Shown: positions 1-62,064 of the stretch, piece after piece
How the letters are laid out: each line of letters starts with the position of its first letter
Position numbering within the stretch: position 1 is the first letter of the stretch
Virus record (IMG/VR): IMGVR_UViG_3300015360_000003
Span: 1-62,064 of that record
Reading direction: 5' to 3' (one strand)
Origin: a virus
Length of the DNA: 62,064 nucleotides
Notes under the pieces: generated by a model
Database searches by the model: none
What the model saw: the letters and a program-made list of their open reading frames with translations, nothing else
Told to the model about the DNA's origin: nothing
Made by a program: the position numbers and the translations under genes

Positions 1-192
1 TCCCATGTGCGAGCCTTCGAGCGTGGCAGGTGGGTAATCATCGGTTAATCCCATGTGCGAGCCTTCGAGCGTGGCAGGTGGGTAAGCCTCGGTTACTCCC
101 ATGTGCGAGCCTTCGAGCGTGGCAGGTGGGTAATCATCGGTTAATCCCATGTGCGAGCCTTCGAGCGTGGCAGGTGGGTAAGCCTCGGTTAC
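1..192. repeat. 48-bp tandem repeat array, left end
   Basis: There are four complete 48-bp units (1-48, 49-96, 97-144, 145-192). Units 1 and 3 end in atcatcggttaa and units 2 and 4 end in gcctcggttac, so the higher-order period is 96 bp. The unit beginning at 193 breaks off into a hairpin. Because 48 is a multiple of three, a spurious reading frame runs through the array. The last 48 bases of the window are identical to unit 1 and in register with it. Possible roles are packaging or terminal repeat, or a replication or partition site. Confidence 0.95.
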
Positions 193-205
193 TCCCTACG
201 CGGGT

Positions 206-237
206 CGGGCGACTATCCGCAATGGGATAGTCGCCCG
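206..237 (-). terminator. strong hairpin at end of leftward operon
   Basis: A perfect 13-bp stem (206-218 with 225-237) and a 6-nt loop lie just past the stop of the last leftward gene at 243. It has no run of T on either side, so it may be a 3'-end stabiliser or boundary structure rather than a classical intrinsic terminator. Confidence 0.5.
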
Positions 238-242
238 GTCGG

Positions 243-449
243 TTAACAGTGATGCAATGTACCGGCTTCTAAAATGTACAGTGTAGATAGGATCGTAGCT
301 AACGGAATACGAAACTTCCTATGCACGAGTTTGGCTACCCGTCGGATCGGATAGCCCTGTTCGACCACTAAGAAGTCAAGGATTCCTGCGGCTGCGAATG
401 AATCGTTATGCCCCAAGTCAATTAAGGCCAGTTCTACTGTTCGGCGCAT
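243..449 (-). CDS. hypothetical protein, last gene of the leftward accessory operon
   Basis: The 68-residue product is not recognised. It is mostly helical in composition, with a basic stretch (RRVAKLVHRKFR) that could contact nucleic acid. I chose the ATG at 449 because AGGA lies 8 nt upstream; the ATG at 458 sits directly against that ribosome site. The gene nearly overlaps the stop of the preceding small membrane protein gene, so the two are probably translationally coupled. Confidence 0.6.
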   Translation of the reverse strand: MRRTVELALIDLGHNDSFAAAGILDFLVVEQGYPIRRVAKLVHRKFRIPLATILSTLYILEAGTLHHC

Positions 450-450
450 T

Positions 451-651
451 TTATTCATCCTCAGTTAAGGTTTTTTTACGGCCATCGGTGACACCGTGCC
501 AGAAGTCACCAAAGCCGCCGTTAAATGTGGATTGTGTCTGCTTTACGGCGTCGATGCGGGATACTTCCCCGCATACCTTTAGGCCCGCGCAGCCTGCCCC
601 GAATACGGCCACGAGGATAGCGGCGAGCATACCTAGAAGTACTTGAATCAT
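451..651 (-). CDS. small membrane-anchored protein, possible lipoprotein
   Basis: The 66-residue protein starts with one hydrophobic segment (about residues 1-18) followed by GAGCAG. That resembles but does not match a consensus lipobox. The remainder is polar and short. The start at 651 is preferred because AGGTG lies 6 nt upstream; a GTG at 660 would overlap that site. It could be a small inner-membrane or lipid-anchored protein. No family was recognised. Confidence 0.6.
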   Translation of the reverse strand: MIQVLLGMLAAILVAVFGAGCAGLKVCGEVSRIDAVKQTQSTFNGGFGDFWHGVTDGRKKTLTEDE

Positions 652-674
652 GTTTTTCACCTAGTTTATAAAAC

Positions 675-730
675 CGCCCATCGTAATTAATGGGCGAATA
701 GTAAGACGACTATTCAATCGGCAACGATTC
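675..730. promoter_or_regulatory. three consecutive small hairpins in an intergenic gap
   Basis: The gap 661-758 holds three back-to-back inverted repeats. They are CGCCCAT/ATGGGCG (675-696), GAATAGT/ACTATTC (696-715, sharing one base with the first) and AATCG-GCAA-CGATT (717-730). It separates the 759 gene from the small membrane protein gene and could terminate, process or stabilise the leftward mRNA. Confidence 0.55.
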
Positions 731-758
731 GATTTTACATAAGCGTAAATGTCTTATC

Positions 759-977
759 TTAGCCCTCTAATATTTTAAAATCGATAAAGGAGGATTCACC
801 TGATAGGATCTCCTGCCAATGATCCGCCCAACGCAGGGTATATTCCCCATTCGGGTGATGTATAAGCTGGCTGTACGAATCCCCTTTGATCTCGGCTAAT
901 GTTTTACCCTCATAAGAGCCGGGTATACTACTTCGACAGAGGCCGCGAACGACACATGATGGTTTGTATAAAGGCAT
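759..977 (-). CDS. hypothetical protein
   Basis: The 72-residue product begins with a Cys-containing basic stretch and continues into a mixed region with HHPNGEYTLRWADHW. It has no membrane segment or recognised motif. It starts 2 nt after the stop of the upstream gene, with AGG about 7 nt before the ATG, so it belongs to the same message. Function unknown. Confidence 0.6.
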   Translation of the reverse strand: MPLYKPSCVVRGLCRSSIPGSYEGKTLAEIKGDSYSQLIHHPNGEYTLRWADHWQEILSGESSFIDFKILEG

Positions 978-979
978 AT

Positions 980-1177
980 TTACCTGTTGTGCATGATAGG
1001 CGTTATTTTATGTGTGAGGGGGTCGTATTTACAAAGCCGTTTCTTCCAGCCCGGAGGTATGACGATCTCTTTAAAAAGTCGTATGACGTTCTCAAGTGTA
1101 TCGTTGTAAAGTTTTTCGTGGCGGGGCCGATAGCTTTCTTTTTTACCCGTGGCGAGCTGGATGATGTATGTTTCCAT
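980..1177 (-). CDS. hypothetical protein
   Basis: The 65-residue product is basic, probably helical in the middle (LYNDTLENVIRLFKEIV), and carries one Cys. Its ATG directly abuts the stop of the upstream gene ending at 1178, which argues for coupled translation. Not recognised. Confidence 0.6.
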   Translation of the reverse strand: METYIIQLATGKKESYRPRHEKLYNDTLENVIRLFKEIVIPPGWKKRLCKYDPLTHKITPIMHNR

Positions 1178-1471
1178 TTAGCCCACCATTTTCCATACGA
1201 CGCGCATAGCCATGGCTGGCCCTTTGCTATCCGCGATAGCCAAAAGCTTTACGCGGCCTTCTTCTGGTAGTAGGTCAAATATTTTTACAAATGCGGAAGC
1301 ACTAAAAGAGTCGATCATATCGCCGTGCCAACGTGCACACTGTTGTTCATTTAGTATTTTGCGGCAAACATCAATCATGCTCTTAGAGTTCTTACGTCGG
1401 GGAGCGGATCGAATCGTCGATAACACGTCGGCTAGTTCGGCGCGGTCGTTTGTATCTTCAGGTGTTTTCAT
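1178..1471 (-). CDS. hypothetical protein
   Basis: The 97-residue, mostly helical protein is not recognised. Its upstream region is odd. A 20-bp segment containing the ribosome site and an ATG is present twice in tandem (1463-1502), so the true ATG is preceded by two extra ATGs. Each of those opens only a seven-codon frame (MKTLETK). GGAAAC stands 3-8 nt upstream of the chosen ATG, as in most genes of this operon. Confidence 0.65.
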   Translation of the reverse strand: MKTPEDTNDRAELADVLSTIRSAPRRKNSKSMIDVCRKILNEQQCARWHGDMIDSFSASAFVKIFDLLPEEGRVKLLAIADSKGPAMAMRVVWKMVG

Positions 1472-1513
1472 TTTGTTTCCAGTGTTTTCATTTTGTTTCC
1501 AGTGTTTTAAACG

Positions 1514-1553
1514 TTCAATCGATTCGCTATCTGCAAATAGCGAATCCGTTGAA
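1514..1553 (-). repeat. family-1 intergenic hairpin (copy 1)
   Basis: The stem GATTCGCTAT/ATAGCGAATC (1521-1530 with 1537-1546) is flanked by TTCAA/TTGAA. It lies between the stop of the upstream Cys-repeat gene and the ribosome site of the next gene. It is one of at least ten related hairpins in this operon whose stems vary but remain paired. Confidence 0.85.
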
Positions 1554-1592
1554 AGTTTTACTCAGCTACTGTAGTTTTATACTCCTCAAAAG

Positions 1593-1967
1593 CTACGCGG
1601 TTATCAAACACTCGTTGTTTTCGCAGTCATTGCAGTTATTGCAGTCATTGCAGCGGGCGCAGTCATTGCAGTTATTGCAGTCATTGCAGCGGGCGCAGTC
1701 ATTGCAGTTATTGCAGTGGGTGCATTTGGTGCAGCGGGCGCAGTCATCGCAGTCATTGCAGGTATTGCAGTTATTGCAGTGGGTGCATTTGGTGCAGCGG
1801 GTGCAGTCATTGCAGTCAGCGCAATTGGTGCAGCCGAAGCACTCAACACAATCGTCACAGTGGTAGCAATTGTATAGCGTCGCAAGAGAAGCTCTCGCAA
1901 GCACTTCACTTCCCCATTTTTCAATCGAGGCTCGGTTTTTGTTTTTGTCAGTGATCCAGGTTTTCAT
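1593..1967 (-). CDS. protein with cysteine at every third residue (paralogue 1)
   Basis: The 124-residue product has a 33-residue N-terminal module (MKTWITDKNKNRASIEKW...) followed by 28 consecutive C-x-x steps of the type NDC, NNC, ARC, TKC, THC. The spacer residues are almost all D, N, R, K, T or H. Such regular spacing suggests a metal-loaded, disulfide-laddered or solenoid-like fold; this is inference. The same architecture occurs at 2339-2833 and 53135-53737, and I recall it from hypothetical proteins of other phages. Its ATG overlaps the stop of the upstream gene (ATGA). A second frame just downstream encodes a short tail also present after paralogue 2. Function unknown. Confidence 0.85.
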   Translation of the reverse strand: MKTWITDKNKNRASIEKWGSEVLARASLATLYNCYHCDDCVECFGCTNCADCNDCTRCTKCTHCNNCNTCNDCDDCARCTKCTHCNNCNDCARCNDCNNCNDCARCNDCNNCNDCENNECLITA

Positions 1968-2218
1968 TTTGTTTCCATTGTTTTAAACATTAAAAAATCG
2001 GGGGGGTAGATAGTCAGTATAAAATCTAAACAGGTGGTAAATTCGGACACGGATAGATCCATCTCGGTGCGGAAATGCATTTTGTATCCATCGATTTTCA
2101 TTCGCTGGATACAGGTCCCGAACCCTTTAATATGCAGGTGGTTTTTTGAGTACGAGTAGCCGCCTTTACTGCTACGGCGTAGTCGGTTGATCTCCGCGAT
2201 TATCTTGTCAGTGCCCAT
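1964..2218 (-). CDS. hypothetical protein, DKIIAEIN family (copy 1)
   Basis: The 84-residue product is clearly paralogous to the gene at 6692-6922. They share DKIIAEIN-LRRSSK, KGFGT-IQRMKIDGY and MDLSVSEF. Compared with that copy, the stop codon is missing at the usual place and reading continues through the leader into MFKTMETK, ending on the next gene's start. The ATG at 2218 was chosen by alignment to the paralogue. Function unknown. Confidence 0.75.
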   Translation of the reverse strand: MGTDKIIAEINRLRRSSKGGYSYSKNHLHIKGFGTCIQRMKIDGYKMHFRTEMDLSVSEFTTCLDFILTIYPPDFLMFKTMETK

Positions 2219-2241
2219 AATTGTTTCCAGTGGTTTAAACA

Positions 2242-2281
2242 TTCAATCGATTCGCTATCTGCAAATAGCGAATCCGTTGAA
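2242..2281 (-). repeat. family-1 intergenic hairpin (copy 2)
   Basis: Identical in its 40 bases to copy 1 at 1514-1553. It lies downstream of the second Cys-repeat gene and upstream of the 2218 start. The surrounding roughly 100 bp are also duplicated, indicating a recent duplication of the Cys-repeat gene with its 3' end. Confidence 0.85.
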
Positions 2282-2338
2282 AGTTTTACTCGGTTACTGT
2301 AGTTTTATACTCCTCAAAAGCTACGCGGTTATCCACCA

Positions 2339-2833
2339 CTAGCTGTTTTCGCAGTCAACACAGTCATTGCAGTTATTGCAGTGGGTGCATTTGGTGCAGC
2401 GGGTGCAGTCATCGCAATCATTGCAGTGGGTACAATCATCACAATCATTGCAGTTATTACAATGGGGGCATTTGGCGCAGTCATTGCAGTTATTGCAATA
2501 AAGGCATTTGGTGCATCGGGTGCATTTGGCGCAGTCATTGCAGTTATTGCAATAAAGGCATTTGGTGCATCGGGTGCATTTGGCGCAGTCATTGCAGTTA
2601 TTGCAATAAAGGCATTTGGTGTATCGGGTGCATTTGGCGCAGCGGGCGCAGTCATCGCAGCGGGCGCAGTCATCGCAATTGGTGCAGCCGAAGCAATCAA
2701 CGCAATCGTCGCAATCGGCGCAATTTCGCAGCGTCACGAGTGAAGCTCTCGCAAGTGCCTCACTTCCCCATTTTTCAATCGAGGCGCGGTTTCTGTTTTC
2801 GTCGGTGATCCAAGTTTTGGGTTTAGTGTTCAT
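2339..2833 (-). CDS. protein with cysteine at every third residue (paralogue 2)
   Basis: The 164-residue product has an N-terminal module like paralogue 1 (WITDENRNRASIEKW). It then runs through 42 period-three positions, 41 of them Cys and one Tyr (TRY). Internal blocks such as AKCTRCTKCLYCNNCND recur nearly exactly, showing growth by in-frame repeat expansion. The protein is about 25 percent cysteine. It lacks the C-terminal domain found in the 53135 relative. Function unknown; metal binding, redox buffering or a structural fibre are possible. Confidence 0.85.
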   Translation of the reverse strand: MNTKPKTWITDENRNRASIEKWGSEALARASLVTLRNCADCDDCVDCFGCTNCDDCARCDDCARCAKCTRYTKCLYCNNCNDCAKCTRCTKCLYCNNCNDCAKCTRCTKCLYCNNCNDCAKCPHCNNCNDCDDCTHCNDCDDCTRCTKCTHCNNCNDCVDCENS

Positions 2834-3021
2834 TCTGTTTCCTTTAAAAGTTTAACTAATACGGCTACGGTTTTTGTGGCGATGCGTCCAGCTTCCATTC
2901 CATCTCGGTATAATTCCGAACCTTGCGGATTTTGGGCATCGATTGTTTCGACGATAAAGTCGTATAAAGTTTCTGCGAATCCGGGCACGGTCACGAAGCG
3001 GTTTACATAGTCAGGGTTCAT
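2830..3021 (-). CDS. hypothetical protein
   Basis: The 63-residue, probably helical protein starts MNPDYVNRF. The ATG at 3021 was chosen because the longer frame upstream runs through the intergenic hairpin at 3032-3069. Its stop overlaps the start of the Cys-repeat gene, so the two are likely coupled. No recognised motif. Confidence 0.6.
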   Translation of the reverse strand: MNPDYVNRFVTVPGFAETLYDFIVETIDAQNPQGSELYRDGMEAGRIATKTVAVLVKLLKETE

Positions 3022-3031
3022 TTGATTTCTC

Positions 3032-3069
3032 GTTTGCGTAAAACTTGGCCGGTGGAAGTCCCGGCTTGG
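3032..3069 (-). repeat. family-2 intergenic hairpin element (copy 1)
   Basis: This 38-bp element is repeated exactly at 3380-3417. Its core forms a GCCGG/CCGGC stem with an 8-nt loop. It occupies the same position between stop and ribosome site that family-1 hairpins occupy elsewhere. Confidence 0.75.
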
Positions 3070-3079
3070 AAGTGGGAGG

Positions 3080-3367
3080 TTAAAGCCCGAAATCTTCCGG
3101 CTCTTCGCCACGATTCGGCGCGTAGTGATAAATCGCCTCATATTCAGCTTCGGACTCACAGATTATTTGCGCGCCGCGATCGGTGAGTAACACAGTAAAG
3201 CGCTCAGGCGGCAACGGGACTCCGTTCGCGTGTCGCGTAACTCTTATTAATTTGAGAGTTTCCAGCTCCCGAAGATTGGCCGCGCTGTACACGTCCGTAA
3301 AATGCTGGCCATGTTCGTTGCGGTCAATGATCTCGGAAAGGATTTCATGTTTCTGTTTAGTGTTCAT
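3080..3367 (-). CDS. hypothetical protein, KQKHEILSEI family (copy 1)
   Basis: The 95-residue product is paralogous to the genes at 6993-7259 and 8271-8489. They share K-KHxI-x-I-x-RNE-x-GQHFTD and a following Leu-rich helix, and then diverge toward acidic tails. The short helical N-terminus followed by a beta-rich part could be a small winged-helix-like fold; this is inference. The ATG at 3367 follows GGAAAAC. Function unknown. Confidence 0.7.
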   Translation of the reverse strand: MNTKQKHEILSEIIDRNEHGQHFTDVYSAANLRELETLKLIRVTRHANGVPLPPERFTVLLTDRGAQIICESEAEYEAIYHYAPNRGEEPEDFGL

Positions 3368-3379
3368 TTTGTTTTCCTT

Positions 3380-3417
3380 GTTTGCGTAAAACTTGGCCGG
3401 TGGAAGTCCCGGCTTGG
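3380..3417 (-). repeat. family-2 intergenic hairpin element (copy 2)
   Basis: Exact second copy of the 38-bp element at 3032-3069, located between the stop of the 3421 gene and the start of the 3367 gene. Confidence 0.75.
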
Positions 3418-3420
3418 GGG

Positions 3421-3687
3421 CTAGTCTTTGAACCATTCGTCGCCGATTTTTTCAAAGCAACCGTGGTCCGCTAGGTAGTAGTTGAACTCTTTATGATTGG
3501 AATCGAGCACAACAAACGCGCCAGGTACACAATGGTTGTCCTTTGCTAGTAGCTCCTTCTCGATCTCCTCTGTCGTGTAGCGCTCGATCTCGCAGTCTGC
3601 GATAGCTGCGGCTCTCGTTTCGCCCGCGCCGAACAGCCAATATCCGTATTGTACGACGGCGAATTTAATAGGGGTTTTAGTGTGCAT
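3421..3687 (-). CDS. hypothetical protein, FGAGETRA family (copy 1)
   Basis: The 88-residue product is one of four paralogues (also 6382-6669, 7284-7565, 7954-8202). The family layout is PIKFAV-Q-G, FGAGETRA-A-AD, an acidic helix, a strand with VLxSxHxxF and a C-terminal YL-x-x-xG-x-x-KIG-x-x-WF. It is soluble, with no membrane segment. I recall similar hypothetical phage proteins but no function. The upstream leader has GGAAACAAAATG, as is usual here. Confidence 0.75.
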   Translation of the reverse strand: MHTKTPIKFAVVQYGYWLFGAGETRAAAIADCEIERYTTEEIEKELLAKDNHCVPGAFVVLDSNHKEFNYYLADHGCFEKIGDEWFKD

Positions 3688-3772
3688 TTTGTTTCCATTG
3701 TTTTAAACATTCAATCGATTCGCTTTATCGAGCCACCAGTTTTCATAATTCTTTTCCGGGCATAAAAATTTA

Positions 3773-4390
3773 TCAGGCTTCGGGACGTGGTGCGCGCATT
3801 GCCATGACGACGGCTTTGCAGTGTCCTTCGTCGTGTTCGATCAAAACTTGGCCGCCTTGATACCAGGAAATCGTAAAAATTCCTTCTCCTTCTTTATTTG
3901 CCGTAGCGTCGGTCAGGTACTCAAGATCTATGCAAGAAGATTGGGAATCGATAATAGACTGAATATCGCCTTTTACGTTGGCTATTCTGAGCGCGAATTT
4001 CAAATCAAATTGTTTCCCGTGTGACGCCCCGAACGAAATCTCTACGGCACCAAATTTACAAATAGTTACTCCCGGGCAGTAATTGTTTTTTAAAAACTTG
4101 GATGTGCCGATCAAAAATTTACGGTCATCTGCGGCTAAGAGCAGCGAGAAAGACGCAAGCAACCTATCCGAATTGTTCGGTAACACGTCACGCCACGACG
4201 GGAAATCGACATCCTCACCGGACAGTGAGAAACCCTTTTCGATTTTTTCACTCGAAACGATGTGGATTCGTTTCCCGTCGGTCGCCACTGTGTAGTCCGT
4301 GTCACGGTACGGCGCACGTAGATTTGGGTAGGCACGATCTTTCGACGTTGCCAGATTTAACCAGTCGGTCGGTGATGATATTTTCGTCAT
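3773..4390 (-). CDS. sliding-clamp-like protein (short DnaN C-terminal domain homologue)
   Basis: The 205-residue product carries motifs resembling the last part of bacterial beta clamps. These are ATDGKRIHIV (36-45; compare ATDGHRL), FPSWRDVLPNNSDR (63-76; compare FPDYRRVLPKNPDK) and an end segment KAVVMAMR (about 191-198; compare VVMPMRL). The distances fit domain 3 plus a shortened piece of domain 2, so it is much shorter than a 366-residue clamp. It might form a clamp as a higher oligomer, compete with the host clamp, or bind clamp partners. The homology is inferred by eye; a fold prediction would decide. It sits in the accessory operon, far from the polymerase. Confidence 0.5.
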   Translation of the reverse strand: MTKISSPTDWLNLATSKDRAYPNLRAPYRDTDYTVATDGKRIHIVSSEKIEKGFSLSGEDVDFPSWRDVLPNNSDRLLASFSLLLAADDRKFLIGTSKFLKNNYCPGVTICKFGAVEISFGASHGKQFDLKFALRIANVKGDIQSIIDSQSSCIDLEYLTDATANKEGEGIFTISWYQGGQVLIEHDEGHCKAVVMAMRAPRPEA

Positions 4391-4411
4391 ATGTTTCCAT
4401 TGTTTTAAACG

Positions 4412-4453
4412 TTCAATCGATTCGCTAGTCTCGCGACTAGCGAATCCGGTGAA
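4412..4453 (-). repeat. family-1 intergenic hairpin (copy 3)
   Basis: The longest stem of the family: 12 bp (4419-4430 with 4435-4446) closed by a 4-nt loop, flanked by TTCAA/TTGAA-like arms (one mismatch). It lies between the 4461 gene's stop and the leader of the clamp-like gene. Confidence 0.85.
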
Positions 4454-4460
4454 GGCTTAA

Positions 4461-5075
4461 TTAAGATTGGGTTTGAGTATGGATTGCCCGAAGCATTTTC
4501 AATACTTGAGGATCTTCAATTGCGTTCCAAAGAAAGTCATCTATATGATTGCTACATACCAAAGCTTCAGCTATGGATTTTTCCCATAGCTCGCCAACAT
4601 CGATGTATGAGTTTATGAATGCTTCGAGTAGCACGGCGATTTGGTTATGGTCCCAAGTCAAGACATTACTTGCCCAATCGGATAAGTCGCTGGAGTAAAA
4701 CGATAAGAAACCGGACCGGGACGTAAAGCATTTTTTAATTTGTCTACGCAGTAGTGCCGGATCTACTAGACTGAACACGCGCAAAACCTCCGCGTCTTCG
4801 ATGGTACAAAATATCTGGTCGGTTTGGAAATTGTACTCGCGTGGACTGATTAGTTTTTCAAACGAGATGGCTATGCTGAAGGTATGTGCGAATTGTTCGG
4901 TGTAGTTTTTTGCGTACTGAGAAAAAACCGCCGGCCAACAAATAGCCGCGAATATTACAGCAGAGTTTGGGCATGAGGTGTCCTCAGTACCTTTAATCAG
5001 GTGATCGTAGGCGGTATCCACGGCGTCGGCATGTTCAGTCTGGTAGAATCCTGCGAATGGTAATGTCGTCTTCAT
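4461..5075 (-). CDS. conserved phage hypothetical protein (LPFAGFY family)
   Basis: The 204-residue soluble protein begins MKTTLPFAGFYQTEH and contains SPREYNFQTDQIF near residue 85, followed by an acidic, aromatic-rich C-terminal half. This pattern matches a family of phage hypothetical proteins I recall from many enterobacterial and Pseudomonas phages. No function is established to my knowledge. The ATG at 5075 aligns with that family start; the longer frame only reads the shared leader (MFKQTENI). Confidence 0.75.
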   Translation of the reverse strand: MKTTLPFAGFYQTEHADAVDTAYDHLIKGTEDTSCPNSAVIFAAICWPAVFSQYAKNYTEQFAHTFSIAISFEKLISPREYNFQTDQIFCTIEDAEVLRVFSLVDPALLRRQIKKCFTSRSGFLSFYSSDLSDWASNVLTWDHNQIAVLLEAFINSYIDVGELWEKSIAEALVCSNHIDDFLWNAIEDPQVLKMLRAIHTQTQS

Positions 5076-5099
5076 AATGTTTTCCGTTTGTTTAAACAA

Positions 5100-5137
5100 T
5101 CAATTGATCCGCTATCTGCGACTAGCGAATCTGTTGA
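5100..5137 (-). repeat. family-1 intergenic hairpin (copy 4)
   Basis: The stem 5106-5114 with 5123-5131 contains one position that is a C-A mismatch on the plus strand but a U-G wobble in the minus-strand RNA. This is consistent with selection on the leftward transcript. Confidence 0.8.
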
Positions 5138-5154
5138 GGGTTTATAAACTCTTC

Positions 5155-5553
5155 TTATAGCCACCGGGATGTAAGAGCATAACCACCGTCGGGATCTCGC
5201 ACGTCCGCACCTAGTCCGTTTCTGCCATAGTCTTTACCGGCCTCTGCGGGAATATATCCCTGCGGGAATAGCGCACGCCCTAATGCGTAGATAGTATGAA
5301 ACCCCATGTCCATGCCACAGCCATTTATGCTTAGCGCAGGAGTGCCGCGCAGCGACACAAGACGCAGGCCAAGTACTGCTGCCATCGGGCAGGTAATTCC
5401 GGTTATTTCCCCGTCACGGAGAATAAAAAAACTGATTTTTCGATTCATGCCCGAACGACTCACGGATCGCAGAACGCAGTACACGGTATCGCCGGGCTTC
5501 AACACTGCGCATAGGTGATTACGGTCATCTTCGCGATCTTTTTGCTTTGTCAT
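5155..5553 (-). CDS. conserved phage hypothetical protein (VSRSGM / CGMDMGFH family)
   Basis: The 132-residue product contains LKPGDTVYCVLRSVSRSGMN (about 20-40), a beta-rich middle, and NGCGMDMGFHTIYALGRALF before a C-terminal YALTSRWL. I recall this pattern from a widespread family of phage proteins of unknown function. The invariant Cys-Gly-Met-Asp-Met-Gly stretch suggests a small conserved active or binding site. The ATG at 5553 was chosen because the longer frame is leader read-through. Confidence 0.75.
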   Translation of the reverse strand: MTKQKDREDDRNHLCAVLKPGDTVYCVLRSVSRSGMNRKISFFILRDGEITGITCPMAAVLGLRLVSLRGTPALSINGCGMDMGFHTIYALGRALFPQGYIPAEAGKDYGRNGLGADVRDPDGGYALTSRWL

Positions 5554-5576
5554 AATTGTTTTCCTTGTTTTAAACA

Positions 5577-5619
5577 TTCAATCGATTCGCTAGTCGCCGT
5601 GCCTAGCGAATCTGTTGAA
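5577..5619 (-). repeat. family-1 intergenic hairpin (copy 5)
   Basis: Stem GATTCGCTAG/CTAGCGAATC (5584-5593 with 5603-5612), 9-nt loop, flanked by TTCAA/TTGAA. Placed between the 5623 gene's stop and the next leader. Confidence 0.85.
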
Positions 5620-5622
5620 AGT

Positions 5623-5916
5623 TTAACAACCTAATTCCCCAATTTCGCGGTAGCAGTGAGTGCATTGAGCAGCTGACTCTTCCCCCACTTCTACGCCTAC
5701 CGCTTCATAAGCTTGCCCAATAATTTGCCATTCGTTCGCTTCTCGTAAAAGTGTAGCTTTGAGTACTAGTCGGATGTTGTCCTTAATACACGTAGCGCAT
5801 AGCAGGTCGCCGCAAACTGTGACTCCTAACCGATCATAGCAGCCGGGGAAAGTGCAAGGATGGCGGGTAATGCTTTTAACTATTTTGTTACCCGCAAAGT
5901 TTAGTGCTTTTTTCAT
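5623..5916 (-). CDS. hypothetical protein with two Cys pairs (possible zinc ribbon)
   Basis: The 97-residue product has Cys pairs PCTFPGC (residues 21-26), a second pair CGDLLCATC and a C-terminal CTHCYREIGELGC. This spacing could coordinate one or two zinc ions in a small treble-clef or ribbon-like fold. The middle is helical. Not otherwise recognised. Confidence 0.65.
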   Translation of the reverse strand: MKKALNFAGNKIVKSITRHPCTFPGCYDRLGVTVCGDLLCATCIKDNIRLVLKATLLREANEWQIIGQAYEAVGVEVGEESAAQCTHCYREIGELGC

Positions 5917-5952
5917 AAGTGTTTCCCTTGTTTTAAAGTGTTAACGGCTTCG

Positions 5953-6315
5953 CTAGTCGGCTAAATAGTCAGCTGACAAGCCGTATGTTTTCACGCCGTC
6001 CACATGTACATTATCGAGATCTCCGGCTCCTGGCATACACGGAGAGCAAAACGCGCAATTGATAATGTGAGGCGATTTAAACACGAATAAAAAGTAAGAA
6101 TCGGTCGCGTAGTGACAAATCAAACCGTTTTTGTTGTACGAGAATCCCAATGGTTCGGCGAAGTCGTCGTCATCGGATAAACCTTCAGGATATTCCGCAT
6201 CGAAGTTTTGCAGCCAATCAGGATCGCAGGAGTTCAGCGAGATCACACCGTAGCGAATTCCCGTTTCTACGTCGATGTTAGCTTTGCCGTGTCCGTAGTC
6301 TATTCCGATGTACAT
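5953..6315 (-). CDS. conserved hypothetical protein (GAGDLD family)
   Basis: The 120-residue product starts MYIGIDYGHGKANID and contains CAFCSPCMPGAGDLDN followed by GVKTYGL. This CSPC-xPGAGDLD signature is one I recall from phage and bacterial hypothetical proteins. The cluster of three Cys suggests a metal or redox site. Its stop codon lies within a degraded copy of the family-1 hairpin (5938-5965). Function unknown. Confidence 0.75.
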   Translation of the reverse strand: MYIGIDYGHGKANIDVETGIRYGVISLNSCDPDWLQNFDAEYPEGLSDDDDFAEPLGFSYNKNGLICHYATDSYFLFVFKSPHIINCAFCSPCMPGAGDLDNVHVDGVKTYGLSADYLAD

Positions 6316-6336
6316 GGGTTTCCTTTTTTTTAAACA

Positions 6337-6378
6337 TTCAATCGATTCGCTAGTCGCGTGCCTAGCGAATCTGTTGAA
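6337..6378 (-). repeat. family-1 intergenic hairpin (copy 6)
   Basis: Stem GATTCGCTAG/CTAGCGAATC (6344-6353 with 6362-6371) with TTCAA/TTGAA flanks, between the 6382 gene and the 6315 start. Confidence 0.85.
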
Positions 6379-6381
6379 CGT

Positions 6382-6669
6382 TTAGGCCTCGAACCAAGCA
6401 CCACCGAATTTTTCGTAGCCTCCTTGATTCTGTAGGTAGTCGTCGAAGTCTCTGTGGTCGGATTCGAGTACTACGAATTTTCCGTCGGTCCCGAAATCGT
6501 GGTGATCGAGCAGCTCGCTCTCGATCTCCGCCGGAGTGAGAAGATCGCCGGAGCCGTCGCCGTTTTCAATTTGAGCGTTAGCGAGTGCTAACGCTCGCGT
6601 CTCGCCAGCACCGAACACGCAAGAGCCGAGTTCTATCAACGCGAATTTGAGCGGGTTCTTGTTTTTCAT
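6382..6669 (-). CDS. hypothetical protein, FGAGETRA family (copy 2)
   Basis: The 95-residue paralogue of the genes at 3421, 7284 and 7954. It has KFALIELG, FGAGETRALALANAQIE, an insertion rich in Gly/Asp, then VVLESDHRDFDDYL and YEKFGGAWFEA. The four copies differ enough to have diverged in function or specificity. The leader GGAAAACAAAATG is typical. Function unknown. Confidence 0.75.
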   Translation of the reverse strand: MKNKNPLKFALIELGSCVFGAGETRALALANAQIENGDGSGDLLTPAEIESELLDHHDFGTDGKFVVLESDHRDFDDYLQNQGGYEKFGGAWFEA

Positions 6670-6691
6670 TTTGTTTTCCTTTTGTTAAAAA

Positions 6692-6922
6692 TTAAAAAAT
6701 CGGTGGGTAGGTAGTCAGTATGGACGTTAAACGTGCGTTAAATTCGGACACGGATAGATCCATCATGGTGTCGAACTGTGTCTCGTATCCGTCGATCTTC
6801 ATACGCTGAATCCAAGTGCCGAATCCTTTAAGGTGTATATGGTTGTTCGAGTACCAATACCATCGGTTTTTACTGCTGCGTCGTAGCTGATTGATCTCCG
6901 CGATTATTTTGTCAGTGTTCAT
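6692..6922 (-). CDS. hypothetical protein, DKIIAEIN family (copy 2)
   Basis: The 76-residue paralogue of 1964-2218. It keeps NTDKIIAEINQLRRSSK, the aromatic cluster RWYWYSNNH, KGFGTWIQRMKIDGY and MDLSVSEF. It ends at the expected stop after PPIF, unlike the longer copy 1. In gene order it follows an A-B pair (7284, 6993), the same order as 3421-3080-...-1964. Function unknown. Confidence 0.75.
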   Translation of the reverse strand: MNTDKIIAEINQLRRSSKNRWYWYSNNHIHLKGFGTWIQRMKIDGYETQFDTMMDLSVSEFNARLTSILTTYPPIF

Positions 6923-6950
6923 AATTGTTTCCTTGTGTGTGCGTAACCAT

Positions 6951-6987
6951 TCAATCGATCACCTAGCCGCGACTAGGTGATCTGTTA
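6951..6987 (-). repeat. family-1 intergenic hairpin (copy 7, stem variant)
   Basis: The stem GATCACCTAG/CTAGGTGATC (6957-6966 with 6973-6982) differs from the common stem at several positions, with both sides changed together. This is direct evidence of covariation. Confidence 0.85.
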
Positions 6988-6992
6988 AACGC

Positions 6993-7259
6993 TCAGGCTT
7001 CGATCTCCTCCTCGAATTCCATCGGACTGGCCCAATCATCGGCGTACGCATCTTCGTCGTCGTCGGTGACATCCACAGTCCAATAATCCGGTCCGTATGG
7101 GATGCCAGTTTCGAGATGCACCGGACGATCAATCTCAATTGACCCCTCCGCTTCTAGCTCGATTAAATCAGCGTGATTGTAGAGGTCCGTAAAATGCTGG
7201 CCGCGCTCGTTGCGTGTCGTAATCTTCGAGATGATTTTGTGTTTCTGTTCATTGTTCAT
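6993..7259 (-). CDS. hypothetical protein, KQKHEILSEI family (copy 2)
   Basis: The 88-residue paralogue of 3080-3367 and 8271-8489. It has KHKIISKITTRNERGQHFTD, a Leu/Ile helix, then a strand-rich region and a strongly acidic C-terminus (DDDEDAYADDW). The acidic tail might mimic nucleic acid or serve in protein contacts; this is inference. Function unknown. Confidence 0.7.
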   Translation of the reverse strand: MNNEQKHKIISKITTRNERGQHFTDLYNHADLIELEAEGSIEIDRPVHLETGIPYGPDYWTVDVTDDDEDAYADDWASPMEFEEEIEA

Positions 7260-7283
7260 TTTGTTGTCCTTTTAAAGTTAAAG

Positions 7284-7565
7284 CTACGCCTCGAACCAGT
7301 CATTACCGATTTTGTTATAATAGCCGTGATCAGCTAAATATCCGTCAAAATCTTCATGGTCGGATTCGAGCACAAAGAACGTAGCGTCTACACCGTAGCT
7401 ATACTCTTCGAGCAGCTCGCTCTCGATCTCAGCAGGAGTATAGCGCTTGCCGTTAATGCGCTCGATCTCGCAGTCCGCGACGGCTTCGGCTCTCGTTTCG
7501 CCAGTGCCGTGTACACAATAACCGTATTGGATAACGGCGAATTTGATGGGGGTTTTAGTGTGCAT
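7284..7565 (-). CDS. hypothetical protein, FGAGETRA family (copy 3)
   Basis: The 93-residue paralogue closest to 3421-3687. They share the start MHTKTPIKFAV-QYGY, GETRA-A-ADCEIER and ADHG-x-x-KIG-x-x-WF. Here FGAG reads HGTG. The near identity of N-termini and order A-B-C with 6993 and 6692 points to a segmental duplication. Function unknown. Confidence 0.75.
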   Translation of the reverse strand: MHTKTPIKFAVIQYGYCVHGTGETRAEAVADCEIERINGKRYTPAEIESELLEEYSYGVDATFFVLESDHEDFDGYLADHGYYNKIGNDWFEA

Positions 7566-7587
7566 TTTGGTTTCCTTTTTTTAAACG

Positions 7588-7627
7588 TTCAATCGATCAG
7601 CCAGGCGAACCTGGCCGATCCGTTGAA
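7588..7627 (-). repeat. family-1 intergenic hairpin (copy 8, GC-rich variant)
   Basis: An 11-bp stem (7595-7605 with 7610-7620) closes on a TTCG loop in the minus-strand RNA. One position is a plus-strand A-C mismatch but a G-U wobble in the minus transcript. The stem sequence is largely different from copies 1-6. Confidence 0.85.
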
Positions 7628-7630
7628 AGT

Positions 7631-7744
7631 TTAGTCTCGGTCAAGCAGCAGGTTTAAAAAATTCTGTACGACAAAGAAAGCGAGCAGGAGGATTCCAGCG
7701 AGCAAGGATGCGAGAATGAAGTGACCGCAGATTAAGCCGAGCAT
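7631..7744 (-). CDS. 37-residue single-span membrane protein
   Basis: The short product begins MLGLICGHFI and is almost entirely one hydrophobic helix (LASLLAGILLLAFFVV), ending in NLLLDRD. The ribosome site CGGAAAAC precedes the ATG. It sits between a family-1 hairpin and the next gene, as regular operon members do. It could be a holin-like, anti-holin or inner-membrane regulatory peptide; nothing decides between these. Confidence 0.6.
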   Translation of the reverse strand: MLGLICGHFILASLLAGILLLAFFVVQNFLNLLLDRD

Positions 7745-7767
7745 TGTGTTTTCCGGTTTTTAAACGA

Positions 7768-7887
7768 TTATCGCGTAGCGAGATATCGGATGGCTCGATC
7801 TAGTCGCGCCAGCAGATCGGCGTCGTCTAAATCGTAGCGTACGATAGTGTTGCGAGCCGTTTTCAGTGTGTGCAAGAGTGTGCGCAT
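7768..7887 (-). CDS. 39-residue hypothetical protein
   Basis: The short, basic and helical product (begins MRTLLHTLKTARNT, ends RAIRYLATR) has AAGGAA placed 5 nt before the ATG. It follows the hairpin at 7911-7950. A longer frame covering the same DNA is a shadow that reads through the hairpin. No recognised family. Confidence 0.6.
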   Translation of the reverse strand: MRTLLHTLKTARNTIVRYDLDDADLLARLDRAIRYLATR

Positions 7888-7910
7888 AGCAGTTCCTTTT
7901 TTTGTAAACG

Positions 7911-7950
7911 TTCAATCGATCGGCCTGGCGAACCTGGCCGATCCGTTGAA
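7911..7950 (-). repeat. family-1 intergenic hairpin (copy 9)
   Basis: The 11-position GC-rich stem (7918-7928 with 7933-7943) has a single internal mismatch and the TTCG loop in the minus RNA. Confidence 0.8.
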
Positions 7951-7953
7951 AGT

Positions 7954-8202
7954 TTAAGCTTTGAACCAATCGTTGCCGATTTTTTCGTAGCCTCCTTGAT
8001 TTTTGAGGTATCCGTCAAAGTCGGCGTGATCGGATTCGAGCATCTTGAATTTGGCCGTGCCGTTTTCGTGGTGCGAGATCATCTCGTCAAGCCGTAGGAT
8101 CGTAGCGTCGATAGCAGCGTCGCGTGTTTCGCCAGCGCCAAAAACACAAACGCCGAGTTGGACGACTGCGAATTTGATAGGGTTTTGGTTGTTCGATTTC
8201 AT
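7954..8202 (-). CDS. hypothetical protein, FGAGETRA family (copy 4)
   Basis: The 82-residue and shortest paralogue of this family. It has NPIKFAVVQLGVCVFGAGETRDAAIDATI, a shortened middle, then KMLESDHADFDGYLKNQGGYEKIGNDWFKA. Its compactness probably shows the core domain. It is flanked by two nearly identical GC-rich hairpins. Function unknown. Confidence 0.75.
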   Translation of the reverse strand: MKSNNQNPIKFAVVQLGVCVFGAGETRDAAIDATILRLDEMISHHENGTAKFKMLESDHADFDGYLKNQGGYEKIGNDWFKA

Positions 8203-8227
8203 TTTGATTTCCGGTTTAAATTAAACG

Positions 8228-8267
8228 TTCAATCGATCGGCCAGGCGAACCTGGCCGATCCGTTGAA
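8228..8267 (-). repeat. family-1 intergenic hairpin (copy 10)
   Basis: A perfect 11-bp stem (8235-8245 with 8250-8260) with a TTCG loop in the minus RNA, located between genes 8271 and 7954. Confidence 0.85.
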
Positions 8268-8270
8268 AGT

Positions 8271-8489
8271 TTAATCGTCGCTTTCAACGTTGACAAAAGA
8301 TTCGCCGTCTTCTGTCAAATTGCATTCCCAGTCACCGGGGCGTTCGGCACCAATCCGATGAATTCGCAGCAAACCTTCAGCTTCGAGCGCCAAGAGATCG
8401 GCCAGTTTGTACACGTCCGTAAAGTGCTCTCTGCGCTCGTTGTAATCCGTGATGTGCTCTAAGATCTGGCATTTTTGTTTATCGTTCAT
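8271..8489 (-). CDS. hypothetical protein, KQKHEILSEI family (copy 3)
   Basis: The 72-residue paralogue of 3080 and 6993. It has KQKCQILEHITDYNERREHFTDVYKLADLLALE, then a strand-rich C-terminal part with LTEDGESFV. It is the second gene from the operon promoter and so likely among the first expressed. Function unknown. Confidence 0.7.
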   Translation of the reverse strand: MNDKQKCQILEHITDYNERREHFTDVYKLADLLALEAEGLLRIHRIGAERPGDWECNLTEDGESFVNVESDD

Positions 8490-8513
8490 TTTGATTTCCT
8501 TTTTTTGGTTAAA

Positions 8514-8642
8514 CTAAAATCTGCGCGCTCGGCGCGCTACGTCGTTAGTCAGATACGCGATACCGACAGATATCGCGAGCACGACGAGTAAAGCGATCGC
8601 TGCGTAGATCTCAATGTCGATGTGGGGAAGTAAATTGAGCAT
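8514..8642 (-). CDS. 42-residue single-span membrane protein, first gene of the leftward operon
   Basis: The product begins MLNLLPHIDIEIYAAIAL, has a hydrophobic helix (IYAAIALLVVLAISVGIAYL) and a basic end (ARRARRF), predicting an N-out, C-in inner-membrane peptide. AAGGAACTC lies just upstream of the ATG. The predicted promoter at 8671-8700 would start its message about 20 nt upstream. A very early membrane peptide could act on the host envelope or exclusion; this is inference. Confidence 0.6.
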   Translation of the reverse strand: MLNLLPHIDIEIYAAIALLVVLAISVGIAYLTNDVARRARRF

Positions 8643-8670
8643 TTTGAGTTCCTTTTCTAGACCGCAATTC

Positions 8671-8700
8671 AGCATAACCTGATAGATGCGCGTCAGTCAA
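8671..8700 (-). promoter_or_regulatory. sigma70-like promoter for the leftward accessory operon
   Basis: On the minus strand there is TTGACT (8700-8695) and TATGCT (8676-8671) with an 18-bp spacer. These match 5 of 6 and 4 of 6 consensus bases. It lies directly upstream of the first small gene and downstream of an AT-rich stretch that could act as an UP-type element. Confidence 0.6.
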
Positions 8701-8800
8701 GCAAAAGGTGTATTTAATTTATTTTTTTTAACTTGATATCGGCACAAAACGTATTCACGCGTAAAATCGAGTAGTTAATACGGCAAATGGTGTAGTCGCC

Positions 8801-8820
8801 GCACTGTATATATACAGTGC
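8801..8820. promoter_or_regulatory. 20-bp perfect palindrome, probable operator
   Basis: GCACTGTATA-TATACAGTGC is a perfect 20-bp palindrome between the leftward promoter and the direct repeats. The half-site CTGTA resembles LexA half-sites, but the CTGT...ACAG spacing is 6 instead of 8. It is more likely the operator of another dimeric repressor, host or phage. Confidence 0.6.
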
Positions 8821-8835
8821 AATCGCGTCACGGAT

Positions 8836-8918
8836 GATCGCCGCTGCCCAAATTGATCGCCGCTGCCCAAATTGATCGCCGCTGCCCAAATGATCGTCGC
8901 TGCCCAAGTAGATCGTCG
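8836..8918. repeat. GATC-containing 19-bp direct repeats
   Basis: Units begin at 8836, 8855, 8874 and 8892, with a partial fifth at 8911. The core is GATCGCCGCTGCCCAAATT. Each unit carries one GATC. The 18-19-bp spacing is nearly two helical turns, so bound proteins would line up on one face. This could be an operator array, enhancer or second replication element, possibly sensitive to adenine methylation. Confidence 0.85.
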
Positions 8919-9060
8919 TGCGTGTGGGTACGCGCATCGTTCGTTCGAGTGGATGCTTCGGACTCGGACGGATGATCGTGGATCGGACGTTGGGTTAGGG
9001 ACTAGTTTTGAACAACTGGTGAAGTAAGGCTTCGATTCGCAACTGAGTACTCTCTTTTCT

Positions 9061-9621
9061 GTGGCTAGGGATCGGTCACCGATTCGCCTAGACCCCCCCC
9101 CCTACGCCCAGGATCGATATAGATCGATTTTAAAAAAGTGTGCAGCGGCCGATGAAGAAATACACCATATGGTTACACATACATGTACACCGTATGGTTA
9201 CCCATACATGGGCAGCAGCCACCCTTCACAGCCAAGCAAAGGCTTTGACGAGCACGGCAAAACCCCGTACTCTATATGTATGGTGAAAAAGAAACTCGGC
9301 GGCGACACTTTACCGATACACGCGGAGACGAACACTCCAGAGTTCTTCAGTATCCACACAGTCTCAAACTATGAGCTGGAACAGTTCACGGCCATAGATG
9401 AAGGGCATACAGAGAAAGAGACGACGGTTGCCGACCTTCAGCATTTAAACAATCATCTGGCGATGTGTAATGGGGTGCTGCCCCAAATCAAAACCATTCA
9501 GTCACTCTGTATGATATCGAACACCGTGTGCAAATTAATCGAGACGCGCAGGAAAGTTAAGAAGTTGCCATTCGGGGACCCGAAAGGCGGCGGGGGCCAG
9601 ACGATTGAAATACTAGAGTAG
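9061..9621 (+). CDS. hypothetical protein of unknown function, start uncertain
   Basis: The 186-residue frame opens on GTG at 9061 without a clear ribosome site. Its first 20 codons cross an inverted repeat (CTAGG...CCTAG) and a run of ten C (9093-9102), where a sequencing or biological slip is plausible, so the N-terminus is unsure. Downstream the protein looks genuine: a helical N-terminal part, ETNTPEFFSIHTVSNYEL in the middle, and a C-terminal helix with TRRKVKKLPF ending in a Gly-rich tail. Its place beside the large terminase invites comparison with a small terminase, but the two genes converge and no terminase-small motif is visible. Confidence 0.55.
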   Translation: MARDRSPIRLDPPPYAQDRYRSILKKCAAADEEIHHMVTHTCTPYGYPYMGSSHPSQPSKGFDEHGKTPYSICMVKKKLGGDTLPIHAETNTPEFFSIHTVSNYELEQFTAIDEGHTEKETTVADLQHLNNHLAMCNGVLPQIKTIQSLCMISNTVCKLIETRRKVKKLPFGDPKGGGGQTIEILE

Positions 9622-9649
9622 CGTCTTTAAAAAGACCGTTTCCCTAGTA
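9611..9649. terminator. bidirectional terminator-like structure between convergent genes
   Basis: Nested inverted repeats: TACTAG/CTAGTA (9611-9616 with 9644-9649) enclose GTCTTT-AA-AAAGAC (9623-9636). It overlaps both convergent stop codons (9621 and 9627). It lacks a long T run. Confidence 0.4.
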
Positions 9650-11498
9650 AACTTCCAATCCCTTTAGAATAAGCAGCCCTTGGGTTGTAAGGGGCCTTTG
9701 GAGCCAACTGCTCTTGGTATGCTTTAAGAGCGACATCGTAATGCCTAGACTCTTCGTTCGCATAGCGCACCACTTCTAGTTCCTGCCCAGGGAAGAATCC
9801 GAAGTGCAGGATTGCGGACTGCAGACAGAGCATGGCGGCGTCCGCTTCATCAGGAGAGCGCCCTAAACTAGAATTGGCTTTCGACATCCGGCTTTTGTAT
9901 TCGGCTTTCTTCTCAAGTGCCTTCTTTCCGCCCTTATCGATAATATGTCTCGTGTGAAGCTGGCCGTAAGCCAACGGGTCGAGGCCGTGTATCTGCCTGT
10001 TCGTGATGAATTCTTTTCCGGTTGTCCACATCTCGTAAGAAGAAGTAGTAACGATGTCGGGGCTGTTTACTTTATGCTGCCCGATGTTTGTCGAATATAT
10101 TTTCGTTGGCGTAAAGCCTGTACCTGAACGCAGTTGAATCACGTCAGCCAGGCCACGACCCTGACCGGAAGCATCGATACACAAAACATTTAAAGGGATT
10201 TGGTATTGGATACAGATAGCAATTACCTGGTCGGCTATTTGAATCTCTGCCGACTTTCCAGTGTTCGGCAGGATCTTAATATGAAATACAAAGTGCGGAC
10301 CTCGATAATCTAAAACCATCCTGCCGTTTACATGATGACCGAGAACGGCTAGGCGCAGGATACATTTATCCCCGCCAGTAGAAAAAGCAGGATCTAATCC
10401 GGCAGTGATGTGTAGTGTATGGAGGCCCGAAAATTCTGCAGGGCGTGTTGGGTCGTAGTCTTTTAAGAACTCCTCAGTGACTATTTTCTTAGACTCTGTG
10501 GATCTCGCTTTCCAAAAACCCATCGTGAATCGCCAGAAGCCGTCAGAGTCTACGCCTTCATTCCGTTCCGACTCGATTAACTTCTCTTCTGTCATTAAGA
10601 AAACAGAGAGCGCTTTCTTTTTAACAGGGTCTGTTTCGTGTATGGCAGGGGAGTCATACGGATTAAAATAAAGACAGACGCCGTTAGGTTGGGTTGTGAC
10701 CCAACGGAAATCTTTTTTCGGATCGATGTTTCCCCAGCCCACGGCAGGGATAGATACAACACCGTGCAGGTCTTCAGTAGAGTTAGGGTTTCCGATAGCG
10801 ACTGCTTGAAAGCGATCCGCCAATCCCTTTTTAAGATTGGGTACGGCATTAAGAATAGCCATCGGCATCTCAGTAGCTTCGTCTAAGATAAGCATTAGAG
10901 CGCTCTTAGGATGCCGTCCGATAATGTTTTTAATCGTATCTTCCTCAGACCCCTGCTTAGCTGCGATGCCGTAGATGCCGTGGATGAAGTCAGGAGGTTC
11001 TAGAGCAATCGACGGCGGCGGCGTATTGTTTATCCGCAGGGGGTATTTGATTTTTGATTCTTTCAATGCTCGCAGCACGTAGCCGTAGATGCGGGATTTT
11101 AATGAATCAAGAGTTGTAGAGGTTACGATGACTGTATGTTTGTGCGGCAGGGACTGAAAGAAGATCGCCGCCACGTAGGCAATCGATTGTGTTTTTCCAA
11201 TACCACCCCCACCGGCGAGGGAGAAGAACTCAGTATCGTGATCGCAGTGTTCCCAAAAGATCCGCTCCATCCAGTAATTGTACGTGATGACTTGTTCAGG
11301 CCATTGGATTTCAAAGACGCGCTTCATAGCGTCGAAACGGGTTTGGTGCGATTCGTCCGTTCGATAGACTTTGTTATAGATTGCTAGTGGGTGGGTGAGC
11401 GGGAAGGATTTTCCAAAGGCCCAGACGTTGTTGCCGTCTACTTCCCACCCTTCAGCAATGCAGGCTTGTTCTTTCGTATAGCCAGGCGTGGACTTCAT
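9627..11498 (-). CDS. terL: terminase large subunit
   Basis: The 623-residue packaging motor and nuclease cuts concatemeric DNA and drives it through the portal. The N-terminal ATPase domain shows a Walker A GGGGIGKT (96-103) and Walker B LMLILDE (201-207). The C-terminal RNase H-like nuclease has acidic residues in ITAGLDPAFS (about 367), VLCIDASGQGRG (about 450) and SPDEADAAML (about 547). Length and motif order are normal for TerL. It is transcribed leftward, opposite to the portal and capsid genes that start 66 bp beyond its 5' end. That is unusual, since terminase and portal are normally co-directional. The ATG at 11498 has only a weak ribosome site. Confidence 0.9.
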   Translation of the reverse strand: MKSTPGYTKEQACIAEGWEVDGNNVWAFGKSFPLTHPLAIYNKVYRTDESHQTRFDAMKRVFEIQWPEQVITYNYWMERIFWEHCDHDTEFFSLAGGGGIGKTQSIAYVAAIFFQSLPHKHTVIVTSTTLDSLKSRIYGYVLRALKESKIKYPLRINNTPPPSIALEPPDFIHGIYGIAAKQGSEEDTIKNIIGRHPKSALMLILDEATEMPMAILNAVPNLKKGLADRFQAVAIGNPNSTEDLHGVVSIPAVGWGNIDPKKDFRWVTTQPNGVCLYFNPYDSPAIHETDPVKKKALSVFLMTEEKLIESERNEGVDSDGFWRFTMGFWKARSTESKKIVTEEFLKDYDPTRPAEFSGLHTLHITAGLDPAFSTGGDKCILRLAVLGHHVNGRMVLDYRGPHFVFHIKILPNTGKSAEIQIADQVIAICIQYQIPLNVLCIDASGQGRGLADVIQLRSGTGFTPTKIYSTNIGQHKVNSPDIVTTSSYEMWTTGKEFITNRQIHGLDPLAYGQLHTRHIIDKGGKKALEKKAEYKSRMSKANSSLGRSPDEADAAMLCLQSAILHFGFFPGQELEVVRYANEESRHYDVALKAYQEQLAPKAPYNPRAAYSKGIGSLLGKRSF

Positions 11499-11563
11499 AT
11501 GGTAATGTACCGACTATCCTGCATATACCTCTCAAGTATAGCAGAGTACTAATTGAGTGACCA

Positions 11564-12154
11564 ATGACATTTAGAAAATTCAAAGCTTTAGAGATTTCTC
11601 GCGTCGTCGAGTTTAAAGACCCTGATACTGGGTTGCTGTATACAGCAAAAAATCTCTCTGCGCTGTACGGAAAAATAGTCTCTTACCGCGTACAGAATCA
11701 ATTGGAAATGATCGACCACTTGGCGGAAGTAGTAGCAAATTACTTATGCGGCCTACCTGAAAACTGCAACAAATGTGAGCCGTTGAAAATGCACCGTTCT
11801 TGGTACACGACGGTTCAAGGTGGGATGCTTCTTTTAAAGAACATGTGGTTTAAGAAGCAGTGTTCTCAGAAGACAGCCGAGGCACGGGCGGCTCAATGTG
11901 TAACGTGCAAGTTCAACGTGTTCCCAGATAAAGGACCGTGGATGGCCTTTGCCGACAACATTGCGATTGGACAGGTAGGGGACAAGCATGTGTCAGTCGA
12001 GAAAGAGACTGGTTCTTGTTCGGTGTGTACCTGTGTAATACGGTCAAAAGTATTCTGGGGGGATACACTACCCGCGTTTCCAGATGACCAGGTATCTAAG
12101 TTTAGAGAAGTTTCGTGTTGGCAATTAAAGCTGAGTGGGCAAGATGCAAAATAA
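11564..12154 (+). CDS. hypothetical protein with Cys clusters (putative zinc binding)
   Basis: The 196-residue product has an N-terminal helical region and then several paired cysteines: CGLPENCNKCEP (about 62-73), CVTCKF (about 108-113) and CSVCTC (about 150-155). It looks like a small zinc-ribbon protein. It is the first rightward gene and overlaps the portal reading frame by about 10 bp, so it belongs to the head-assembly operon. A role in packaging or as a portal partner is plausible but unproven. Confidence 0.75.
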   Translation: MTFRKFKALEISRVVEFKDPDTGLLYTAKNLSALYGKIVSYRVQNQLEMIDHLAEVVANYLCGLPENCNKCEPLKMHRSWYTTVQGGMLLLKNMWFKKQCSQKTAEARAAQCVTCKFNVFPDKGPWMAFADNIAIGQVGDKHVSVEKETGSCSVCTCVIRSKVFWGDTLPAFPDDQVSKFREVSCWQLKLSGQDAK

Positions 12155-14606
12155 CAATATCTCTCCGTTCATGCGGGAAATGATTACGCAAAAACCCAAC
12201 GGTGATCTAGAGGCACCAGACAATATTTTAAAGACTGTTTCAGCAGCGTACCAGCAATACATATCGGTACGCGCAGGCGATATCGAGCGTATCGCCGTAC
12301 AGTCCGCAATCCTCGGTATGGTCGGCGGTAATCCTCCGTATGACCAGGATGAACTAGAGGCTAATGGCCTTGGGCATATTGCGAACTTTAATACTTTTAA
12401 AGGTCGGTCTTGGTATGAGAAAACCGCCCAGGGCTACTGGAACCTTATTAACTCTGCTGAAGTGTACGTCAAGGTAGAGGGCACACCTTCGGTTGCCCCA
12501 AATGTGCAGGACTGGTGCGACACGATGGCGCGTCACTACAGCGATGTGACAAAGATGTGGGAAGACTTCCAGCCGAATTTCAATCTGCTCGGCTCGCAGT
12601 TAACACTGTTCGGCATGTCCCCAATATTTTATCCGCATGAGGAGTCTCCACTTTGGGAAGTGGTAGACGTGAGCCGCTTTCATATTCCTGCACAAACGCA
12701 GGTCTTCATATCGAAGCTGTCAAACGTGTCGGTAGAGACTACGTACAGCATACAAGATCTGTACCAGATATATACAAAGTCAGATAAGTCAGGACCATGG
12801 AATAAAAAAGCCCTGGGCGATTACCTGTTGTTGTACGCCAACACGGTTTATCCAGAGACGATTAAGCAACCGTTTTCGATGGTAGAGCTTCAGCGCTTTG
12901 TCTCGAATAACGATTCCGCAGTGCAGCGGTACTTCACGGACACTGTTCGATTAGTAAATATGTACCAGAAAGAATACGACGGGAAGATATCCCACTACAT
13001 ATTCTCCCCTGATTTTTTTAGTTCCGCAGAGAAGAATACAGACTTAACAAGCGATTTCTTGTTCTTTAAAGACAGGCAGTACGAATCGATTGAAGAAGCA
13101 GTAATTATCTTCACAGCAAACCCTGGGGAGTGGACTATCCACGGCAATCTTGGACTGGGGCAAAAGATGTACGCAGCAGTCACGGCGATTAATATGCTCG
13201 ATTGCTCAATCTTAGATATGAGTAAGATGGCGTCTACGCCGCTTATTAAAACCCTTGCTACAGGCGGCAGGGAGTTTTCCGCAATTCGATTTACTCCAGG
13301 AGTAGCCACTGACATTGGGTCTGCGGAGTTTGTTCAAAATACGCTAGGAGTAAACATCCAACCAGCGGTCGTAGCCGCGCAGTACCTGACTCAAGGCATA
13401 GAATTAAACGCGGCGAACAGTGGCGATGACCCATCGTTTCCCGATAGAGCAACAGGATCTCTTGCTGCAGGAGAGGCTCGGAATAAAGCGATTAAGGAAT
13501 TCGGACCCCTTCGTAACGCAGTAGCGCATTTTTACAACACGTTCGATAAGCCAGTACGGACGACATTTATCCGGTTTTTAAAGATTGTAAAAGGCAGGTC
13601 GGATGTCCCCGGCTATGACTTAGCGGTTGAATGGCAGCGAAGATGTGTTGAAGACGGCGTACCGGACTTTATGTTCGATACGGTTAAGACCGGACTTCGG
13701 GGACTGCCGATACAGTTTAGAGACGTGCGAGCTACTAGGGCTGCAGGGGATGGATCAACGCTTGCCAGGATTATGGGCCTTGAGATGTTAACACCTGTCA
13801 TGGGCACGTTTGATGCCAAGGCGATTAATAACTACACGAAAGACTACGTGCTCGCGACAAACGGACCAGATTATGTTTCGCGGTACGTGTCTAACCAAGC
13901 GAATGATGAACTATCAGGCGGGGCATCATTAGCGCGTACAGAAGACAATCTGATGAAGCTCGGTCAGGAGCCGTTGTTTAGTGCAGACAATGATCAGGCA
14001 GCACACGGCGACGAGCACATGGGAACGGCCACGGCGGTTGTACAGGCTGTTGCACAGCAGCAGATGTCCCCGGTTGACGCGGATAAACTGATGGCGCTAA
14101 TGCTTCCGCATTTGACGGAGCACGTTCAGTTCATGTCGAAGTCTCCCCAGTTTTATCGGGACACTTTAAATGGGCTGATGGACCCGTATAAGCAGCTTGC
14201 ACAGTGGGCGCAGTTGAACCGTCGCAATGCCGAGGCAATGGTGCAGGCCGCGAAGCGTAAACAGCAAGAGGACGCCGCAGCCACTCAGCAGGTTATGGAC
14301 GACGCGCAGCGTAAAGATTTCGTCGCTAAGGCGGATGTGGCAAGGGCAGACGTTAAGGTGGCCGCGCAGAACGAGCGGGGCGATAGGGCGAACGATACCC
14401 GCGCACGTATCATGGAGAAAAAGGTAGACAGTGACGCAGATATAAAACGCAGGAAGGTAGAGCTTGAGGCGCAGATTAAGCAAGACGCCACAGCGATAGG
14501 CAGATCGCGAACAGAGTTAGCAGCAAAGAGCCAGGAAGAATTGTCAGCCCAGCTCTCTGGTATGATAGGCAGTACCCCATCAACTTCGGATTTTGAACCC
14601 CTATGA
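12144..14606 (+). CDS. portal protein
   Basis: The roughly 820-residue protein is the best portal candidate by position (first large gene after terminase, followed by scaffold and coat), size and composition. It has a mixed alpha/beta body with a long Ala/Gln/Lys-rich coiled-coil C-terminus from about residue 690 (QQMSP...QLNRRNAEAMVQAAKRKQQ...). Podovirus portals of 700-850 residues with a helical barrel-like tail fit this. It would form the dodecameric DNA gate at one capsid vertex. I used the ATG at 12144; a GTG at 12135 in the same frame is also possible. The stop overlaps the next ATG (ATGA). Confidence 0.8.
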   Translation: MQNNNISPFMREMITQKPNGDLEAPDNILKTVSAAYQQYISVRAGDIERIAVQSAILGMVGGNPPYDQDELEANGLGHIANFNTFKGRSWYEKTAQGYWNLINSAEVYVKVEGTPSVAPNVQDWCDTMARHYSDVTKMWEDFQPNFNLLGSQLTLFGMSPIFYPHEESPLWEVVDVSRFHIPAQTQVFISKLSNVSVETTYSIQDLYQIYTKSDKSGPWNKKALGDYLLLYANTVYPETIKQPFSMVELQRFVSNNDSAVQRYFTDTVRLVNMYQKEYDGKISHYIFSPDFFSSAEKNTDLTSDFLFFKDRQYESIEEAVIIFTANPGEWTIHGNLGLGQKMYAAVTAINMLDCSILDMSKMASTPLIKTLATGGREFSAIRFTPGVATDIGSAEFVQNTLGVNIQPAVVAAQYLTQGIELNAANSGDDPSFPDRATGSLAAGEARNKAIKEFGPLRNAVAHFYNTFDKPVRTTFIRFLKIVKGRSDVPGYDLAVEWQRRCVEDGVPDFMFDTVKTGLRGLPIQFRDVRATRAAGDGSTLARIMGLEMLTPVMGTFDAKAINNYTKDYVLATNGPDYVSRYVSNQANDELSGGASLARTEDNLMKLGQEPLFSADNDQAAHGDEHMGTATAVVQAVAQQQMSPVDADKLMALMLPHLTEHVQFMSKSPQFYRDTLNGLMDPYKQLAQWAQLNRRNAEAMVQAAKRKQQEDAAATQQVMDDAQRKDFVAKADVARADVKVAAQNERGDRANDTRARIMEKKVDSDADIKRRKVELEAQIKQDATAIGRSRTELAAKSQEELSAQLSGMIGSTPSTSDFEPL

Positions 14607-14956
14607 CGGCAATAGAGATTGAATTAAACAGGTTTCGTGGATCTACCGATGCGGTCAGATCATACACTGACGCTAAGAATGGACTGCTTAGGAGTGGTAT
14701 CTTAGGGATTCTGCGCCAGTTCGCCCGTCCGTTTACTCGTGACAATGGAGCGAATCCCTATTCCGCCGCGTATAGCGCAGGCGTGTCGGAAGGGTACAAC
14801 CGCTGTTTAGACGACCTTATCTATTTCGAGGAGATTTATCTCACTAATACTACAGGTAAGAAAAACGTATCCGCTAACTTCGGAGGCTACGCGCTGGCGG
14901 AAGCCCGTGGGGATTTAACAAAAGCTGAGACAGAGAGGTTAAAGGGTGGAAAATAA
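14603..14956 (+). CDS. hypothetical head-region protein
   Basis: The 117-residue product overlaps the portal stop by 4 bp and the next gene by 11 bp, so it is tightly coupled in the head operon. It is polar and helical, with RFRGSTDAVRSYTDAK near the start and SEGYNRCLDDL in the middle. It could be a portal or scaffold accessory protein. No family was recognised. Confidence 0.75.
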   Translation: MTAIEIELNRFRGSTDAVRSYTDAKNGLLRSGILGILRQFARPFTRDNGANPYSAAYSAGVSEGYNRCLDDLIYFEEIYLTNTTGKKNVSANFGGYALAEARGDLTKAETERLKGGK

Positions 14957-16211
14957 TACCGTGTACAAGCCGAAAGCGAACAGGGCGTTTGATGTTTTAA
15001 AGCGAGTCCCTGGAGGAGACAAATTAGTTCCCATGTCTCCAGTAGACGAGCAGGTCGTACCCCCTGTCGAGCACGCTGCGCCTCCTGCCGAAGTAGTGAG
15101 CGCTCCTATTATCGAGACAGAATATGATATCGATCCCCCGGCAGGGGCAGATACCCTTCCTAAGAATGTTATTCCAGCAGAGTTTGTTCCTGAAGATGCT
15201 ACAGATGAAGTCGATCAATTAATCGATAAGAACGCATCTACAGGGGAGAACTTTAAGAAGCTCCGTACAAAACTCAAAGCTGTGACAAAAGAGCGGGCGG
15301 TTTTCTCAGAGGAGCTAGAAGGACTTCGTAAAAAGGTTAAAGAGTACGACGACGGATTGGCGGTTCCTGATGTTACACAAAGACAGACAGATCGAATTAC
15401 CGAGCTTGAGAAGTACGAGCGCATTTATAATTTAAAAGCGTCCCCTGTTTATCAAGAGAAGATTGCGACTCCTTTAACAAAAGAGAGCGATAATCTTCAG
15501 ACATTGGCTACCGATCACACTGTTGAGGTATCGGATCTCCATAAAGCGTTTGGAGCAGCGACAGATAAAGAAACGAACCAGATGCTGATGCAGGCATTTA
15601 AAGGAGATGAGGTCGCCGTACTAGATGCCAAGGTAATCTTTAAAAACATCAAACGTATTCAGAATGACTCTCGCGCACTAGAGTCCGATGCACAGACATC
15701 TTTTACACGGATGCAAGAAGACAATGATCGAATACTTGCTGAGAAGCAGCAAAAGGCAAACGCCTCAATCGTACACGCCTCGCGGGGGGCGTGGTCCGAC
15801 TCGTTGGCGGAATTACGCACGGACAGTAGGTTCAGAGAGATTCAATATGTAGAGGGGGACACAGAGCATAACGAAAGGTATGTGCGCCCAATCTTAACGA
15901 AAGCCGCACAGGAGTATGGTCGTACGATTAGTATCCTGGCTCAACACGGACTGACCGAACTACCAAAAGAACTAGCGATGAAGTTCGCACGAGCGGATCA
16001 GCTGGCGCATTACTCAGCTGTTCTACTGGTCGAAAAAAACAAACTCGCGGTAGAAAACACCGAGCTAAAGTCACTCCTTAAATTACGTGGATACCTCAAT
16101 AACCCCAGCATAAACGGCACTGGTGCTAGCTCCTCCTATAGCGAAAAGACGGGCGCTGTCGGAACGAAAAACGTAGGAGCCAAAGTGCTTGATCGCGTCA
16201 TGAATAAATAA
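14946..16211 (+). CDS. scaffolding / capsid assembly protein (putative)
   Basis: The 421-residue, highly charged protein has a Pro/Glu-rich disordered N-terminus (about 35-90), several coiled-coil segments (KLRTKLKAVTKERAVFSEEL near 105; KNKLAVENTELKSLLKL near 375) and a short basic C-terminal tail (KVLDRVMNK). Position between portal and coat and the coiled-coil plus basic-tail plan are typical of internal scaffolds that guide procapsid assembly and then leave. It is assigned by context and composition, not by a specific motif. Confidence 0.75.
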   Translation: MENNTVYKPKANRAFDVLKRVPGGDKLVPMSPVDEQVVPPVEHAAPPAEVVSAPIIETEYDIDPPAGADTLPKNVIPAEFVPEDATDEVDQLIDKNASTGENFKKLRTKLKAVTKERAVFSEELEGLRKKVKEYDDGLAVPDVTQRQTDRITELEKYERIYNLKASPVYQEKIATPLTKESDNLQTLATDHTVEVSDLHKAFGAATDKETNQMLMQAFKGDEVAVLDAKVIFKNIKRIQNDSRALESDAQTSFTRMQEDNDRILAEKQQKANASIVHASRGAWSDSLAELRTDSRFREIQYVEGDTEHNERYVRPILTKAAQEYGRTISILAQHGLTELPKELAMKFARADQLAHYSAVLLVEKNKLAVENTELKSLLKLRGYLNNPSINGTGASSSYSEKTGAVGTKNVGAKVLDRVMNK

Positions 16212-16367
16212 GCTTTACAAGCTATTCGTTTTCAGACAACAATACCTGTATCCAGGTACTCATCCCTGCGTATAAAGATTCTTCTCTCTTCGGGAACATC
16301 TAACTTGTTCCTGTGATTACGCAGATCCTCAATTTCCAAATACAAATCTTTAAGAGGTTTACTCTTT
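16212..16367 (+). promoter_or_regulatory. leader upstream of the major capsid gene
   Basis: This 156-bp gap is the longest in the head operon. It contains GGAACA-TCTAACT-TGTTCC (about 16291-16309) and a ribosome-site-like AAGAGG before the ATG at 16368. A dedicated promoter or mRNA processing signal for coat expression is likely, but I cannot name a promoter sequence. Confidence 0.35.
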
Positions 16368-18260
16368 ATGTCATCGTGTCAAAACACTACCGATACTTTC
16401 AACCAGGCGTTCCTCGCCGGTACACCGGACATCGCCGCCGAGATTCTTGATTACTCCTTCAACATGCCGATGTGGATGGCGGACTTGTGGGAAATCAAGC
16501 CTTGGACCGCTGCCGATAACGCTATGCAGCAGATTATCTTCCGAGGATCGCTGCCGGAAATCGAGCAGGGGTTTGATCGGTGGAAGAAGCTTGCCTCTTC
16601 GGCAGGCTGCGAGCCTTGCACAAATGACTGCTCTTATAACTTCACGACATTTGCCGGGCACGGATTCAGCCGTCAGATGGTCGCGCTCATGCGCCGTGAG
16701 TTCAAGACGGACCCTTACTGTGTAAACGAAATCAAGACGGCCCTGGAGTTCAGTTTCACGTTCGGAAAGATTATCGAGAACATCCAGAAGCAGGTTGCGT
16801 TCTTCAAAGACTTCAACATCGGCCAGAATTTCTTGACGGGTATCGCCAAGAAGCTCGTCGTTGATGGGGGCGGTCTTAAAGGTAACCCAGTTAACCCATA
16901 CGAGTATCGTTCAAAAGGTACCGCAACGCTGTCGAAGTTTAACTTCCGCATGTTGACCAAGATTTATGAGGGTATGCGCCGCCGCTCTGACGTAGTTCCG
17001 TTCATGATTCAGGACAGTAAGCCGCTCTATGCAGTGTCGGCCTCTGATGAATTGATGGACGCGCTCTATATCGAAGATGCCAATGCGCGTGCCGATCTTC
17101 GGTTTAGCTCAGGTTCGGATGCGCTACTTACGAAGTACAACTTCATGAGTTCCGTCCGTGGACAGTTCATGAACGTCCCGATCTTGTATCCGCGACGGTT
17201 TAACTGGGTATCAAGCGAATGGGTACAGGTTTACCCGTTCGTTAACGGTATCCCAGCAGAAGTCGGCGAGTTCTCCGATTTAAATCCGGCGTGGGAAGAT
17301 GCTGATTACGAAGAGGTTCTTGTTTACGGTAAATCACCGTTTGAAGTTCTCTATCGTGACCAGCTGACAACGATTGGCGAAGGAACGGAGTTCGGTCCTG
17401 AGCCTTCGTTTATGAATACGTGGCTCTGGGTTAATATCCAGACTGATTGTGACGTATTCCGTCGTAGCGGTTACTATGCCACTTCGATTGAGATGGCACT
17501 TTCGCAGCAGTATTCAGGAGGCATCTACGGAATCATGGTTCCGCGACCGTCCGACGCTCTGATTGCTTCGTACTATCCTGCGGCAGTATGTCCGCCGGAT
17601 GACGTTGATTGTGAAAACGAGGTACCGGCGATTACTGCGTGTCCGTGTCCGTTCGTCTTGACTGCTGTTGCCGATGCGTTTAACCCAGGTCGTTACACGA
17701 TGACCTTCGGGGTACCGATTGACGTAGCCCCAACGGACCCTATCTCGATTGCGATTGGCACTGGTGGGTATCTTACCGGCACTGTGTCTGCAATTACGAC
17801 AGACGGGACGACGCTATCGATTCAGTTTGCTGCAAATACTGTAATCAGTAATTGCACAGGCTTTACGGCAGTGTTCTGCGACGACACTCTTGGATGTACA
17901 TCGACGGTGCTTACTACCTGCGATTGTCGTGCTGGTGAAGTCGGAAGCTTCAAGGTCATCTTGGAGAATCCGATTAAAGCAGTCACGGCTGCGGATATCA
18001 TCACGGGATACATGGGTGATGGTACTACGCAGAACTTCGCGGTTGTGTCGGTCGATATGGTCAGCAACACCTGGGTGCTGGAATACGCGGCTGGATACGG
18101 TCCGACAGATGACGAAACGGGGGCAGGTAGTACTGGCCTTGAGACGGACATCGTGTGTGACCGTAACGGTATCGTACGGGTCTGTGTGCCAACGGCTACG
18201 GACGCTACATGCGGGGCATGTGGAAATGGTCCGGTAATCACGGCCTGCGTAGAGAGCTAA
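16368..18260 (+). CDS. major capsid protein with Cys-rich C-terminal Ig-like extension (putative)
   Basis: The 630-residue product follows the scaffold, has its own leader and is followed at once by an intrinsic terminator, as expected for the most abundant virion protein. Residues about 1-410 would be the HK97-like shell domain (inferred). From about 425 the protein changes to a Thr/Val/Gly beta-rich composition with repeated AVTAADIITGYM-like strands, resembling one or two Ig-like or BIG-like domains. It contains many Cys, mostly after residue 415 (CPPDDVDCENE, CPCPF, CTSTVLTTCDC, CGACG). So many surface cysteines in a coat protein are unusual and might crosslink or bind metal. Confidence 0.75.
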   Translation: MSSCQNTTDTFNQAFLAGTPDIAAEILDYSFNMPMWMADLWEIKPWTAADNAMQQIIFRGSLPEIEQGFDRWKKLASSAGCEPCTNDCSYNFTTFAGHGFSRQMVALMRREFKTDPYCVNEIKTALEFSFTFGKIIENIQKQVAFFKDFNIGQNFLTGIAKKLVVDGGGLKGNPVNPYEYRSKGTATLSKFNFRMLTKIYEGMRRRSDVVPFMIQDSKPLYAVSASDELMDALYIEDANARADLRFSSGSDALLTKYNFMSSVRGQFMNVPILYPRRFNWVSSEWVQVYPFVNGIPAEVGEFSDLNPAWEDADYEEVLVYGKSPFEVLYRDQLTTIGEGTEFGPEPSFMNTWLWVNIQTDCDVFRRSGYYATSIEMALSQQYSGGIYGIMVPRPSDALIASYYPAAVCPPDDVDCENEVPAITACPCPFVLTAVADAFNPGRYTMTFGVPIDVAPTDPISIAIGTGGYLTGTVSAITTDGTTLSIQFAANTVISNCTGFTAVFCDDTLGCTSTVLTTCDCRAGEVGSFKVILENPIKAVTAADIITGYMGDGTTQNFAVVSVDMVSNTWVLEYAAGYGPTDDETGAGSTGLETDIVCDRNGIVRVCVPTATDATCGACGNGPVITACVES

Positions 18261-18267
18261 CGAATCT

Positions 18268-18309
18268 GAAGGGGGAGCTAAAGTCTCCCCCTTCATTTTA
18301 CAATTTTTT
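18268..18309 (+). terminator. intrinsic terminator after the major capsid gene
   Basis: A perfect 10-bp GC-rich stem (GAAGGGGGAG 18268-18277 with CTCCCCCTTC 18285-18294) with a 7-nt loop, followed by ATTTTACAATTTTTT. It lies 8 nt past the coat stop and would allow high coat expression with reduced read-through into the decoration and tail genes. Confidence 0.85.
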
Positions 18310-18319
18310 AAGGAATAGC

Positions 18320-18742
18320 ATGTCTAAACATTATTACTTCTCAGACTACCGCGTTGTTGCAAAGCTCATTGGGGCGAACATGAACGTGACGACCGATCAG
18401 GCGCTGACGCTGCAGATTGCAGATACGGACGACGTGGTTGCGACAGGCGAAGGGGACTTCGTTTTGGAGCGCATCGTTGTACGAAACCCCAGTGTTTCTT
18501 TGACGACTGCAGCCGGAGGTGTCTACACAGCGGCAGCGAAAGGAGGATCGGCAGTCGTTGCAGCGGGGCAGGTATACACAGCTCTTACGGCAGCGACCAA
18601 GTATGTAGCTCTTACGCTCGCAAGTGTTGCGTTGACGGACGTGCTTAATACGTCCGCATTGTTTTTTTCGCTCACTACCGCACAAGGGGCTGCGGCAACT
18701 GCCGACATCTATGTCTATGCTCGACTGTTCCAGAAAAACTAA
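18320..18742 (+). CDS. probable capsid decoration protein
   Basis: The 140-residue product begins MSKHYYFSDYRVVAK. It is small and beta-rich, with long runs of Ala/Thr/Val (TTAAGGVYTAAAKG, VTLASVALTDVLN), typical of head decoration proteins. AAGGAATAGC precedes the ATG. The longer frame upstream overlaps the coat terminator and is rejected. The place straight after the coat gene supports a capsid-surface role. Confidence 0.65.
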   Translation: MSKHYYFSDYRVVAKLIGANMNVTTDQALTLQIADTDDVVATGEGDFVLERIVVRNPSVSLTTAAGGVYTAAAKGGSAVVAAGQVYTALTAATKYVALTLASVALTDVLNTSALFFSLTTAQGAAATADIYVYARLFQKN

Positions 18743-18753
18743 AGGAATAACCA

Positions 18754-19905
18754 GTGGCATTTAATCCCTGCACACCTTGCGCTTGTGTACCTGGTAGTAT
18801 GGACGCTCAGTCATACTACCAGGCGTCACTCATTACGCTCTGTAGTATTTTAACAGAACTGAGTGTACCAGGCGGGGAAGACGTAAACATCGCTTCTTTC
18901 GGCGGCACATTGGTAACGCTTGGTCAGAAGTTGATGGCGGCGTCGATGCCGGTCGTTCTCGCTTCGGATCAAAGTAACCTACCGACTAATTTAGTACAGG
19001 TCGGGGGAGCCGCGATTGCGCTCGGCCAGGCAGCCTCAGCAGCTTCTCTGCCGGTAACGCTTGCAACGGCTTCAGCTACGGGACTGCTAAAGCTTGAGGA
19101 CGCAGCACACGCAACAGGCGATGCTGGGGTAGCGGCCTTATGCGTTGCAACAGCACCGGCAACCATCACAAGTTTCGCAGCAGACGGGGATTACATCAAT
19201 CCGCGTACGTGGGTGCAGGGTGCGATGCTGGTAGACATCAACACGACCGCACTGCCGTCCACTGCCGTTGCTACGTCTATTCTGAAGCAAGCAGATTCAG
19301 GTTCCAGCGTGTTTGCTGCAGGTATTGCTGGACCAGCTCTACTCGGCGTTAGAAATCAGAATCGAGCAGTACGAACTGCGACAGAGGATAGGTACCTACC
19401 TCTGGCCCTAGATGGCTACGGCGCAGTGTATATCGACCCTAACTGTATATTTCAATCTGGGCCGATCACTAACTACGTGGCAAGGCAGCCGGGAGATGCG
19501 GTAGCAAGCAACGCAGGATATTTTCAGCTAGCAGGAGCTGCTCGTGTAGACGTGCCAACAGCGGACATAACAACAGGATCTGGTCAGCCGTTAAAGAGCG
19601 ACGTATATGGAAATCTCTGGACTAAGATCGGCGGGTCACCGTTTACACGAATCGTTACTGCGACAACTACGACTGTTAAAAGTGGCGCAGGTACGTTACA
19701 CCGCATTGTGTGTAACACAGCAGTAGCGAACGCAGTGTTCACTATCTACGACAACACCGCAGGGTCGGGTACCGTCATCGGTATCATTACGGAGCCTGCT
19801 ACACTGTTGTCGAACAAGTGGACGCAAGACTACGGACTGCGTTTTGGAACAGGGCTTACAATTGTAAGCTCTTCGACTGAAGACATCACAGTTATTTACT
19901 CGTAA
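18754..19905 (+). CDS. virion structural protein (decoration or fibre-like)
   Basis: The 383-residue product starts on GTG after AAGGAATAACC. It has a Cys-rich N-terminus (CTPCACVPG) and two VGG-x-AIALGQ / SLPVTLA-like segments (about 75-105), which I recall from phage structural proteins. The C-terminal beta-sandwich (from about residue 295) has GAGTLHRIVCN, FTIYDNTAGSGT and a final DITVIYS. This C-terminal domain type occurs in capsid decoration and fibre-base proteins. Probably virion surface. Confidence 0.7.
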   Translation: MAFNPCTPCACVPGSMDAQSYYQASLITLCSILTELSVPGGEDVNIASFGGTLVTLGQKLMAASMPVVLASDQSNLPTNLVQVGGAAIALGQAASAASLPVTLATASATGLLKLEDAAHATGDAGVAALCVATAPATITSFAADGDYINPRTWVQGAMLVDINTTALPSTAVATSILKQADSGSSVFAAGIAGPALLGVRNQNRAVRTATEDRYLPLALDGYGAVYIDPNCIFQSGPITNYVARQPGDAVASNAGYFQLAGAARVDVPTADITTGSGQPLKSDVYGNLWTKIGGSPFTRIVTATTTTVKSGAGTLHRIVCNTAVANAVFTIYDNTAGSGTVIGIITEPATLLSNKWTQDYGLRFGTGLTIVSSSTEDITVIYS

Positions 19906-19914
19906 AGGATTAGC

Positions 19915-20538
19915 ATGGGAACTCGCGTAGGCATTTGGACGGATAATCCAGAGGGGCTTGATACCGACCTTAGGATGATTGGCGAGCCGGTATTTGGATC
20001 GGCACTTAATCCTGCTGGGACTATCTACACTCGTAATCTTGTGGTTGTTGACGGGACGACGCCGGAGGGCACTGTTACGGCAGAGGCTTTTCTACTTGAG
20101 GATGGCTCAGATAAAAACCATTCGCTAAGTGTGTATGCCGCAGGCACTGCTTATGCGTTGACTGCTACGTCAGCATTATTGGATTTTGGAACGACTGACC
20201 CAACGCTGGTTTTGAATAAAGCGGGGACGTACCTGCTGTTTGGACGAGTGCGGGTAGACTACGCAGCGGCAACATTTGCAGCGTCGAGAGCTGTTACGCT
20301 AAAACTTCGACGTACGAACAACACTGCGGCGGACATCTCAAACAGTGCGGCTGTGTTGGATACAGATATTATTACGACGAAGACCTACACATTCGGTGTA
20401 TTTAGCCTACCGCCGGTTTTGTACACGACCGCTCTTCTTACAGATAGCATCAGTATTTTTGGAGACGTTGCAGTAGTGCCATCGGCAGGCGCGTTAAACG
20501 CTGGGGCAGCTAGCATTGTGGCAATTAGACTGTATTAA
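19915..20538 (+). CDS. virion structural protein, beta-rich
   Basis: The 207-residue product, with ribosome site AAAGGATTAGC, reads MGTRVGIWTDNPEGLDTDLR. It then has beta-strand-rich sequence with FGRVRVDYAAATFAASRAVTLKLRR and a terminal SIVAIRLY. The composition matches a trimeric fibre or C1q/TNF-like jelly-roll head domain. It lies among cysteine-rich surface protein genes. Assigned by context only. Confidence 0.65.
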   Translation: MGTRVGIWTDNPEGLDTDLRMIGEPVFGSALNPAGTIYTRNLVVVDGTTPEGTVTAEAFLLEDGSDKNHSLSVYAAGTAYALTATSALLDFGTTDPTLVLNKAGTYLLFGRVRVDYAAATFAASRAVTLKLRRTNNTAADISNSAAVLDTDIITTKTYTFGVFSLPPVLYTTALLTDSISIFGDVAVVPSAGALNAGAASIVAIRLY

Positions 20539-20540
20539 AT

Positions 20541-21572
20541 GTGGCGACTAAAACAGTAAACTGGTGTACGGATAACTGCTGTCTTTGTGACGGGGCCGTT
20601 CCGTCTTCAGTAGATCTTGTAATTCCTGCTACTCTTTTAGAAATCATTCCTTCTACTGTATATGGACTTCTTGGTGCGACGTTAACAGGATCTCGACCAA
20701 GTACCTCGGCGGATTCTTGCGGAACTTGTAATTATGTTTATACGTTTTCGTATAACGACGAGAACCTGGTATCGGGGACAACTCTATTAGCCGCACACAT
20801 TTCCAATGTAATCTGCACGATGGGATCACTTGGACAAGACATTCCGGCTATAGATACGTCATGCGATGTTGTTAGGACTTGTTTAGGGGTAGAGGATACT
20901 ACCTCGATAGATCTTAATTACTTAAACGGGGTATTTTCTGCCGACCTCGTTGTGTCAACAGACGAAAACAATGCTCTTACTGTGCAACCAGATGGAGTCG
21001 CGGTTTTAGTTTCAACAGACGTAAACAATGCTCTTACTGTGCAACCAGATGGAGTCGCGGTTTTAGTTTCAACAGACGTAAACAATGCTCTTACTGTATT
21101 ATCAGATGGGGCTGCAGTTTTAGTTTCGAGTCAACCGGGAAACCGGATTCAGTTGTTATCAGATGGGCTTTTTGTTGGAGAGGATTGCGATATGGGATGC
21201 TGTGAAATTACGCCTTGGGTTGATTTTTCTTCGACGGCAGTTGTAACCGTGCCGGGAACGGGAACTCCTACTATATATGAAGCCAGATATAAAAGGGCAA
21301 ACGGCGTTGTCTTTTTAAAGTTTGTAATGACTGTTACCTTAGCAGGGACTACAGGAACTACTGTTAACCTAATACCCCCGATAGCGGGAGTACCTGATCA
21401 TGTTCAAGCGGGATACAATGTACGTGGACTAGTTAACAACGTGGAAGAGGATCTACAGTGGCGCTACGACCTAACAAGGGGGCAGCTTATTTTCTTCAGA
21501 GCGGGCGTAGCAACGATTACTAATGGCATATTCTGGGTTGTGATGAGCGACTTCTACGAAGAAGCAGTTTAA
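20541..21572 (+). CDS. virion fibre-like protein with 19-residue repeats
   Basis: The 343-residue product (GTG start) has a Cys-rich first third. It then has three tandem 19-residue repeats (STDVNNALTVQPDGVAVLV; DNA units at 20955, 21012 and 21069) and a C-terminal beta domain beginning near CCEITPWVDFS and ending in a tail-fibre-like FWVVMSDFYEEAV. Repeats of this NAL-x-V-x-xDG type form stacked shaft segments in other phage fibres. Likely a head or tail fibre. Confidence 0.7.
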   Translation: MATKTVNWCTDNCCLCDGAVPSSVDLVIPATLLEIIPSTVYGLLGATLTGSRPSTSADSCGTCNYVYTFSYNDENLVSGTTLLAAHISNVICTMGSLGQDIPAIDTSCDVVRTCLGVEDTTSIDLNYLNGVFSADLVVSTDENNALTVQPDGVAVLVSTDVNNALTVQPDGVAVLVSTDVNNALTVLSDGAAVLVSSQPGNRIQLLSDGLFVGEDCDMGCCEITPWVDFSSTAVVTVPGTGTPTIYEARYKRANGVVFLKFVMTVTLAGTTGTTVNLIPPIAGVPDHVQAGYNVRGLVNNVEEDLQWRYDLTRGQLIFFRAGVATITNGIFWVVMSDFYEEAV

Positions 21573-21584
21573 AAGGATCTAATT

Positions 21585-22292
21585 ATGGGATGTGGATGCA
21601 CTAAAAAAACAACGTGTACATGTTCTTCATGTAGTCCATGCACGGTTGAATCGGCTTGCCCAGAGGCATCTGCGGCGCTTGTTATCCAGAACGCCTGGAA
21701 TATACCGTCGTGCGGTAATGCCGCATTGCTGTATATTCCGGGGCTTACTAATGTCGTCATCGGGACGTACATTAGTAATCCGACCTATGGAACATTTAAG
21801 ATCACAGCTTTTAATTCTGTAAATAGTCAGATCACTGTGCAGAATGATTGCTTCGCGGAAAACATGGCTCCAGGCACAGTTGTTCCGGCGTATACGTCTT
21901 TTGTTTTTTCAATGCCCCCGACGTTGACGACATATACAGATTGGACCCCTATACTGACTTCTCAAAACGCCACTGTTTTGTCTGATGTGATTTTTGATAC
22001 ATCGGAATATTTTACCATAGGTACAACTGTATTTTTTGACGTGATGTGTAGATATACATCTGCGTCGGTTGCCTCCTCAGCTATGTACATTAGTCTGCCT
22101 TTCACGGGAAAAGTTTTAGCAGGAACTGGTTTTATATGCGCTGTGCAGCCTAATGGGATTCCGTTAGGTACAGGGCGATGGAGAGTAAATAACACAGACC
22201 CTTCTCTTGCTGTTATCTTTACCCCAAATGCGAATATCCCACTTGGACCTAATTCTGAGATATCTATTCAAGGTCGATACGAGGTAGCCTAA
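21585..22292 (+). CDS. Cys-rich virion surface protein (paralogue of the next gene)
   Basis: The 235-residue product opens with MGCGCTKKTTCTCSSCSPC, followed by a domain NAWNIPSCGNAALLY...GTYI...YGTFKI (about 30-100). The same domain occurs near the start of the 22294 product. The C-terminal half is a beta-sandwich. Start signal AAAGGATCTAATT. The N-terminal Cys cluster may anchor the protein by disulfides or metal to the similarly Cys-rich coat. Inference from sequence only. Confidence 0.7.
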   Translation: MGCGCTKKTTCTCSSCSPCTVESACPEASAALVIQNAWNIPSCGNAALLYIPGLTNVVIGTYISNPTYGTFKITAFNSVNSQITVQNDCFAENMAPGTVVPAYTSFVFSMPPTLTTYTDWTPILTSQNATVLSDVIFDTSEYFTIGTTVFFDVMCRYTSASVASSAMYISLPFTGKVLAGTGFICAVQPNGIPLGTGRWRVNNTDPSLAVIFTPNANIPLGPNSEISIQGRYEVA

Positions 22293-22293
22293 T

Positions 22294-24000
22294 ATGGCGT
22301 GTTGCAACAAATGTGGATCTACCTCTTCGTGTGGATGCGCTACTGCGTACTATAATGATGCAGAAGTATGTGCCGAAGATAACTGTGCGAACATTTATCA
22401 GCCCCAGTTTTCTTTTGGTGTCTGTTCAAATAACGGCTGGAACATTCCGTCATGCGGACAGTCTGCTGTTTTAAACGTCGACGGGGTAATCGGGGCGTCT
22501 GTTGGGTCTTATCTGTGGGCTGAAACATACGGCTACTACAAAATTCAAAGTGTAGACGCAGAGCGCGGTCAGATTATTGTCATCAACACCTGTGAAGACG
22601 AAAACGCGAATCCGGGTACACAGGTTCCTCCATGTACGTGTTTTGTAGTTACTGTTCCGCCGCTTAGTACTACCACGGATACGACACAAGCGTGTGTTAA
22701 GATCGATTTTACCGCGCCTGCGGATGGTACGTGTATTGATATTATTCTATCAACTACACAGGGTATAACCGCATCCGACACTGTTCAGATTGGTACTGGA
22801 TTTTATTTCGTCGAAGCAATTAAGCCGAATGACATTATTACAATCTGTAACCACGGCGAAGGAATTTCCCCAGGGACTGCTGTTATCGCAAGAGGGGTCG
22901 ATGGACAATTTCAATACTGTCTCTCTACAATCTCTACGAATCCATGCAATAGGGACAACGTATCAGAAGGTACCTTACTAGTCTGCGACGAGGATGGAGT
23001 AACACGGCCTCTCGGTACGCCTTGTGAAGCGGGCTACGTTCCAGTCGCAACAGGTGATTGTACTGTGGAGATGCAGCCAGTAATCACTCCTGTGCTATGT
23101 ACTCATTTGAGCGAGCAGCTTCAGATTGTAAATGGGGATGCCACCTATAGTTTAGTTGTTGAGAGCACTACTGGGTACACCACAAGCGATATTCTTACTA
23201 TCAGTGGATTGCCTTCTGGTACTCGTGCAGATGTCACAGCTGTCCCAGATGCGACCCACATTGCCGTAACATTATCGCCTACCCCCGCTGCTGGTGTATT
23301 GCTGCCGGTGGGAACACTGGTTTGCACAATCGCGTGCTGTGAGGATATTCAGAACCAACTTGTAGTTATCGACACACAGATCGCAGATCTCGCAGATATC
23401 GACGTAGATCTACAGGGACAGATTGACGATTTAGTGACTAGTATTGATTGTGTTGCTCAAGGGACATCTCTAGCAATACCTGCTCAGATATACACTCAGA
23501 CTATCACAGTAGCGGCAAATACGTATGAAGTTACCCTGGATAGCGATGTCATACAATTTACAGCGCCATCAGATTGCCCAGGATCTACCTACGTTGTGCA
23601 GGCAATTGTAAATCTCACGGGGCTTGTTAATTTTACACCGCTTGTAGCAGGAGAAGCCGCCGTTCTTGGTAGTGAACTACAGATTGACTGGAGCAATAAT
23701 GTAGGCGTCGGAGGACGTGTAAATTGGACGCAGACAAGCGGGGATGGGGTGGATATTACAGGTGCATACCCCACAACCACACTTAATGCTATATGGGGAA
23801 TCTTACAGCTTCTTACTTATACATATCCAATAAATTATACGGGATCGTATGCTATAGCGTCTACTCTCGTAGCGTCTGGAGCAACAGTAACACTGAGACT
23901 TAATTATAAGTGTATCACGGGGGACAACGTTGAACCTACCAATGTGTATAGCGTAGGGGTGTACATGATAGGGAATCTCTTTATCACAAAGGTAATCTGA
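22294..24000 (+). CDS. large Cys-rich virion fibre or decoration protein
   Basis: The 568-residue product starts MACCNKCGSTSSCGCAT. It contains the NGWNIPSCGQSAVLNVDG domain shared with the preceding gene, then at least three further beta domains separated by Cys-rich linkers. These include a VESTTGYTTSDILTISGL Ig-like stretch near residue 290 and a short coiled coil VVIDTQIADLADIDVDLQGQ near 355. This resembles a trimeric surface fibre built from beta domains and a coiled-coil shaft. The stop TGA overlaps the next ATG. Confidence 0.7.
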   Translation: MACCNKCGSTSSCGCATAYYNDAEVCAEDNCANIYQPQFSFGVCSNNGWNIPSCGQSAVLNVDGVIGASVGSYLWAETYGYYKIQSVDAERGQIIVINTCEDENANPGTQVPPCTCFVVTVPPLSTTTDTTQACVKIDFTAPADGTCIDIILSTTQGITASDTVQIGTGFYFVEAIKPNDIITICNHGEGISPGTAVIARGVDGQFQYCLSTISTNPCNRDNVSEGTLLVCDEDGVTRPLGTPCEAGYVPVATGDCTVEMQPVITPVLCTHLSEQLQIVNGDATYSLVVESTTGYTTSDILTISGLPSGTRADVTAVPDATHIAVTLSPTPAAGVLLPVGTLVCTIACCEDIQNQLVVIDTQIADLADIDVDLQGQIDDLVTSIDCVAQGTSLAIPAQIYTQTITVAANTYEVTLDSDVIQFTAPSDCPGSTYVVQAIVNLTGLVNFTPLVAGEAAVLGSELQIDWSNNVGVGGRVNWTQTSGDGVDITGAYPTTTLNAIWGILQLLTYTYPINYTGSYAIASTLVASGATVTLRLNYKCITGDNVEPTNVYSVGVYMIGNLFITKVI

Positions 24001-24383
24001 TGCACTACACTATCCGTTATTTTAAATATATAGACCCTATTACCGGCACACTCACTAAAGGATACGGCTACACCACAGAAGGCAGTGTTACTAATCTAAA
24101 TGCGCGTGTGGAAGGGGATACGGTAGTGTTTAAAAAGCACGAGGTGCAGGAGGTCACATCTCACAGTATTCCTAAATACGAAGGCGTGACGGAGATTACT
24201 AAAGCAGACTTTGACGCACTTAGTACGGCGGGGGAAAGTTTAACTAACCAGTTGAACAGAGAACGCGCAATGATCCAGTTTGGCCGTATAGCTAAACGTA
24301 AACCAAAAGAAGTCCTCACTAAAGACGACCTAGAACAAAAGGTTACAGCCGCACTTATTAACCCAAGAAACCATGCGATCTGA
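24000..24383 (+). CDS. hypothetical virion-region protein
   Basis: The 127-residue product overlaps both neighbours by a base or more (ATG on the previous stop; its own stop on the next ATG). It has a beta-rich N-terminal half (YFKYIDPITGTLTKGYGY) and a basic helical C-terminal half (KRKPKEVLTKDDLEQKV). It may be a chaperone or small tail component for the 24383 gene; function unknown. Confidence 0.7.
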   Translation: MHYTIRYFKYIDPITGTLTKGYGYTTEGSVTNLNARVEGDTVVFKKHEVQEVTSHSIPKYEGVTEITKADFDALSTAGESLTNQLNRERAMIQFGRIAKRKPKEVLTKDDLEQKVTAALINPRNHAI

Positions 24384-26233
24384 TGGCGGCAGACCAGATT
24401 GTTCCAGATGGTACTTTAGATTTCTCCGGCGGCCAGAACGCCGCGCTACATCCTGCTGGCATTTCTAGCAACCAGTATTTTATCGGTGTAAACGTATCCG
24501 CACAGACGGGTAATCTGTGCCCACGTTGGGCGCTTACAGATGTCGAATTAATTTTTACTGATACCGACAGGCATCGACGAGCCACAGGATTTGAAGTCTC
24601 TTACGAGAGTATTTTTAAATCAGGAAAGTTCCAAGCTATTATCCCCTACGGCATTGGTCCTGATAGGTATAAGATCTACATAGTTTCTGGATTTATATAC
24701 CTTATAAATCTAAGCACGAGCGAGGTGTCTGTTATCAATAAGACAGATCAAGTAAACGTGTATGCAGATCGAGTTAACTGGTCAAATGCAGGCGATTACT
24801 TAGTCATATTCGACTACCCAAATCGTCCCTTCATCTTAGAAGGTATAATGATTCGGCGATCTGACCCTACAAAAGACGAGGTACCTGTATCCGTACTAGG
24901 GACGTACAACCAGAATCGTCTATGTATAGCAAACGCCGGGATCGATTGGACGGCAGGAGATCCGTCGGGTTCACGAAACGCCCCAGATGCTCCTGTTACA
25001 TTCATCGAAATCCTACAACCCTCGACGGGATTTACAGCGGACGTGTATCAAATCCCAACGTCTAATATAAATAACGACTACATTACAGCGATGGGCTTTT
25101 TGCAGGTACTAGATACCTCTACAGGTATTGGTCCTCTACTAGTCGCCACAAACAACGCAATCTACTCATACAGAACAGACCAGCCGCGTTTACAGTGGCA
25201 GGGAGGATCAAATAGCGCAGTGTTCGGTTCCGTACTTTTAAAAAGCGCAGGAATTGTAGGACAACGCGCTCATGTAAACGTAGGGAGCGACCTCATTTTC
25301 TTAGGCTCAGACGGTCAGGTGTACGACCTTACAATGTCTAGAAATGCTCAATTTAAATGGAGCAACTCTCCTATATCTAGAGAGGTCGCGAATTTTTTAG
25401 ATTACATAGACCCATCATTAGCCGCTGTTGCCGCAGTCGCGTATTTTAAAAATAAGGTATTTATAACGTGTAAGCCGTACAGAGTGGATTGCTACAGCTC
25501 TGAGGGGGTTCTACAGACTGATTACGTCAGTCGAGGTGTTGTCGTTATCGAAGCGGATAATATGGCGAGCATGTCTAATGAATCCCCTCCCGCATGGGCG
25601 GGAGTATGGACAGGCGTGGACTTTATGGATTTTGCTCAAAGCGGCGACGTATTCTACACAGCAGCAAAGATTAACGGCGAGAATAAGTTATTTCAAATAG
25701 ATCCAGAGAAGACATACGACACTGTTAATGGAAAGACTCGGTATGTACGGTCAGTAGTGTACACGAAGGAGTATGTAAACGGGGATGCGACTATTAATAA
25801 AGAGGTACATTCTCTAGACCTGGGCTTACGCCTCATTGAAGAAAAATTAAAAGTTGCGGTAGAGTATAAAACGTCTACCTCCGAAATATTTAACTTTTGG
25901 AAAGAGCTAAACTACGACGCTCCGGTAGAGCAATGCGACGCCCTGCCTCCTTTTCCTAATGGGCTAGTGGCGCAGGGAATACGAGATTTAAACCTTGGAA
26001 GTGTAGACGAGACTCAGTGCGATCTTGCGAGCCGCGAAGTTTCTCATATATACAAAGGTATTCAATTACGTATCGTCCTCACAGGAAAGTATTGGGAGCT
26101 TGACTATGTAAAACTTAGAGGGAGAATTCTACCTGACTCCTTAATTGAACCATACTGTGATGCTAACAAGGGTGTACCGATTCCGGCCCAGTGTTTTGAT
26201 CTATGGTTTATACCAGAAGAGACTAACTGCTAA
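24383..26233 (+). CDS. tail hub / tubular tail protein (putative, podovirus type)
   Basis: The 616-residue product begins MAADQIVPDGTLDFSGGQNAALHPAGISSNQY. The DFSGG-x-N...P-x-I-x-x-NQ opening is one I associate with podovirus tail tube or stabilisation proteins. The rest is beta-propeller-like, with strands such as GPLLVATNNAIYSYRT and LIFLGSDGQVYDL. It probably builds part of the short tail below the portal adaptor. Assignment from recalled family style and position. Confidence 0.65.
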   Translation: MAADQIVPDGTLDFSGGQNAALHPAGISSNQYFIGVNVSAQTGNLCPRWALTDVELIFTDTDRHRRATGFEVSYESIFKSGKFQAIIPYGIGPDRYKIYIVSGFIYLINLSTSEVSVINKTDQVNVYADRVNWSNAGDYLVIFDYPNRPFILEGIMIRRSDPTKDEVPVSVLGTYNQNRLCIANAGIDWTAGDPSGSRNAPDAPVTFIEILQPSTGFTADVYQIPTSNINNDYITAMGFLQVLDTSTGIGPLLVATNNAIYSYRTDQPRLQWQGGSNSAVFGSVLLKSAGIVGQRAHVNVGSDLIFLGSDGQVYDLTMSRNAQFKWSNSPISREVANFLDYIDPSLAAVAAVAYFKNKVFITCKPYRVDCYSSEGVLQTDYVSRGVVVIEADNMASMSNESPPAWAGVWTGVDFMDFAQSGDVFYTAAKINGENKLFQIDPEKTYDTVNGKTRYVRSVVYTKEYVNGDATINKEVHSLDLGLRLIEEKLKVAVEYKTSTSEIFNFWKELNYDAPVEQCDALPPFPNGLVAQGIRDLNLGSVDETQCDLASREVSHIYKGIQLRIVLTGKYWELDYVKLRGRILPDSLIEPYCDANKGVPIPAQCFDLWFIPEETNC

Positions 26234-26239
26234 TTTATT

Positions 26240-26692
26240 ATGACAACACAAAGTTCAATTAAAGGCGTAATCAAAGTAAATGGTGTACCAGAGTCCGTGT
26301 GCTTTGATAATTTTACCGAGTTGCTAAAGTCTCTCGGCACGTATCTTACTGTCGAAATCAGTAATCAGACGTTCTCTAATATCGTCATATCAAACGTCCA
26401 GCCGGGACAAGCCGACAGGGATAAAATCTGGTGGAGGCTCTCTAACGGCGGAACTTTTATAGGTATCTTTTACTACGGCAACAGCATTTGGTATCAGGTT
26501 TTTCCTGCTCCCTTTGCTATATTTTGGCTGTATGGGGACAGTGCAAATCCCCCTCTAGGGTACAGGTTTTTAGACAACCTCAATCCCGTTATCTTTAGCG
26601 CCCCTGATTACGCGCAGCTCATTGCGCTAGCCATCCCTAACGGGGGACCAGCCCCGTACAGCTACTACCCTGCCATATTCACTGGCATCTAA
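26240..26692 (+). CDS. hypothetical virion-region protein
   Basis: The 150-residue, aromatic-rich beta protein (begins MTTQSSIKGVIKVNG, contains FYYGNSIWYQVFPAPFAIFW) starts 7 bp after the tail gene. It may be a small tail or fibre component. Not recognised. Confidence 0.65.
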   Translation: MTTQSSIKGVIKVNGVPESVCFDNFTELLKSLGTYLTVEISNQTFSNIVISNVQPGQADRDKIWWRLSNGGTFIGIFYYGNSIWYQVFPAPFAIFWLYGDSANPPLGYRFLDNLNPVIFSAPDYAQLIALAIPNGGPAPYSYYPAIFTGI

Positions 26693-26752
26693 ACATGCTT
26701 TTCAACAGCTCTTAGACCGTGTATATTTGAGTTAACCTTGACAGGAGATAAT

Positions 26753-26956
26753 ATGATTGAATTTTTGGATATGAAGAAGCAGTGGGCGAAGGTTCGCGCA
26801 GGCTTTAGCGGTGGCAAGCTCTATAAGAGTATCCCTCCGCAGCCAGCTCGCCGTTTTGTCGATGGGCGTGACCCGCTGACGGAACAGGCACAGATGTTTC
26901 AGAAGCCGACGCTTCCTGTGTTCGGTGGAAAAACTTTTAGTCAGCGAAAGAAATAA
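26753..26956 (+). CDS. small basic hypothetical protein
   Basis: The 67-residue product starts MIEFLDMKKQWAKV after a good AGGAG ribosome site. It is basic and Pro-rich in the second half (SIPPQPARRF) and lacks cysteine. A 60-bp gap precedes it. Probably a minor virion or assembly protein. Confidence 0.65.
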   Translation: MIEFLDMKKQWAKVRAGFSGGKLYKSIPPQPARRFVDGRDPLTEQAQMFQKPTLPVFGGKTFSQRKK

Positions 26957-26965
26957 GGAGATTTT

Positions 26966-27211
26966 ATGGGATGTGTTCAGCTACTTCCACTTTGTTCTAC
27001 GCCCAAAGTTGTTACCCGTGAAGGGTTGACTGGTGCGTATGCGTACATGAACTTGATCGGCATCGGTCTTTGGTTCGCGAATGGTCAGACCATGACGTTC
27101 CCGAATTCTACGGCTGTACAGGATAAGTCGCGTACGTATCTCGGCACGGTTAAACCGGATACGTTTAGCAAGGGTTTTTCGTGCAGTGTTCCTGCGGCTT
27201 GCCCAGCTTGA
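26966..27211 (+). CDS. small Cys-containing structural protein (putative)
   Basis: The 81-residue product follows AAGGAGATTTT and begins MGCVQLLPLCSTPK, ending FSCSVPAACPA. It therefore has Cys pairs at both ends and a hydrophobic middle. The gene neighbourhood is virion structural. It fits the general cysteine-rich theme of this phage's surface proteins. Function unknown. Confidence 0.6.
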   Translation: MGCVQLLPLCSTPKVVTREGLTGAYAYMNLIGIGLWFANGQTMTFPNSTAVQDKSRTYLGTVKPDTFSKGFSCSVPAACPA

Positions 27212-27223
27212 GAGTAGTATAAA

Positions 27224-27451
27224 ATGTGCAACTGCGGTGCTCCGACATATAGACGGCCCCAAGCTGCACGAGTAGGAGGGGTAGCACTTAGACGTGGTAC
27301 TCCTCCTACTGTTTCCCCTTCGGTAGACTCCGCTGGAAGTCCACCTGTAGACCAAACAGCACGAACTGTTCGCCGTGGATACAAACCTACATCACCGGCA
27401 GTAAGGTCTACAGATGATCAAATACTCCCAAGCGAAAAAGATATTGGCTAA
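27224..27451 (+). CDS. small Pro/Arg-rich protein
   Basis: The 75-residue product (MCNCGAPTYRRPQ...) is rich in Pro, Arg, Thr and Ser and looks unstructured. Its last 38 bp overlap the next gene in another frame, which is unusual. It could be a packaging or core protein. Confidence is limited by composition and overlap. Confidence 0.5.
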   Translation: MCNCGAPTYRRPQAARVGGVALRRGTPPTVSPSVDSAGSPPVDQTARTVRRGYKPTSPAVRSTDDQILPSEKDIG

Positions 27452-28409
27452 ATACCAAGGCGTCGGGGGCAAGTGTCCTGACGCTGAGGGGGTCGATCTT
27501 TTTGTACAGCAAGTGCTTCAGTATCTGCTCCTCCACGGCACCTACGGCAACGAGCGTAAATTTACTCTGTGTGCTCAAAATGGATACATCACGCTTCCGA
27601 AAGAACTCGAAACCCCTCTTAAAATCAAAATCGGCAAAGCGGTCGGCTCCGTTTGGAATCGTTGGTTTGAGTACCATTATGGCAATACTATTGATGATTG
27701 CTGTCTTGCTGAGAAATCTCTTTTAGAAGAACCAAACCTCTACCCCACTGTGTACGATATTCCTACGTGTGGGGGATATCCCGCGACGTTTGGAACCTGC
27801 GAGGAGCTTCCCGACTCTCACATTGTAGTGAAGGGTAAAGATCTAACTGGTCGCACGATCTACTCGATGCACCAAGGAGAAAAAATCACAGGTGTGTATC
27901 TGTCGGTTAGAAAGGGACTTATCGTTAAGTCCGATGTCAAGTTCGGCGTCATAACAGAAGTATCTAAAACCCGAACGAATGGATACGTAAACTTTTTATC
28001 TCTTGATGAAAACAATATAGATAGAAAGTTTTTGGCCGACTACGAGCCATACGAAGAAACCCCCTCCTACCGCCGTGCCAAGCTTCTTATTCATCCGTGC
28101 CCTGATATCTGCTTCATATCTATCCTTGGGCGCATCCGACTTAAAGATCACTACGCCGACGATGACGTGATCCCCTTCGATAATCTCTTATTGCTATCCG
28201 TAGCAGGGCAGACGATTAACAGTATGTACAATACGGATGTACAGGTAGCCATTGCGCGTGACGCCTACGTGAAGGGGCTAATTGAGACGGAAGCAAATTA
28301 TAAACGAGTCAACAATGGGCAGCCGATTGAAGTCTATAGACCGCTTAGTGGTGGAGCAGTTCTCAATGCAAGAGCAGTCGGAAGACGCCTACGTGGGCGT
28401 AGAGTGTGA
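27414..28409 (+). CDS. tail adaptor / tubular protein A-like (putative)
   Basis: The 331-residue product reads MIKYSQAKKILAKYQGVGGK and ends with VNNGQPIEVYRPLSGGAVLN followed by RAVGRRLRGRRV. The central part has YGNERKFTLCAQNGYITLPKELE, a pattern of environmental podovirus tail adaptors. It precedes the internal virion protein genes. Role inferred from context and size. Confidence 0.55.
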   Translation: MIKYSQAKKILAKYQGVGGKCPDAEGVDLFVQQVLQYLLLHGTYGNERKFTLCAQNGYITLPKELETPLKIKIGKAVGSVWNRWFEYHYGNTIDDCCLAEKSLLEEPNLYPTVYDIPTCGGYPATFGTCEELPDSHIVVKGKDLTGRTIYSMHQGEKITGVYLSVRKGLIVKSDVKFGVITEVSKTRTNGYVNFLSLDENNIDRKFLADYEPYEETPSYRRAKLLIHPCPDICFISILGRIRLKDHYADDDVIPFDNLLLLSVAGQTINSMYNTDVQVAIARDAYVKGLIETEANYKRVNNGQPIEVYRPLSGGAVLNARAVGRRLRGRRV

Positions 28410-28410
28410 G

Positions 28411-28848
28411 ATGTCCGAGTATAAAAAGAATGGACAGTTAAAAGAAGATTTGATGTTGTCTCCCGAAACAATTGACAGGATTTATAATATGCACGAAATC
28501 CTTCAGGCTATTGAGCCTGTAATAACAGTGGGGATACCGCAGATGACTACGCTACTATCCTCTGTCGTAACGGCTCAATCTACGATAGCGGTTGCTGCAG
28601 AGAGTATGGCCGCTACATCTCGTAAAGCTGAAAATAGATACGAGAAACTAGAGGGAAGACTACAGAGCGCAAACGATAGAGCAGCGGGGCGAGGGCAGAT
28701 TCCTCTGTTAAGTCACTACATCGTATTAGTAGGAACGGTATTAACCGCTTTGTTGATCGTACTTTACGTCAACAAGCAAACGATTGAAGCGTCTTTAACT
28801 AGTGTAAAGATTCAACAGCATGTAGATGATGCGAAAGGTACGAAGTGA
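28411..28848 (+). CDS. membrane-spanning, coiled-coil protein (holin/spanin-like or tail-associated)
   Basis: The 145-residue product starts at the ATG at 28411, one base after the previous stop. A long amphipathic helical region (about 20-95) leads to one clear membrane segment YIVLVGTVLTALLIVLY (about 103-120) and a short charged tail. It could be a type II holin, a spanin component or an internal membrane-channel protein. Upstream Met codons in the same frame lie inside the preceding gene and are rejected. Confidence 0.65.
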   Translation: MSEYKKNGQLKEDLMLSPETIDRIYNMHEILQAIEPVITVGIPQMTTLLSSVVTAQSTIAVAAESMAATSRKAENRYEKLEGRLQSANDRAAGRGQIPLLSHYIVLVGTVLTALLIVLYVNKQTIEASLTSVKIQQHVDDAKGTK

Positions 28849-28850
28849 GT

Positions 28851-28892
28851 ATGCTTAAAGAAAAGTTTAGTACTGACCTGGAGATCAACTAG
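28851..28892 (+). CDS. 13-residue leader peptide frame upstream of the S74 protein gene
   Basis: A short frame begins MLKEKFST, ends on TAG and overlaps the GTG start of the next gene by one base. Its last codons contain the GGAG ribosome site for that GTG. It may act only in translational coupling. Confidence 0.3.
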   Translation: MLKEKFSTDLEIN

Positions 28893-30676
28893 TGGCCTCC
28901 GCTATTTATAAACCGCAAACCTACAAAGGTCCGGTCGTACTTGTGCCCTCTTCTGAGCCACTCGGAACAGTCACAGTTACTACGTCCGATGGTCGCACCA
29001 TAGTCGGTAAATATCTAAACACCAATGAGGGGAGACACCAGTACGTATTTCCCAAGGAAATCACGGCTCTTAAAGATTTAAAGATTTCCTACAATGGGAA
29101 AACTGGCGCTATTCCAGACGGAGCAAAAGCATTAGAAGGTAGCGGTCCTGCAGACTGGAAACCCAGACCAGGGGGTAAAGGAGACATAGGAGATGCCGGC
29201 TCTACGGGCTTCGGCGACCTGGGCGGGGCGTCCCTCGTAGCAGGCTTCGGCGTTGCGCCGCAGTTTATCGGCGATCAGTTTCCAAAAGCGGCGCAGTCTA
29301 AGTACACCCCAATCGCCGGGGCCGCTAAAGATTACCAGTTCATAGACCCAATTAAATTCGGCAAGGAGTTTAACCCATATCAACGAGAGCAGATTGGGAC
29401 AAACTTTAAGCAAGCGGAAGGTTTTGCGCTTGACCAGCTTAATACAGAGTTAACAGGGCTTACTAATTTTGTACCCAAGTCAGCGGCACTGCGGCGAGAT
29501 CAGACCGCTCTCGACAACGTGTTCAACACTCAGCAGGCGACCGAAGATAATAACTTCAACAGATCTCAGGTAGCCTTAAACAATCCATTTAATCAGGCGC
29601 AGCGTACAGCCCAACTACAGACCGTAGTTCCCGACGTTTTAAGAGATCAAGACCAGCAAGCAGCAGACGCCCGTGCGTATGCAAGCGGCGAAGTTCCTAA
29701 TAGTGTAATCAATAACGCTCTAAGTATTGGCACAAGCTCCTCAGCTGCAGATATTGCGACGACCTCTGGTTTTGGTGCAGGAAGTTCCGCAGGACAGAAG
29801 CTCTCCAACTTAATGAACGCAAAAGAGCGTATTCAGCTTTCTCAATACGGTAATACCCTGCTCTCTCAAAGCCAGCAGGACCGCGTAAACTTACGCCTTG
29901 CCCCTACAGAATATAACCAAGCGCAGCGTGCTAACTCGCAGCAGTCAACCGTCGGCGGACAGATTCAGGTTAATCCGACCCTCTCTGCTAGCCAGCTGCA
30001 GGCTGGGAACTTTAGCGAGCTTAATAGCCAGATAAACTTGTCTGCAAATAGTGTTTATCAAAACGCTATTCAACAGTCACAATTTTTCAGTGGACTGCAG
30101 CAACAGACGGCGGAATTTAATGCGTCTAATACATTGCAAAACGATCAGTTCAACACGACAAACCTTAATAATTTTGCACTTTCATACTTTAATTATTTGA
30201 GTAGTTATGTGAACAGTGTGGCCGGTGCTGCAACAACGGGAGTCAATACGCAGATCGCAATTGAGGATCGAAATACCGCCACAGATATAGCGGCAGATAA
30301 TAAAGAAAATACCCAAGAGAATAACAACGATGGAGCGGTTGGACAGATTACAGGATTCGCAGGCGGGCTTGTTACTGGAGGGATAGTCGTGTCGGATTCT
30401 CGTCTCAAAGAAAACGTCAGTGAGTACACAACAGGACTAGACGACATAAACAAACTCGACACGGTTAACTACACTTATATACGTAAGACAGTAGCGGACG
30501 ACGGCGGTAGACATCATATCGGCGTAATGGCACAGGAGCTTATGAAGGTGTTTCCACACTCAGTCGGTAAACATGAATCGGGTTATTATCAGATCGACCC
30601 AAGCGAACTTATCTATGCACTTTTAAGCGCAGTAAAAACGCTTGATGCAAAAGTTAAACTATTAGAAGCGCGGTAA
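28892..30676 (+). CDS. structural protein with C-terminal S74-type autochaperone domain
   Basis: The 594-residue product starts on GTG. Residues 1-75 are beta-rich, 75-505 are rich in Gln/Asn/Ala with long helical repeats (NSQINLSANSVYQNAIQQSQ), and the end (about 505-594) is a peptidase S74 intramolecular chaperone. That domain shows SDSRLKENVSEYTTGLDDIN, VNYTYI, GVMAQELMKVFP and YALLSAVKTLDAKVKLLEA. Such domains trimerise fibres or spikes and are usually cleaved at the Ser after the first strand; the S in VSDSRLKEN fits. The helical body differs from classical spikes and resembles an internal or ejection protein. Confidence 0.8.
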   Translation: MASAIYKPQTYKGPVVLVPSSEPLGTVTVTTSDGRTIVGKYLNTNEGRHQYVFPKEITALKDLKISYNGKTGAIPDGAKALEGSGPADWKPRPGGKGDIGDAGSTGFGDLGGASLVAGFGVAPQFIGDQFPKAAQSKYTPIAGAAKDYQFIDPIKFGKEFNPYQREQIGTNFKQAEGFALDQLNTELTGLTNFVPKSAALRRDQTALDNVFNTQQATEDNNFNRSQVALNNPFNQAQRTAQLQTVVPDVLRDQDQQAADARAYASGEVPNSVINNALSIGTSSSAADIATTSGFGAGSSAGQKLSNLMNAKERIQLSQYGNTLLSQSQQDRVNLRLAPTEYNQAQRANSQQSTVGGQIQVNPTLSASQLQAGNFSELNSQINLSANSVYQNAIQQSQFFSGLQQQTAEFNASNTLQNDQFNTTNLNNFALSYFNYLSSYVNSVAGAATTGVNTQIAIEDRNTATDIAADNKENTQENNNDGAVGQITGFAGGLVTGGIVVSDSRLKENVSEYTTGLDDINKLDTVNYTYIRKTVADDGGRHHIGVMAQELMKVFPHSVGKHESGYYQIDPSELIYALLSAVKTLDAKVKLLEAR

Positions 30677-30677
30677 G

Positions 30678-32315
30678 ATGGAAACAGCAAAAGACTTTGG
30701 ATTCAATGAGGGGTACACAGTCGATAACGGAGCAGAGATTCCATTTGGACACACTATCGTTGACTCTGGCACAGAGAAATCTCTTATCGTTCCGACGCAA
30801 TTACTCGACGAAGATCATGCCGAGTATGCTAATTCGTTAAGTGGCCGCAATCTTATCCCGCTTGATAGGTTTGGAAAAGCATACGGCACATCAAAAGCCG
30901 TGATGAATTCTGTTGGTATCTCAAAGTACCCCAACACTGGAACAGTTAAGACCGGAGTGGACTTTAAAGGTAATCCTATTTACTCAAATCCACAGCTTGC
31001 AAACAGTACAGATACTGGAACAGGTAAAAAGTTTACGGATGTGACAGGTATCGCACTTGGGGCGATGGGCGCATTTAGAGATCAAGACGAAGCTCGCTCA
31101 TATATGGCTGTTGGAGAAAGGGCCAATAACCCTGATTTTCATAATGAGCTGGATAGCTATAAGACTAATAAAGACCCGCATGGGTTTATTAAAGCCATCG
31201 GGAGCGCTAGCCCGGAGATTACAGACTACACAGGGTATAAGCTTTACGAAAACTGGAATAGCCTAAGCCCTGCTCAGAAATCTATCGGCATCGCAAACAC
31301 GGGTGCCCAAGGATATAAGTTCTCTGATGGTAGTACGTTTGATACTAAGCGCCTTACTCCAGATATTCCTGGTGTGCCTTCGTTAATGGCTGCACAGGGG
31401 TTAGACCTCGCCGGAAAAGGGGTAAATGTTTCTCCCGCAACTCGCCATTGGAACCAAATAGCGACAATTCAAGATACCTTTTACACGCCTAAAAATGCGT
31501 CTGATGTTGTAACAAACGCAAATATACTAGGTCTGCTTGGACATGGCCCAGAGGGACAGGCCGTTCCTTTGACTGCAGATACCCTGTCACAGAGTAATGC
31601 CCAGCTTGCCCCGCAGTACGGAGTGGGGGCGGTTACAATCCCCCAAGGCACGGGAGTACCGCAGGGGTATACAACGGTTAAGGATCTCAAGGGTGTAACT
31701 GTTGTCATTCCTACCGCCAACCGATCTACGTCGGTAATCGATACCCCCGACGTGGCAACAAAGTCAGCTGCCGACATCTATACGAAATGGGACGCAGGAG
31801 ACAAGCCTGCTAAGCAAGACCAGGGAGTTATTGGAGGGTCGGCACTTGTCGGCGGTCTGCATCAGATGTCGAATACCAATCCATATAGCCTCGGCGCGGT
31901 CATGACACAGACTTCATTCGAGCATCTTGGAAAGCCTGCTCCGAGAGACGACCTACAGAGTACGACCGAGATGATCGGCATTACTCTTTCTCGTCTTTTA
32001 AAAGGGCAGGCTAATGCCGATGTAGACAAGAGCGGCTTAGTACACGGGCGTCCCGGCGCGTTAACAGAAGAGGCGTATAATAAAAGCATAAAAGAAATGC
32101 GCGGTGAGTTCTCTCGACAGGGGATCTCTAGTAAAGAGATAGGATACCAACTGGCAAACCAGGGATTTTCAGAGCGGCGATTTAATGCTTCGCAAGTAAC
32201 GACACTACATAAAAATCTAGATATGGTTTTTGACGACAATAGTTATGTACTCGCTCAGAAGCTAAACACCGGGAAAAATAAAGGTATGGAAATCTTGGAG
32301 CGTCGTAATGGCTGA
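30678..32315 (+). CDS. internal virion protein (putative)
   Basis: The 545-residue product overlaps the next gene by 8 bp. It is Gly/Asn/Thr-rich with few hydrophobic stretches and a helical C-terminus (KEIGYQLANQGFSERRF). It lies between the S74 protein and the transglycosylase protein. By position it would be an internal core or ejection protein, but no motif is recognised. Confidence 0.6.
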   Translation: METAKDFGFNEGYTVDNGAEIPFGHTIVDSGTEKSLIVPTQLLDEDHAEYANSLSGRNLIPLDRFGKAYGTSKAVMNSVGISKYPNTGTVKTGVDFKGNPIYSNPQLANSTDTGTGKKFTDVTGIALGAMGAFRDQDEARSYMAVGERANNPDFHNELDSYKTNKDPHGFIKAIGSASPEITDYTGYKLYENWNSLSPAQKSIGIANTGAQGYKFSDGSTFDTKRLTPDIPGVPSLMAAQGLDLAGKGVNVSPATRHWNQIATIQDTFYTPKNASDVVTNANILGLLGHGPEGQAVPLTADTLSQSNAQLAPQYGVGAVTIPQGTGVPQGYTTVKDLKGVTVVIPTANRSTSVIDTPDVATKSAADIYTKWDAGDKPAKQDQGVIGGSALVGGLHQMSNTNPYSLGAVMTQTSFEHLGKPAPRDDLQSTTEMIGITLSRLLKGQANADVDKSGLVHGRPGALTEEAYNKSIKEMRGEFSRQGISSKEIGYQLANQGFSERRFNASQVTTLHKNLDMVFDDNSYVLAQKLNTGKNKGMEILERRNG

Positions 32316-34005
32316 GCGATATGAGTCCTTCCAAGGACGCGAGCCTAATATAGATGTTAACCTGTTTACAAACGCAGCATCGGCAGGCATTAACCAAGGC
32401 AACGCACAAAAGACGAGTCTACAGGCAAAGGTATCGGGCTTTATCGGCGGGGTAAAGGATGGCCTTTCAATTGTCTCAGGCGCACAGACTATCGCGTCTA
32501 ACGCTGAGACAATTAAACAGCAGCGGACACAGAACGAGATCAACAGCGAGCCTGCGGTCGTGCAGGCGCGTAAAGATCAGATAGTAAGCGACGCGGCGAT
32601 AGCCCAGGCAAAGGCCAAAGAGTACGAGGACGGAACAGCCGCGCTAACTCGTAAAGCAGAGGATACGTTTAAACTTGCAAAAGCCGTACAGGGCTACGAG
32701 GACATCACTAATATAACCGCTGTTAACAAAGCTTTAGATGATCCAGCAACCCCGCCTGAAAAGATAAAAGAGATCTTATCACAGTCGTATGGAACATTGT
32801 CACGGGATAATGCTTTTGCACAACAAGCACTGGCGCGTAGCCAAGGACGAGTAGACCCTGTTTTTTTAGATACCTACACTAAAGGAGTAGACGCAGTTGA
32901 AATCGACAAGAAAAGAGGTCAACTTGCCCAAGCTAATGAAAAGTCTATACAGCAGCAGGCCCTTAAGCAGCAGGAACAAATTGCAGAAGCAACTGCGACA
33001 CTGCAGCTATCTCCCAGAGTTAAAGATGTCATGGAAAACGGTCTAAATGGACAAGCATACGATCCTGCAAAATTAGATGTCGTAAGAGCTGGGAATGTAG
33101 ACGTTGATCCTAAAACTAAACTTCCTAAATTTGACGCCGCAGGAAAACCAATTATTTCAGCGTCTACTAATCCCGACGATAAACGGTACTATGCAACGTA
33201 TGATGGAGAGGTAATAGATACGTTCGACGAGGACAATGGAAAAGAAATGTCGAAGAGTCACACTAAAAGCAAGCTTGGTACAGCTGCAATTCTTGGGAGA
33301 ACAAAACTCACTCCAGAAGAAGTGAAGAAACAGGTAAGTGTACTTGAAACAGATAGGGCAGGACTTGCTGCTAATAGTAGCAGTATTGATCGACGAATCG
33401 CAGCCGCGTATCCCACAGACATGTCGAAAACGCCTACGATTTCTCCTTCTGTTTTAGAAGGTAAAAGCCCGGCACAGCAAGAATCGCTGGTTGCTAGGTT
33501 TAATCAACAAATACAAAAGCTGCAGAGTGCCCCTAAAGAATTTAGAGCAATAGTGGCAAGAGTAAACAGTAATCCTTTATTAGCAGGACAGTCGCCTATA
33601 ATTAAAGCTGTAGCCTCTGTAGAGAGTGGAGGTAATCCACTTGCTGTATCTCCTACAAACGTACAGGGTGTAATGCAGGTTACATCTGACACCTTTGATT
33701 ACGTTAAAAGAAAGTACCCTACTGTAATGGGAAAGGCGGACAAGTATTCTCCAGAAGGCTCTCTACTAGCTGGAAAGCTGTACATGATAGATATGCTAAA
33801 CCTTACAGGAGATATGGAACTATCACTTGCTGCGTACAATGCGGGGCCAGCGCCTATTATGGCCGCTAAAAGAGACGCAGGAAGAAATGCTACCTGGGCT
33901 ACTATAAAGCCTTTTGTAGCAAAGTACGTATCAGCGGCTAAGTACAAAGAGGTAGAGAGCTATCCTGAGCGAGTTTTAAAATTCTATAGTTTCTACAATG
34001 GCTGA
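32308..34005 (+). CDS. internal virion protein with C-terminal lytic transglycosylase domain
   Basis: The 565-residue product is helical, Gln/Ala-rich and coiled-coil for about 400 residues. It ends in an SLT-type lytic transglycosylase domain (from about 425). IKAVASVESGGNP carries the catalytic Glu (about 438); VQGVMQVTSDTFDY and LSLAAYNAGPAPI are the next conserved blocks. Such virion lysozymes open a hole in the peptidoglycan during DNA entry, as T7 gp16 does. It overlaps the next giant gene by 8 bp. Confidence 0.9.
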   Translation: MAERYESFQGREPNIDVNLFTNAASAGINQGNAQKTSLQAKVSGFIGGVKDGLSIVSGAQTIASNAETIKQQRTQNEINSEPAVVQARKDQIVSDAAIAQAKAKEYEDGTAALTRKAEDTFKLAKAVQGYEDITNITAVNKALDDPATPPEKIKEILSQSYGTLSRDNAFAQQALARSQGRVDPVFLDTYTKGVDAVEIDKKRGQLAQANEKSIQQQALKQQEQIAEATATLQLSPRVKDVMENGLNGQAYDPAKLDVVRAGNVDVDPKTKLPKFDAAGKPIISASTNPDDKRYYATYDGEVIDTFDEDNGKEMSKSHTKSKLGTAAILGRTKLTPEEVKKQVSVLETDRAGLAANSSSIDRRIAAAYPTDMSKTPTISPSVLEGKSPAQQESLVARFNQQIQKLQSAPKEFRAIVARVNSNPLLAGQSPIIKAVASVESGGNPLAVSPTNVQGVMQVTSDTFDYVKRKYPTVMGKADKYSPEGSLLAGKLYMIDMLNLTGDMELSLAAYNAGPAPIMAAKRDAGRNATWATIKPFVAKYVSAAKYKEVESYPERVLKFYSFYNG

Positions 34006-37000
34006 TGATCAAGAAGACCTGTATACCGGAGAAGCTAGTCTAGCAGATCAGTATACCGCAAACACTGGGGAAGCTAGTTTAGCAGATCAGTATACCTCGA
34101 ATACCGGAGAAGCTAGTTTAGCAGATCAGTATACCTCGAATACCGGAGAAGCTAGTTTAGCAGATCAGTATACCTCGAATACCGGAGAAGCTTTTGTATC
34201 CTCCGCGCCCGACCCTGTAGATGAGATTAAGGAGTCTGCCGAGTCTTTCATAGGAGAGGCAGAGGCCGTCCTGGCCGTCAGCAATAACGCTGATGACGGT
34301 ATCTTTGATTTAGTAGACGCCTACAAATCTCGTACTTGGGACAATCCAGGGAAAGCTCTCCAGATCGTAGAGACGTACGCAAATAAACTACGTGAAAAAA
34401 ATCCAGGGGAACAGAATTTATTAACCGCAGAGGAAACTTTAAACATTGCTCCTGTAAAAACGGGAGACGTTGACGGTTATATCCAAAGCTGGGAAGCGCA
34501 GAACCTCGCTAAGATAAAAAATAGTAACGACCCCTTAGTTCGCGCATACAACGATACCTTAGCGGGGGCAATTGAGCAGGTAGCAACAGGTGCTATCCAA
34601 GCCAATAATAACGAAGAGGTATCTGTCTTTAGCGATAAGATGGCCCGAATTACGTTGGGCGCTTTGCCAGGATTGGCAAAGCTCACAGGGACGGAGAAGT
34701 ATCTAGAACGCTCTCTTAGAGCGGATAGTAACGACACTCTGGCTTCGGCAGTAAGTTCAGGCGTCGGATCTATACTCAGTCTTCCTTTGGCGGTGTTGAA
34801 TCTTCCTTTAAACGCCGAAGAGTTTGGACGAGAGCAGTACAACAAATCACGCGCTGCAGGAGCAGACGTAGGCACCGCTCTTTTTTCAGGAGGAATAGAA
34901 GGGGTAAACCAAGCCGCAGACGTACTGCTTGATAAAGTATTACTCGGTACCAAAGCACGGAAATCAGCAGGCTTTGTAGCAACAGGATTGAAAAAAGCCT
35001 TGGGGGAGGGAACACAAGAATTCGCCCAGGATAAAGTATCAGACGCCGCCTCTGTAGTAGGGCTAAGTAAGAATGAGTTAGACGCAGTGTTTACGGATAG
35101 CGCTGCGATGTCCTTTGCCGCTGGCGCGATAGTGGGCGGAGGAGCACAGGTTGTAATGCCTAATGCAGCCCGCCCATCTCCATCTACACCGGACACGGGT
35201 TTGTCTGAGATGTTTAGTGGGATCGAACAGGATCAGGATCTAGTGATCCCTTTCCCAGAAACCGCTCCGATGAGGTCTGTCGCTGTCGTCGGGGAGCCTG
35301 CCTATGGAGGAACTAATTTTACACTTGTAGAGGACGCGTCTACAGGAGACGTAGACGTTAAAGAGTCGGCTGCCCCTATAGCGGAATCGGACGCGGACGA
35401 AGTATTTATTCTAGCTCCTGACGGGACTATCACCCGTGTTGTGCAGGGAGAACAAAAGCAGGCTCATACAGGGGCGGTATTTGTGTCTCCTGAAAATGCT
35501 CAAAAGATTGCCGCCCTACAGGCGAGTGAACCAGGTGGAGAGCCTGTCATCATAAAACAAGATGACCTTGGGCGACCGTATGTCGAACATCCAAACGTGG
35601 GCAATGACCTAGAGGTACACGACGATATTGTAGATAATGATCCTGTACTGATCCCCGAAGAAACAGCTGGACATGTTCTTCAGTTTTCAGAGAGACAGAA
35701 CGAGTTAGATAGTGTCGAGCATAGCGCTACTGTTAGTAACGGCACCGCTAATACTGTATCTACAGTAGGCGCTCAAAAAGTTGCCGAGTCGTCTATTGCC
35801 GATAAACTCCGGGCCTCTAACAACCTTAACCCTGTTGTCCGCGATCTTTTAGGATTAAACGACGATTTTGCGACTAATCTTACGTATCTTCCAAACTCAA
35901 ACGTGGGAACCCGTGGGCAAGTAGACGAGACGTTTGCTCAGTTCGATAATAACTACGTTCTTTTTGCCAATGATCTTTTGGCAAAAGATTACGATGATCT
36001 TACTTCAATAGAAGGAGTCGCGGCGGCAATCGCGGGTACCGCCCTGTCTGCAAAAGGAAATAGTGTTAGAGCCACTGATCCTGTCGCGGCGGCGAAGTAT
36101 GATACGCTCGCGGTTAACCTCTGGATCGCCTCTCAAAAAGTAGGAACCCCCGCAGGTCAAGAACTCCAGCAACGTACCCAGATTCCTATGACTGGGGAAA
36201 ATATAATTGTATCGGTTAAGTCCGATGTCTCCGCTATGGCTACAGCGAAAGTAGCCCAACAGACCGGACGCTCAATTCAGAGTATCGAAGGCATTATCGA
36301 GGAGAATACGCAGCTTGATAACCTGTCCACAGGTTTAAACGAAAGAGAAACGATAATCACTGAGACAGCTAGGGTAGCTGAAGAGCGTCACGACGCGCCT
36401 GATAAACAGGTAGCCGACATAGAAAAAGAGATTCAAACTCTCGAAAACGATGCTTCTCCAGAAGTTACTGCCGCTCAAAAAGATCTAAACACGGTCGAAC
36501 AACGTGTTGCCGAAGTCGAGAGATCCGCTGCAGCCCTTGAAAAAGAAGCGGACGACATAGACATAGACACAGCACAAGAGGGAGTAAGCGATAACGTACA
36601 AACCCTGTCTAAAAAAGTCGAAGAACTACAGGCTAAGCCTATAGACGTAGATAGGTCAAAGCTCGATGCCCTAAAGGCTAAAAGAGTAAAATCGGAAGAC
36701 CAGAGCAGTGACCCGGATACCCAGGCAGCCGCCATAGAAAAAGAGATTCAAACTCTCGAAAACGATGCTTCTCCAGAAGTTACTGCCGCTCAAGAAGATC
36801 TGAACACTGTTGAAAACCGTGTTGTCGAAGTCGAGAGATCCGCTGCCGCCCTTGAGAAAGAAGCGGACGACATAGATACAGTGCAAGAGGAAGTAAGCGA
36901 TAACGTAAAAACCCTGTCTAAAAAAGTCGAAGACCTGCAGGCTAAACCTATAGAAGTAGATAGCTCAAAGCTCGATGCACTAAAGGTCAGAAGGACAAGA

Positions 37001-40000
37001 GGGGAGCAAGAAGGTTCTCAGGTAAAGGCGGCCAGAGAAAAAGTTACCACTGCAAAAGGGGAACAAAAAGCGGCGGCTAGACTAGAACTTACTAAAGCAA
37101 TCAATGAAGAAAAGCTCCGAGGACAAAAAGAAAGAGCTGCTTTAGAGGCCGAGATTAAACTCGCAGAGGAAGCACAGCAAGAAAAGCGAAACATTGCACA
37201 GGAAGAAAAGGCGCGAGAGATCAAGGCTCTTAAAGAGCAGATTGCTCAGGATAAATCAGCGGCGTCTGCATCTAAAAAGGCAGAGGCTTTAGCAAAAAGA
37301 AAACAGGCCAACGAATTACGGGCTGAGAGTAAACGACTACGCGCAGAAAAACAGGCGGCGTTAGTAGAGGCACGTAAAGTACGGGCGGCTGAAAATGTAG
37401 AGCGTAAAAAGGATCTAAAAGAAAAACTAGCCGCTGTTAGGTTAGACCGTACTAAAGCGACCAATGAAGAAAAGCTCCGAGGACAAAAAGAAAGAGCTGC
37501 TTTAGAGGCCGAAATTAAACTCGCAGCGGAAGAACACCAGGAAGAACGAAAGTTCGCACAGGAAGAAAAGGCACGAGAGATCAAGGCTCTTAAAGACCAG
37601 ATTGCTCAGGATAAATCAGCGGCGTCCGCATCTAAAAAGGCAGACGCTTTAGCAAAAAGAAAACAGGCCAACGAATTGCGTGCTGAGAGTAAACGGTTAC
37701 GCGCAGAAAAACAGACTGCGTTAGTAGAGGCACGCAAGGTGCGGGCGACTGACACGGCAGAACGTAAAAAGGCTTTAAAAGAGAAGCTTAGTCTAGCAAA
37801 GGAAGAACGCGCCGCTACGAGACAGATTCGTAAAGAGCAGCTCGCTATAGAAAAAGAAAAAATCAAGGCCGCTAAAGAAGCGTTAAACCAAGACAGAGAG
37901 AGAATAAACACTCGGAAAGAGGCCAACAGACAAATCACTGAAGCTGTAGATAAATATAAAAGCGATTTTGCCGCTAAGCTTACTCCTGAGGAAGTTAAGA
38001 GAATTAGTGATCTTGTCCAGCTGATTAAGACTCAGACTGGGATAACAAGGAAAAATGCGCTAGACGAGCTAGGTCGCACTATTGCCCGTATAAAAGGTAT
38101 CAAGATCCTCCCTGGGGCGGACCCTCTGTCTACGTTCTGGCAAGCAAACGTGCTATCTAGCGTCTCGACCAACACTGCAAATATTGTGGGTAACTTTGTT
38201 ACCCCAGTACGACAGGTCATTATTGATCTAGCTACCGCAAGTCCGAATAAGGCGTATCGCTTTATCAGAGGATGGGCGAGCGCCCTGTTTAGCAAAAGAA
38301 CATTGGCCGACGTGGGCGCAGGGTTTAGAGGAGAGCTGCCTTCTAGATCGACCGAGGAAGTAAATGCAGGTACTTTAAACGATTTAACATCGGGTACATT
38401 TGTTGCCCAGGAACGCGACCCTGTTAGGCTTCTCCAGGCATACTTTGGAAAAGGTTTGTTTGGTAAATTTCTATCCTATCCTGCTGTAACCCTGCGACTC
38501 CTTGGCGCGATGGACGCGGTGTTTTCTCGTGCCAGTAAAGAAGGCAGGATTGCTAGAGATGACACTGCATACGCACAGTACCTGGCCTTAAAAGCATCTG
38601 AGTATAACCAACACGCTACTCAAGCCAGAAACGAGCAGGCACAGTTAGAAAGTCTTGGGGTAGCTACCGCTAAGAATTTTGTGAACATGCGGGCAGACGA
38701 GCTTTCGTATGCTGCGCGTCCTGAAGTACAGAGAAATAAGATTACCCGTGCGTCTAACAAGGACGTGTTTCAAGAGGAGGGCGGTCCACGCGGGCTTATC
38801 GGGAGTGCCGTTGGCAAGGTTCTAAACGCTATAGCCAACGTACCAATATCAGGAGGTAGGTACAAAGACCTCAACGCTAAAAAAACAGTGGCATCAGCCC
38901 TTGGTTTTGCCAACAAGACGGCACGAGACAATGTAAGTATAGACGAGATCTACCCTCTAGTAGTGCAGGGGCTGGCGCAAGGTAAGACCCTGGTAATTAA
39001 CGGAGCTGAAATCACCGGCGGTAACACCAAACAACTATTAGGATCTCTGCTTCAAGCAGTGACGAATAAACAAGTCATTAGTTTAAAGGGAGACTCAATC
39101 CGCCCTTTCAAATACGCCGTAGGAATGTTCGTTAATACAGGTTCTCAGATTCTTGACATAAGTATAGAGACTTTGCCAGGCATCGGTTTTCTAGATAAAC
39201 GATTAGGGGGCAAGTGGCGAGAGTACACAGCGGATGAAAAAGCGGAGCTGTACGGAACACAGGTAGCTTCTACTATCTTAACAGGTTCTTTATTAGCAAC
39301 ATTCCTGCCGAATATGGACGATGAGGACAGCGCATACTTCTACGTGTACGGCGGGATGCGAGACGAAAAACTTAGAAAAAGCTACGAGGCAAAAGGCATC
39401 CGTCCGTTCTCTTTCAGAGTCGGGAAAACAGTAATCTCTTACAAAGACATCCCAGGAATAAACCTCATACTTGGCGGTATCGGGGACTTATCCGATACGC
39501 ACATGGTGGCAAAACGTACTCCTGATCGCCCTATAACAGTCGGATCATCCATGCAGGCCGTAGCGGTGGGGGCGATGTATGCCGCTACTCAGCTTAGTCT
39601 TCTTAAGAACATAGGTACGATGGCCGACCTGCTGGCTTTACAAGATACGCAGTCAGCTACGTCTGCTCTAGATGTATTGAGTAACATTGCGAGTGGCTAC
39701 GTTCCGTGGGCCGGGGCAGGAAGAGAACTAGAACGCTTCGCGTATGGCGATCTTTCACGCCCTAAAAATATTACCAACCGAATGATTCAAGGTATACCCT
39801 TTGCCAAATTCGTAAGTGATAACAAGCCTGCTCTTAATATGTTCGGGGAAGAGCTTCGCCCCCATGTGTACCCTGGTATCAGTCGGTTTGTAGGGGAGTC
39901 TACTAATTCGTATGAATTAGATTGGGTACTTCGCAACGGGTATTCTGTATCACTCCCCAAGGCGGGGAACGCGCTTACTAAGAAGCAACTTGAGGGCTAT

Positions 40001-40222
40001 ACGCAGATGCAGGAGTCGGAAGACCCTGACAATTTTGAGCCGTATCTCACTGAAGACGATCAGCGGGCGTACATATTGGCAGTGGGGCCGGAGCTAAAAA
40101 ATATTCTGGGCGACTTTGCTAACAGTGATCCGCAAGGCTACGATGAAAAGGTTCAGCGCAAGCTGAATGATAAAGTTAAAAAGATGAAAGCCCGATTCAA
40201 GAAACAGATATTGAATCAATAG
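33998..40222 (+). CDS. giant internal/ejection protein with nested repeats (2074 residues)
   Basis: The N-terminus has four 13-residue repeats (TGEASLADQYTSN; 39 bp each, 34023-34190). A helical region follows. A duplicated 105-residue coiled-coil block begins near residues 807 and 912 (IEKEIQTLENDASPEVTAAQ). A duplicated 120-residue Lys/Glu/Ala-rich coiled coil lies near residues 1030 and 1150 (EEKLRGQKERAALEAEIKLA). The C-terminal 700 residues are more globular, with hydrophobic segments (FWQANVLSSVSTNTANIVG). Position and size match podovirus proteins injected with DNA that form the trans-envelope channel. The tandem repeats suggest recent growth by recombination. Confidence 0.8.
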   Translation: MADDQEDLYTGEASLADQYTANTGEASLADQYTSNTGEASLADQYTSNTGEASLADQYTSNTGEAFVSSAPDPVDEIKESAESFIGEAEAVLAVSNNADDGIFDLVDAYKSRTWDNPGKALQIVETYANKLREKNPGEQNLLTAEETLNIAPVKTGDVDGYIQSWEAQNLAKIKNSNDPLVRAYNDTLAGAIEQVATGAIQANNNEEVSVFSDKMARITLGALPGLAKLTGTEKYLERSLRADSNDTLASAVSSGVGSILSLPLAVLNLPLNAEEFGREQYNKSRAAGADVGTALFSGGIEGVNQAADVLLDKVLLGTKARKSAGFVATGLKKALGEGTQEFAQDKVSDAASVVGLSKNELDAVFTDSAAMSFAAGAIVGGGAQVVMPNAARPSPSTPDTGLSEMFSGIEQDQDLVIPFPETAPMRSVAVVGEPAYGGTNFTLVEDASTGDVDVKESAAPIAESDADEVFILAPDGTITRVVQGEQKQAHTGAVFVSPENAQKIAALQASEPGGEPVIIKQDDLGRPYVEHPNVGNDLEVHDDIVDNDPVLIPEETAGHVLQFSERQNELDSVEHSATVSNGTANTVSTVGAQKVAESSIADKLRASNNLNPVVRDLLGLNDDFATNLTYLPNSNVGTRGQVDETFAQFDNNYVLFANDLLAKDYDDLTSIEGVAAAIAGTALSAKGNSVRATDPVAAAKYDTLAVNLWIASQKVGTPAGQELQQRTQIPMTGENIIVSVKSDVSAMATAKVAQQTGRSIQSIEGIIEENTQLDNLSTGLNERETIITETARVAEERHDAPDKQVADIEKEIQTLENDASPEVTAAQKDLNTVEQRVAEVERSAAALEKEADDIDIDTAQEGVSDNVQTLSKKVEELQAKPIDVDRSKLDALKAKRVKSEDQSSDPDTQAAAIEKEIQTLENDASPEVTAAQEDLNTVENRVVEVERSAAALEKEADDIDTVQEEVSDNVKTLSKKVEDLQAKPIEVDSSKLDALKVRRTRGEQEGSQVKAAREKVTTAKGEQKAAARLELTKAINEEKLRGQKERAALEAEIKLAEEAQQEKRNIAQEEKAREIKALKEQIAQDKSAASASKKAEALAKRKQANELRAESKRLRAEKQAALVEARKVRAAENVERKKDLKEKLAAVRLDRTKATNEEKLRGQKERAALEAEIKLAAEEHQEERKFAQEEKAREIKALKDQIAQDKSAASASKKADALAKRKQANELRAESKRLRAEKQTALVEARKVRATDTAERKKALKEKLSLAKEERAATRQIRKEQLAIEKEKIKAAKEALNQDRERINTRKEANRQITEAVDKYKSDFAAKLTPEEVKRISDLVQLIKTQTGITRKNALDELGRTIARIKGIKILPGADPLSTFWQANVLSSVSTNTANIVGNFVTPVRQVIIDLATASPNKAYRFIRGWASALFSKRTLADVGAGFRGELPSRSTEEVNAGTLNDLTSGTFVAQERDPVRLLQAYFGKGLFGKFLSYPAVTLRLLGAMDAVFSRASKEGRIARDDTAYAQYLALKASEYNQHATQARNEQAQLESLGVATAKNFVNMRADELSYAARPEVQRNKITRASNKDVFQEEGGPRGLIGSAVGKVLNAIANVPISGGRYKDLNAKKTVASALGFANKTARDNVSIDEIYPLVVQGLAQGKTLVINGAEITGGNTKQLLGSLLQAVTNKQVISLKGDSIRPFKYAVGMFVNTGSQILDISIETLPGIGFLDKRLGGKWREYTADEKAELYGTQVASTILTGSLLATFLPNMDDEDSAYFYVYGGMRDEKLRKSYEAKGIRPFSFRVGKTVISYKDIPGINLILGGIGDLSDTHMVAKRTPDRPITVGSSMQAVAVGAMYAATQLSLLKNIGTMADLLALQDTQSATSALDVLSNIASGYVPWAGAGRELERFAYGDLSRPKNITNRMIQGIPFAKFVSDNKPALNMFGEELRPHVYPGISRFVGESTNSYELDWVLRNGYSVSLPKAGNALTKKQLEGYTQMQESEDPDNFEPYLTEDDQRAYILAVGPELKNILGDFANSDPQGYDEKVQRKLNDKVKKMKARFKKQILNQ

Positions 40223-40601
40223 ATTGATCGGTGATCAGCCCCTCTACTTTTTTCACCGCATCAGAACTGTTGTACCCAAACGCTTTATTGTATACGTGTT
40301 TAAAACATGTACAGGGAGCAATGCACCCCGATAGTTGTGATACAATATTTGCGCTGTGTATCCTTATCCCGGTTCTTTTGGGAACGCTTAAAAGCTCGTA
40401 GGTATATTTTTTAAACGAGGGGGAGTGTGTGTACTTTAGTCTGTACACCCCTGTGGGTATACACGAGATAAAAGGGCCGTTATCTACCCAGGGAAGTTCT
40501 ATAGTATAGCAAACGATTTCGTTATTATAGATAAGTACTCCGGGTGTTACCCCTAGTAACTCTGGATGCCGAATTAGTTTTAATACCTGTTTATCGGGCA
40601 C
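40197..40601 (-). CDS. DUF5675-like protein
   Basis: The 134-residue product contains GVLIYNNEIVCYTIELPWVD, SCIPTGVYRLKY and GIRIHSANIVSQLSGCIAPC. This order matches DUF5675, a phage and prophage family of unknown function with similarity to L,D-transpeptidase-like barrels (His and Cys in HSAN...GCI). A cell-wall role is possible but unproven. It converges with and overlaps the 2074-residue gene by 26 bp. It is the last gene of the long leftward operon. Confidence 0.7.
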   Translation of the reverse strand: MPDKQVLKLIRHPELLGVTPGVLIYNNEIVCYTIELPWVDNGPFISCIPTGVYRLKYTHSPSFKKYTYELLSVPKRTGIRIHSANIVSQLSGCIAPCTCFKHVYNKAFGYNSSDAVKKVEGLITDQSIDSISVS

Positions 40602-40893
40602 TGCGGTACCTCTTACTACGTGTTGAGATATTACTACTTTCTCCTGCGAACATCTTTGATATCGAGCGTGTCCACAACGCCGGCAAGTCGCAGATTTCTT
40701 TTATGTCGTCGTAGCTGTAGCCGTCAGGGAAAACACATCCTGGCGTAGTAAACCAAATAGTAGCGATCTGTTTTTTTCTTATGTCCTCTTCTAGATCGCG
40801 AAGTGCTCTTGCGAATACTGCTAAGGCTAACCTGCGCTCCGGTATTATTTCCGAGGTGCTCTCTATGGCCCGTGCTAATGAAGATAGGTTCAT
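40591..40893 (-). CDS. hypothetical protein
   Basis: The 100-residue product begins MNLSSLARAIESTSEI with two helices (ERRLALAVFARALRDLEEDIR), then PGCVFPDGYSYDDIKEICDLP. It overlaps the DUF5675 gene by 11 bp. It may act with the neighbouring genes late in infection. Not recognised. Confidence 0.65.
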   Translation of the reverse strand: MNLSSLARAIESTSEIIPERRLALAVFARALRDLEEDIRKKQIATIWFTTPGCVFPDGYSYDDIKEICDLPALWTRSISKMFAGESSNISTRSKRYRSAR

Positions 40894-40899
40894 AGGGGT

Positions 40900-41448
40900 T
40901 TAGATGCTGTCTGCGTTACACTCTGTTGTACCAAGTTTGTACAATTCATCCGATTCGTGCAGGAGTCTAAGGTACCGTGCGATGTTAACGGCGTCAGTTA
41001 CATCGTGCGATGGGAAGCGGACTTTAGGAAAGGCGACCGTCGCCGCTCGAAAGCTCTCCATCTTGATCGTATCCTTATGGAGCTTCTTAGCCTTACGTGC
41101 ATCAGAGATTGGCAGGCCCTTGACGATAGGGCGCACTGGCATATCTACCGTGTTTTTCTGCCAGTCCACCGTCTTAATGTGGCCGTAGACAATCCCTAAA
41201 TACTGCAGCACCCCGTCCCAAAAGCCCCACCGTGCCCCCAGGGAGAACGTCGCGGCAGCCGACACTCCCCATATCGCATGTAGCGATTCAACCCCTACAA
41301 TGTATTTTGTAGGGCATAGCTTAGTCAGGGAGAGAAGCAGATCAAAAGCGTCCTTACTGTTGTTCGCAGTCAGGACAGTCTCTTTCCCTGTGATAAGGGC
41401 AATACCTGGTTTATCCCCTGGGTCGATCCCGCAGTAGTAGAAGGTCAT
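40900..41448 (-). CDS. RuvC-like Holliday junction / crossover nuclease
   Basis: The 182-residue RNase H-fold nuclease has Asp in CGIDPGDKPG (D9), Glu in IVGVESLH (E54) and a C-terminal HDVTDAVNIARYL (H148, D149, D152), the RuvC acidic set. The basic segment DARKAKKLHKD (116-126) could hold junction DNA. Phages use such enzymes to resolve recombination intermediates and debranch DNA before packaging. It overlaps the GroES gene by 4 bp. Confidence 0.85.
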   Translation of the reverse strand: MTFYYCGIDPGDKPGIALITGKETVLTANNSKDAFDLLLSLTKLCPTKYIVGVESLHAIWGVSAAATFSLGARWGFWDGVLQYLGIVYGHIKTVDWQKNTVDMPVRPIVKGLPISDARKAKKLHKDTIKMESFRAATVAFPKVRFPSHDVTDAVNIARYLRLLHESDELYKLGTTECNADSI

Positions 41449-41723
41449 TCCTCTTCCACATAAAGAACCGAGGACATGTCACAACAGTAAATGTCTACTG
41501 TGTTCTCAATCCTGATCGCTGTTTTGGATAGGTATACGATCACGTCTCCGGCACTAAAGGCGGTGGTAAATTCTCGGCCCCCGTCTATATAGCGATCAAC
41601 TGCAGAGATAACGCGACCGCGCTCTGTGGACGCTTCTTTTGGACTGGCTAAAAATAAACCTCCCGCTGTTTTCTTTTCAGTCGGGAGTTTTTGCACCAAT
41701 ACCTTAGACCCTACGGCTCTCAT
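41445..41723 (-). CDS. GroES-like co-chaperonin
   Basis: The 92-residue product has the Cpn10 plan: VGSKVLVQKLPTEKKTAGGLFLA (N-terminal strand and mobile loop), ERGRVISAVDRYIDGG and a C-terminal YCCDMSSVLYVEE ending. Phage co-chaperonins (for example T4 gp31) replace host GroES on GroEL to fold large capsid proteins. The 630-residue coat with extra domains is a natural client; this is inference. It overlaps both neighbours by 4 bp. Confidence 0.85.
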   Translation of the reverse strand: MRAVGSKVLVQKLPTEKKTAGGLFLASPKEASTERGRVISAVDRYIDGGREFTTAFSAGDVIVYLSKTAIRIENTVDIYCCDMSSVLYVEEE

Positions 41724-41926
41724 TTCGCGACCTGCTGCGGCGGGATCTTGTTCTCACCAAACGACTCGCGGGTATCTCTAAATACGTACGTGGTCCCATC
41801 AGGGTTCATACTGATGCTGTACCCAAGGGAAGCAATCCTTTGTCCTACTGAGCTAAACGAAGCGTATGCTTTTTCAAGTTCTTCTTTTAGGTCTACGATC
41901 TCTACCTTAATGCTTTTCTTTTTCAT
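41720..41926 (-). CDS. hypothetical protein
   Basis: The 68-residue, Lys/Glu-rich product starts MKKKSIKVEIVDLKEELEKAY. It is probably helical with a short C-terminal beta part. It is linked by 4-bp overlaps to the lipoprotein gene and to GroES. Function unknown. Confidence 0.7.
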   Translation of the reverse strand: MKKKSIKVEIVDLKEELEKAYASFSSVGQRIASLGYSISMNPDGTTYVFRDTRESFGENKIPPQQVAK

Positions 41927-43062
41927 TGTCTGAATCCTGGATTAACCGTTCCAATTTTATTGTTACCTGCCCACACTTCAAGCACGGAAACACCTGCAAT
42001 CTGTGTAATGCGGAAACCATACACACCGAAGTAGTATCGTCTCCTACCGTCCGCAAACGGCTGTGAATCCTCGCTCTCGATGATCTTCTTACCGGCTGCC
42101 CGAAGCTCGATACGCCTAGCAGAAATCGGGAAAATAAAAACAGGCTTTAACGCACGCGACTCTGGCGGGACCGTATGCTGGTCCGACTTCGGCTTCACGA
42201 GGTACCTGCTATTTGGCAGGCGCACGTCCCCTTGAAAGGTGGATAGAAACGCTTCTGCCTTTAAAAGATTCTGGGTAGGCCATGCCCGTCTCTTCGGTCG
42301 TGGTGTCGCATCATTTCGGTTGAACCGTCCGTTATTCTGCGATGTCCAGAAAAAGAAGAGGGCCGCATCTTTGAACCGCTGCTTGAGCGTCTCAGTATTG
42401 TAATCAAAACAGTCGGAGCCATCGTAGTTAAAAACATACTTCCCGCCGATGTTCGGAGGCCGTGCGTCTGCACCGTGGACCTCGTTCCAGATACGAGAAT
42501 TCGGTTTAATGAAAGCTCCCTTCCCTACCCATGGATTATTTATATACACGCAGCGTTCTGGAATTACAGCGAGCACTAGGTTTGCTAGGTCCGTTGCGTC
42601 GGTAACCTTTAGCTGGTGCTCAGTCATGCCGGAAAAACCACATCCGACGTTCGGGTACTTTGCTGCTAGTTTCGCGTACTTCCTCGCTTCGGTGACAATA
42701 GCAGGGAAGTCCCTTCGCGATACGCTATGTGTGTCCGACCAGCGGAGGTTATAAATCTGAAACGGGACTTTCCCGGTGCCGAGCAGAGCGTCGATTGAGC
42801 TGTAGGCATCCCCGAAAGTGTTTGTAAATTGTGAGTTCGCAAACCCCGGAGGATGCGCCTTCACCATTATCGCTTTGTATTTCGCGCCCCCCAGATTCGC
42901 GATACCCCACAACGGAGTCGGTACGGCTACACGAATCAGCGGCAGCGTACTCTCCTGGTCTTTGGGCGGTATGTTCTCGCCCAGGTCTGGAGGTAGTGGT
43001 GCCTTAGACGTGCAGGATACTAAGAGGAGAAAGAGAAGGCTTTTTTTCCAGTGGCTACACAT
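41923..43062 (-). CDS. lipoprotein of unknown function
   Basis: The 379-residue product has a type II signal peptide (MCSHWKKSLLFLLLVSC) with lipobox LVSC at residues 14-17, predicting lipid attachment at the envelope. The mature part has NNPWVGKGAFIKPNSRIWNEVHG and YNYD-like strands that recall extracellular hydrolases or glycosidase-like barrels, but no catalytic motif is certain. The C-terminal 90 residues look like a separate beta-sandwich. AAGGTGA lies 3-4 nt before the ATG, and the start overlaps the protease gene by 43 bp. It may act with the protease in superinfection exclusion or lysis. Confidence 0.65.
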   Translation of the reverse strand: MCSHWKKSLLFLLLVSCTSKAPLPPDLGENIPPKDQESTLPLIRVAVPTPLWGIANLGGAKYKAIMVKAHPPGFANSQFTNTFGDAYSSIDALLGTGKVPFQIYNLRWSDTHSVSRRDFPAIVTEARKYAKLAAKYPNVGCGFSGMTEHQLKVTDATDLANLVLAVIPERCVYINNPWVGKGAFIKPNSRIWNEVHGADARPPNIGGKYVFNYDGSDCFDYNTETLKQRFKDAALFFFWTSQNNGRFNRNDATPRPKRRAWPTQNLLKAEAFLSTFQGDVRLPNSRYLVKPKSDQHTVPPESRALKPVFIFPISARRIELRAAGKKIIESEDSQPFADGRRRYYFGVYGFRITQIAGVSVLEVWAGNNKIGTVNPGFRQ

Positions 43063-43685
43063 GCTTCACCTTGCTGCTTTAAAAGAGTTGAGAGATCGTC
43101 GTAGGAAATAATACATTTTCCATCCACCCCCCAGGTCTTACCCCAGCTGTTGTGTAGCTCTATGTACTTATCGTTAACGTCCACACCTGTCGCGAGCAGG
43201 GCGTGTCCGCCGACAAGAGCGCCGGTAGGTTTAATGAAGCCGTAGTCTGTCGGCTTAAACATATCGCTGTACCAGTTAATCCCAAGTGTCACGGGACCCA
43301 CCTGCCCAAGCGCTATGATTAAATCATCAAGTCCGAACGCCCAATGATAAGACTGTATCGCGTTGGGGTACTGTCTGCGGACGGCTTTAATACCTGCTAA
43401 AACCGACGTGCCTTCGTACTCAGTACCAGGGATGGCATCTAGGCGCTGTGCTAATTGGTATGTAGCGACCGCTTCTTTCTCCGTAAGCCCCGTGGATGCT
43501 TCAGGGTCTGCTAGCAGGAAGTGGGTCCAAGAAAAACCGACGCAGGCCGATAGTAAACCCTGGTCTAGATAGGTGCTGCAGTCCCAAAACTTTGTAACAG
43601 GAAACGGGGAACCGACCAGATTTCGTACTGAGAACGACCGGCTATGGTTGTCGAACTTTGGTATACGGCCAAGTTTAAGTGCCAT
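43020..43685 (-). CDS. papain-like cysteine protease (family C1)
   Basis: The 221-residue product has the C1 triad in order: Gln and Cys in DQGLLSACVGFS (Q42, C48), His in GGHALLATGVD (H161) and Asn in LHNSWGKTWG (N179). GPVTLGINWY and a GFIKPTG segment also match papain-like folds. It lacks a signal peptide, pro-domain and the usual first disulfide Cys, so it probably acts in the cytoplasm or virion. Papain-like proteases occur in some phage genomes but their targets are mostly unknown. It lies 50 bp beyond an intrinsic terminator, so its expression may depend on read-through or a local promoter. Confidence 0.85.
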   Translation of the reverse strand: MALKLGRIPKFDNHSRSFSVRNLVGSPFPVTKFWDCSTYLDQGLLSACVGFSWTHFLLADPEASTGLTEKEAVATYQLAQRLDAIPGTEYEGTSVLAGIKAVRRQYPNAIQSYHWAFGLDDLIIALGQVGPVTLGINWYSDMFKPTDYGFIKPTGALVGGHALLATGVDVNDKYIELHNSWGKTWGVDGKCIISYDDLSTLLKQQGEACVATGKKAFSFSS

Positions 43686-43702
43686 GTGTGCCCTATTTAA
43701 AA

Positions 43703-43730
43703 AGGGAGAAGCTAAACAAGCCTTCTCCCT
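43703..43730 (-). terminator. intrinsic terminator between the repeat-protein gene and the protease gene
   Basis: On the minus strand a 9-bp stem AGGGAGAAG/CTTCTCCCT (43730-43722 with 43711-43703) is followed by TTTT. It splits the long leftward operon into an upstream replication part and a downstream protease-lipoprotein-GroES-RuvC part. Confidence 0.75.
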
Positions 43731-43736
43731 CCCCTA

Positions 43737-43985
43737 CTACTCAGACTTTAGCGAACTATCCGTCTCTTCGGGCTGCGCCGACTCTTCGGCCTGCAGCTTC
43801 GCTGCGTACTGCGCCTCCTCTTCGGCCTGCAGCTTCGCTGCGTACTGCGCCTCCTCTTCGGCCTGCAGCTTCGCGGCGTACTGCGCCTCCTCTTCGGTCT
43901 GCTCCTGATCGGTACGGAGGAGGTGCAACGTCTTAACTTCTACAAGCTCGGCAGTGTCGCTCTCTTTTACTTGGTCATCGTTCAT
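43737..43985 (-). CDS. acidic repeat protein
   Basis: The 82-residue product has three near-identical 12-residue repeats EEEAQYAAKLQA (36-bp DNA units, 43793-43900) framed by acidic, Ser/Glu-rich ends. It probably forms a single long helix or coiled coil. It is the last gene before the terminator at 43703. Function unknown. Confidence 0.65.
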   Translation of the reverse strand: MNDDQVKESDTAELVEVKTLHLLRTDQEQTEEEAQYAAKLQAEEEAQYAAKLQAEEEAQYAAKLQAEESAQPEETDSSLKSE

Positions 43986-43986
43986 G

Positions 43987-44382
43987 TCAGTCCTTTATAT
44001 GTTTATCTAGTAGGCGAATAAATTTCACAGGGTCTTTGATATGCACACCTTTGATTATGTATCGCTTATCTTCTTCATTGAAAAATTCACTCAGTCCGAG
44101 GATACCACTATACACAGGGGTATTTTTACCCCCTTTGTAGGCAGTCAAAAACGACTCGTAATCTAATAGCTCAGGGGCTACGGCATGTTTACGCGCCAGG
44201 TACCCGACGTATTTTGCAGGTAGTGGACGGCTGCCGGTAAGGAAGTTTCCCATTGCCGCCGCAGAAAACCCAAGGTCAGCCGCCATAGCTGCCAAGGTGC
44301 CGTACGATTTCTTAGCGAGGAGGTACAGCGCCCGCCCTTCGGCTCGCTTGTACGAGGATTTATAAATGCCTTCATCAATCAT
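43987..44382 (-). CDS. HTH DNA-binding protein (XRE-like), putative regulator
   Basis: The 131-residue product has a helix-turn-helix region at about 25-75: YGTLAAMAADLGFSAAAMGN then FLTGSRPLPAKYVGYLARKH. This is the Cro/CI layout with a recognition helix around SAAAMGNFL. A C-terminal domain of about 50 residues follows. It could regulate early or late promoters of the phage. It lies one base after the stop of the 44386 gene in transcription order. Confidence 0.7.
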   Translation of the reverse strand: MIDEGIYKSSYKRAEGRALYLLAKKSYGTLAAMAADLGFSAAAMGNFLTGSRPLPAKYVGYLARKHAVAPELLDYESFLTAYKGGKNTPVYSGILGLSEFFNEEDKRYIIKGVHIKDPVKFIRLLDKHIKD

Positions 44383-44385
44383 GGT

Positions 44386-44643
44386 TTACTCTGGTAATAT
44401 AAGAGGTGATTCAGGTTTCGTCATCTCTCTAATTTTTGATGCTTGTTTGTCGTTTAAGCTTATGAGTTTTAAAAGCTCGGTCTTAAGGCCGTTCACCCAT
44501 TCTGAATAACCCTGGATAACGTCTAAGCAGTTCCCAATAATAAAACGGGCGAGGTCTTGATCCTCTGGGAGCTTTGAAAAATCATCTTGAATCTTATTGA
44601 TTGTCCCCATCAAACTTGCCTGGGTCATTATTGGGTCGTTCAA
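44386..44643 (-). CDS. hypothetical protein
   Basis: The 85-residue helical, acidic product opens on TTG overlapping the previous stop (TTGA); an ATG five codons later is an alternative. It contains QDLARFIIGNCLDVIQGYSE, likely a two-helix bundle. It sits between the polymerase and the HTH gene. Not recognised. Confidence 0.6.
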   Translation of the reverse strand: MNDPIMTQASLMGTINKIQDDFSKLPEDQDLARFIIGNCLDVIQGYSEWVNGLKTELLKLISLNDKQASKIREMTKPESPLILPE

Positions 44644-44858
44644 TTTAGTAACTCCTTTGTGTACGCGTTAAGTTCTTCCAACATCTGATCTAGTACTCTG
44701 CATCCTTCATCCTCTGAAAGAGCGGTGAGTGATGTATTCACACTGAGCATGTGTGCTACCCCACAATAGAAATACTTACGACACTCTGCTCTCTGAATAG
44801 CTGATGCTGTGTTTGGTATAGCTAGAGCCTCTAATAACTTCCACGCTTTCTCTATCAT
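44640..44858 (-). CDS. hypothetical protein
   Basis: The 72-residue helical product (MIEKAWKLLEALAIP) overlaps the polymerase stop by 4 bp and the next start by 4 bp. It has no recognised motif. A polymerase accessory role is possible by position only. Confidence 0.65.
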   Translation of the reverse strand: MIEKAWKLLEALAIPNTASAIQRAECRKYFYCGVAHMLSVNTSLTALSEDEGCRVLDQMLEELNAYTKELLN

Positions 44859-46729
44859 AACTCGGCCTTAATATCGCCCCATTTTAATCCGCAGGCAGCG
44901 TCGGCCACCTCATGTGATACGGCGTTAGGGAACAGCTCCTTCATAGCATCATTCATAGACGCTGCCAATATATCTTTTGCCTTATCAGCGTGCTTCTTGT
45001 GAACGTGTAAGAGGATTTCATCGTGTACCGTGGCAATAAGTACGCCGATCCCGTGTATTCGTTTATGACAAATAACGAGTGCTCTCATCATAAGCTCGGC
45101 GGCAGAACCTTGGATGACCGTGTTCGGTCCCCGTGTGTACAACTCCGTCTCGGTTAATTTCCTGCGCTTCCCTAGAAGAGTTTCGATGTAGCCAAGCTGC
45201 TCTGTTCGTTTTCTGATCTTGTTGCACCAGCTAGAATAGACGCGGAACATACTATGGTACGTCTTATGCGCCTTCTGAAAGAATTCAAAAGGCTTAATGA
45301 TGCCTACGTTTGCACAGTATTGTTGAAACTTCGCTGGCCCCATTCCGTATCCGAGCGCCAACATACAAATCTTCCCTGAAAAACGCTCCGCTAGATCTTT
45401 TTTTGTAATTGGCCTGCCAAATAGGGACGACCCCAGCGTACAGTAAATGTCCTCTTTATCCCTGTAGGCCGCGCACATCACAGGGTCGCGAGAAAATTCT
45501 GCCTGTAGCCTCAACTCAATCTGAGAGAAGTCGCTCACTACTAGTACGTGATCTTTATCGGCTACGAACATGTTACGGAAAGCTTTATCACGAGGAAAAT
45601 TTTGATTGTTAGGATTACGCGATGATAATCGACTCGTCCTCGTTTCCCCAATCGTATACGACGTATGCAGTCGCCCGGTAATCGGGTGCTTCTTTTCAAT
45701 TAGCGACTGGCCGTAGGTGTCGATGAGTTTACTATACTGCTTGTATTCAAGTAGCGCTGCAATAGAAGGGAGGTGGGCGTATGCCGTGATTACATTCTTA
45801 CCAAAAGCAAACTGCCCTTTCTTTGTCTTCGGCCAGGCAAGTAAATCTTTTGGAGAATCCTTAAGATATACTTTAAGCCACTCGTTCATTTGCTTACCAC
45901 TCTTCATGTTGGTATCACCAAAGAACGGCTTGCATTTTTCTAACGCGAGGGCTGACTGCTTCTCCCACCCAGCGATTAAGTTTTTATGGTACTTCCAATC
46001 GATAGGTAAACCTTCAAGCTGCATCCTCGCAACAACATGCTGTATTTCTTTTTGCTGTTGATACGCTTTAGTCATCTTATACTCGACGATCTTTTTAGAC
46101 AGTACGAGTGCTGCCTCATAAGTGAGCAGAGCATCTAGAGCTGCGTACACTATTTGATCCTGCGACAAAACTTTCGCTGCCCAATCCGATACCTGCTGCG
46201 TCTTAGATACCTTCACCCCAAATAGTCTCTGTGTAACAGCATCTAGGCTGTGGCCGCCGCGAGTTCTGTACTGAGCCAAACCTGTTTTATCTTCGTCGTC
46301 TTCCTCGTCTGGTTCGTATGGGGAGTACTCTGCCCCTTCTAGTAACTGCGACAGGAGCATAGAACAGCCGCAATTAATATCTAAAATCCCTGCGTGTGTA
46401 AGATGCACGATTTCAAAGACTGCACAATGAGCAACGAACCTGCCTTTCGATAAGAAAGGCGCTAGAAGTTTTATAGGAATCTTAAACAAGTCGAACACGT
46501 AGATATTACGGTCAGGAGTATGAACTTGTAGGAGTCGTATGTTTGAAAGCCGGGGATCTAGTCCTGCCTGAGTATGCTCAACATATTCAGGCTTCTTAGC
46601 TGTCTCGATATCAAGACCGCAGAGTTTATCGACAGGTATCTTTTTTAATATCCCAGGAACTTCGTCTTTGTCCGTAACGTAGTGAGCTTTAAAGGTCCAG
46701 GTATGAAACTTATTTTTCGTTGTTTTCAA
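44855..46729 (-). CDS. DNA polymerase I-like (family A) with 3'-5' exonuclease
   Basis: The 624-residue replicative polymerase. The N-terminal proofreading domain has Exo I LCGLDIETAK (D40, E42), an Exo II block near VAHCAVFEIVHL and Exo III YAALDALLTYE. The palm and fingers show motif A VVSDFSQIELR (about 400), motif B KICMLALGYGMG (about 456) and motif C TVHDEILLH (about 570). It lacks a 5' nuclease domain, as in T7-type enzymes. It overlaps LpxR and the 44640 gene by 4 bp each. Confidence 0.95.
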   Translation of the reverse strand: MKTTKNKFHTWTFKAHYVTDKDEVPGILKKIPVDKLCGLDIETAKKPEYVEHTQAGLDPRLSNIRLLQVHTPDRNIYVFDLFKIPIKLLAPFLSKGRFVAHCAVFEIVHLTHAGILDINCGCSMLLSQLLEGAEYSPYEPDEEDDEDKTGLAQYRTRGGHSLDAVTQRLFGVKVSKTQQVSDWAAKVLSQDQIVYAALDALLTYEAALVLSKKIVEYKMTKAYQQQKEIQHVVARMQLEGLPIDWKYHKNLIAGWEKQSALALEKCKPFFGDTNMKSGKQMNEWLKVYLKDSPKDLLAWPKTKKGQFAFGKNVITAYAHLPSIAALLEYKQYSKLIDTYGQSLIEKKHPITGRLHTSYTIGETRTSRLSSRNPNNQNFPRDKAFRNMFVADKDHVLVVSDFSQIELRLQAEFSRDPVMCAAYRDKEDIYCTLGSSLFGRPITKKDLAERFSGKICMLALGYGMGPAKFQQYCANVGIIKPFEFFQKAHKTYHSMFRVYSSWCNKIRKRTEQLGYIETLLGKRRKLTETELYTRGPNTVIQGSAAELMMRALVICHKRIHGIGVLIATVHDEILLHVHKKHADKAKDILAASMNDAMKELFPNAVSHEVADAACGLKWGDIKAEL

Positions 46730-47538
46730 TGTATAGTTAGTGAAATTTCGCCAAAGTCTGCGGCATCCCCGCCGACATACTCAGGACTCATTTTTATATA
46801 TGTATACGAAAACTTATAGTCTCCGTACTCAAGGCTAATACCTGCCCGACCTTCTGCTACAAACGGATACTTATCAACCGACCGCGAATCTTTAAAAGTG
46901 TTGCCGTCTAAGAAGATATTTCTGGCTACTCCTCGCCCGTACACTCCTGCGAAAAATCCTATGTTTAGTCCTTCTCTTAATCTAATCCGTGGGTACAGGC
47001 CATCAGGAGCATCCTTGTAAAGTACACCAATTGTAACCTGATCGAACATGTTCCCAACATCAAATCGTACGTCGGTTAGGATATTTCCGGCGACTCTATC
47101 TTGCAGCTGTCTTGAAATATTGATGCCGGGTTCATCTCGAAGCTGGTAGTCCCATCCTTGGGGGAACGATTGTCCCAGGAATCTATGCACGGTGCGCTGC
47201 GTTTGCTCGCTAAAAGAGCTTGGTCCAACAACACCGAATTCATAGCCCCATACACGTCTCGTGTGATCTTCTCCAATGTCGGTCTGGGTGAATCCCGCAA
47301 GAAGCGCTCCTGCGTATGGACGCTCGTTAGATAGTGGTATGTGTAGTCTTTTGTGATTTGGGGTGTAAAAAATTTGTCTGGCATAGTATCGATCACCCGC
47401 CTCACCAGCTTCTGCACCCGTGCTAACTTGTAATCCTTGAGTGAAATTACGGTCGTTATTTTGGGTGGGTTTAAAGATGTCATTCGCCTCCGTTATTGTA
47501 CATCCGCATAGAAATAGACTTAGTAAAGTACGTCTCAT
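46726..47538 (-). CDS. lpxR-like: LpxR-like outer membrane lipid A 3'-O-deacylase
   Basis: The 270-residue product has a signal peptide (MRRTLLSLFLCGCTITEA). The mature N-terminus NDIF (N19, D20) and the segment NFTQGLQVS (T33) match the LpxR/DUF2219 active-site strand. NERPYAGALL (71-80), GPSS...QTQRTVHRFLG (H118) and GWDYQLRDEPGINI (128-141) follow in the family order. The alternating polar/hydrophobic strands to the end fit a 12-strand barrel. LpxR removes the 3'-acyloxyacyl group of lipid A in some Gram-negative bacteria. In a phage this could alter LPS to block superinfection, change host immune visibility or prepare lysis. It is embedded in the DNA polymerase operon. Confidence 0.85.
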   Translation of the reverse strand: MRRTLLSLFLCGCTITEANDIFKPTQNNDRNFTQGLQVSTGAEAGEAGDRYYARQIFYTPNHKRLHIPLSNERPYAGALLAGFTQTDIGEDHTRRVWGYEFGVVGPSSFSEQTQRTVHRFLGQSFPQGWDYQLRDEPGINISRQLQDRVAGNILTDVRFDVGNMFDQVTIGVLYKDAPDGLYPRIRLREGLNIGFFAGVYGRGVARNIFLDGNTFKDSRSVDKYPFVAEGRAGISLEYGDYKFSYTYIKMSPEYVGGDAADFGEISLTIH

Positions 47539-47897
47539 TCCACCATCTTAAAAAGCTCTCCCATCATGTACCCGACGTATGTAGCAACAAACTCCTCTCC
47601 TTCTATCGGGTCGATACCGAGTACCTTAGCAACATACAAGGCGCAGTGCGTACACTCGTGCGCCCAGGTGCTGTACACTGACGGCATCGCTAACCTGAGT
47701 ACACCCTGATAGCGGTGTATGCTGTTACTGGTAAAAGATCCTACGGAATCCCCGACTAGGTGCCCCCCAATCTGGGGAATACAGAACTTCTTAGAGGCCC
47801 AATTAATAGCTTCTAGTTCAGTACCACCGAGGACGATTGCCCAACTGAAATTTTGTACGGGGTCTTTAATTATCTTCTTTATCAATTGTTTTTTCAT
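47535..47897 (-). CDS. HExxH metallopeptidase-like phage protein
   Basis: The 120-residue product has STWAHECTHCALYV (H80, E81, H84) and an acidic pair at GEEFVATYVGY (E101, E102) that could be the third zinc ligand. I recall this short protein from many phage genomes, where it is usually just hypothetical. No signal peptide, so cytoplasmic action is likely. Whether it cleaves protein is unproven. Confidence 0.7.
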   Translation of the reverse strand: MKKQLIKKIIKDPVQNFSWAIVLGGTELEAINWASKKFCIPQIGGHLVGDSVGSFTSNSIHRYQGVLRLAMPSVYSTWAHECTHCALYVAKVLGIDPIEGEEFVATYVGYMMGELFKMVE

Positions 47898-48640
47898 CGT
47901 GCGTTATTGTTTAACCATCGAAGTGCCGCACGAACAGAGTTTCGGCGTCCAAGAAAACTGACTCCTGTGTACGGCCTGTCGTATACGGCTAAAATAATAC
48001 TGAGTCGCGAGCTTGTAAAATCTCCTGATTTCATCAGCTCTGTAACGGCTGATTTAATCGCGTACTCGTACCGACTGGTGCCTGGGTACGGGGGCAGCAG
48101 CACGGAACATTGCTTATTCGCGTCTAGAACTTCCCGTATCCCGCGTCGGATGTTCGTGTTCTGCACATTCTCAGAGCTTGGGTTAAGTTCAAAAATAATC
48201 CCGCGCACGTCGGGACGTTTAATTGCCTGGCGCACGAGATTTTTAGTGTCCTGGTAATCTGTGAATGACCGAGACAAGAGCATCACTGGATACCCCAATG
48301 TCTGCGCGGCCAGCCCGATGTCTGCGGAATCGAGCATCGTTCGTGGGTACTCCACGTACACGAGTGACGAATCAACACGTAGTCCCGCCGCCTCTGCTAT
48401 CTTTACGTTGACGCTGATTCGCGGTGGAGGTGGGTAGGTAGGCGCTTGGAACAACCAGTTGCGATCAATGCCCCCTTCTTCCGTAATAAAAAGCGTGTCG
48501 TTCATTCTAAGGATAGGCTTCCAGTTAATTACGTCAGGAGAATTTTCCGCTATAAAATGCACCCCGTTACAAACTAGCTCGTCTGCGCGATTTACTTCTG
48601 CCTGAAGTATTTGGTTTGTCGAGATGAAGAATTTAGCCAT
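47894..48640 (-). CDS. hypothetical protein, TIM-barrel-like pattern
   Basis: The 248-residue product starts MAKFFISTNQILQ. It has alternating strands and helices (VYVEYPRTMLDSADIGLAAQ, VRGIIFELNPSSENVQN, CSVLLPPYPGTSRYEY) suggesting an alpha/beta barrel. It could be a glycosidase- or phosphodiesterase-like enzyme, but no catalytic motif is recognised. The ATG at 48640 was chosen over 48661 because GGGGGC stands before it. It overlaps the following gene by 4 bp. Confidence 0.65.
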   Translation of the reverse strand: MAKFFISTNQILQAEVNRADELVCNGVHFIAENSPDVINWKPILRMNDTLFITEEGGIDRNWLFQAPTYPPPPRISVNVKIAEAAGLRVDSSLVYVEYPRTMLDSADIGLAAQTLGYPVMLLSRSFTDYQDTKNLVRQAIKRPDVRGIIFELNPSSENVQNTNIRRGIREVLDANKQCSVLLPPYPGTSRYEYAIKSAVTELMKSGDFTSSRLSIILAVYDRPYTGVSFLGRRNSVRAALRWLNNNAR

Positions 48641-48658
48641 TGTGCCCCCGGATAAAAA

Positions 48659-48781
48659 CACTGTCCTACGATGCTGGGCCTAAATCACCCGCGCAAACTA
48701 ATGGTGTACTCTTTAACAAGAGTCCCCCCGTAAGCTAACAGGCAAAGTGCGATGCCCCCGCCTTCACACCGCAGGACAGTG
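48659..48781 (-). promoter_or_regulatory. 121-bp segment closed by a 9-bp inverted repeat
   Basis: CACTGTCCT (48659-48667) and AGGACAGTG (48773-48781) are perfect inverted copies. They enclose a small gene and an ACTCTT/AAGAGT hairpin (about 48714-48729). It may form a long-range RNA stem controlling the small gene or the 48640 gene. Confidence 0.4.
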
Positions 48782-48795
48782 CCAAAACTATACAC
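48685..48795 (-). CDS. 36-residue small protein
   Basis: This short frame opens on GTG inside the last codons of the methylase gene (GTGTAT overlapping its TAG) and ends at 48685. It reads MYSFGTVLRCEGGGIALCLL, then YGGTLVKEYTISLRG. Balanced composition and start/stop coupling support it. No recognised family. The weak ribosome site lowers confidence. Confidence 0.5.
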   Translation of the reverse strand: MYSFGTVLRCEGGGIALCLLAYGGTLVKEYTISLRG

Positions 48796-49270
48796 TTAAA
48801 TCTTTATAATTAACATAAAATATATTTGCCTGCGTCTTTTTAGTATACAGTCGCGGCTTGCATACCATCACAGCGGAAGGAAAATTAGCGCAGTTGTCGG
48901 CACCGTTAAACTTTATCCTGTGTGAGACGATCCGAATCTCGTCCATTTCTGCAGCGGCTAATACCCCGTGCTTAGTGGAGGGGTCATACTTAGTGACAAA
49001 CACGGTAGTTGCCCCGTTCTGATCTCGCTCCTCTATAGCCTTCGTATACCAAGGCAAGATGTTGGAGTAGGGAGGATTACAAAAGTTAACCTTACCCCAA
49101 CCGTGTTTTAAGCCGTCATGCTTTTCTGTGAGGTACTCAGGGCGTTTATGATTCTTTCTAGACGCACATACATCCAGATTAAACTTAAACTCATCATGTA
49201 GTATTTTAAACATCCACTGTGGTGTTGCCTGTTCATCGCTATCCGGCTCTGTAGATCGTTTAAACTTCAT
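48788..49270 (-). CDS. dam: phage DNA N6-adenine methyltransferase (Dam type)
   Basis: The 160-residue product matches the compact phage Dam family. TPQWMFKILHDEFKFNLDVCA (16-36) binds the target/AdoMet region and FCNPPYSN (63-70) contains the NPPY motif of N6-adenine methylases. It probably methylates GATC, so the GATC-bearing repeats at 8836-8918 could be a target and restriction enzymes may be avoided. It overlaps the 49267 gene by 4 bp. Confidence 0.9.
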   Translation of the reverse strand: MKFKRSTEPDSDEQATPQWMFKILHDEFKFNLDVCASRKNHKRPEYLTEKHDGLKHGWGKVNFCNPPYSNILPWYTKAIEERDQNGATTVFVTKYDPSTKHGVLAAAEMDEIRIVSHRIKFNGADNCANFPSAVMVCKPRLYTKKTQANIFYVNYKDLSV

Positions 49271-49494
49271 ACATTACGGCCCTTAAACGGCTTAGGTTCT
49301 GGGATATTCCACGTTGGGTTGCCACAGATTCGGATCTCCTCGCTCACTATATGCTTTACTTCCCCCGTCGCGACAACCTGAACGAGCCATATCGTGTTCA
49401 GCTCCGGCGACAGGTCGAATAGACCGAGCGCTAGACAGTCGCCGAGAGGTGTAATACACGGGCGTGGATACCGGAATTCAGTTAAGTTACTCAT
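49267..49494 (-). CDS. hypothetical protein
   Basis: The 75-residue product begins MSNLTEFRYPRPCITPLGD. It is mainly beta-strand with IWLVQVVATGEVKHIVSEEI, like a small SH3-type barrel. It overlaps both neighbours by 4 bp. Function unknown. Confidence 0.65.
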   Translation of the reverse strand: MSNLTEFRYPRPCITPLGDCLALGLFDLSPELNTIWLVQVVATGEVKHIVSEEIRICGNPTWNIPEPKPFKGRNV

Positions 49495-49670
49495 TCGCCA
49501 GCCTGCTTTTTTTCAACATCTAAATAACGACACAGCGCGTTTAAAACATCTAGTTCTAAGAGGATAGTATTTGAAGCGGCTGCGCCATTCTCCGTCGTGA
49601 GCACTAGCATCCTCGCGCCGTCAACCCACTCAACGTAAACACTGTCGCCTAAATATTGTTTTGATTTCAT
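49491..49670 (-). CDS. hypothetical protein
   Basis: The 59-residue product starts MKSKQYLGDSVYVEWVDG. I chose this ATG at 49670 because the longer frame reads into the 49667 gene. It is a small beta-rich protein followed by a helical end. I recall GDSVYVEW-DG-x-x-x-LTTENG from phage hypothetical proteins. Overlaps its upstream neighbour by 4 bp. Confidence 0.65.
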   Translation of the reverse strand: MKSKQYLGDSVYVEWVDGARMLVLTTENGAAASNTILLELDVLNALCRYLDVEKKQAGE

Positions 49671-50308
49671 TTTTCCCCCTCTGTTGCAAGGATCGCGTCG
49701 GCTTCGTTCCAATAACCTTCTGCCACATTAAATTTGGTGGACTGTCGAATCGCGCAAACGAGATCACGCCGAAACTGTTTATCGAGTTTCGCCTGCTCTT
49801 GTACGTCCGTCGCTTTCAAACGGTTCGCTTCGCCGATCTCAATACCACGCCGAAGAATCTTTCCGTGGAATCCTGCCTCTTTCATGAGCGGCGTATCCAT
49901 GTACTCTTCAGTGAGCCGCGTGATCTCTTTTCTAAAATCTTCGTTAGTCATCTCCCCTTCTCCCTCTCGTCTCGCAGCGTCGGCGTTGGCTTCGGTCATG
50001 CGCCATGCGACAGCAATTGCCTCTGCCCCATCTGTAAAGTCTTTAAAAATCGCTTTCGCAGCGGATGCGTTGGCATCGCTGATCCCAAGCGCAACACCGG
50101 CAGTCTCTGCATCGTCTATACACTCGTTCCGATTCGCTTCGCCCATCTCAAACCCGCGCTTAAAAACCGCTACGCTGTATCTGCACAGCGACATATCCGA
50201 ACTGACGTAGCAATCCGTAATCGCTGCAATCGCTGCCTGTATCTCTCGGTTATTCATTTTGTTATCCGTCGTCGCTGCAATCGCTGCCTGTATCTCTTCG
50301 TTTTTCAT
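49667..50308 (-). CDS. hypothetical protein with internal duplication
   Basis: The 213-residue product shows two levels of repetition. The N-terminal EIQAAIAATTD is repeated after 18 residues. A GFEMGEANR motif near residue 55 recurs as GIEIGEANR near residue 155. The protein is helical and acidic. An internal ATG at 50257 is an alternative start after the first repeat. Function unknown. Confidence 0.7.
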   Translation of the reverse strand: MKNEEIQAAIAATTDNKMNNREIQAAIAAITDCYVSSDMSLCRYSVAVFKRGFEMGEANRNECIDDAETAGVALGISDANASAAKAIFKDFTDGAEAIAVAWRMTEANADAARREGEGEMTNEDFRKEITRLTEEYMDTPLMKEAGFHGKILRRGIEIGEANRLKATDVQEQAKLDKQFRRDLVCAIRQSTKFNVAEGYWNEADAILATEGEK

Positions 50309-50556
50309 TTTTCTCCTAGTTGTCCGGTCAGTAGCCGGTACGCCCCTTCGAGTTCCGTAGCCACTAATACCTGGATCTGTTCCTGACTCAGCGCCGCGAT
50401 TTTTTCACCGAACCACGCCCGCAAAATCGCCGGGTCGTTTAACGCGAAGATCGCGCCTTTCGTGAACGCCCACTCCTGTCCTTCTTTTTCTTTCTTAAAT
50501 GCACGAGGAGTGTTCTCGTCGGCGGCGGATGCGATTAGGTCCAGTAGATTCGTCAT
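50305..50556 (-). CDS. hypothetical protein
   Basis: The 83-residue helical, acidic product (MTNLLDLIASAADENTPRAF) overlaps both neighbours by 4 bp. It contains FALNDPAILRAWFGEKIAAL. Not recognised. Confidence 0.65.
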   Translation of the reverse strand: MTNLLDLIASAADENTPRAFKKEKEGQEWAFTKGAIFALNDPAILRAWFGEKIAALSQEQIQVLVATELEGAYRLLTGQLGEK

Positions 50557-50729
50557 TTCGTATCATCCTCAAATCGCTGCCCTGCCGACACTCCTGCTTC
50601 TATGTCGTTCTTCGTAACGCTATCTGGATTGATGCCCTGCCGTCTCAACGCTGCGGCGATCCTATTCGCCTCCCGTAGCTGCCGCCGATCAATCTCGGCG
50701 GCTGTCAGATCAGTCCCGCTTTTTTTCAT
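50553..50729 (-). CDS. 58-residue helical protein
   Basis: The short gene starts MKKSGTDLTAAEIDRRQL and ends AGQRFEDDTK. It is joined to both neighbours by ATGA overlaps (50726-50729 and 50553-50556), and a GGAGGA ribosome site precedes the ATG. The charged helical sequence suggests a coiled-coil or DNA-associated peptide. Function unknown. Confidence 0.7.
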   Translation of the reverse strand: MKKSGTDLTAAEIDRRQLREANRIAAALRRQGINPDSVTKNDIEAGVSAGQRFEDDTK

Positions 50730-50947
50730 TCTAGTTCCTCCTTTATTTCGGTGAGTGTAGCGGCGAGCTTATGTAACGTGTTCGCCGCGCCATTATACCA
50801 AGCGGCCCTAGTTGGGTCTTTTACAGTGAGCCACAACTCTGTGCTATGCCGCAGTCGCTCTAGCTCAGTCTCTAATTCCGCAATCACCTGCGCCGCCTCG
50901 CTCATGAGATCCTCGGCTACCAGAGCGGCTCCGCTTTTTATCATCAT
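50726..50947 (-). CDS. hypothetical protein, ATRAAWYNGA paralogue 1
   Basis: The 73-residue product is a tandem duplicate of the 50944 gene. They share AQVIAELETELERLRHS and DPTRAAWYNGAANTLHKLAA. It is helical with a coiled-coil region and may dimerise. The ribosome site GGAGGAAC is duplicated with it. Start may be the second Met. Function unknown. Confidence 0.7.
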   Translation of the reverse strand: MMIKSGAALVAEDLMSEAAQVIAELETELERLRHSTELWLTVKDPTRAAWYNGAANTLHKLAATLTEIKEELE

Positions 50948-51237
50948 TCTAGTTCCTCCTCTATTCCGGTGAGCGTAGCGGCGAGATCATGTAACGTGCT
51001 CGCCCCGCCATTATACCAAGCGGCCCTAGTTGGGTCTGGCGCCGTGAGCCACTGCTGTCTGCTATGCCGCAGCCGCTCTATCTCCGTCTCTATTCCCGCA
51101 ATCACCTGCGCCATCGCGCTCGCTCGACCCGCGTCAAAATGCTCCTTCGCACTGATCAGTAGTAGCGGAATCGGGATGCCACGAGTCCACCGTGTGCGCT
51201 CAAATTCTGCTGCGTACGCCTCACCTTCTTTGCTCAT
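50944..51237 (-). CDS. hypothetical protein, ATRAAWYNGA paralogue 2
   Basis: The 97-residue tandem paralogue of 50726-50947 has a different 24-residue N-terminus (MSKEGEAYAAEFERTRWTRG) before the shared AQVIAGIETEIERLRHS and DPTRAAWYNGGAS. Conserved RAAWYNG between helices may be a binding turn. Function unknown. Confidence 0.7.
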   Translation of the reverse strand: MSKEGEAYAAEFERTRWTRGIPIPLLLISAKEHFDAGRASAMAQVIAGIETEIERLRHSRQQWLTAPDPTRAAWYNGGASTLHDLAATLTGIEEELE

Positions 51238-51521
51238 TTTCTAATGCTCCTAGCTAAATCATCTCGCCACGCTGTTAATTCTTCGATCTCATCGAGCAGT
51301 AAACGTCGTGCGTGGTTCTTCTCATAGTCGCTCCGCACAGAATGTGTTTCATGATCTCGAAAATCTGAGATTGTCAGGAGTAGGGCATACACGGTTATCC
51401 CGTCGAAGTGCATGTCCGACATAGCGCTCACCGAAGCGCCGCCGAGTTGGAAGCGGCAGTGCGCCTCTAGATCACTCATTCCTGCGGCATCGTAGGTCGG
51501 TGGCCGATATGTGTTGCTCAT
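51234..51521 (-). CDS. hypothetical protein
   Basis: The 95-residue product starts MSNTYRPPTYDAAGMSDLE at 51521, overlapping the Cys protein gene's end (ATGA-type). The longer frame upstream reads in another frame of that gene and is rejected. It is helical with MHFDGITVYALLLTISDFRD. Function unknown. Confidence 0.65.
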   Translation of the reverse strand: MSNTYRPPTYDAAGMSDLEAHCRFQLGGASVSAMSDMHFDGITVYALLLTISDFRDHETHSVRSDYEKNHARRLLLDEIEELTAWRDDLARSIRK

Positions 51522-51832
51522 AGTTCCTTCTCCGTGATTTGATCTTTTGCAATCTGTTCTAAAGTCTTCTCCTCGTCGCATATTGAGCAGCGTCGCCGAT
51601 TCTCGTAGTAAGAAGGCATCCATTTGGCCAACTTCAAAGCAACCCAATCGTGCGCCGAATCGTTTAAGCAATCCGCTTTGCGCGAATAGTACTCAATGCA
51701 GTGCTCCAACGTGAAAACATACCGACGATCACAGTGAGGACATTGGTGTTGATAGGTCGTCTCGGTGTTCGCGCACTCCTCTGGGTCTGGCGGTCTTGAT
51801 TCTTTTTTACAGTACGGGCATCCGATGCTCAT
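51518..51832 (-). CDS. zinc-ribbon-like protein
   Basis: The 104-residue product has three CxxC pairs: MSIGCPYCKK (5-8), QCPHCDRR (about 31-34) and RRCSICDEEK near the C-terminus (about 82-85). This suggests one or two zinc sites. Such proteins often bind DNA, RNA or protein partners. The ATG at 51832 was chosen because it overlaps the metzincin stop region properly. No family name can be given. Confidence 0.65.
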   Translation of the reverse strand: MSIGCPYCKKESRPPDPEECANTETTYQHQCPHCDRRYVFTLEHCIEYYSRKADCLNDSAHDWVALKLAKWMPSYYENRRRCSICDEEKTLEQIAKDQITEKEL

Positions 51833-52545
51833 TTCAACCTCGCCATAACGCACACTCGCATGTCTACAACACTGCGCTGGCTGAATCGTGGGACTTTACC
51901 GATCTGACTAGCGCAGGTCATTACATCGATCTGCATTATGTTGCACTTACCTTCCGCCGTGTGGAACGCACCGAGCTGATGCGCCACTTCGTGCATGACT
52001 AGCACGGTCTGCGGTATCCACCACGCAGCCCGGCCCCGCCATAAATTCACAACCACTACCGCGTTGTCGCTGCCGACCTGGCATTTCGAATTCGAAATTC
52101 CACCGAGAAACATGCCATCCTGAGAGCGTAATGGCCCGGTCGCGACTATAGTCACTCCTCCGCGCAACGTGGATTTGCCATCTCGCAATGCGTTGGTCCA
52201 GCTATCTAATTGCAGCACACGAGATTCGTAGTCGACAGCCGAATTAGGAAACGCATCGGCGTACCAGAGCGTTTTTTCGCGGTATACGTGGATGCCTTTT
52301 AGTCGCGAGAGCAGCGCAGCCGCAGCGTCAACGAGTCTCTCAGTTTCAGGTACGCCGATATTATCCGGTGAATCTACGTAAATGATACGTAGTGGTATAC
52401 CAATCTCGCCACGCGGCGCTGCTGATGCGTCACGTACCATTACGACGAGCATCACGATTACAATCCAAAAGATGCACGCGAGCGAGATGACCACCCAGGC
52501 TGCCCATGGTGCAGGTAGTGTACTTTTTTCGTATTTGTTTTTCAT
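51829..52545 (-). CDS. membrane-anchored metzincin-type metalloprotease
   Basis: The 238-residue product has one N-terminal membrane segment (about 14-37) and a downstream zinc motif HEVAHQLGAFH (H185, E186, H189, H195), the HExxHxxGxxH signature of metzincins. A Met-turn candidate follows (IMQIDVM, 204-209). The catalytic part would face the periplasm. Residues 50-180 have the alternating strands of a metzincin upper domain, and Cys155, 201 and 211 could pair. Metzincins are common as secreted proteases but unusual in phage genomes. It may act on envelope proteins; this is inference. Confidence 0.75.
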   Translation of the reverse strand: MKNKYEKSTLPAPWAAWVVISLACIFWIVIVMLVVMVRDASAAPRGEIGIPLRIIYVDSPDNIGVPETERLVDAAAALLSRLKGIHVYREKTLWYADAFPNSAVDYESRVLQLDSWTNALRDGKSTLRGGVTIVATGPLRSQDGMFLGGISNSKCQVGSDNAVVVVNLWRGRAAWWIPQTVLVMHEVAHQLGAFHTAEGKCNIMQIDVMTCASQIGKVPRFSQRSVVDMRVCVMARLK

Positions 52546-52565
52546 ATATATCCCTGTTAAACAAG

Positions 52566-52587
52566 AGCCGCCCGTACTGGCGCGGCT
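52566..52587 (-). promoter_or_regulatory. intergenic hairpin upstream of the metzincin gene
   Basis: Stem AGCCGC/GCGGCT (52566-52571 with 52582-52587), 10-nt loop, followed in the minus RNA by CTTGTTTAA. It lies between the 52594 gene's stop and the metzincin leader. It may act as an attenuator or weak terminator. Confidence 0.5.
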
Positions 52588-52593
52588 GTCGTT

Positions 52594-52860
52594 TTAAAGC
52601 TTTAAACCATCAGCGGTTGGATCAACGATTGTGTTTTCTGGGTTGTACGAGTTTGGGTATGGATTACTGCTGCCCAACGCTTTTAAATCCATACCGAGCC
52701 ACATGATCGCCTCTTCGATTCTTGTCACGGCTAACGAGCGCTCGCGACTCTTTCGCTGAGATTCTTTAATAACCTGCAAAATGTTATCGAGTCCAACTCG
52801 AAATGTTTTTGTTTCTATAATGGGCGTGGGCGGTGCGATTGCGTCTAGTAGGTCTTCCAT
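52594..52860 (-). CDS. possible Acb2/Tad1-type hairpin-domain protein (anti-CBASS/anti-Thoeris sponge)
   Basis: The 88-residue product has the layout IIETKTFRVG, then helix SRERSLAVTRIEEAIMWLGM (about 43-62), and a conserved tail NPYPNSYNPENTIVDPTADG. I recall this helix and tail from widespread small phage proteins. The helix resembles the Acb2/Tad1 hairpin domain, whose members bind cyclic-nucleotide signals of CBASS or Thoeris defence. The family call is from memory and moderate. The ATG at 52860 is preferred; the earlier Met lies in an unrelated stretch. Confidence 0.5.
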   Translation of the reverse strand: MEDLLDAIAPPTPIIETKTFRVGLDNILQVIKESQRKSRERSLAVTRIEEAIMWLGMDLKALGSSNPYPNSYNPENTIVDPTADGLKL

Positions 52861-52944
52861 TTCTCTTCTCCAAGTACTGCACACTTTCGGAGTCGCGAAT
52901 TCGACCCTTTGCGCGTGCTATAAACTCTTTCAGTGCGGCTGCTG

Positions 52945-53130
52945 TTAACGCGGAAATTCGCTTAATATCTGGTCTACTACTTCCATCCAGGCAGCGCGTT
53001 GCTTCTTTTTTGTCTCATCACGAGAAAACTCCGGCCAGAGCGGAAGCGGATCGCCATTGAAAGCTACGCCGCCGACCGCTTTTAGGTATCGCTCATACAG
53101 CCGAGACGCTAATGCTTCTTTGTCGTCCAT
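52945..53130 (-). CDS. hypothetical protein
   Basis: The 61-residue product (MDDKEALASRLYERYLKAVGG) is helical with NGDPLPLWPEFSRDE in the middle. It starts 4 bp after the Cys-repeat gene stop. The following 84-bp gap before the 52860 start holds an open frame without an ATG, so the true end of this gene may be affected by a frameshift. Function unknown. Confidence 0.65.
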   Translation of the reverse strand: MDDKEALASRLYERYLKAVGGVAFNGDPLPLWPEFSRDETKKKQRAAWMEVVDQILSEFPR

Positions 53131-53134
53131 TTTA

Positions 53135-53737
53135 TTACTCAGCCTCCGCCAGTCGCATCATGTCCGCCAGCGCAACCTCGTTGGAGTCGAAAAACCGTGT
53201 GGGCGAAATCTCGTAGCCGCTAGCCCTGTAAATCTGCATTGCCGCGAATAATGGGGATGTTCTCGCTTCGAGATCGTAACCGGACGGGCCTGCGAGGTGA
53301 ACAGCCCAGCCCGCACGACAGTGGGTCGTCTCGCACACATGCCACCGCTGCATATCGAACGAATCAGGCGTGGCCATCGCCGCAGCAAGCACTGCTTTAT
53401 GAATATCGGGGATGATCGGAATCTTTATTTTTTCGCTTTTTTCGTCGTCGCAGCGGTAGCAGCGGTCCACGCAGTGGTAGCAGCGGGAGCAGCGGGAGCA
53501 GTCATTGCAGTCGTCGCAGTCGTCGCAGTCATCGCAGTCATTGCAGCGGTCACAGTTGGAACAGTTGGAGCAGTCGAGGCAATCAACACAACCGACACAC
53601 TCGACACAATCTCGGCAATCGAAACACTCCATCAGCGTCGCGAGTGAAGCCCGCGCAAGCGCTTCACTTCCCCATTTTTCAATCGATGCTCGGTTGCCGC
53701 TGCCATCGTCGGAGGTTATCCAAGTTTTGCTTTCCAC
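53135..53737 (-). CDS. protein with cysteine at every third residue plus C-terminal HCRAGW domain (paralogue 3)
   Basis: The 200-residue product has the shared N-terminal module (GNRASIEKWGSEALARASLA), then 18 strict C-x-x steps (CFDCRDCVECVGC...) and a short irregular end (VDRCYRC). Unlike the two left-end copies, it continues into a C-terminal domain (about 100-200) with MQRWHVCETTHCRAGWAVHL, IYRASGYEISPTRFFDSNEV and ADMMRLAEAE. I recall this domain joined to Cys-repeat tracts in other phages, without known function. The domain itself has conserved Cys and His and may share the metal-binding theme. Confidence 0.8.
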   Translation of the reverse strand: MESKTWITSDDGSGNRASIEKWGSEALARASLATLMECFDCRDCVECVGCVDCLDCSNCSNCDRCNDCDDCDDCDDCNDCSRCSRCYHCVDRCYRCDDEKSEKIKIPIIPDIHKAVLAAAMATPDSFDMQRWHVCETTHCRAGWAVHLAGPSGYDLEARTSPLFAAMQIYRASGYEISPTRFFDSNEVALADMMRLAEAE

Positions 53738-53994
53738 TTTTTTCCTTCTTGGGTTTTAAATTCTTCCGCTTGCTTTAGGAGATCGGCCCCGACTGACTTC
53801 ATGTTTTTGTATACCTCCTCTCCGTCCGCCGGGTATCGGTACAAAGACCCTGCATATATTATCGCAAATTTATCGATAGCGAGGGTTACGTAGTAATATG
53901 ATCCTGTATCAGCTCGCATCTTTATATGTCCCAGTTGAGGAAGATTGCCGACTTCCCAAAACCAGACGCGCTCTGAAGTAGTAAAAGTCTTCAT
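53716..53994 (-). CDS. hypothetical protein
   Basis: The 92-residue product (MKTFTTSERVWFWEVGNLPQ) has an aromatic beta-rich half (YYYVTLAIDKFAIIYAG) and a Lys-rich helical end that overlaps the next gene by 22 bp. Not recognised. Confidence 0.65.
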   Translation of the reverse strand: MKTFTTSERVWFWEVGNLPQLGHIKMRADTGSYYYVTLAIDKFAIIYAGSLYRYPADGEEVYKNMKSVGADLLKQAEEFKTQEGKKWKAKLG

Positions 53995-54015
53995 CCGAAC
54001 CGAGAGTGTATCATA

Positions 54016-54174
54016 TTAATCTTTTGGTGTACATAACTCTTCTAATCTTTTTTGCATCCGCTGTAGACGAATGACTAGTTTAGCTCTGCGACCTAGCGTT
54101 CCGCATAGCTCCAATGCCTTTGCATCGTGGGCTATGCGGAACCTCAACCTTTCTATCGGTAGAAAACGTGCCAT
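54016..54174 (-). CDS. small basic hypothetical protein
   Basis: The 52-residue product MARFLPIERLRFRIAHDAKA is strongly basic and helical, ending LEELCTPKD. The ATG at 54174 was chosen because the longer frame runs antiparallel through the overlapping next gene. A nucleic-acid binding peptide is possible. Confidence 0.5.
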   Translation of the reverse strand: MARFLPIERLRFRIAHDAKALELCGTLGRRAKLVIRLQRMQKRLEELCTPKD

Positions 54175-54422
54175 ATGAAAAAAGGCCCCTCTTGAACAGT
54201 GCTTAAATAGGTGTATCCGTGCAACGAGTACTTCTCGTCTGACCATCCGGTGCCCACGACAAGAACATCCCAGACAGCCGTAGGAACGTCGGGGGAATCG
54301 TCAACTTTAGCCCACACCCATAATGCGTCGTTATAGTATTTTGCGGTTAAGAAAATCGCGTTCAGCGGCCAGCTAATCTGCTGCGTACCCACCGTCAGGG
54401 ATTGTTTCCCCACGACTATCAT
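54153..54422 (-). CDS. hypothetical protein
   Basis: The 89-residue beta-rich product begins MIVVGKQSLTVGTQQISWPL and has several Trp (VWAKVDD, WDVLVVGTGW, FFIWHVFYR). It starts directly before the 54423 gene's stop. It overlaps the small basic gene by 22 bp. Function unknown. Confidence 0.65.
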   Translation of the reverse strand: MIVVGKQSLTVGTQQISWPLNAIFLTAKYYNDALWVWAKVDDSPDVPTAVWDVLVVGTGWSDEKYSLHGYTYLSTVQEGPFFIWHVFYR

Positions 54423-54617
54423 TTACTTTGCCCTGATATACATTTGAATTTTTTTATACCCCAAACCTTTCAGCAGCCGTTTGGATATATACCCTCTATA
54501 CGCGGTGGATATCTCTGATTGTAAAGCTTTAAACTTTTTAGCCACTGTTATGCCGTTTGACTTGGCAACTAGAGCTTTTAAATCCTGCCGAACTTCTTCT
54601 TGTGTAAAATACTTCAT
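54423..54617 (-). CDS. hypothetical protein
   Basis: The 64-residue, basic, helical product (MKYFTQEEVRQDLKALVAKS) ends IQMYIRAK. It resembles small DNA-binding or regulator-like peptides but no motif is certain. A hairpin separates it from the SSB gene. Confidence 0.65.
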   Translation of the reverse strand: MKYFTQEEVRQDLKALVAKSNGITVAKKFKALQSEISTAYRGYISKRLLKGLGYKKIQMYIRAK

Positions 54618-54633
54618 ACAATTCCTTAAATGG

Positions 54634-54654
54634 GTGGGGTCTGCAGTCCCCCAC
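54634..54654 (-). promoter_or_regulatory. intergenic hairpin after the SSB gene
   Basis: Stem GTGGGG/CCCCAC (54634-54639 with 54649-54654), 9-nt loop, between the SSB stop and the next gene's ribosome site. It may fine-tune the mRNA of the abundant SSB. Confidence 0.5.
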
Positions 54655-54660
54655 GATTAA

Positions 54661-55317
54661 CTAAACGATACTGTCCTCGTCGCCGTCTTCTACTTCTGGC
54701 GCGTTGCCTACGTCTTCCAACTCTTCCTCGATTTCCTCAATCGTCGAATAGAGCGCTGCATTACCCTGTCCATACCCTTCGCCGACCTTAGCAAACTGCA
54801 CTCCGCGAAGTGAGAAACTCACGCCCGGAACGATCTGCTTGTTGCCGTCGTACGGATAGACTGCAACATGTAAACGTCCCCAATCGCCGCCTTTGATCTC
54901 GCCGACTTCTTCTTTCGTCAAAACCGGAAACACGCCATTGACCTTCCGAGGTCCAAGGACAGTCGGAGGACGATTTTTAGGGTCGTCCTTCTTACCGGCC
55001 TTAGCTCGCATCATGATGCAGTTTTTCTGCGCCTCCATCGCCACGTCGTCGTCTTTATCGGTATCCTTAAGCGGGATGCGATACTTAGCGGACGTGAGCT
55101 TAAAGTCAGTGCCGAAATGGTCCCGTCCGACCTGCAAAACTGCTTCCTGAAGCGCTTTGCCCTTATCCTTAAAGATCGCCTTCGGAGTGAACAGGTCCGT
55201 CTTAAACTGTCCGTCACTGTACTGTCTGCCCCTATCAGGCTCGGCGAAATACGGAAAACTAAACTGTCCAAGCGGTGTCCAAATCAGCACCTGCGGCTTC
55301 TTCTCTTTTGTTGCCAT
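54661..55317 (-). CDS. ssb: single-stranded DNA-binding protein (DUF2815-like)
   Basis: The 218-residue product has the layout of phage DUF2815 SSBs. VLIWTPLGQFSFPYFAEPDRG (about 10-30) is followed by TDLFTPKAIFKDKGKALQEA, IMMRAKAGKKDDPKNRPPTV, and SFSLRGVQFAKVGEGYGQGN. It ends in an acidic tail (EVEDGDEDSIV) that typically contacts partner proteins. It would coat ssDNA during replication and recombination with the exonuclease next to it. Confidence 0.8.
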   Translation of the reverse strand: MATKEKKPQVLIWTPLGQFSFPYFAEPDRGRQYSDGQFKTDLFTPKAIFKDKGKALQEAVLQVGRDHFGTDFKLTSAKYRIPLKDTDKDDDVAMEAQKNCIMMRAKAGKKDDPKNRPPTVLGPRKVNGVFPVLTKEEVGEIKGGDWGRLHVAVYPYDGNKQIVPGVSFSLRGVQFAKVGEGYGQGNAALYSTIEEIEEELEDVGNAPEVEDGDEDSIV

Positions 55318-55333
55318 TTTATCCTTTGTTTAA

Positions 55334-55367
55334 ACTGCCCGTTTATTAAAGTTTACCGATGGGCAGT
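55334..55367 (-). promoter_or_regulatory. 7-bp stem intergenic hairpin upstream of the SSB gene
   Basis: ACTGCCC (55334-55340) and GGGCAGT (55361-55367) pair across a 20-nt loop between the exonuclease stop and the SSB ribosome site. Similar in placement to the left-arm hairpins. Confidence 0.5.
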
Positions 55368-55387
55368 CGGCAAACCGTTTTCGCTAC

Positions 55388-56590
55388 TTACGAAACTTCT
55401 ACAAATTCGTCGGGTTCTGAGCAGGTAATGGCGTCGCGTGGGTCGGCAGACGACACCAGCTCCTGCTTTCCGGTTCCAAGCTGTACCAACGCTTTCGGAA
55501 TATTTCCTTTGCCTAAAAGCTTTTCGATTTCCCCAATCCCGACGAGTTTTTTATTGTACATGTCTTTTTCCTTAACGCCTTTCTTCTTAAGCGCCGATAC
55601 TATTCTCTCTTCTTTCTTAATCCAGCCACGTCGCCCTGCAGTACGCACTACTTTAATATCCTTATGCGACGCTCCGTTTTGCAAAGCGGCCATGAGATTA
55701 ATGGATACAGCGTTTAAGATGTCTTCGATGTAAGTCTTTTTCTTGAACAGTTCTACTTGTTCATCAAGCGTCATCGCTCGGATCTTTTCGATGATTGGGG
55801 CATCGTCTATTTCATCCGGCAGTGTGCTCTGCATCGTGTTCATGACTTCTTCTTCCTGCGCTTTGCAGTTTCCGTCCGCTCTACAAAACTTACAATGCGC
55901 CCCCGCAGATAGCCGCATCGATACTTTGCCCTCGTATGTAGCTTTTGCGAGACTGACGATAGTGACAATCTCGTCTTCCCATTTTTGTAACTCGGTCCCA
56001 GCGACGACATAGTTATTTTTTTCCCATTCGTCATCTACCCGCACTTGCGCGACGATAACCATGAGCTTTCCGATCTCAGAAAACGGCAGCTTAAGCGTCT
56101 TAACTGCGCCGATGCCGTACGCGATACCCTGCAGATTTTCATTAGCGTACACGCGTATCCCGGCTCCATACTTGTAGTCGAGTACGATCACATCCGTTTT
56201 CTTAGTCTTCTTACTAAGCCCTGTAAAAATCACGTCTGAGGTGCCGAATGTATCGTCATCAATGGCTACCTGCATCTCGTACGCGACGCTGCAGTTATTA
56301 TGCTTTTCGCAAAACGAGTCCCACAACGCGGCCACCTTCTCCGCCGTAGCGGTGACATGGGCCGCCATATCTGGATAATTCTTCGGTCCGACGTAGGGCT
56401 TAATAGACTTCTCGGTTAAGGCTTTCGGTAGATACGTTTCCATCTCATCGTGAAATACATCACCTTCTACCGAGTAGGTTGTCGACGGCAACGCAGGCAT
56501 GTCTTTAGTATATGCAAGTACGCCAGGACATTCCTTTAAGCGCTTTAAAGAGGACGGAGAGCCGAATTTAGCGTGTGTTTTTTTCTTCAT
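55388..56590 (-). CDS. PD-(D/E)XK exonuclease, Cas4/AddB-like (DUF2800)
   Basis: The 400-residue product has the nuclease core: His in VFHDEME (H47), Asp in GTSDVIF (D119) and DYKYG (D138, K140). Cys21 with C233-x-x-C236-x5-C242 forms the iron-sulfur cluster ligand pattern of Cas4 and AddB nucleases. The family DUF2800 is typical of phages with a matching DUF2815 SSB, which is the neighbour here. It likely resects DNA ends for recombination or degrades host DNA. Start ATG at 56590 overlaps the upstream small gene by 23 bp. Confidence 0.85.
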   Translation of the reverse strand: MKKKTHAKFGSPSSLKRLKECPGVLAYTKDMPALPSTTYSVEGDVFHDEMETYLPKALTEKSIKPYVGPKNYPDMAAHVTATAEKVAALWDSFCEKHNNCSVAYEMQVAIDDDTFGTSDVIFTGLSKKTKKTDVIVLDYKYGAGIRVYANENLQGIAYGIGAVKTLKLPFSEIGKLMVIVAQVRVDDEWEKNNYVVAGTELQKWEDEIVTIVSLAKATYEGKVSMRLSAGAHCKFCRADGNCKAQEEEVMNTMQSTLPDEIDDAPIIEKIRAMTLDEQVELFKKKTYIEDILNAVSINLMAALQNGASHKDIKVVRTAGRRGWIKKEERIVSALKKKGVKEKDMYNKKLVGIGEIEKLLGKGNIPKALVQLGTGKQELVSSADPRDAITCSEPDEFVEVS

Positions 56591-56729
56591 CTGTTCTTTC
56601 GTTATCTTTGTCCGTGTATGCGTCGAGAAGCATAACGATCTCGTCCCGCGCTTCGATAGGATTGTAATTATCGTTATAAAAAGCGTCTAAAATATCGTCA
56701 ATCTCTACGATCAGGTCTGTTTTAGTCAT
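56568..56729 (-). CDS. 53-residue acidic protein
   Basis: The short product MTKTDLIVEIDDILDAFYND continues with EARDEIVMLLDAYTD and ends EEKNTR. It is joined to the SNF2 gene by an ATGA overlap and overlaps the exonuclease start by 23 bp. It is acidic and helical and could be a DNA-mimic or a helicase partner. Function unknown. Confidence 0.65.
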   Translation of the reverse strand: MTKTDLIVEIDDILDAFYNDNYNPIEARDEIVMLLDAYTDKDNERTDEEKNTR

Positions 56730-58015
56730 TGCCACAGGTCATCTCCCATTACATCTTTCATAAAGGTGCTCTTTTCCTTTAACACTTCCAAAATATCCTC
56801 GTCAATGGTGTCATATCCGATCATATTGGTGATATGGATACACGTCGCCTTTTGACCGATTCTATCAACCCGCCCATATGCCTGCTCTACTACGGCAGGC
56901 GACCAGCATTGCTCCACCATCAACATATGCGATGCTCTGGTCAGGGTAATCCCTTCACCACCTGCTTGAATATTGCATAGGATGACATCTAGCACCCCGC
57001 GCTGAAAATCAACCTCCGCCCTGTTTTTTTCTTCTCTGCTATCCTGCCCTGTCACCGAGGCACAACGACGGCCAGACGTTTCCAGCGCCACCTTAATCTG
57101 CCGTAGCACCTCAGTATGGGTACAGAACACTACAAGCGGTTCCTCGACACCTAAGCAGTACTCTACGGCGGCGTCGATCTTGGCAACGCCTACATCGTTT
57201 AACAGCTTTGCGATGTGTTTAGGCACTACCGCGCCGTTTTTGTCGATGGCAAACCGAATCTCGACAGGGCTTATACGTTCCCCAGCCGCCGAGAGGTGCA
57301 CTCTTAAATTCTTTACAACTATCGGCGGCAGCTCAGCTAATACAGCGGTTTTAATTCGGCGAAGTGTGATCTTGGCAAACGCAGCGCGTAGGATCTTACG
57401 CCTATCCTGGCGCACTCCTTTATATCTCTTCCCGCCGCTCCACCAATCAACTTCCACGTCGCAGAAGTACTCAGAGAACCCGCTATAAGTGCCCCATTTC
57501 CCTGGCTGCGCGATATGTAGGTATGAATAGTAATCCTGCCCGCTCGAAGTCGCCGGCGTTGCCGTCATCATCCATATTTTACCTGTGGTTGCGTCGGCGA
57601 GTTTACAAAAGGCTCTACAGGTTAAGGATTTAAAGTTTTTTATCTTATGCGCTTCGTCGGCGATTATGCAGCTCCACTTCACTTTAAGTAGTCGCGCTAA
57701 TTGTTTTTTCTTATGTAGGAATTGAAAGGAAACAACTATAAAGCGCAGCCGCCCGGACAAGGGCACCTTTTCCTTGATCTGCCGAAGCTGTAGCACGGTG
57801 TACTCTTCTCCCGATAGGAACTTATCTATTGCCTGGCCCCACATGAGGGTTAACGAGGCCGGACATACAATGAGTACGTTGCCGCCGAGTTTATGCGCTG
57901 CGAAAATTGCTTGAGGACTTTTTCCTAGTCCGGTTTGATCGGCGAGTAAGCAGCGAGAGTTAGAAAGTAGAAACTCTACACCATCAGATTGAAAAGGAAG
58001 GGGTTTAAATTTCAT
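56726..58015 (-). CDS. SNF2/SF2-type DEAH helicase
   Basis: The 429-residue product shows DQTGLGKS (26-33, Walker A), ADEAHKIKN (119-127, motif II), MTATPA, and a C-terminal GGEGITLTRASH followed by QAYGRVDRIGQ (motif VI). The short length fits phage SNF2-like helicases that remodel protein-DNA complexes or branched DNA. I chose the ATG at 58015; upstream Met codons lie in the operator-rich region. It is the first gene of the leftward replication operon. Confidence 0.9.
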   Translation of the reverse strand: MKFKPLPFQSDGVEFLLSNSRCLLADQTGLGKSPQAIFAAHKLGGNVLIVCPASLTLMWGQAIDKFLSGEEYTVLQLRQIKEKVPLSGRLRFIVVSFQFLHKKKQLARLLKVKWSCIIADEAHKIKNFKSLTCRAFCKLADATTGKIWMMTATPATSSGQDYYSYLHIAQPGKWGTYSGFSEYFCDVEVDWWSGGKRYKGVRQDRRKILRAAFAKITLRRIKTAVLAELPPIVVKNLRVHLSAAGERISPVEIRFAIDKNGAVVPKHIAKLLNDVGVAKIDAAVEYCLGVEEPLVVFCTHTEVLRQIKVALETSGRRCASVTGQDSREEKNRAEVDFQRGVLDVILCNIQAGGEGITLTRASHMLMVEQCWSPAVVEQAYGRVDRIGQKATCIHITNMIGYDTIDEDILEVLKEKSTFMKDVMGDDLWQ

Positions 58016-58024
58016 TCTTGTATT

Positions 58025-58060
58025 CAATGTGTACATTGTATACCTTGTATACATTGTCCA
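58025..58060. promoter_or_regulatory. 10-bp-spaced GTATAC operator-like repeats in the divergent region
   Basis: Units around 58028-58034 (TGTGTAC), 58037-58043 (TGTATAC) and 58046-58052 (TGTATAC) recur about one helical turn apart between the divergent SNF2 and ribbon-helix-helix genes. Another TGTATAC lies at 58081-58087 just before the RHH ATG. Probable binding sites of a small repressor. Confidence 0.55.
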
Positions 58061-58091
58061 TCTTGTTTCCGGCCTGGTACTGTATACCCCG

Positions 58092-58247
58092 ATGACTAAC
58101 CCCGAACAACCACAATCTTTCAGCGTAACGGCGCGTGTTTCACACAGGCTTTACAAAAAACTTAAATCGGAGTCTAAATACCGTGACCGCACGATTTCCC
58201 GCTTAATAGCTAAAATACTAGGTAAACATTTTAAATGTTCCTTATAG
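58092..58247 (+). CDS. small ribbon-helix-helix-like DNA-binding protein
   Basis: The 51-residue product reads MTNPEQPQSFSVTARVSHRL, then YKKLKSESKYRDRTISRLIA. The strand SFSVTARVS followed by helices fits Arc/MetJ-type repressors. The adjacent GTATAC repeats could be its operators, giving control of the divergent replication genes. The ATG at 58092 lacks a clear ribosome site. It overlaps the 58235 gene by 13 bp. Confidence 0.65.
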   Translation: MTNPEQPQSFSVTARVSHRLYKKLKSESKYRDRTISRLIAKILGKHFKCSL

Positions 58248-58543
58248 CCCCTATTCCTGTCGCCTGGTTCAACGACGACTTATCGAAAAAAGCCTGCGTC
58301 CGTTTCGAGATCCGACTCATCAAAGCAAAAGACTGGATTGCGTTAGAGACGCTGGCCGGTTTAATTCTTCCTATCGATTTCGACCTGCGGCAGTACTTGT
58401 CGAAAAACATGCTCCACGCCATTTACTTCAAAACGGATACCAGCAATGTCCTCATTCACCCGGACGCGCTCCTTAAACTCTGCAAAAGAACTATTAAGCA
58501 ACGAATCAAGCGAGAGCGAGTTTCTCCTAGAAGATTGCACTGA
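58235..58543 (+). CDS. hypothetical protein upstream of the primase-helicase
   Basis: The 102-residue product (MFLIAPIPVAWFNDDLSKKA) is strongly basic at its C-terminus (KRTIKQRIKRERVSPRRLH). The last 98 bp overlap the primase gene in another frame. It could be a DNA-binding accessory protein for the origin. Not recognised. Confidence 0.6.
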   Translation: MFLIAPIPVAWFNDDLSKKACVRFEIRLIKAKDWIALETLAGLILPIDFDLRQYLSKNMLHAIYFKTDTSNVLIHPDALLKLCKRTIKQRIKRERVSPRRLH

Positions 58544-60836
58544 TCATACGGCGGCAGCGAAAGAAGGAATCGATTTTCTTTTCGACTCCTTCCCGTACGC
58601 TATCCACACCTTTCAATATATTAAAAAATCGGAATCGGCCAAGCTTGTAACTCCGGTCCGCACGTACACCGATAAAGCCGCCGCTTGTAAAGATGCGTTG
58701 CTCTATAATCAAAGAGGCTACGACGTTTTTTTCATGGTTAATGAAGGCGACGGCGTTATTCACGACGGAAAACAAACGCCGCGTTCGCAACTATCGGTCC
58801 AATACCTGTCGAAGTGTTTTATCGACACTGATAACTGCCCGATTGCTAAAGTCGAGGCGTATCTCAACGATATCGGGCTGACTCCTCACATCAAAATATG
58901 CTCTTCGCCTAATCGATATCACCTGTACTTCGACTTCTCCCCTGTTCCGAAAACCGATGCCTCTGTTTTTAAATGGAACACGATACAAAACATGCTGCAT
59001 CGGCTAGGCGATCCATCGATTAAAAATCCCACGCAAAAGCTGGGGATGGATAAGACGATGCGCGATCACTCAAAGATCCTGCGCGTCCCTGGCTTCTCAC
59101 ACATTAAAAAACTAGCCCTCGTCGCTGTATCCGAGATCTCTACCGTCCCGCCGTATACACTCGATCAGATCTTTGAATTGACAGACGCCCAATCATATCT
59201 CGACTACAATGTGCAAACCTACGGAACCGCCGAGCCGTCAAACGTCCCCGATCTGGCCGATACCTCTATCCTGCCTGCGGGCGAACGCTTTTCAGCCCTG
59301 CAATCCCTGTCGCTCCACTTAGCTAATACCGAATCGGACCGCGAAACGGCGTACTCTCTATTTGATAACTTCGTCCGCAACCGACTAGATAATACCGACA
59401 GTGTTTACTACACGGACAAGTTAACGCCTAAATCGCTCGCTCTATTCAGCTCCGCGTTCGACAAGGTAAAAGCCGAGAACTTACACATCGTACAGTCCTT
59501 TCCGCTCGACGACGGAAGCACTCCTGCCCCGTGGCATCTCCCTGACTCTTTTTACCTGTCGGCCCCGAACGGATTCGGGGACATTGTAAAACAGGTGATG
59601 GATAACTCTTTATATCCCTGCGCTGCCTTGGCTTTCGGCACCTTCCTAGCGGGCCTCTCGATACTAAAATCAAAGACTCACTTAACCCCTAAAGGTTCGT
59701 CGCCTGCCCTGTACATTATCAACGTGGCGATCAGCGGCTACGGCAAGAACGATCCGATGACTTTCCTGCAAAACACTCTTTGGCACTACGGCTATGGTAA
59801 GTTAATCGGAAACGAGATCCGGTCTGATCGCGGCGTCTACGAGCATCTGGCCGCCAATGATGGGTTGGGGTTTTTTCTACTCGACGAAATCGGTCCCCTG
59901 CTTAGTTCCATCCAGGAGGAATCGGCCTCTACTCACCTGGCCTATATCGCGAAGGCGTTTTTACAGCTCTATTCCTCCGGGGCCATGCGGGGAATATCGT
60001 TTGGGAAGACGGCCAAGGCCAACTCTAAGAAAGGCGAGCCGGAACTCGTTCTCGATAACCCAATGGCGGCTATTTGCGGATATACGGTGCCGTCGAAATT
60101 CGCCACCCTTTTTAACGCCGATTCGGTCAATCAGGGCCTGTTCCAACGCTTCATTCCGATAGTTCCTGAAATCTTGCGGGTGCCTGAAAACGACAACGCC
60201 AACAAGTTTGCAATTATCACCTCTCCTCTCTTTGTTCACGCGTCTATTCCTGTTGAACTCGACTCAGAGGGGAACGCGGTTGAGGCTATACAATCCCTGC
60301 CTCGTGTCTCAATCGCATACACCCCTGACGCTCTAAAGGAGTTTAAGCGGCTATCTGACCATTATAGGGATCTCTTGATTAGCTCCGCCAACGATGCCGA
60401 GAAGGCCCCGTATTCGGGCCTCTATAGCCGCCTGGCCGAGCAGATTGAGAGGGTTGCCACTGTACTATCGGCGACCGTGATAGACCTGCCCACGCTAAAC
60501 TACGCGGCGGAGTTTATCGAGTCCCGTCACAGGGCAATTATGGCGCTCGCCGATTCAACGGTTCTCAAGACCAAGGGCAGCGAGAATATTCAGAATGAGG
60601 CCCTTATTCTGAATACGATTGCCCTGATGGCGCGTGAGCTCGAAACCCCGGTCATTTTTAAGACCGAGCTATACCGGCGTGTGCGGCGTAGTTTTGCCAC
60701 GATGAAGCAGTTTGATACCGCGTTGGCCGACGCCGCCGAGCTGCGGCGTATCGTTATGGTTCCAAACTACAAGCGATCTATGGTTAAAGGCGCTCGCCCT
60801 GGGTTGGGAGTAATGTTGGGCGACCTGCTCGACTAA
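58446..60836 (+). CDS. primase-helicase (RepB-like primase plus DUF3987-type ATPase)
   Basis: The 796-residue product combines an N-terminal archaeo-eukaryotic-type primase with a C-terminal helicase. The primase half has CFIDTDNCP (124-132, metal-binding Asp pair), CSSPNRYHLYFDF (about 153-165) and MRDHSKILRVPGFSH (about 205-219). The helicase half (from about 370) has a P-loop-like AISGYGKND (about 427-435), a LLDEIGPL Walker B (about 478) and ARKAL-type sensor residues. This fusion is common in phages and plasmids with a dedicated origin. It ends 40 bp before the iteron region, fitting an initiator role. Confidence 0.85.
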   Translation: MSSFTRTRSLNSAKELLSNESSESEFLLEDCTDHTAAAKEGIDFLFDSFPYAIHTFQYIKKSESAKLVTPVRTYTDKAAACKDALLYNQRGYDVFFMVNEGDGVIHDGKQTPRSQLSVQYLSKCFIDTDNCPIAKVEAYLNDIGLTPHIKICSSPNRYHLYFDFSPVPKTDASVFKWNTIQNMLHRLGDPSIKNPTQKLGMDKTMRDHSKILRVPGFSHIKKLALVAVSEISTVPPYTLDQIFELTDAQSYLDYNVQTYGTAEPSNVPDLADTSILPAGERFSALQSLSLHLANTESDRETAYSLFDNFVRNRLDNTDSVYYTDKLTPKSLALFSSAFDKVKAENLHIVQSFPLDDGSTPAPWHLPDSFYLSAPNGFGDIVKQVMDNSLYPCAALAFGTFLAGLSILKSKTHLTPKGSSPALYIINVAISGYGKNDPMTFLQNTLWHYGYGKLIGNEIRSDRGVYEHLAANDGLGFFLLDEIGPLLSSIQEESASTHLAYIAKAFLQLYSSGAMRGISFGKTAKANSKKGEPELVLDNPMAAICGYTVPSKFATLFNADSVNQGLFQRFIPIVPEILRVPENDNANKFAIITSPLFVHASIPVELDSEGNAVEAIQSLPRVSIAYTPDALKEFKRLSDHYRDLLISSANDAEKAPYSGLYSRLAEQIERVATVLSATVIDLPTLNYAAEFIESRHRAIMALADSTVLKTKGSENIQNEALILNTIALMARELETPVIFKTELYRRVRRSFATMKQFDTALADAAELRRIVMVPNYKRSMVKGARPGLGVMLGDLLD

Positions 60837-60876
60837 AAAACCTGTCCTTTCCTGTCTTTTCTGACATTTTCAAACG

Positions 60877-61258
60877 TCCAAAATAGAACAACTGGAAAAC
60901 AAGCGTGTACAGAAGGACTGTTTTTGTACACTCTTGATTTCTTGATACACTCTTGATTCGGAACAAAGCCATAGTATCATTAAGAAAAATCAAGAGTGTA
61001 CAAAATCAAGAGTGTACGGGGGGTATGAGTGTTTCTCTCCCAAAAGGAGAAGAAAGTAAAAACTTTCTGAAAAACGCGACACTCTTGTTTTTTGATTTTC
61101 ATTTATTTATAAATATATGATATTATTATATATATGTATATATAAGAGGGAATCAAGAGTGTATCAAGAGTGTATCAAGAGTGTACAGAAACACTGTTTC
61201 TGTACACTCTTGATTTCCAGGTGTTCTATTTTGGAAAAAACCAGGTGTTTTCAAGTGT
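60877..61258. other. probable replication origin: inverted iteron array with AT-rich core
   Basis: The motif ATCAAGAGTGTA(C/T) or its reverse complement occurs about nine times: near 60927, 60943, 60989, 61006, 61152, 61163, 61174 and 61203, plus a degenerate copy at 61079. The outer parts (about 60877-60958 and 61142-61250) are imperfect inverted copies sharing CCAAAATAGAAC and the iteron pairs. They flank an AT-only tract (about 61086-61143). Iterons plus an AT-rich unwinding region next to a primase-helicase gene form a classical origin. No gene is seen in 60837-61250. Confidence 0.75.
61174..61214. repeat. 41-bp near-perfect palindrome within the origin region
   Basis: Two 20-bp arms (61174-61193 and 61195-61214) pair perfectly around one central base. 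Each arm is one iteron plus AGAAAC. It could extrude as a cruciform or form a terminator-like RNA hairpin. Confidence 0.8.
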
Positions 61259-61841
61259 TTGCGGATTCCGCCATTTTTGTCATGACGCGGACGACGTAGG
61301 CTTCTGATTCTGGAAACTGCCTTTTCAGAGCCTTCGGGCCGCCGTTGTAGACGCGAAGGGCGTTTCCTATGGTCGCTTGGGAGGCTAGTTCCTGCGAAAG
61401 TATAAGTGCCCCGCAGTCTATGTTCGTGGCCTCGTCCCAAAGCTTCCCGGCGTGTGAGAGGCCGCACCTTTTGTAGTTCGCAGGCATTATTTGCAGCAGC
61501 CCAATCGCCCCTTTGAGGCTTAATGCAGTCGGATTTTTCTGGGACTCGGTGCTCGCTAGGGCATGAAGGAGCGGACGCCGGATGCCGTATTTATCAGCCG
61601 CACGATCAATCAGGCTATCAATCGAGGTCGGGGATGGAATCGGCTGAAGTCCTACAGACTGCAACAGGTAGTAGCCCGCCTCATACGTCTTACTGACCAT
61701 AATATTTTCTGCGTGGATGTAGCCTGCCGATCCGTAGTGAAGCACGAACGGCAAAGCGGCGAGACTAGCTAGGATAATACTGCGGCTGCGAATCATAGTC
61801 GTACCTCGTTTGGGCGTATTTACTTCGTCAATTGTCGTCAT
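61251..61841 (-). CDS. membrane-anchored lytic transglycosylase (SLT-type)
   Basis: The 196-residue product has a hydrophobic segment (about 21-36) with a basic lead, so it is a signal-anchor. The catalytic domain has ALASTESQKNP (E99), GAIGLLQIMP (112-120 with the GLLQIM pattern) and LRVYNGGPKAL near the end, the SLT blocks. It cleaves peptidoglycan glycosidic bonds and is a good endolysin or secretion-assisting candidate. AAAGGAG sits 6 nt before the chosen ATG. It reads towards the origin region and ends there. Confidence 0.9.
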   Translation of the reverse strand: MTTIDEVNTPKRGTTMIRSRSIILASLAALPFVLHYGSAGYIHAENIMVSKTYEAGYYLLQSVGLQPIPSPTSIDSLIDRAADKYGIRRPLLHALASTESQKNPTALSLKGAIGLLQIMPANYKRCGLSHAGKLWDEATNIDCGALILSQELASQATIGNALRVYNGGPKALKRQFPESEAYVVRVMTKMAESANT

Positions 61842-61895
61842 GTTTTCTCCTTTAAAATGTGAGAGCGGGGGACAGGGGCGAGAGGGGGACAGGGG

Positions 61896-62064
61896 CGAGC
61901 GTGGCAGGTGGGTAATCATCGGTTAATCCCATGTGCGAGAGGGGGACAGGTGGGTAATCATCGGTTACTGCCATGTGCGAGCCTTCGAGCGTGGCAGGTG
62001 GGTAATCATCGGTTAATCCCATGTGCGAGCCTTCGAGCGTGGCAGGTGGGTAATCATCGGTTAA
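61896..62064. repeat. 48-bp tandem repeat array, right end
   Basis: A partial unit (to 61926), a 42-bp variant (61927-61968, with GAGGGGGACAGG replacing the GCCTTCGAGCGTGGCAGG part) and two full units (61969-62016, 62017-62064). The last unit is identical to the first 48 bases of the window and in register with it. Upstream, 61863-61895 has shorter GAGGGGGACAGGGGC repeats. Confidence 0.95.

What the first reader, a model, noticed from the sequence alone, without database searches (positions are those of the whole stretch)
1593..2833. Two neighbouring proteins with cysteine at every third residue
28 and 42 consecutive three-residue steps end in Cys (one Tyr exception), with D, N, R, K, T or H in between, after a shared N-terminal module. 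About a quarter of each protein is cysteine. I know of no described fold with this exact period; metal loading, disulfide ladders or a triangular solenoid are possible. The tracts have clearly expanded in frame by unequal exchange of 9-30-bp blocks while the Cys phase was conserved.
Basis: partly seen in the sequence, partly recalled or inferred. Interest (0 to 1): 0.85.

Follow-up and report, generated by a model that had tools for sequence, protein, structure and literature searches.

The report
Phage proteins with cysteine-triplet repeat rods
This phage genome carries three related proteins, not two, in which every third residue is cysteine. They belong to a large, unnamed phage family that seems to use a cysteine-lined repeat rod where related phage proteins use a known kind of spiral rod, and nobody has tested what it does.

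Summary
ORFs 1593-1967(-) and 2339-2833(-) have 28/28 and 41/42 in-phase Cys. A third member, 53135-53737(-), adds a C-terminal domain. They share an N-terminal cap.

The pattern is a phage protein family (phrog_15341, no function, no Pfam or NCBIfam model). It occurs in Campylobacter phages, Flavobacterium phage FL-1 and many IMG/VR contigs, and was nearly absent from the bacterial genomes searched. In 96 capped homologues, 2455 phase positions are Cys and 7 are not.

Key new evidence: the C-terminal domain of the third protein is fused elsewhere to pentapeptide-repeat solenoids (48 of 73 loci) and to hexapeptide-like repeats. The Cys tract therefore sits in a solenoid's place. The beetle antifreeze solenoid already has inward residues at exactly this three-residue step, so the period is not unprecedented.

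Best model: a capped, length-variable, Cys-cored solenoid rod, cytoplasmic, encoded in the early recombination/replication gene region. The core may be thiol, metal or disulfide. AlphaFold2 models the caps but not the tract (pLDDT<50), so the fold is inferred and the function untested. A RiPP and a selectively neutral DNA minisatellite are disfavoured; a DNA mimic is weakly disfavoured.

The parts
1593..1967 (-). Protein 1 (124 aa): N-cap + 28 Cys triplets + short tail
   Evidence: ORF and translation; phase count; phrog_15341 E=1.2e-15
1869..1967 (-). N-cap of protein 1 (residues 1-33)
   Evidence: alignment; same cap folded with pLDDT about 80-90 in proteins 2 and 3
1623..1868 (-). Cys-triplet tract of protein 1 (residues 34-115, 28/28 Cys; 9/18/36/63-bp DNA units)
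2339..2833 (-). Protein 2 (164 aa): N-cap + 42 triplets (41 Cys, 1 Tyr)
   Evidence: ORF; phase count; phrog_15341 E=3e-21; Foldseek to Campylobacter phage CP20 protein prob 1.00, E=0.023
2723..2833 (-). N-cap of protein 2 (residues 1-37)
2351..2722 (-). Cys-triplet tract of protein 2 (residues 38-161), containing a 54-bp unit x3.3 at 98% identity (2464-2642)
53135..53737 (-).
53627..53737 (-). N-cap of protein 3 (residues 1-37)
53471..53626 (-). Cys-triplet tract of protein 3 (residues 38-89, 18/18 Cys)
53138..53419 (-). C-terminal domain of protein 3 (residues 107-200; motif HxCxxTHCRxGW), the domain that other phages attach to pentapeptide repeats
   Evidence: phrog_31265 E=1.9e-20; pLDDT 54-94; fusions

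Best explanation
These are members of a phage-borne family of capped repeat proteins. A small folded N-terminal cap (beta-hairpin plus helix) starts a tract of identical three-residue steps, C-x-x. Each step puts one Cys into the core of a narrow solenoid rod and two polar residues (mostly S/T/N, then D/G/R/N/Y/K) on its surface and turns. In protein 3 and many homologues a helical C-terminal domain closes or uses the rod. Shown: the family, caps, strict Cys phase, triplet-wise length change, and C-terminal domain sharing with pentapeptide-repeat and hexapeptide-like solenoids. Inferred: that the tract is itself a solenoid, and that the thiols, as thiolate-metal sites, disulfides or both, replace a hydrophobic core. 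Because no signal peptide is evident and the gene sits in the early recombination/replication region, I think it is a cytoplasmic early protein. The rod would act as a scaffold or spacer that presents the C-terminal domain or a polar face to a partner, and rod length would evolve by replication slippage.
For: Cys phase 1161/1163 in 48 N-cap-selected proteins and 2455 Cys: 7 other in 96 capped proteins, with one phase shift. The C-terminal domain is fused to Cys tracts in 74 of the 80 loci most similar to protein 3; when its Bordetella version is the query, 48 of 73 new loci carry pentapeptide repeats, 16 Cys tracts and two a hexapeptide-like beta-helix. A Bordetella plasmid copy is annotated pentapeptide repeat protein and hits PF00805 at 4.5e-57. 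Caps model well, tract does not. In the model of protein 2, isolated bridges at residues 36/39/42 recur at 48/51/54, an offset of 12 as in the antifreeze solenoid (low confidence). 1EZG has C/S/C/A at every third position (PMC8038014). Neighbouring genes: ERF, RecT, YqaJ/RecE, DUF2800 exonuclease, DNA polymerase, helicase, repressors; in the window an Enc34-type SSB, an exonuclease and a helicase lie within about 5 kb of protein 3.
Against: No confident model of the tract (pLDDT<50). No solved homologue: PDB sequence hits are compositional and the Foldseek PDB search gives none at E<1. Tract lengths are not quantised in 2, 3 or 4 triplets and surface residues show no clear coil period; this is weak, since pentapeptide tracts with the same domain show none either. 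The all-Cys core is stricter than packing alone would need, so a metal function could be the real point. Shared domains do not prove a shared fold of the neighbouring tract.
Confidence: 0.5

Rival explanations
1. Phage metallothionein or metal sink: the tract has no fixed fold of its own and wraps around Zn(II), Cu(I) or another soft metal through CxxC pairs; the purpose is metal storage, capture or buffering during infection.
For: Up to 53 Cys per tract with almost no replacement; CxxC is the classic half-site (general knowledge); no export signal evident; AlphaFold2 sees no metal-free fold.
Against: No Pfam or NCBIfam metallothionein hit at E<=10. No metal transporter or metal regulator among the top neighbour families. 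Metallothioneins do not normally have dedicated folded caps exchanged with beta-solenoids.
Confidence: 0.25
2. Surface-charge decoy such as a DNA mimic (as proposed for the pentapeptide proteins MfpA and Qnr) that ties up gyrase or a host nuclease near the phage recombination genes.
For: C-terminal domain shared with pentapeptide-repeat proteins; recombination and replication neighbourhood; protein 3 tract is -10 over 52 residues.
Against: Tract charge is close to neutral: median -0.13 per triplet in 148 tracts, 22% of them positive; proteins 1 and 2 only -7 and -5. No PADLOC hit.
Confidence: 0.08
3. Ribosomally made, modified peptide precursor, like heterocycloanthracin, whose Cys-Xaa-Xaa repeats become thiazoles.
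For: A Cys-Xaa-Xaa core after a conserved leader-like N-terminus is known in Bacillus (Haft 2009, PMC2674419).
Against: No YcaO in the window although the control genomes ring; no NCBIfam hit at E<=10, so no TIGR03601; the N-terminal module is a predicted folded cap; in many members a globular domain follows the repeats; no maturation enzymes among neighbours.
Confidence: 0.03
4. A 9-bp minisatellite whose Cys reading is accidental.
For: The tracts are tandem DNA repeats, and such minisatellites do give Cys runs in bacterial genomes.
Against: Variation is absent at the two Cys-defining bases and high elsewhere; caps on both sides are in the Cys frame in dozens of contigs; Shine-Dalgarno-like sites.
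Confidence: 0.02

Closest known systems
Pentapeptide repeat proteins (PF00805), phage members with the HxCxxTHCRxGW C-terminal domain (phrog_31265)
   Same: Same C-terminal domain in the same place after a long tandem repeat; length-variable, polar-surfaced repeats; both found next to phage recombination genes (Bordetella plasmid copy near YqaJ).
   Different: Repeat is three residues with Cys, not five with Leu/Phe; different N-terminal cap; no PF00805 match; Cys replaces the hydrophobic core.
Beetle hyperactive antifreeze proteins (TmAFP, 1EZG; PF02420)
   Same: Inward-facing residue at exactly every third position (C, S, C, A of a 12-residue coil), polar residues outside, Cys chemistry in place of a hydrophobic core (PMC8038014).
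   Different: Cys only every sixth residue; TxT ice-binding face; secreted and oxidised; no caps; the sequence hit is compositional. CPt10 annotators saw weak PF02420 scores on a homologue.
phrog_15341 (PHROGs v4)
   Same: Unnamed phage family that includes all three window proteins (E 1e-13 to 3e-21) and a homologue with a different C-terminal domain.
   Different: No function, fold or description attached.
Heterocycloanthracin precursors (TIGR03601)
   Same: Cys-Xaa-Xaa repeating unit whose indels respect the unit (PMC2674419).
   Different: Short leader and terminal core, needs cyclodehydratase, dehydrogenase and scaffold; none found here.
Springtail polyproline-II antifreeze bundles (G-X-X)
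   Same: Three-residue repeat with one inward residue per step (PMC10235112).
   Different: Gly-rich, several short helices joined by loops rather than one uninterrupted tract; composition at the X positions unlike.

Membership tests
phrog_15341 | Profile match of N-cap plus Cys tract | tested here: met
   E=1.2e-15, 3e-21, 2e-13 for the three proteins
phrog_31265 C-terminal domain proteins | C-terminal helical domain with HxCxxTHCRxGW | tested here: met
   Protein 3: E=1.9e-20; proteins 1 and 2 lack it
Pentapeptide repeat proteins (PF00805) | At least eight five-residue repeats with central Leu/Phe | tested here: not met
   No Pfam hit for any of the three window proteins; period is 3
Pentapeptide repeat proteins (PF00805) | Right-handed quadrilateral beta-helix | tested here: inconclusive
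   AlphaFold2 tract pLDDT<50
Insect antifreeze proteins (PF02420) | 12-residue TCTxSxNCxxAx repeat with TxT face | tested here: not met
   No Pfam hit at E<=10; Cys at every third residue and no TCT steps
Insect antifreeze proteins (PF02420) | Inward residue at every third position | tested here: inconclusive
   Same sequence period; orientation in the phage tract unknown
Heterocycloanthracin / TOMM precursor | TIGR03601 leader and a cyclodehydratase or YcaO partner | tested here: not met
   No NCBIfam hit; no YcaO in the window, controls positive
Metallothionein | Match to a known metallothionein family | tested here: not met
   No Pfam or NCBIfam hit at E<=10
Metallothionein | Binds several d10 metal ions through Cys | not testable with these tools
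   Needs expression and metal analysis

The most novel reading that the evidence does not exclude
The tract is a new protein architecture: a solenoid nanorod whose whole core is a continuous array of cysteine thiolates, threaded by a chain of metal ions or by stacked disulfides. Phages would lengthen or shorten it one triplet at a time and plug it between caps in place of a pentapeptide-repeat rod.
Probability: 0.3. Interest if true: 0.85.

Novelty: new variant of a known kind. Interest (0 to 1): 0.62.

Why it matters
Dozens of phage contigs read here (in the N-cap and C-domain scans) carry genes with up to 53 cysteines at a strict three-residue step, yet no curated Pfam or NCBIfam model, solved structure or paper found here describes them. 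The link to pentapeptide-repeat proteins gives a concrete, testable idea of fold and role. If the tract is a thiol- or metal-cored rod, it would be a naturally length-tunable cysteine scaffold and an early phage factor worth knocking out.

Tried and rejected
(1) Minisatellite artefact: rejected by position-specific variation and in-frame caps. The 18 of 399 Pseudomonadota 'hits' to phrog_15341 were inspected: apart from the Bosea centre genome, none of the 16 whose Cys-run ORFs could be read was a capped member, nearly all being low-complexity repeat readings (two not read). (2) RiPP/TOMM: rejected. (3) DNA mimic by charge: weakly rejected. (4) Coil number from surface-residue autocorrelation and tract-length modulus: a lag-4 signal (z 2.7) vanished after guarding against segmental duplication (z 1.1), and pentapeptide tracts, a known four-sided coil, show no lag-4 peak either, so the test has no power. 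(5) Structure: two AlphaFold2 jobs and three Foldseek searches gave caps only. (6) Recurrent partner gene: none beyond the recombination/replication module. (7) The single-protein scan of viral contigs found nothing because its patterns were too close to the query; the N-cap alignment worked. (8) Campylobacter phage papers do not discuss the protein.

Full report
WHAT IS THERE. The two ORFs are exactly as described: 1593-1967 minus (124 aa) with 28 of 28 in-phase Cys, and 2339-2833 minus (164 aa) with 41 Cys and one Tyr in 42 steps. The longest uninterrupted Cys run is 30, while 60 shuffles of the window give at most 4. A search of the window with protein 2 finds a third member, 53135-53737 minus (200 aa, GTG start): the same N-cap, 18 Cys triplets, then a separate C-terminal domain. 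All three have purine-rich Shine-Dalgarno-like sites. The window is a 62-kb virus record. Its left end carries small minus-strand ORFs; its right part carries DNA polymerase A, an Enc34-type SSB, exonuclease, helicase and primase. Polymerase and helicase have only relatives under 60% identity in the phage collection.

SELECTION, NOT JUST REPEAT DNA. The tracts are tandem repeats of 9, 18, 27, 36, 54 and 63 bp. All units are multiples of nine with no indels, apart from one weak 18-bp row with 12% indels; the clearest is a 54-bp unit x3.3 at 98% identity in gene 2. Across the 88 nine-base units of the three genes the first two bases of the Cys codon differ once, whereas the other codon positions vary freely. 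Nine-base minisatellites in bacterial genomes also give Cys runs, but these are mostly near-perfect low-complexity readings without caps.

FAMILY. The three proteins match phrog_15341 (unknown function) and have no Pfam match, no PADLOC match, and (proteins 1 and 2; protein 3 was not run) no NCBIfam match. Homologues occur in Campylobacter Firehammervirus phages (CP220, CPt10, CP21 and others) and Flavobacterium phage FL-1. The Campylobacter proteins share a diverged form of the N-cap, and Foldseek links the predicted cap of protein 2 to the CP20 homologue (probability 1.00, E=0.023). An N-cap alignment finds 47 loci in viral contigs but only 4 in a collection of about 85,000 bacterial and archaeal species. 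Of 399 Pseudomonadota genomes, 18 scored; the only confirmed capped member among those read was the Bosea genome used as centre.

THE CYS PHASE. In 48 proteins selected by the N-cap alone, 1161 of 1163 phase positions are Cys. In 96 capped proteins there are 2455 Cys, 7 isolated replacements (4 Ser, 2 Tyr, 1 Phe, all one base from a Cys codon) and one phase shift. The two positions between are polar: first mostly Ser in the wider family (Thr, Asn, Ala in the window), then Asp, Gly, Arg, Asn, Tyr, His or Lys. This fits turns and a polar surface better than an alpha-helix (inference). Tracts reach 53 Cys.

THE KEY LINK. The C-terminal domain of protein 3 was used as a probe. With the window sequence first, 419 viral stretches match and 74 of the best 80 have a Cys tract upstream. 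With the Bordetella plasmid version first, whose protein is a true pentapeptide-repeat protein (PF00805, 4.5e-57), 73 new loci split into 48 pentapeptide, 16 Cys-triplet and 9 other. The last group includes two left-handed-helix-like hexapeptide repeats (L323, L326) and another repeat type (L322). The same domain thus follows at least three repeat types, two of them known beta-solenoid classes. I infer that the Cys tract occupies a solenoid's slot. A second C-terminal domain (CGCF type) recurs after Cys tracts with a related N-cap.

FOLD. AlphaFold2 with 27-sequence alignments models the N-cap (strand, strand, helix; pLDDT about 80-90) and the C-terminal domain (mostly 87-94) but not the tract (<50). 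In protein 2, single-residue bridges after the cap fall at 36, 39, 42 and again at 48, 51, 54, an offset of 12; this is suggestive only. The solved beetle antifreeze protein 1EZG has a 12-residue coil with inward residues at positions 2, 5, 8 and 11 (C, S, C, A) and disulfides between C2 and C8 (PMC8038014); its sequence, read from the alignment, shows that three-residue phase without exception from its first regular coil on. So the period is not without precedent, although an all-Cys version was not found described. Attempts to read the number of sides from surface-residue periodicity or tract length failed, and pentapeptide tracts gave equally flat results.

WHERE AND WHEN. Neighbours of 47 N-cap loci are early-region genes: ERF, RecT, YqaJ/RecE, DUF2800 exonuclease, DNA polymerases, helicases, repressors. 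No metal transporter or RiPP enzyme appears among the top families. No hydrophobic signal sequence is visible at the N-termini. A cytoplasmic early role is therefore likely; the exact partner is unknown.

MECHANISM. Best supported (0.5): a capped, length-variable, Cys-cored solenoid rod that holds or presents the C-terminal domain or a polar face. Because packing alone would not demand Cys at more than 99% of positions, the thiols probably do chemistry, binding metal in the reducing cytoplasm or forming disulfides. A folded-on-metal, metallothionein-like function is the main rival (0.25) and overlaps with the first. A DNA mimic (0.08) is disfavoured by near-neutral charge. A RiPP (0.03) is disfavoured by the absence of YcaO and TIGR03601. 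A neutral minisatellite (0.02) is excluded in practice.

NOVELTY. The family exists as an unnamed PHROG; no description of its repeat was found in the open literature held here. I class it as a new variant of capped repeat/solenoid proteins, with a real chance that the tract is a new architecture. Limits: no experimental data, tract structure inferred, and loci counts depend on pattern-limited scans.

Noticed in passing
1-195 and about 61900-62064: Both window ends carry copies of the same roughly 48-bp tandem repeat (89 shared 25-mers), so the contig is probably circular or terminally repetitive, broken inside a repeat array; proteins 1/2 and 3 would then lie about 10 kb apart.
   Followed up: partly
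L006 2476-3180 (KY421186.2): In Flavobacterium phage FL-1 the annotated CDS APZ82901.1 is the wrong frame (VAPIAPVAP...) of a Cys-triplet gene; the real ORF has a different N-cap and the same C-terminal domain, with a probable sequencing frameshift near its end.
   Followed up: yes
1484-1528, 1960-2004, 2212-2256, 3680-3724, 4382-4426, 5069-5113, 5547-5591, 5910-5954: A 45-nt block with a hairpin is repeated between most small minus-strand genes at the left end, like a reused leader or terminator cassette.
   Followed up: no
1493-1792 and 2221-2520: A 300-nt stretch covering the 3' ends of genes 1 and 2 is 79% identical, so the two genes are probably a tandem duplication.
   Followed up: no
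L171/L241 and L229: Some homologous contigs change frame inside the tract (LLGLLGLL or APTAPAAP), either assembly error in repeats or real frame loss.
   Followed up: no
L150 2501-2899: An intact N-cap followed directly by unrelated sequence with no Cys tract.
   Followed up: no
L019, L043, L076: Several viral contigs carry three or more Cys-triplet genes within about 2.5-14 kb, with different tracts but closely similar caps.
   Followed up: partly
L034 minus strand; L046, L069, L074: Further cap types on Cys-triplet proteins (MTRDEILSCKTREELLKLIE...; C-terminal [LR][RQ]MSE.M.FC, phrog_14105) suggest the repeat has been adopted by unrelated caps.
   Followed up: partly

Follow-up and report, generated by a model that had tools for sequence, protein, structure and literature searches.

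An LpxR-type lipid A deacylase in a phage genome and a recurrent lipobox-like signal among phage LpxRs

A virus record of 62,064 bases from IMG/VR, the whole of which is referred to here as the window, encodes a well-supported LpxR in a phage, a setting in which the role of such proteins is already known in part. Novelty lies in the recurrence, in separate phage lineages, of a lipoprotein-like signal, recognised in the protein sequences by a lipobox-like cysteine at the first β-strand. Taking the evidence together, we hold with about even confidence a joint reading in which the window ORF specifies a minimal and catalytically competent LpxR that would act as an active 3′-O-deacylase, would be a lipid-anchored barrel of the outer membrane, would be expressed in the lytic cycle and would leave a cell surface that is less adsorptive or that allows a cleaner release. 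Phages alter host O-antigen and make receptor-blocking proteins; we know of no description of lipid A acyl-chain editing during lytic infection. Since at least ten diverse phages with no recognisable integrase carry an intact LpxR, such editing is a concrete and testable idea.

The gene (46726..47538, minus strand) encodes a protein of 270 residues that matches a single Pfam family, LpxR (PF09982; E 3.8e-51, profile positions 26–321 of 323), at 174 bits against a curated cut-off of 26 bits. Its PHROGs match is phrog_2309 (E 1.3e-10), a family to which PHROGs assigns no function, and its sole solved relative by sequence is the LpxR of Salmonella, 3FID (E 1.1e-10). The AlphaFold2 model, built from 60 aligned relatives, has a mean pLDDT of 91.8 and 12 strands. 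3FID is also the top fold match of the model in Foldseek (E 4.3e-21), and VIA-align superposes the two with a Z of 28.8 and 2.1 Å over 247 residues, the runner-up family lying far below at Z 18.1; no LpxR-like viral model was found in BFVD. An initial annotation of this DNA, which had placed an LpxR-type protein in a virus genome, is borne out by the Pfam, 3FID and model evidence and by the IMG/VR origin of the record. The ordered sequence blocks that it listed are likewise in place (NDIF, residues 19–22; RPYAG, residues 73–77, 47308..47322; GWDYQL, residues 128–133, 47140..47157; both spans on the minus strand), with the qualification that the signal peptide counted among them is unusually short. 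At 270 residues, the protein is the shortest member of the family examined; the other phage proteins have at least 299 residues and those of the bacterial set at least 319.

LpxR enzymes hydrolyse, in a Ca-dependent reaction, the 3′-acyloxyacyl chain of outer-leaflet lipid A and use a histidine as the general base (PMC6260217), and roles have been described for Asn9, Asp10, Thr34, Gln118 and His122 of the Salmonella enzyme (PMC6260217, PMC6863877). The window protein retains all of these residues, as N19, D20, T33, Q114 and H118. The Ca/active-site pair Asn19-Asp20 (Salmonella N9 and D10; 47479..47484), Gln114 (Q118; 47197..47199) and His118, the catalytic base (H122; 47185..47187), are invariant in 60 of 60 aligned sequences, and Thr33 (T34; 47440..47442) is Thr or Ser in 60 of 60, all four features being on the minus strand. 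In the model, His118 is borne by a loop helix spanning residues 110–121. Lys63 and Arg64 match Salmonella K67 and R68, positions that both vary in the family. Ser124 stands where Salmonella has E128, the proposed hydrogen-bond partner of H122; because this position is variously Asp, Ala, Pro, Ser, Glu or Lys across the family, the serine is no argument against LpxR membership.

The short length and the serine at the E128 equivalent would both suit a catalytically dead LpxR-like barrel that acts as a decoy at the surface or masks a receptor. We consider this very improbable, since decay would have lost some of the catalytic residues and all of them are present in the window protein and in six other aligned phage proteins; a further phage LpxR, that of record L102, keeps Gln at the Q118 position, albeit read from an in-frame TAG. 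The window protein resembles the LpxR of Salmonella Typhimurium (3FID) in its 12-strand barrel, its N/D/T/K/R/Q/H active-site residues and the loop helix with the catalytic His, at 24% identity and with a 270-residue precursor compared with 296 residues in the mature Salmonella protein. It differs in its 12-residue lipobox-like signal, in the replacement of D11 by Ile and of E128 by Ser, and in its terminal His.

The gene is interlocked with its neighbours. Its start shares the sequence ATGA with the stop codon of the ORF just upstream (120 residues; 47535..47897, minus strand; HECTH metallopeptidase-like motif and a weak phrog_1365 match), and its stop shares TTGA with the start codon, TTG, of a family-A DNA polymerase gene (44855..46729, minus strand; PF00476, E 3.2e-62). 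Replication genes for a helicase, a RecB-type exonuclease, a Gp2.5-like single-strand binding protein, a resolvase and a Dam methylase lie on the same strand, and a primase is also encoded in the record. This placement suggests that lpxR is expressed together with the replication genes. The structural module of the window is highly divergent, most of its proteins having no PHROG match, and no terminase was recognised in the window; both features could suggest that lpxR is of host origin and that the contig is misclassified or chimeric. We regard such an origin as extremely unlikely, given the overlapping frames that link lpxR to a phage-type DNA polymerase, the occurrence in the record of the helicase, primase, exonuclease, single-strand binding protein and resolvase along with recognisable tail-fibre and lytic tail proteins, and the presence of LpxR in nine other IMG/VR records, several of them with a terminase. 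Single-protein scans of IMG/VR with the LpxR and the DNA polymerase returned no close relatives of the window phage.

The nine other records (L010, L091, L092, L093, L094, L095, L101, L102 and L103) were found by pattern scans of IMG/VR, to which a later scan added none. The LpxR-bearing contigs range from 20 to 476 kb, all ten records including the window exceed the Pfam LpxR cut-off, and no tyrosine integrase or serine recombinase was detected in any of them. The initial annotation had proposed a search for lpxR beside DNA polymerase genes in other phages. Only one other of the ten records carries a family-A polymerase, about 13 kb from lpxR (G007, the L101 contig), and a constant pairing of phage LpxR with DNA polymerase is ruled out, the pairing being confined to the window among the ten IMG/VR records. 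In the 105-kb IMG/VR phage L102, the lpxR gene (L102:8001-8888) is open only when TAG is read as Gln; of its four in-frame TAGs, three fall at conserved Gln positions, and one of these three is the match of Salmonella Q118. TAG=Q recoding is very likely in this phage, and a broken lpxR was rejected because the stops are all TAG and on conserved Gln. In L103, the terminase large subunit is preceded by an apparent second terminase N-terminus (WLAGGRGCVDASTLIETPRGKIP; L103:335-3668), which suggests that the gene holds an intein or that a fragment was duplicated.

Among annotated phages, an LpxR match was found in phage 434 only, in which the gene has ninI on one side and Q on the other and is read from the opposite strand; its product is identical to the LpxR of E. 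coli O157:H7 lambdoid prophages. The same gene occurs at 99–100% identity in 616 of 5,426 complete E. coli genomes, and the one E. coli O157:H7 copy that was examined is part of a lambdoid prophage, where Q and ninI flank it. A 2026 preprint reports that lpxR adjoins Q in E. coli prophages (PMC13192938), and an lpxR mutant of EHEC shows less lipid A deacylation according to Ogawa et al., as cited in PMC6863877. Phage carriage of LpxR is therefore already known, and the view in the initial annotation that no phage use had been described is not supported, phage 434 being annotated with LpxR and the prophage genes having been reported. In the literature searched, carriage of LpxR by phages with no recognisable integrase is apparently undescribed. 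The proteins of phage 434 and the EHEC O157:H7 prophage share with the window LpxR the phrog_2309 family and a phage-borne gene. The phage 434 protein, at 24% identity to that of the window, differs in belonging to a temperate lambdoid phage, in a gene that lies beside Q against the late operon and in a signal free of a lipobox.

The N-terminus of the window protein is unusual. Codons 1–12 (MRRTLLSLFLCG; 47503..47538, minus strand) specify a very short lipoprotein-like signal, modelled as a helix at residues 2–8, and Cys13 (47500..47502, minus strand), the last residue of a lipobox-like LCGC and the first of β-strand 1 (residues 13–19), is the predicted lipidated N-terminus. Upstream of the ATG there are three open codons (GAT GGT GGA) and then TAA, giving an open frame of 273 residues that contains no in-frame start codon upstream of the lpxR ATG; with the frame open for just three codons, a longer signal is impossible. 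The signal ends in L-C-G-C and has no A-x-A site for signal peptidase I. Residue 11 of the model is the structural counterpart of the first mature residue of 3FID, which leaves no space for a normal A-x-A signal. The lipobox-like character of the signal had been overlooked in the initial annotation. The lipobox itself is borderline as judged from the sequence. Patterns of the PROSITE PS00013 type require the cysteine at positions 15–35, and the window signal does not match, having its Cys at 13 and Arg3 within the hydrophobic stretch; as in a lipoprotein, the cysteine directly precedes the folded domain, a likeness of position in the model.

Comparable cysteines at strand 1 occur in four other phage LpxRs, those of L010 (LQGC), L095 (LSSC), L101 (LCSC) and L103 (GLGC), and the signals of all four satisfy PS00013. 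In an AlphaFold2 model of the L095 protein, the signal helix spans residues 2–14, the cysteine is residue 15 and strand 1 runs from 18 to 25. These four proteins resemble that of the window in having the lipobox Cys directly before strand 1 and an intact active site, and differ in being 27–39% identical to it, in belonging to other phages and in their gene neighbourhoods. The cysteine is absent from the LpxRs of L091–L094, phage 434 and L102, and is thus found in 5 of 11 phage LpxRs, compared with none of the relatives from bacteria or plasmids, about 130 in all. In a first census it was present in 5 of 10 phage and 0 of 83 bacterial or plasmid proteins (Fisher 5e-6, for proteins that are related and therefore not independent); a second bacterial set of 51, chosen for similarity to the clade of L010, L095 and L101 and overlapping slightly with the first, also gave none. 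The bacterial census covers LpxRs from outside the Bacteroidota.

In the tree, a clade made up of phage proteins only (99% SH-aLRT) unites L010, L095 and L101 and leaves out the window and L103, so the five lipobox proteins belong to two or three distinct lineages. One common origin for all phage LpxRs is not supported, since the tree requires four changes of the phage label, of which at least two are forced by well-supported branches; several branches are long. We tentatively suggest, at a confidence well short of even, that in two or three lineages of lytic phages LpxR may have been turned into a lipid-anchored barrel through a lipobox at strand 1, in place of its ordinary signal. A similarly doubtful alternative is that the window protein is an ordinary LpxR with a short conventional or uncleaved signal, to which no lipid is attached and in which Cys11 and Cys13 are incidental. 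The sub-PROSITE length of the signal and its Arg3 agree with that alternative, as does the carriage of LpxRs with lipobox-free signals by L091–L094, L102 and phage 434; it is opposed by the pattern-passing signals at the equivalent position in four other phage LpxRs, by the structural alignment, in which residue 11 corresponds to the N-terminus of the mature Salmonella protein and a normal signal-peptidase I signal has no room, and by the absence of the feature from all of the roughly 130 bacterial relatives covered.

A precedent for the predicted lipidated barrel is provided by the TolC homologues OprM and CusC, lipid-anchored outer-membrane β-barrels with an acylated N-terminal Cys (PMC13082787), which differ from the window LpxR in being trimeric efflux ducts of unrelated fold and function. 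If the proposed change of signal is correct, a lipid A-editing enzyme would enter the outer membrane by the lipoprotein route and the surface would be remodelled within one infection cycle. A genuine lipobox would also mean that there are monomeric β-barrel enzymes with a lipid anchor, useful for studying how the lipoprotein and BAM routes combine in outer-membrane proteins, and would make phage LpxRs a source of compact lipid A-editing enzymes. At the other end of the protein, the terminal residue is His, nearly all relatives ending in Phe, Tyr or Leu, and recognition by BAM may therefore be weak.

In the mechanism that we propose under the joint reading, the window LpxR would be exported by Sec, its short signal would be removed at Cys13 by the lipoprotein signal peptidase and the cysteine would be acylated. 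Delivery through Lol and BAM would insert the barrel into the outer membrane, its lipid lying in the inner leaflet. With Ca2+ and His118 as the general base, the enzyme would then cut the 3′-acyloxyacyl chain from lipid A of the outer leaflet while the phage replicates, within a lytic infection, a timing that we propose because lpxR is embedded in the replication operon and the phage has no recognisable integrase. Competing or sibling phages would adsorb less to the altered surface, or progeny would be released more cleanly; superinfection avoidance and cleaner release are put forward because they fit the position of the gene in the window operon. The most likely benefit would be a host surface refractory to further adsorption; the superinfection block and the effect on lysis that the initial annotation put forward stand as hypotheses. 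Lysogenic conversion fits phage 434 but not the records with no recognisable integrase. The literature was searched for phage lipoproteins of the outer membrane that act in superinfection, with no result.

Release could also be served more directly, with deacylated lipid A loosening the outer membrane and so aiding the endolysin/spanin step or the escape of progeny. Gene order in two other phages is consistent with such a role: in L095 a spanin pair (phrog_739 and phrog_812) follows lpxR at a distance of about 1.4 kb, and in L103 lpxR is downstream of the terminase. In the window, lpxR overlaps the DNA polymerase and the upstream ORF within the replication operon and is distant from the SLT-domain genes (32.3–34.0 kb and 61.3–61.9 kb), a position that points to early or middle expression, and we consider a role in lysis unlikely.

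Several further features of the window are recorded here. Near lpxR there are three peptidase-like ORFs that differ from one another: a papain-like one (PF00112) at 43020-43685, the small HECTH ORF at 47535-47897 and one at 51829-52545 that has a metzincin-type motif (HExxHxxGxxH) and a hydrophobic N-terminus. The 379-residue ORF at 41923-43062, with no PHROG or Pfam match, has a good lipobox (LLVSC, Cys17), which suggests that the window phage produces one or more further lipoproteins. A GroES-type co-chaperonin (phrog_3188) is encoded at 41445-41723. The 200-residue ORF at 53135-53737 contains a long Cys-Asp repeat (CDDCDDCNDC...) and matches phrog_31265 and phrog_15341, with no known function; a related repeat family is present at 1.5–2.8 kb. 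Between small minus-strand ORFs at 1450-8520 there are many repeated hairpin-like and upstream segments (ATTCAATCGATTCGCTAG... / TTCATTTTGTTTCC), perhaps promoters or terminators of a small-gene cluster. The two ends of the record (19-240 and 61891-62064) share a 48-base tandem repeat; the genome may therefore be near-complete and either circularly permuted or terminally repeated.

Follow-up and report, generated by a model that had tools for sequence, protein, structure and literature searches.

An iteron cluster next to an AT-rich element characterizes the lambda-type replication origin, and phage P4 combines a multidomain primase-helicase, the alpha protein, with an iteron-containing origin. 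In the PICI/SaPI satellites, two iteron sets flank an AT-rich region, always two in the E. coli PICIs, and a PICI pri-rep-ori fragment supports plasmid replication (PMC6092414); the P4 alpha protein and its cognate ori are cited in the same work (PMC6092414). The lambda iterons are tandem repeats located inside a replication gene (PMC11447400). Furthermore, DUF3987 domains that occur in fusion with primases have been predicted to be mobile-element helicases (PMC5862659), and in the PICMI satellites, a family partly defined by DUF3987, the primase is needed for normal replication (PMC10803314).

The pri-rep-ori module is the closest published arrangement to an array of ~360 bp in the 62,064-base record of an uncultured phage (IMGVR_UViG_3300015360_000003; the whole record is the window analyzed here), where two iteron sets likewise flank an AT-rich region. 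The original prediction described this locus as plasmid-like rather than T7-like, which is fair, although the pri-rep-ori of the satellites is the closer match. Unlike PICI/SaPI, the record represents the genome of a tailed phage that encodes a family-A polymerase of its own and virion-type genes, with no integrase found, and hence is not a satellite; moreover, its primase-helicase is of the RepB_primase/DUF3987 type, and the flanks of the array are inverted copies of ~85 bp that include palindromes. The locus resembles the P4 ori/crr in the combination of a multidomain primase-helicase with an iteron-containing origin but, in contrast to P4, the array is single, compact and located beside the gene, and the primase-helicase matches DUF3987/RepB_primase in Pfam. 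As in the lambda-type ori, the iterons adjoin an AT-rich element, whereas, unlike those of lambda, they are inverted and intergenic.

The array lies between the convergent stops at 60836 and 61251, 40 bp from the end of the primase-helicase gene. It is very probably the site where the phage begins to copy its DNA: the genome changes strand bias at this point, and the same layout, at the same place but with different letters, is present in a distant relative, L022 (IMGVR_UViG_3300032884_000110, 12.6 kb). The array and the relevant genes are the following:

44855–46729: family-A DNA polymerase
54661–55317: Enc34-type ssDNA-binding protein
58092–58247, plus strand: 51-aa protein, possible regulator, in which a ribbon-helix-helix-like pattern was recognized by eye
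58235–58543, plus strand: small protein (P0002), with a 27% identical counterpart adjoining the L022 primase
58446–60836, plus strand: RepB_primase-like/DUF3987 primase-helicase (P0001), candidate initiator and helicase
60876–61236, unstranded: putative replication origin, the whole array, with iterons, inverted flanks, AT tract, strand-adjusted skew switch and a syntenic array in L022
61251–61919, minus strand: lytic transglycosylase (SLT) gene, convergent with the primase gene

The primase-helicase matches the Pfam family PF13148 (DUF3987; 8e-9) and phrog_3022 ('DNA primase'; 2e-30); its match to RepB_primase (PF16793; 2e-4) is weak and below the curated Pfam cut-off. The replication module to which it belongs also holds an SNF2 helicase, a DUF2800 exonuclease, the Enc34-type ssDNA-binding protein and the family-A DNA polymerase. 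The divergent promoter between the genes for the SNF2 helicase and the 58092 protein contains tandem 9-bp TTGTATACA-like repeats (58018–58066), a probable operator.

The virion-type content consists of a terminase-like protein with Walker A/B motifs recognized by eye, along with tail-fibre and SLT matches. The region 9627–18260 encodes the terminase-like protein, an 823-aa protein and other structural proteins without PHROG matches, and tblastn of the terminase-like and capsid-like proteins against 50,697 phage records gave no match; taken together, these results suggest a deeply divergent lineage. Other genes include an LpxR-family outer membrane protein (lipid A deacylase family; 46726–47538, minus strand; PF09982, E 4e-51), an unusual cargo for a phage, and a match to papain-family cysteine proteases (43020–43685, minus strand; PF00112, 4e-6). 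Three paralogues, all on the minus strand (1593–1967, 2339–2833 and 53135–53737), share the N-terminus WITD..NRASIEKWGSE.LARASL, which is followed by long repeats with a cysteine every three residues (NCNDCARC...), and have no Pfam match. A Dam-type adenine methyltransferase is encoded at 48788–49270 (minus strand; PF05869, 4e-26), yet the array contains no GATC.

Within the array, the elements are arranged as follows:

60876–60960, unstranded: left inverted flank with the CCAAAATAGAAC box, a degenerate iteron at 60898+ and iterons at 60927- and 60946-
60898–60938, unstranded: two head-to-head iterons that form an imperfect palindrome (DNA fold -10.3 kcal/mol, z -4.3)
60986–61017, plus strand: two direct iterons, 60989+ and 61005+, with a 16-bp period
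61018–61023, plus strand: G-run GGGGGG
61078–61089, minus strand: degenerate iteron AACAAGAGTGTC adjoining the AT tract
61085–61145, unstranded: AT-rich tract, putative DNA unwinding element, with the lowest-GC 60-mer of the record
61150–61236, unstranded: right inverted flank with tandem iterons at 61152+, 61163+ and 61174+ (11-bp period), an iteron at 61203- and the GTTCTATTTTGG box
61174–61214, unstranded: perfect palindrome with 20-nt arms and a 1-nt centre, two head-to-head iterons (-19.3 kcal/mol, z -9.2)

The iteron ATCAAGAGTGTA occurs in eight exact copies, five on the plus strand (60989, 61005, 61152, 61163 and 61174) and three on the minus strand (60927, 60946 and 61203), all within 288 bp (60927–61214) and nowhere else in the 62 kb record, a concentration far beyond chance. 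In each of these copies, position 13 is occupied by C or T. When up to two mismatches are allowed, the whole record yields 14 matches, compared to 4.6 expected and a maximum of 9 in 100 shuffles. Two degenerate copies, AACAAGCGTGTA at 60898+ and AACAAGAGTGTC at 61078-, bring the total to ten over 60898–61214, in good agreement with the original prediction of about nine copies on both strands. That prediction also viewed the two flanks as imperfect inverted copies of each other, and this is borne out: the 62-nt arms 60877–60938 and 61174–61235 are 89% complementary, and the left half aligns globally to the reverse-complemented right half with a score of 167.5, the maximum in 300 shuffles being 85. 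The alignable part of the flanks, ~85 bp, contains CCAAAATAGAAC at 60879–60890 and its complement at 61223–61234. When windows are scored by the number of inverted 10-mer pairs 80–320 bp apart, the array ranks first in the record with 104 pairs, the next separate window having 18 and shuffled sequence 3.7 on average (maximum 11). Both ends of the array are marked by palindromes of head-to-head iterons, imperfect at 60898–60938 and perfect at 61174–61214.

The AT tract predicted to separate the flanks is indeed present between them, but it is neither AT-only nor central. A/T accounts for 55 of the 60 positions at 61085–61144, i.e., 5 G/C compared to 13 in the next lowest 60-mer of the record, and the segment 61095–61145 (51 nt) has at most 3 G/C; there is no pure A/T run of at least 25 nt in the core, and the tract is shifted against the primase-distal flank. 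As is typical of iteron-type origins, a short repeat is thus confined to one locus and adjoins an AT-rich element with a putative role in unwinding.

The 41-bp palindrome at 61174–61214 folds strongly and might instead mark a packaging, recombination or hairpin-telomere site. We consider this extremely improbable given that neither a telomere resolvase gene, as in N15-like hairpin-telomere phages, nor a tyrosine integrase was found in the record, that the terminase-like gene is ~11 kb away, and that the end repeats of the record are located elsewhere. The latter belong to a 48-bp tandem repeat array, TCCCATGTGCGAGCCTTCGAGCGTGGCAGGTGGGTAATCATCGGTTAA, of ~7 copies (61850–62064 and 1–196), which lies ~0.6 kb past the origin-like array and runs over both ends of the record. 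The ends share an exact 48-bp terminal repeat in register with these tandem copies, which yields a circular map; because the shared repeat lies inside a tandem array, it is not proof of circularity.

On the circle, cumulative GC skew has its minimum at ~60.5–61 kb and its maximum at ~41.0 kb. Gene direction can cause a raw skew minimum, and therefore strand and codon position were separated out, using a logistic skew model with terms for both. The best origin under this model is at 60.5 kb (delta log-likelihood 39.8), with the terminus at 41.0 kb, and the array centre, 61.05 kb, reaches 38.4. With automatic ORF calls, the skew origin is the same (delta 48.6) and the loss at the array is 1.0, so that for both gene sets the array is within 1–1.4 log-likelihood units of the best position. 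The observed score was reached in none of 300 permutations of 1-kb blocks, and in 69% of block bootstraps the origin fell at 60.0–61.5 kb. The array is located at a replication-associated switch of strand asymmetry, and the skew inflection by which the original prediction proposed to check the origin is where it was expected.

The same switch is apparent at 4-fold sites, where the coding-strand (G-C)/(G+C) is +0.110 (n=3163) for genes transcribed in the direction of a fork leaving the array, compared to -0.078 (n=1069) for head-on genes. The values for the two genes next to the array are negative, -0.065 for the primase gene (plus strand, to the left) and -0.030 for the SLT gene (minus strand), as are those of the minus-strand genes to the right of the array. 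Transcription does not explain the flip because the flanking genes converge on the array, and transcription alone predicts the opposite switch. A terminus facing the origin would lie at ~30 kb, whereas the skew places it at 41.0 kb, so that the two arms measure 20 and 42 kb; the operon switch at 40.2 kb may account for part of this offset.

Given the location between the convergent stops 60836 and 61251, with each palindrome facing one gene, the array could also be thought of as a terminator or regulatory zone in which transcription arriving from either side would end at the palindromes and the iterons would serve as operators, and one terminator-like site is indeed found within it (60905–60931). 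Terminator-like sites are, however, present at a frequency near chance (2 found compared to 0.9 expected) and the stems are AT-rich; moreover, termination requires neither ten spaced iterons nor an AT tract, and the skew switch would be unexplained. The conservation in L022 of the inverted array, rather than merely of a hairpin, likewise speaks against this possibility, which we regard as improbable.

L022, the only syntenic relative found, was first reached by a scan with a conserved C-terminal segment of SNF2. It encodes homologues of the primase-helicase (36% identity over 776 aa), the SNF2 helicase (44%), the DUF2800 exonuclease (43.5%), the ssDNA-binding protein (48%) and the small protein P0002 (27%), along with an SLT protein, and has the same gene order as the record, SNF2 – P0002 – primase – array – SLT. 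The interval of L022 bounded by the primase stop and the SLT gene, which is convergent here too, holds an inverted array with 11 exact copies of a different iteron, CTTANNGGTGT, in which, for example, the segments 2968–2993 and 3220–3245 form an inverted pair with 226 nt between them. The inverted-pair score is 110 for this array and 13 for the next window. Thus, in the sole syntenic relative found, an inverted iteron array is located at the same place, and the original prediction, which named absence from close relatives as the result that would count against it, is supported on this point as well as by the skew switch.

The similarity extends to the internal layout. The lowest-GC 60-mer of the L022 locus (5/60 G/C) is inside its array, and the AT tract is 266–326 bp past the primase stop in L022 and 249–309 bp past it in the 62-kb record. 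In both, the tract is preceded by a G-run, which in L022 is longer (GGGAGGGGGTGGGGG) and lies between the inner iterons and the tract, and is followed by three or four tandem iterons and then the terminal palindrome. The sequences differ: tandem CTTANNGGTGT iterons of L022 have a 12-bp period compared to the 11-bp period of ATCAAGAGTGTA in the record, and plain DNA alignment is poor. GTGTAC is common to many of the iteron copies. The correspondence in the order and orientation of the iterons is only suggestive, being matched by 28 of 400 random placements. Conservation of position and layout with a change of letters fits a co-evolving protein–DNA pair.

Two further features of L022 are of note. 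A small XRE-type helix-turn-helix protein (by eye) is encoded between its array and SLT gene (2739–2942, plus strand), and no counterpart was noticed at that place in the record; at 11541–12634, 12-bp repeats of GGCAAC/GGCGAC/GGCTAC directly precede an RNA ligase gene (PF09511, 1e-12).

Other searches for relatives yielded little. No near-identical DNA was found among phages, the iteron patterns of the array had no match across viral_contigs, and single-protein scans with segments of the primase, polymerase, terminase and DUF3987 domain gave no match. Apart from L022, scans with the two-member primase alignment retrieved only two proteobacterial contigs; these have just the N-terminal domain, and neither has a comparable array.

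These observations argue for a theta mode of replication from the array that is probably bidirectional, as judged solely from the two arms having skew of opposite sign. We consider it likely, on the whole, that 60876–61236 is the origin, that an initiator, most probably the adjacent primase-helicase, binds the iterons, that the AT tract melts and that two forks depart. Specifically, the phage-encoded initiator, perhaps helped by small neighbouring proteins, would bind the iterons of both flanks; the adjacent AT tract (61085–61145) would melt; and a hexameric helicase would be loaded in both orientations. The leftward fork would then proceed through 60.8–41 kb and the rightward fork through 61.3–62.06/0–41 kb, with synthesis by the phage's own family-A DNA polymerase and Enc34-type ssDNA-binding protein.

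We infer that the primase-helicase is the likeliest initiator. It is the most economical choice because its gene ends 40 bp from the array, because it unites primase with helicase domains, and because searches of the record for a DnaA or Rep_3 initiator found none. The array itself has no exact DnaA box (near-matches with one mismatch exist). Structure prediction for the primase-helicase from the single sequence, i.e., without an alignment, gave a mean pLDDT of 34 and modelled no binding domain. Alternatively, the array would be an origin at which the iterons are bound by one of the small proteins encoded at 58092 and 58235, or by a host protein, the primase-helicase being only recruited. The retention of the 58235 protein next to the primase in L022, the ribbon-helix-helix-like pattern of the 58092 protein and the use of a separate origin-binding protein by lambda-type origins (PMC11447400) are compatible with such a division of labour, whereas it is an argument against it that no DnaA or Rep_3 initiator gene was found in the record and that the array has no exact DnaA box. 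The 58092 protein in particular has no family match, its single-sequence model consists of one helix, with no ribbon-helix-helix fold, and tblastn did not find it in L022, which does have the array. A separate binder therefore appears unlikely, albeit as an alternative with some weight.

Par loci typically contain 11-bp tandem repeats to which ribbon-helix-helix proteins bind. With its 11-bp tandem iterons and the candidate protein of this type encoded at 58092, the array might accordingly be seen as a partition centromere or a copy-control iteron locus of a plasmid-like phage. This is very improbable: no ParA-type ATPase, the partner of a ParABS-type centromere, was found in the record (the ParM-type search had no working control), nor was an integrase, the array is unlinked from the 58092 gene, and the skew switch would be unexplained.

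Returning to the origin with the primase-helicase as its putative initiator, we compared the record with 8 distantly related phages that encode DUF3987 primases (~22–26% identity by tblastn). In three of these, the non-coding region beside the primase has the top inverted-repeat score of the genome: Sa179lw (22, shuffle maximum 12), phiHSIC (19, maximum 9) and 13VT501A (51, maximum 19). The region also comes first, but by a narrow margin, in Vibrio 1.005.O and Rovert, ranks fourth in YenS_P400 and sixth in H188, and by this scoring NV1.1.1 has no such array beside its DUF3987 primase. As in the record, inverted iterons surround an AT-rich non-coding region beside the primase gene in Sa179lw, phiHSIC and 13VT501A, but the iterons are unrelated (GCATTTTTCC in 13VT501A) and the array is upstream of the primase, as opposed to downstream between convergent genes. 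The Sa179lw iteron, CTATTTGCCA, occurs four times in one direction and then three times in the opposite one (++++---), and the strand-adjusted skew origin of this phage falls in the repeat region (loss 0.7). In the remaining DUF3987 phages, the strand-adjusted origin is weak or disagrees with the repeat region, clearly so in YenS_P400. The cumulative-skew minima of five comparison phages were dropped as evidence since gene direction can cause them and, with strand controlled, only Sa179lw agrees. A five-member DUF3987 alignment proved too divergent for scanning, and a blastn match to a phage primase gene was rejected as a 26-bp chance match inside coding sequence.

By extension, and only tentatively, the DUF3987-type primase-helicases of tailed phages and satellites might constitute one class of initiators that need no other protein to recognize and melt the origin and to load the helicase, every member having its own fast-diverging inverted iteron array beside its gene.

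Origins of tailed phages have been mapped in few lineages, and DUF3987 is still listed as a domain of 'unknown function' in Pfam. If the interpretation proposed here is correct, the locus would provide a compact, testable origin–initiator pair for a phage without a close isolate. The record and L022 would then represent two diverged natural versions of such a pair, in which the iterons would be recognized only by their own primase-helicase. There would also be a simple rule for where to seek the origins of other phages and satellites that encode a DUF3987 primase-helicase.
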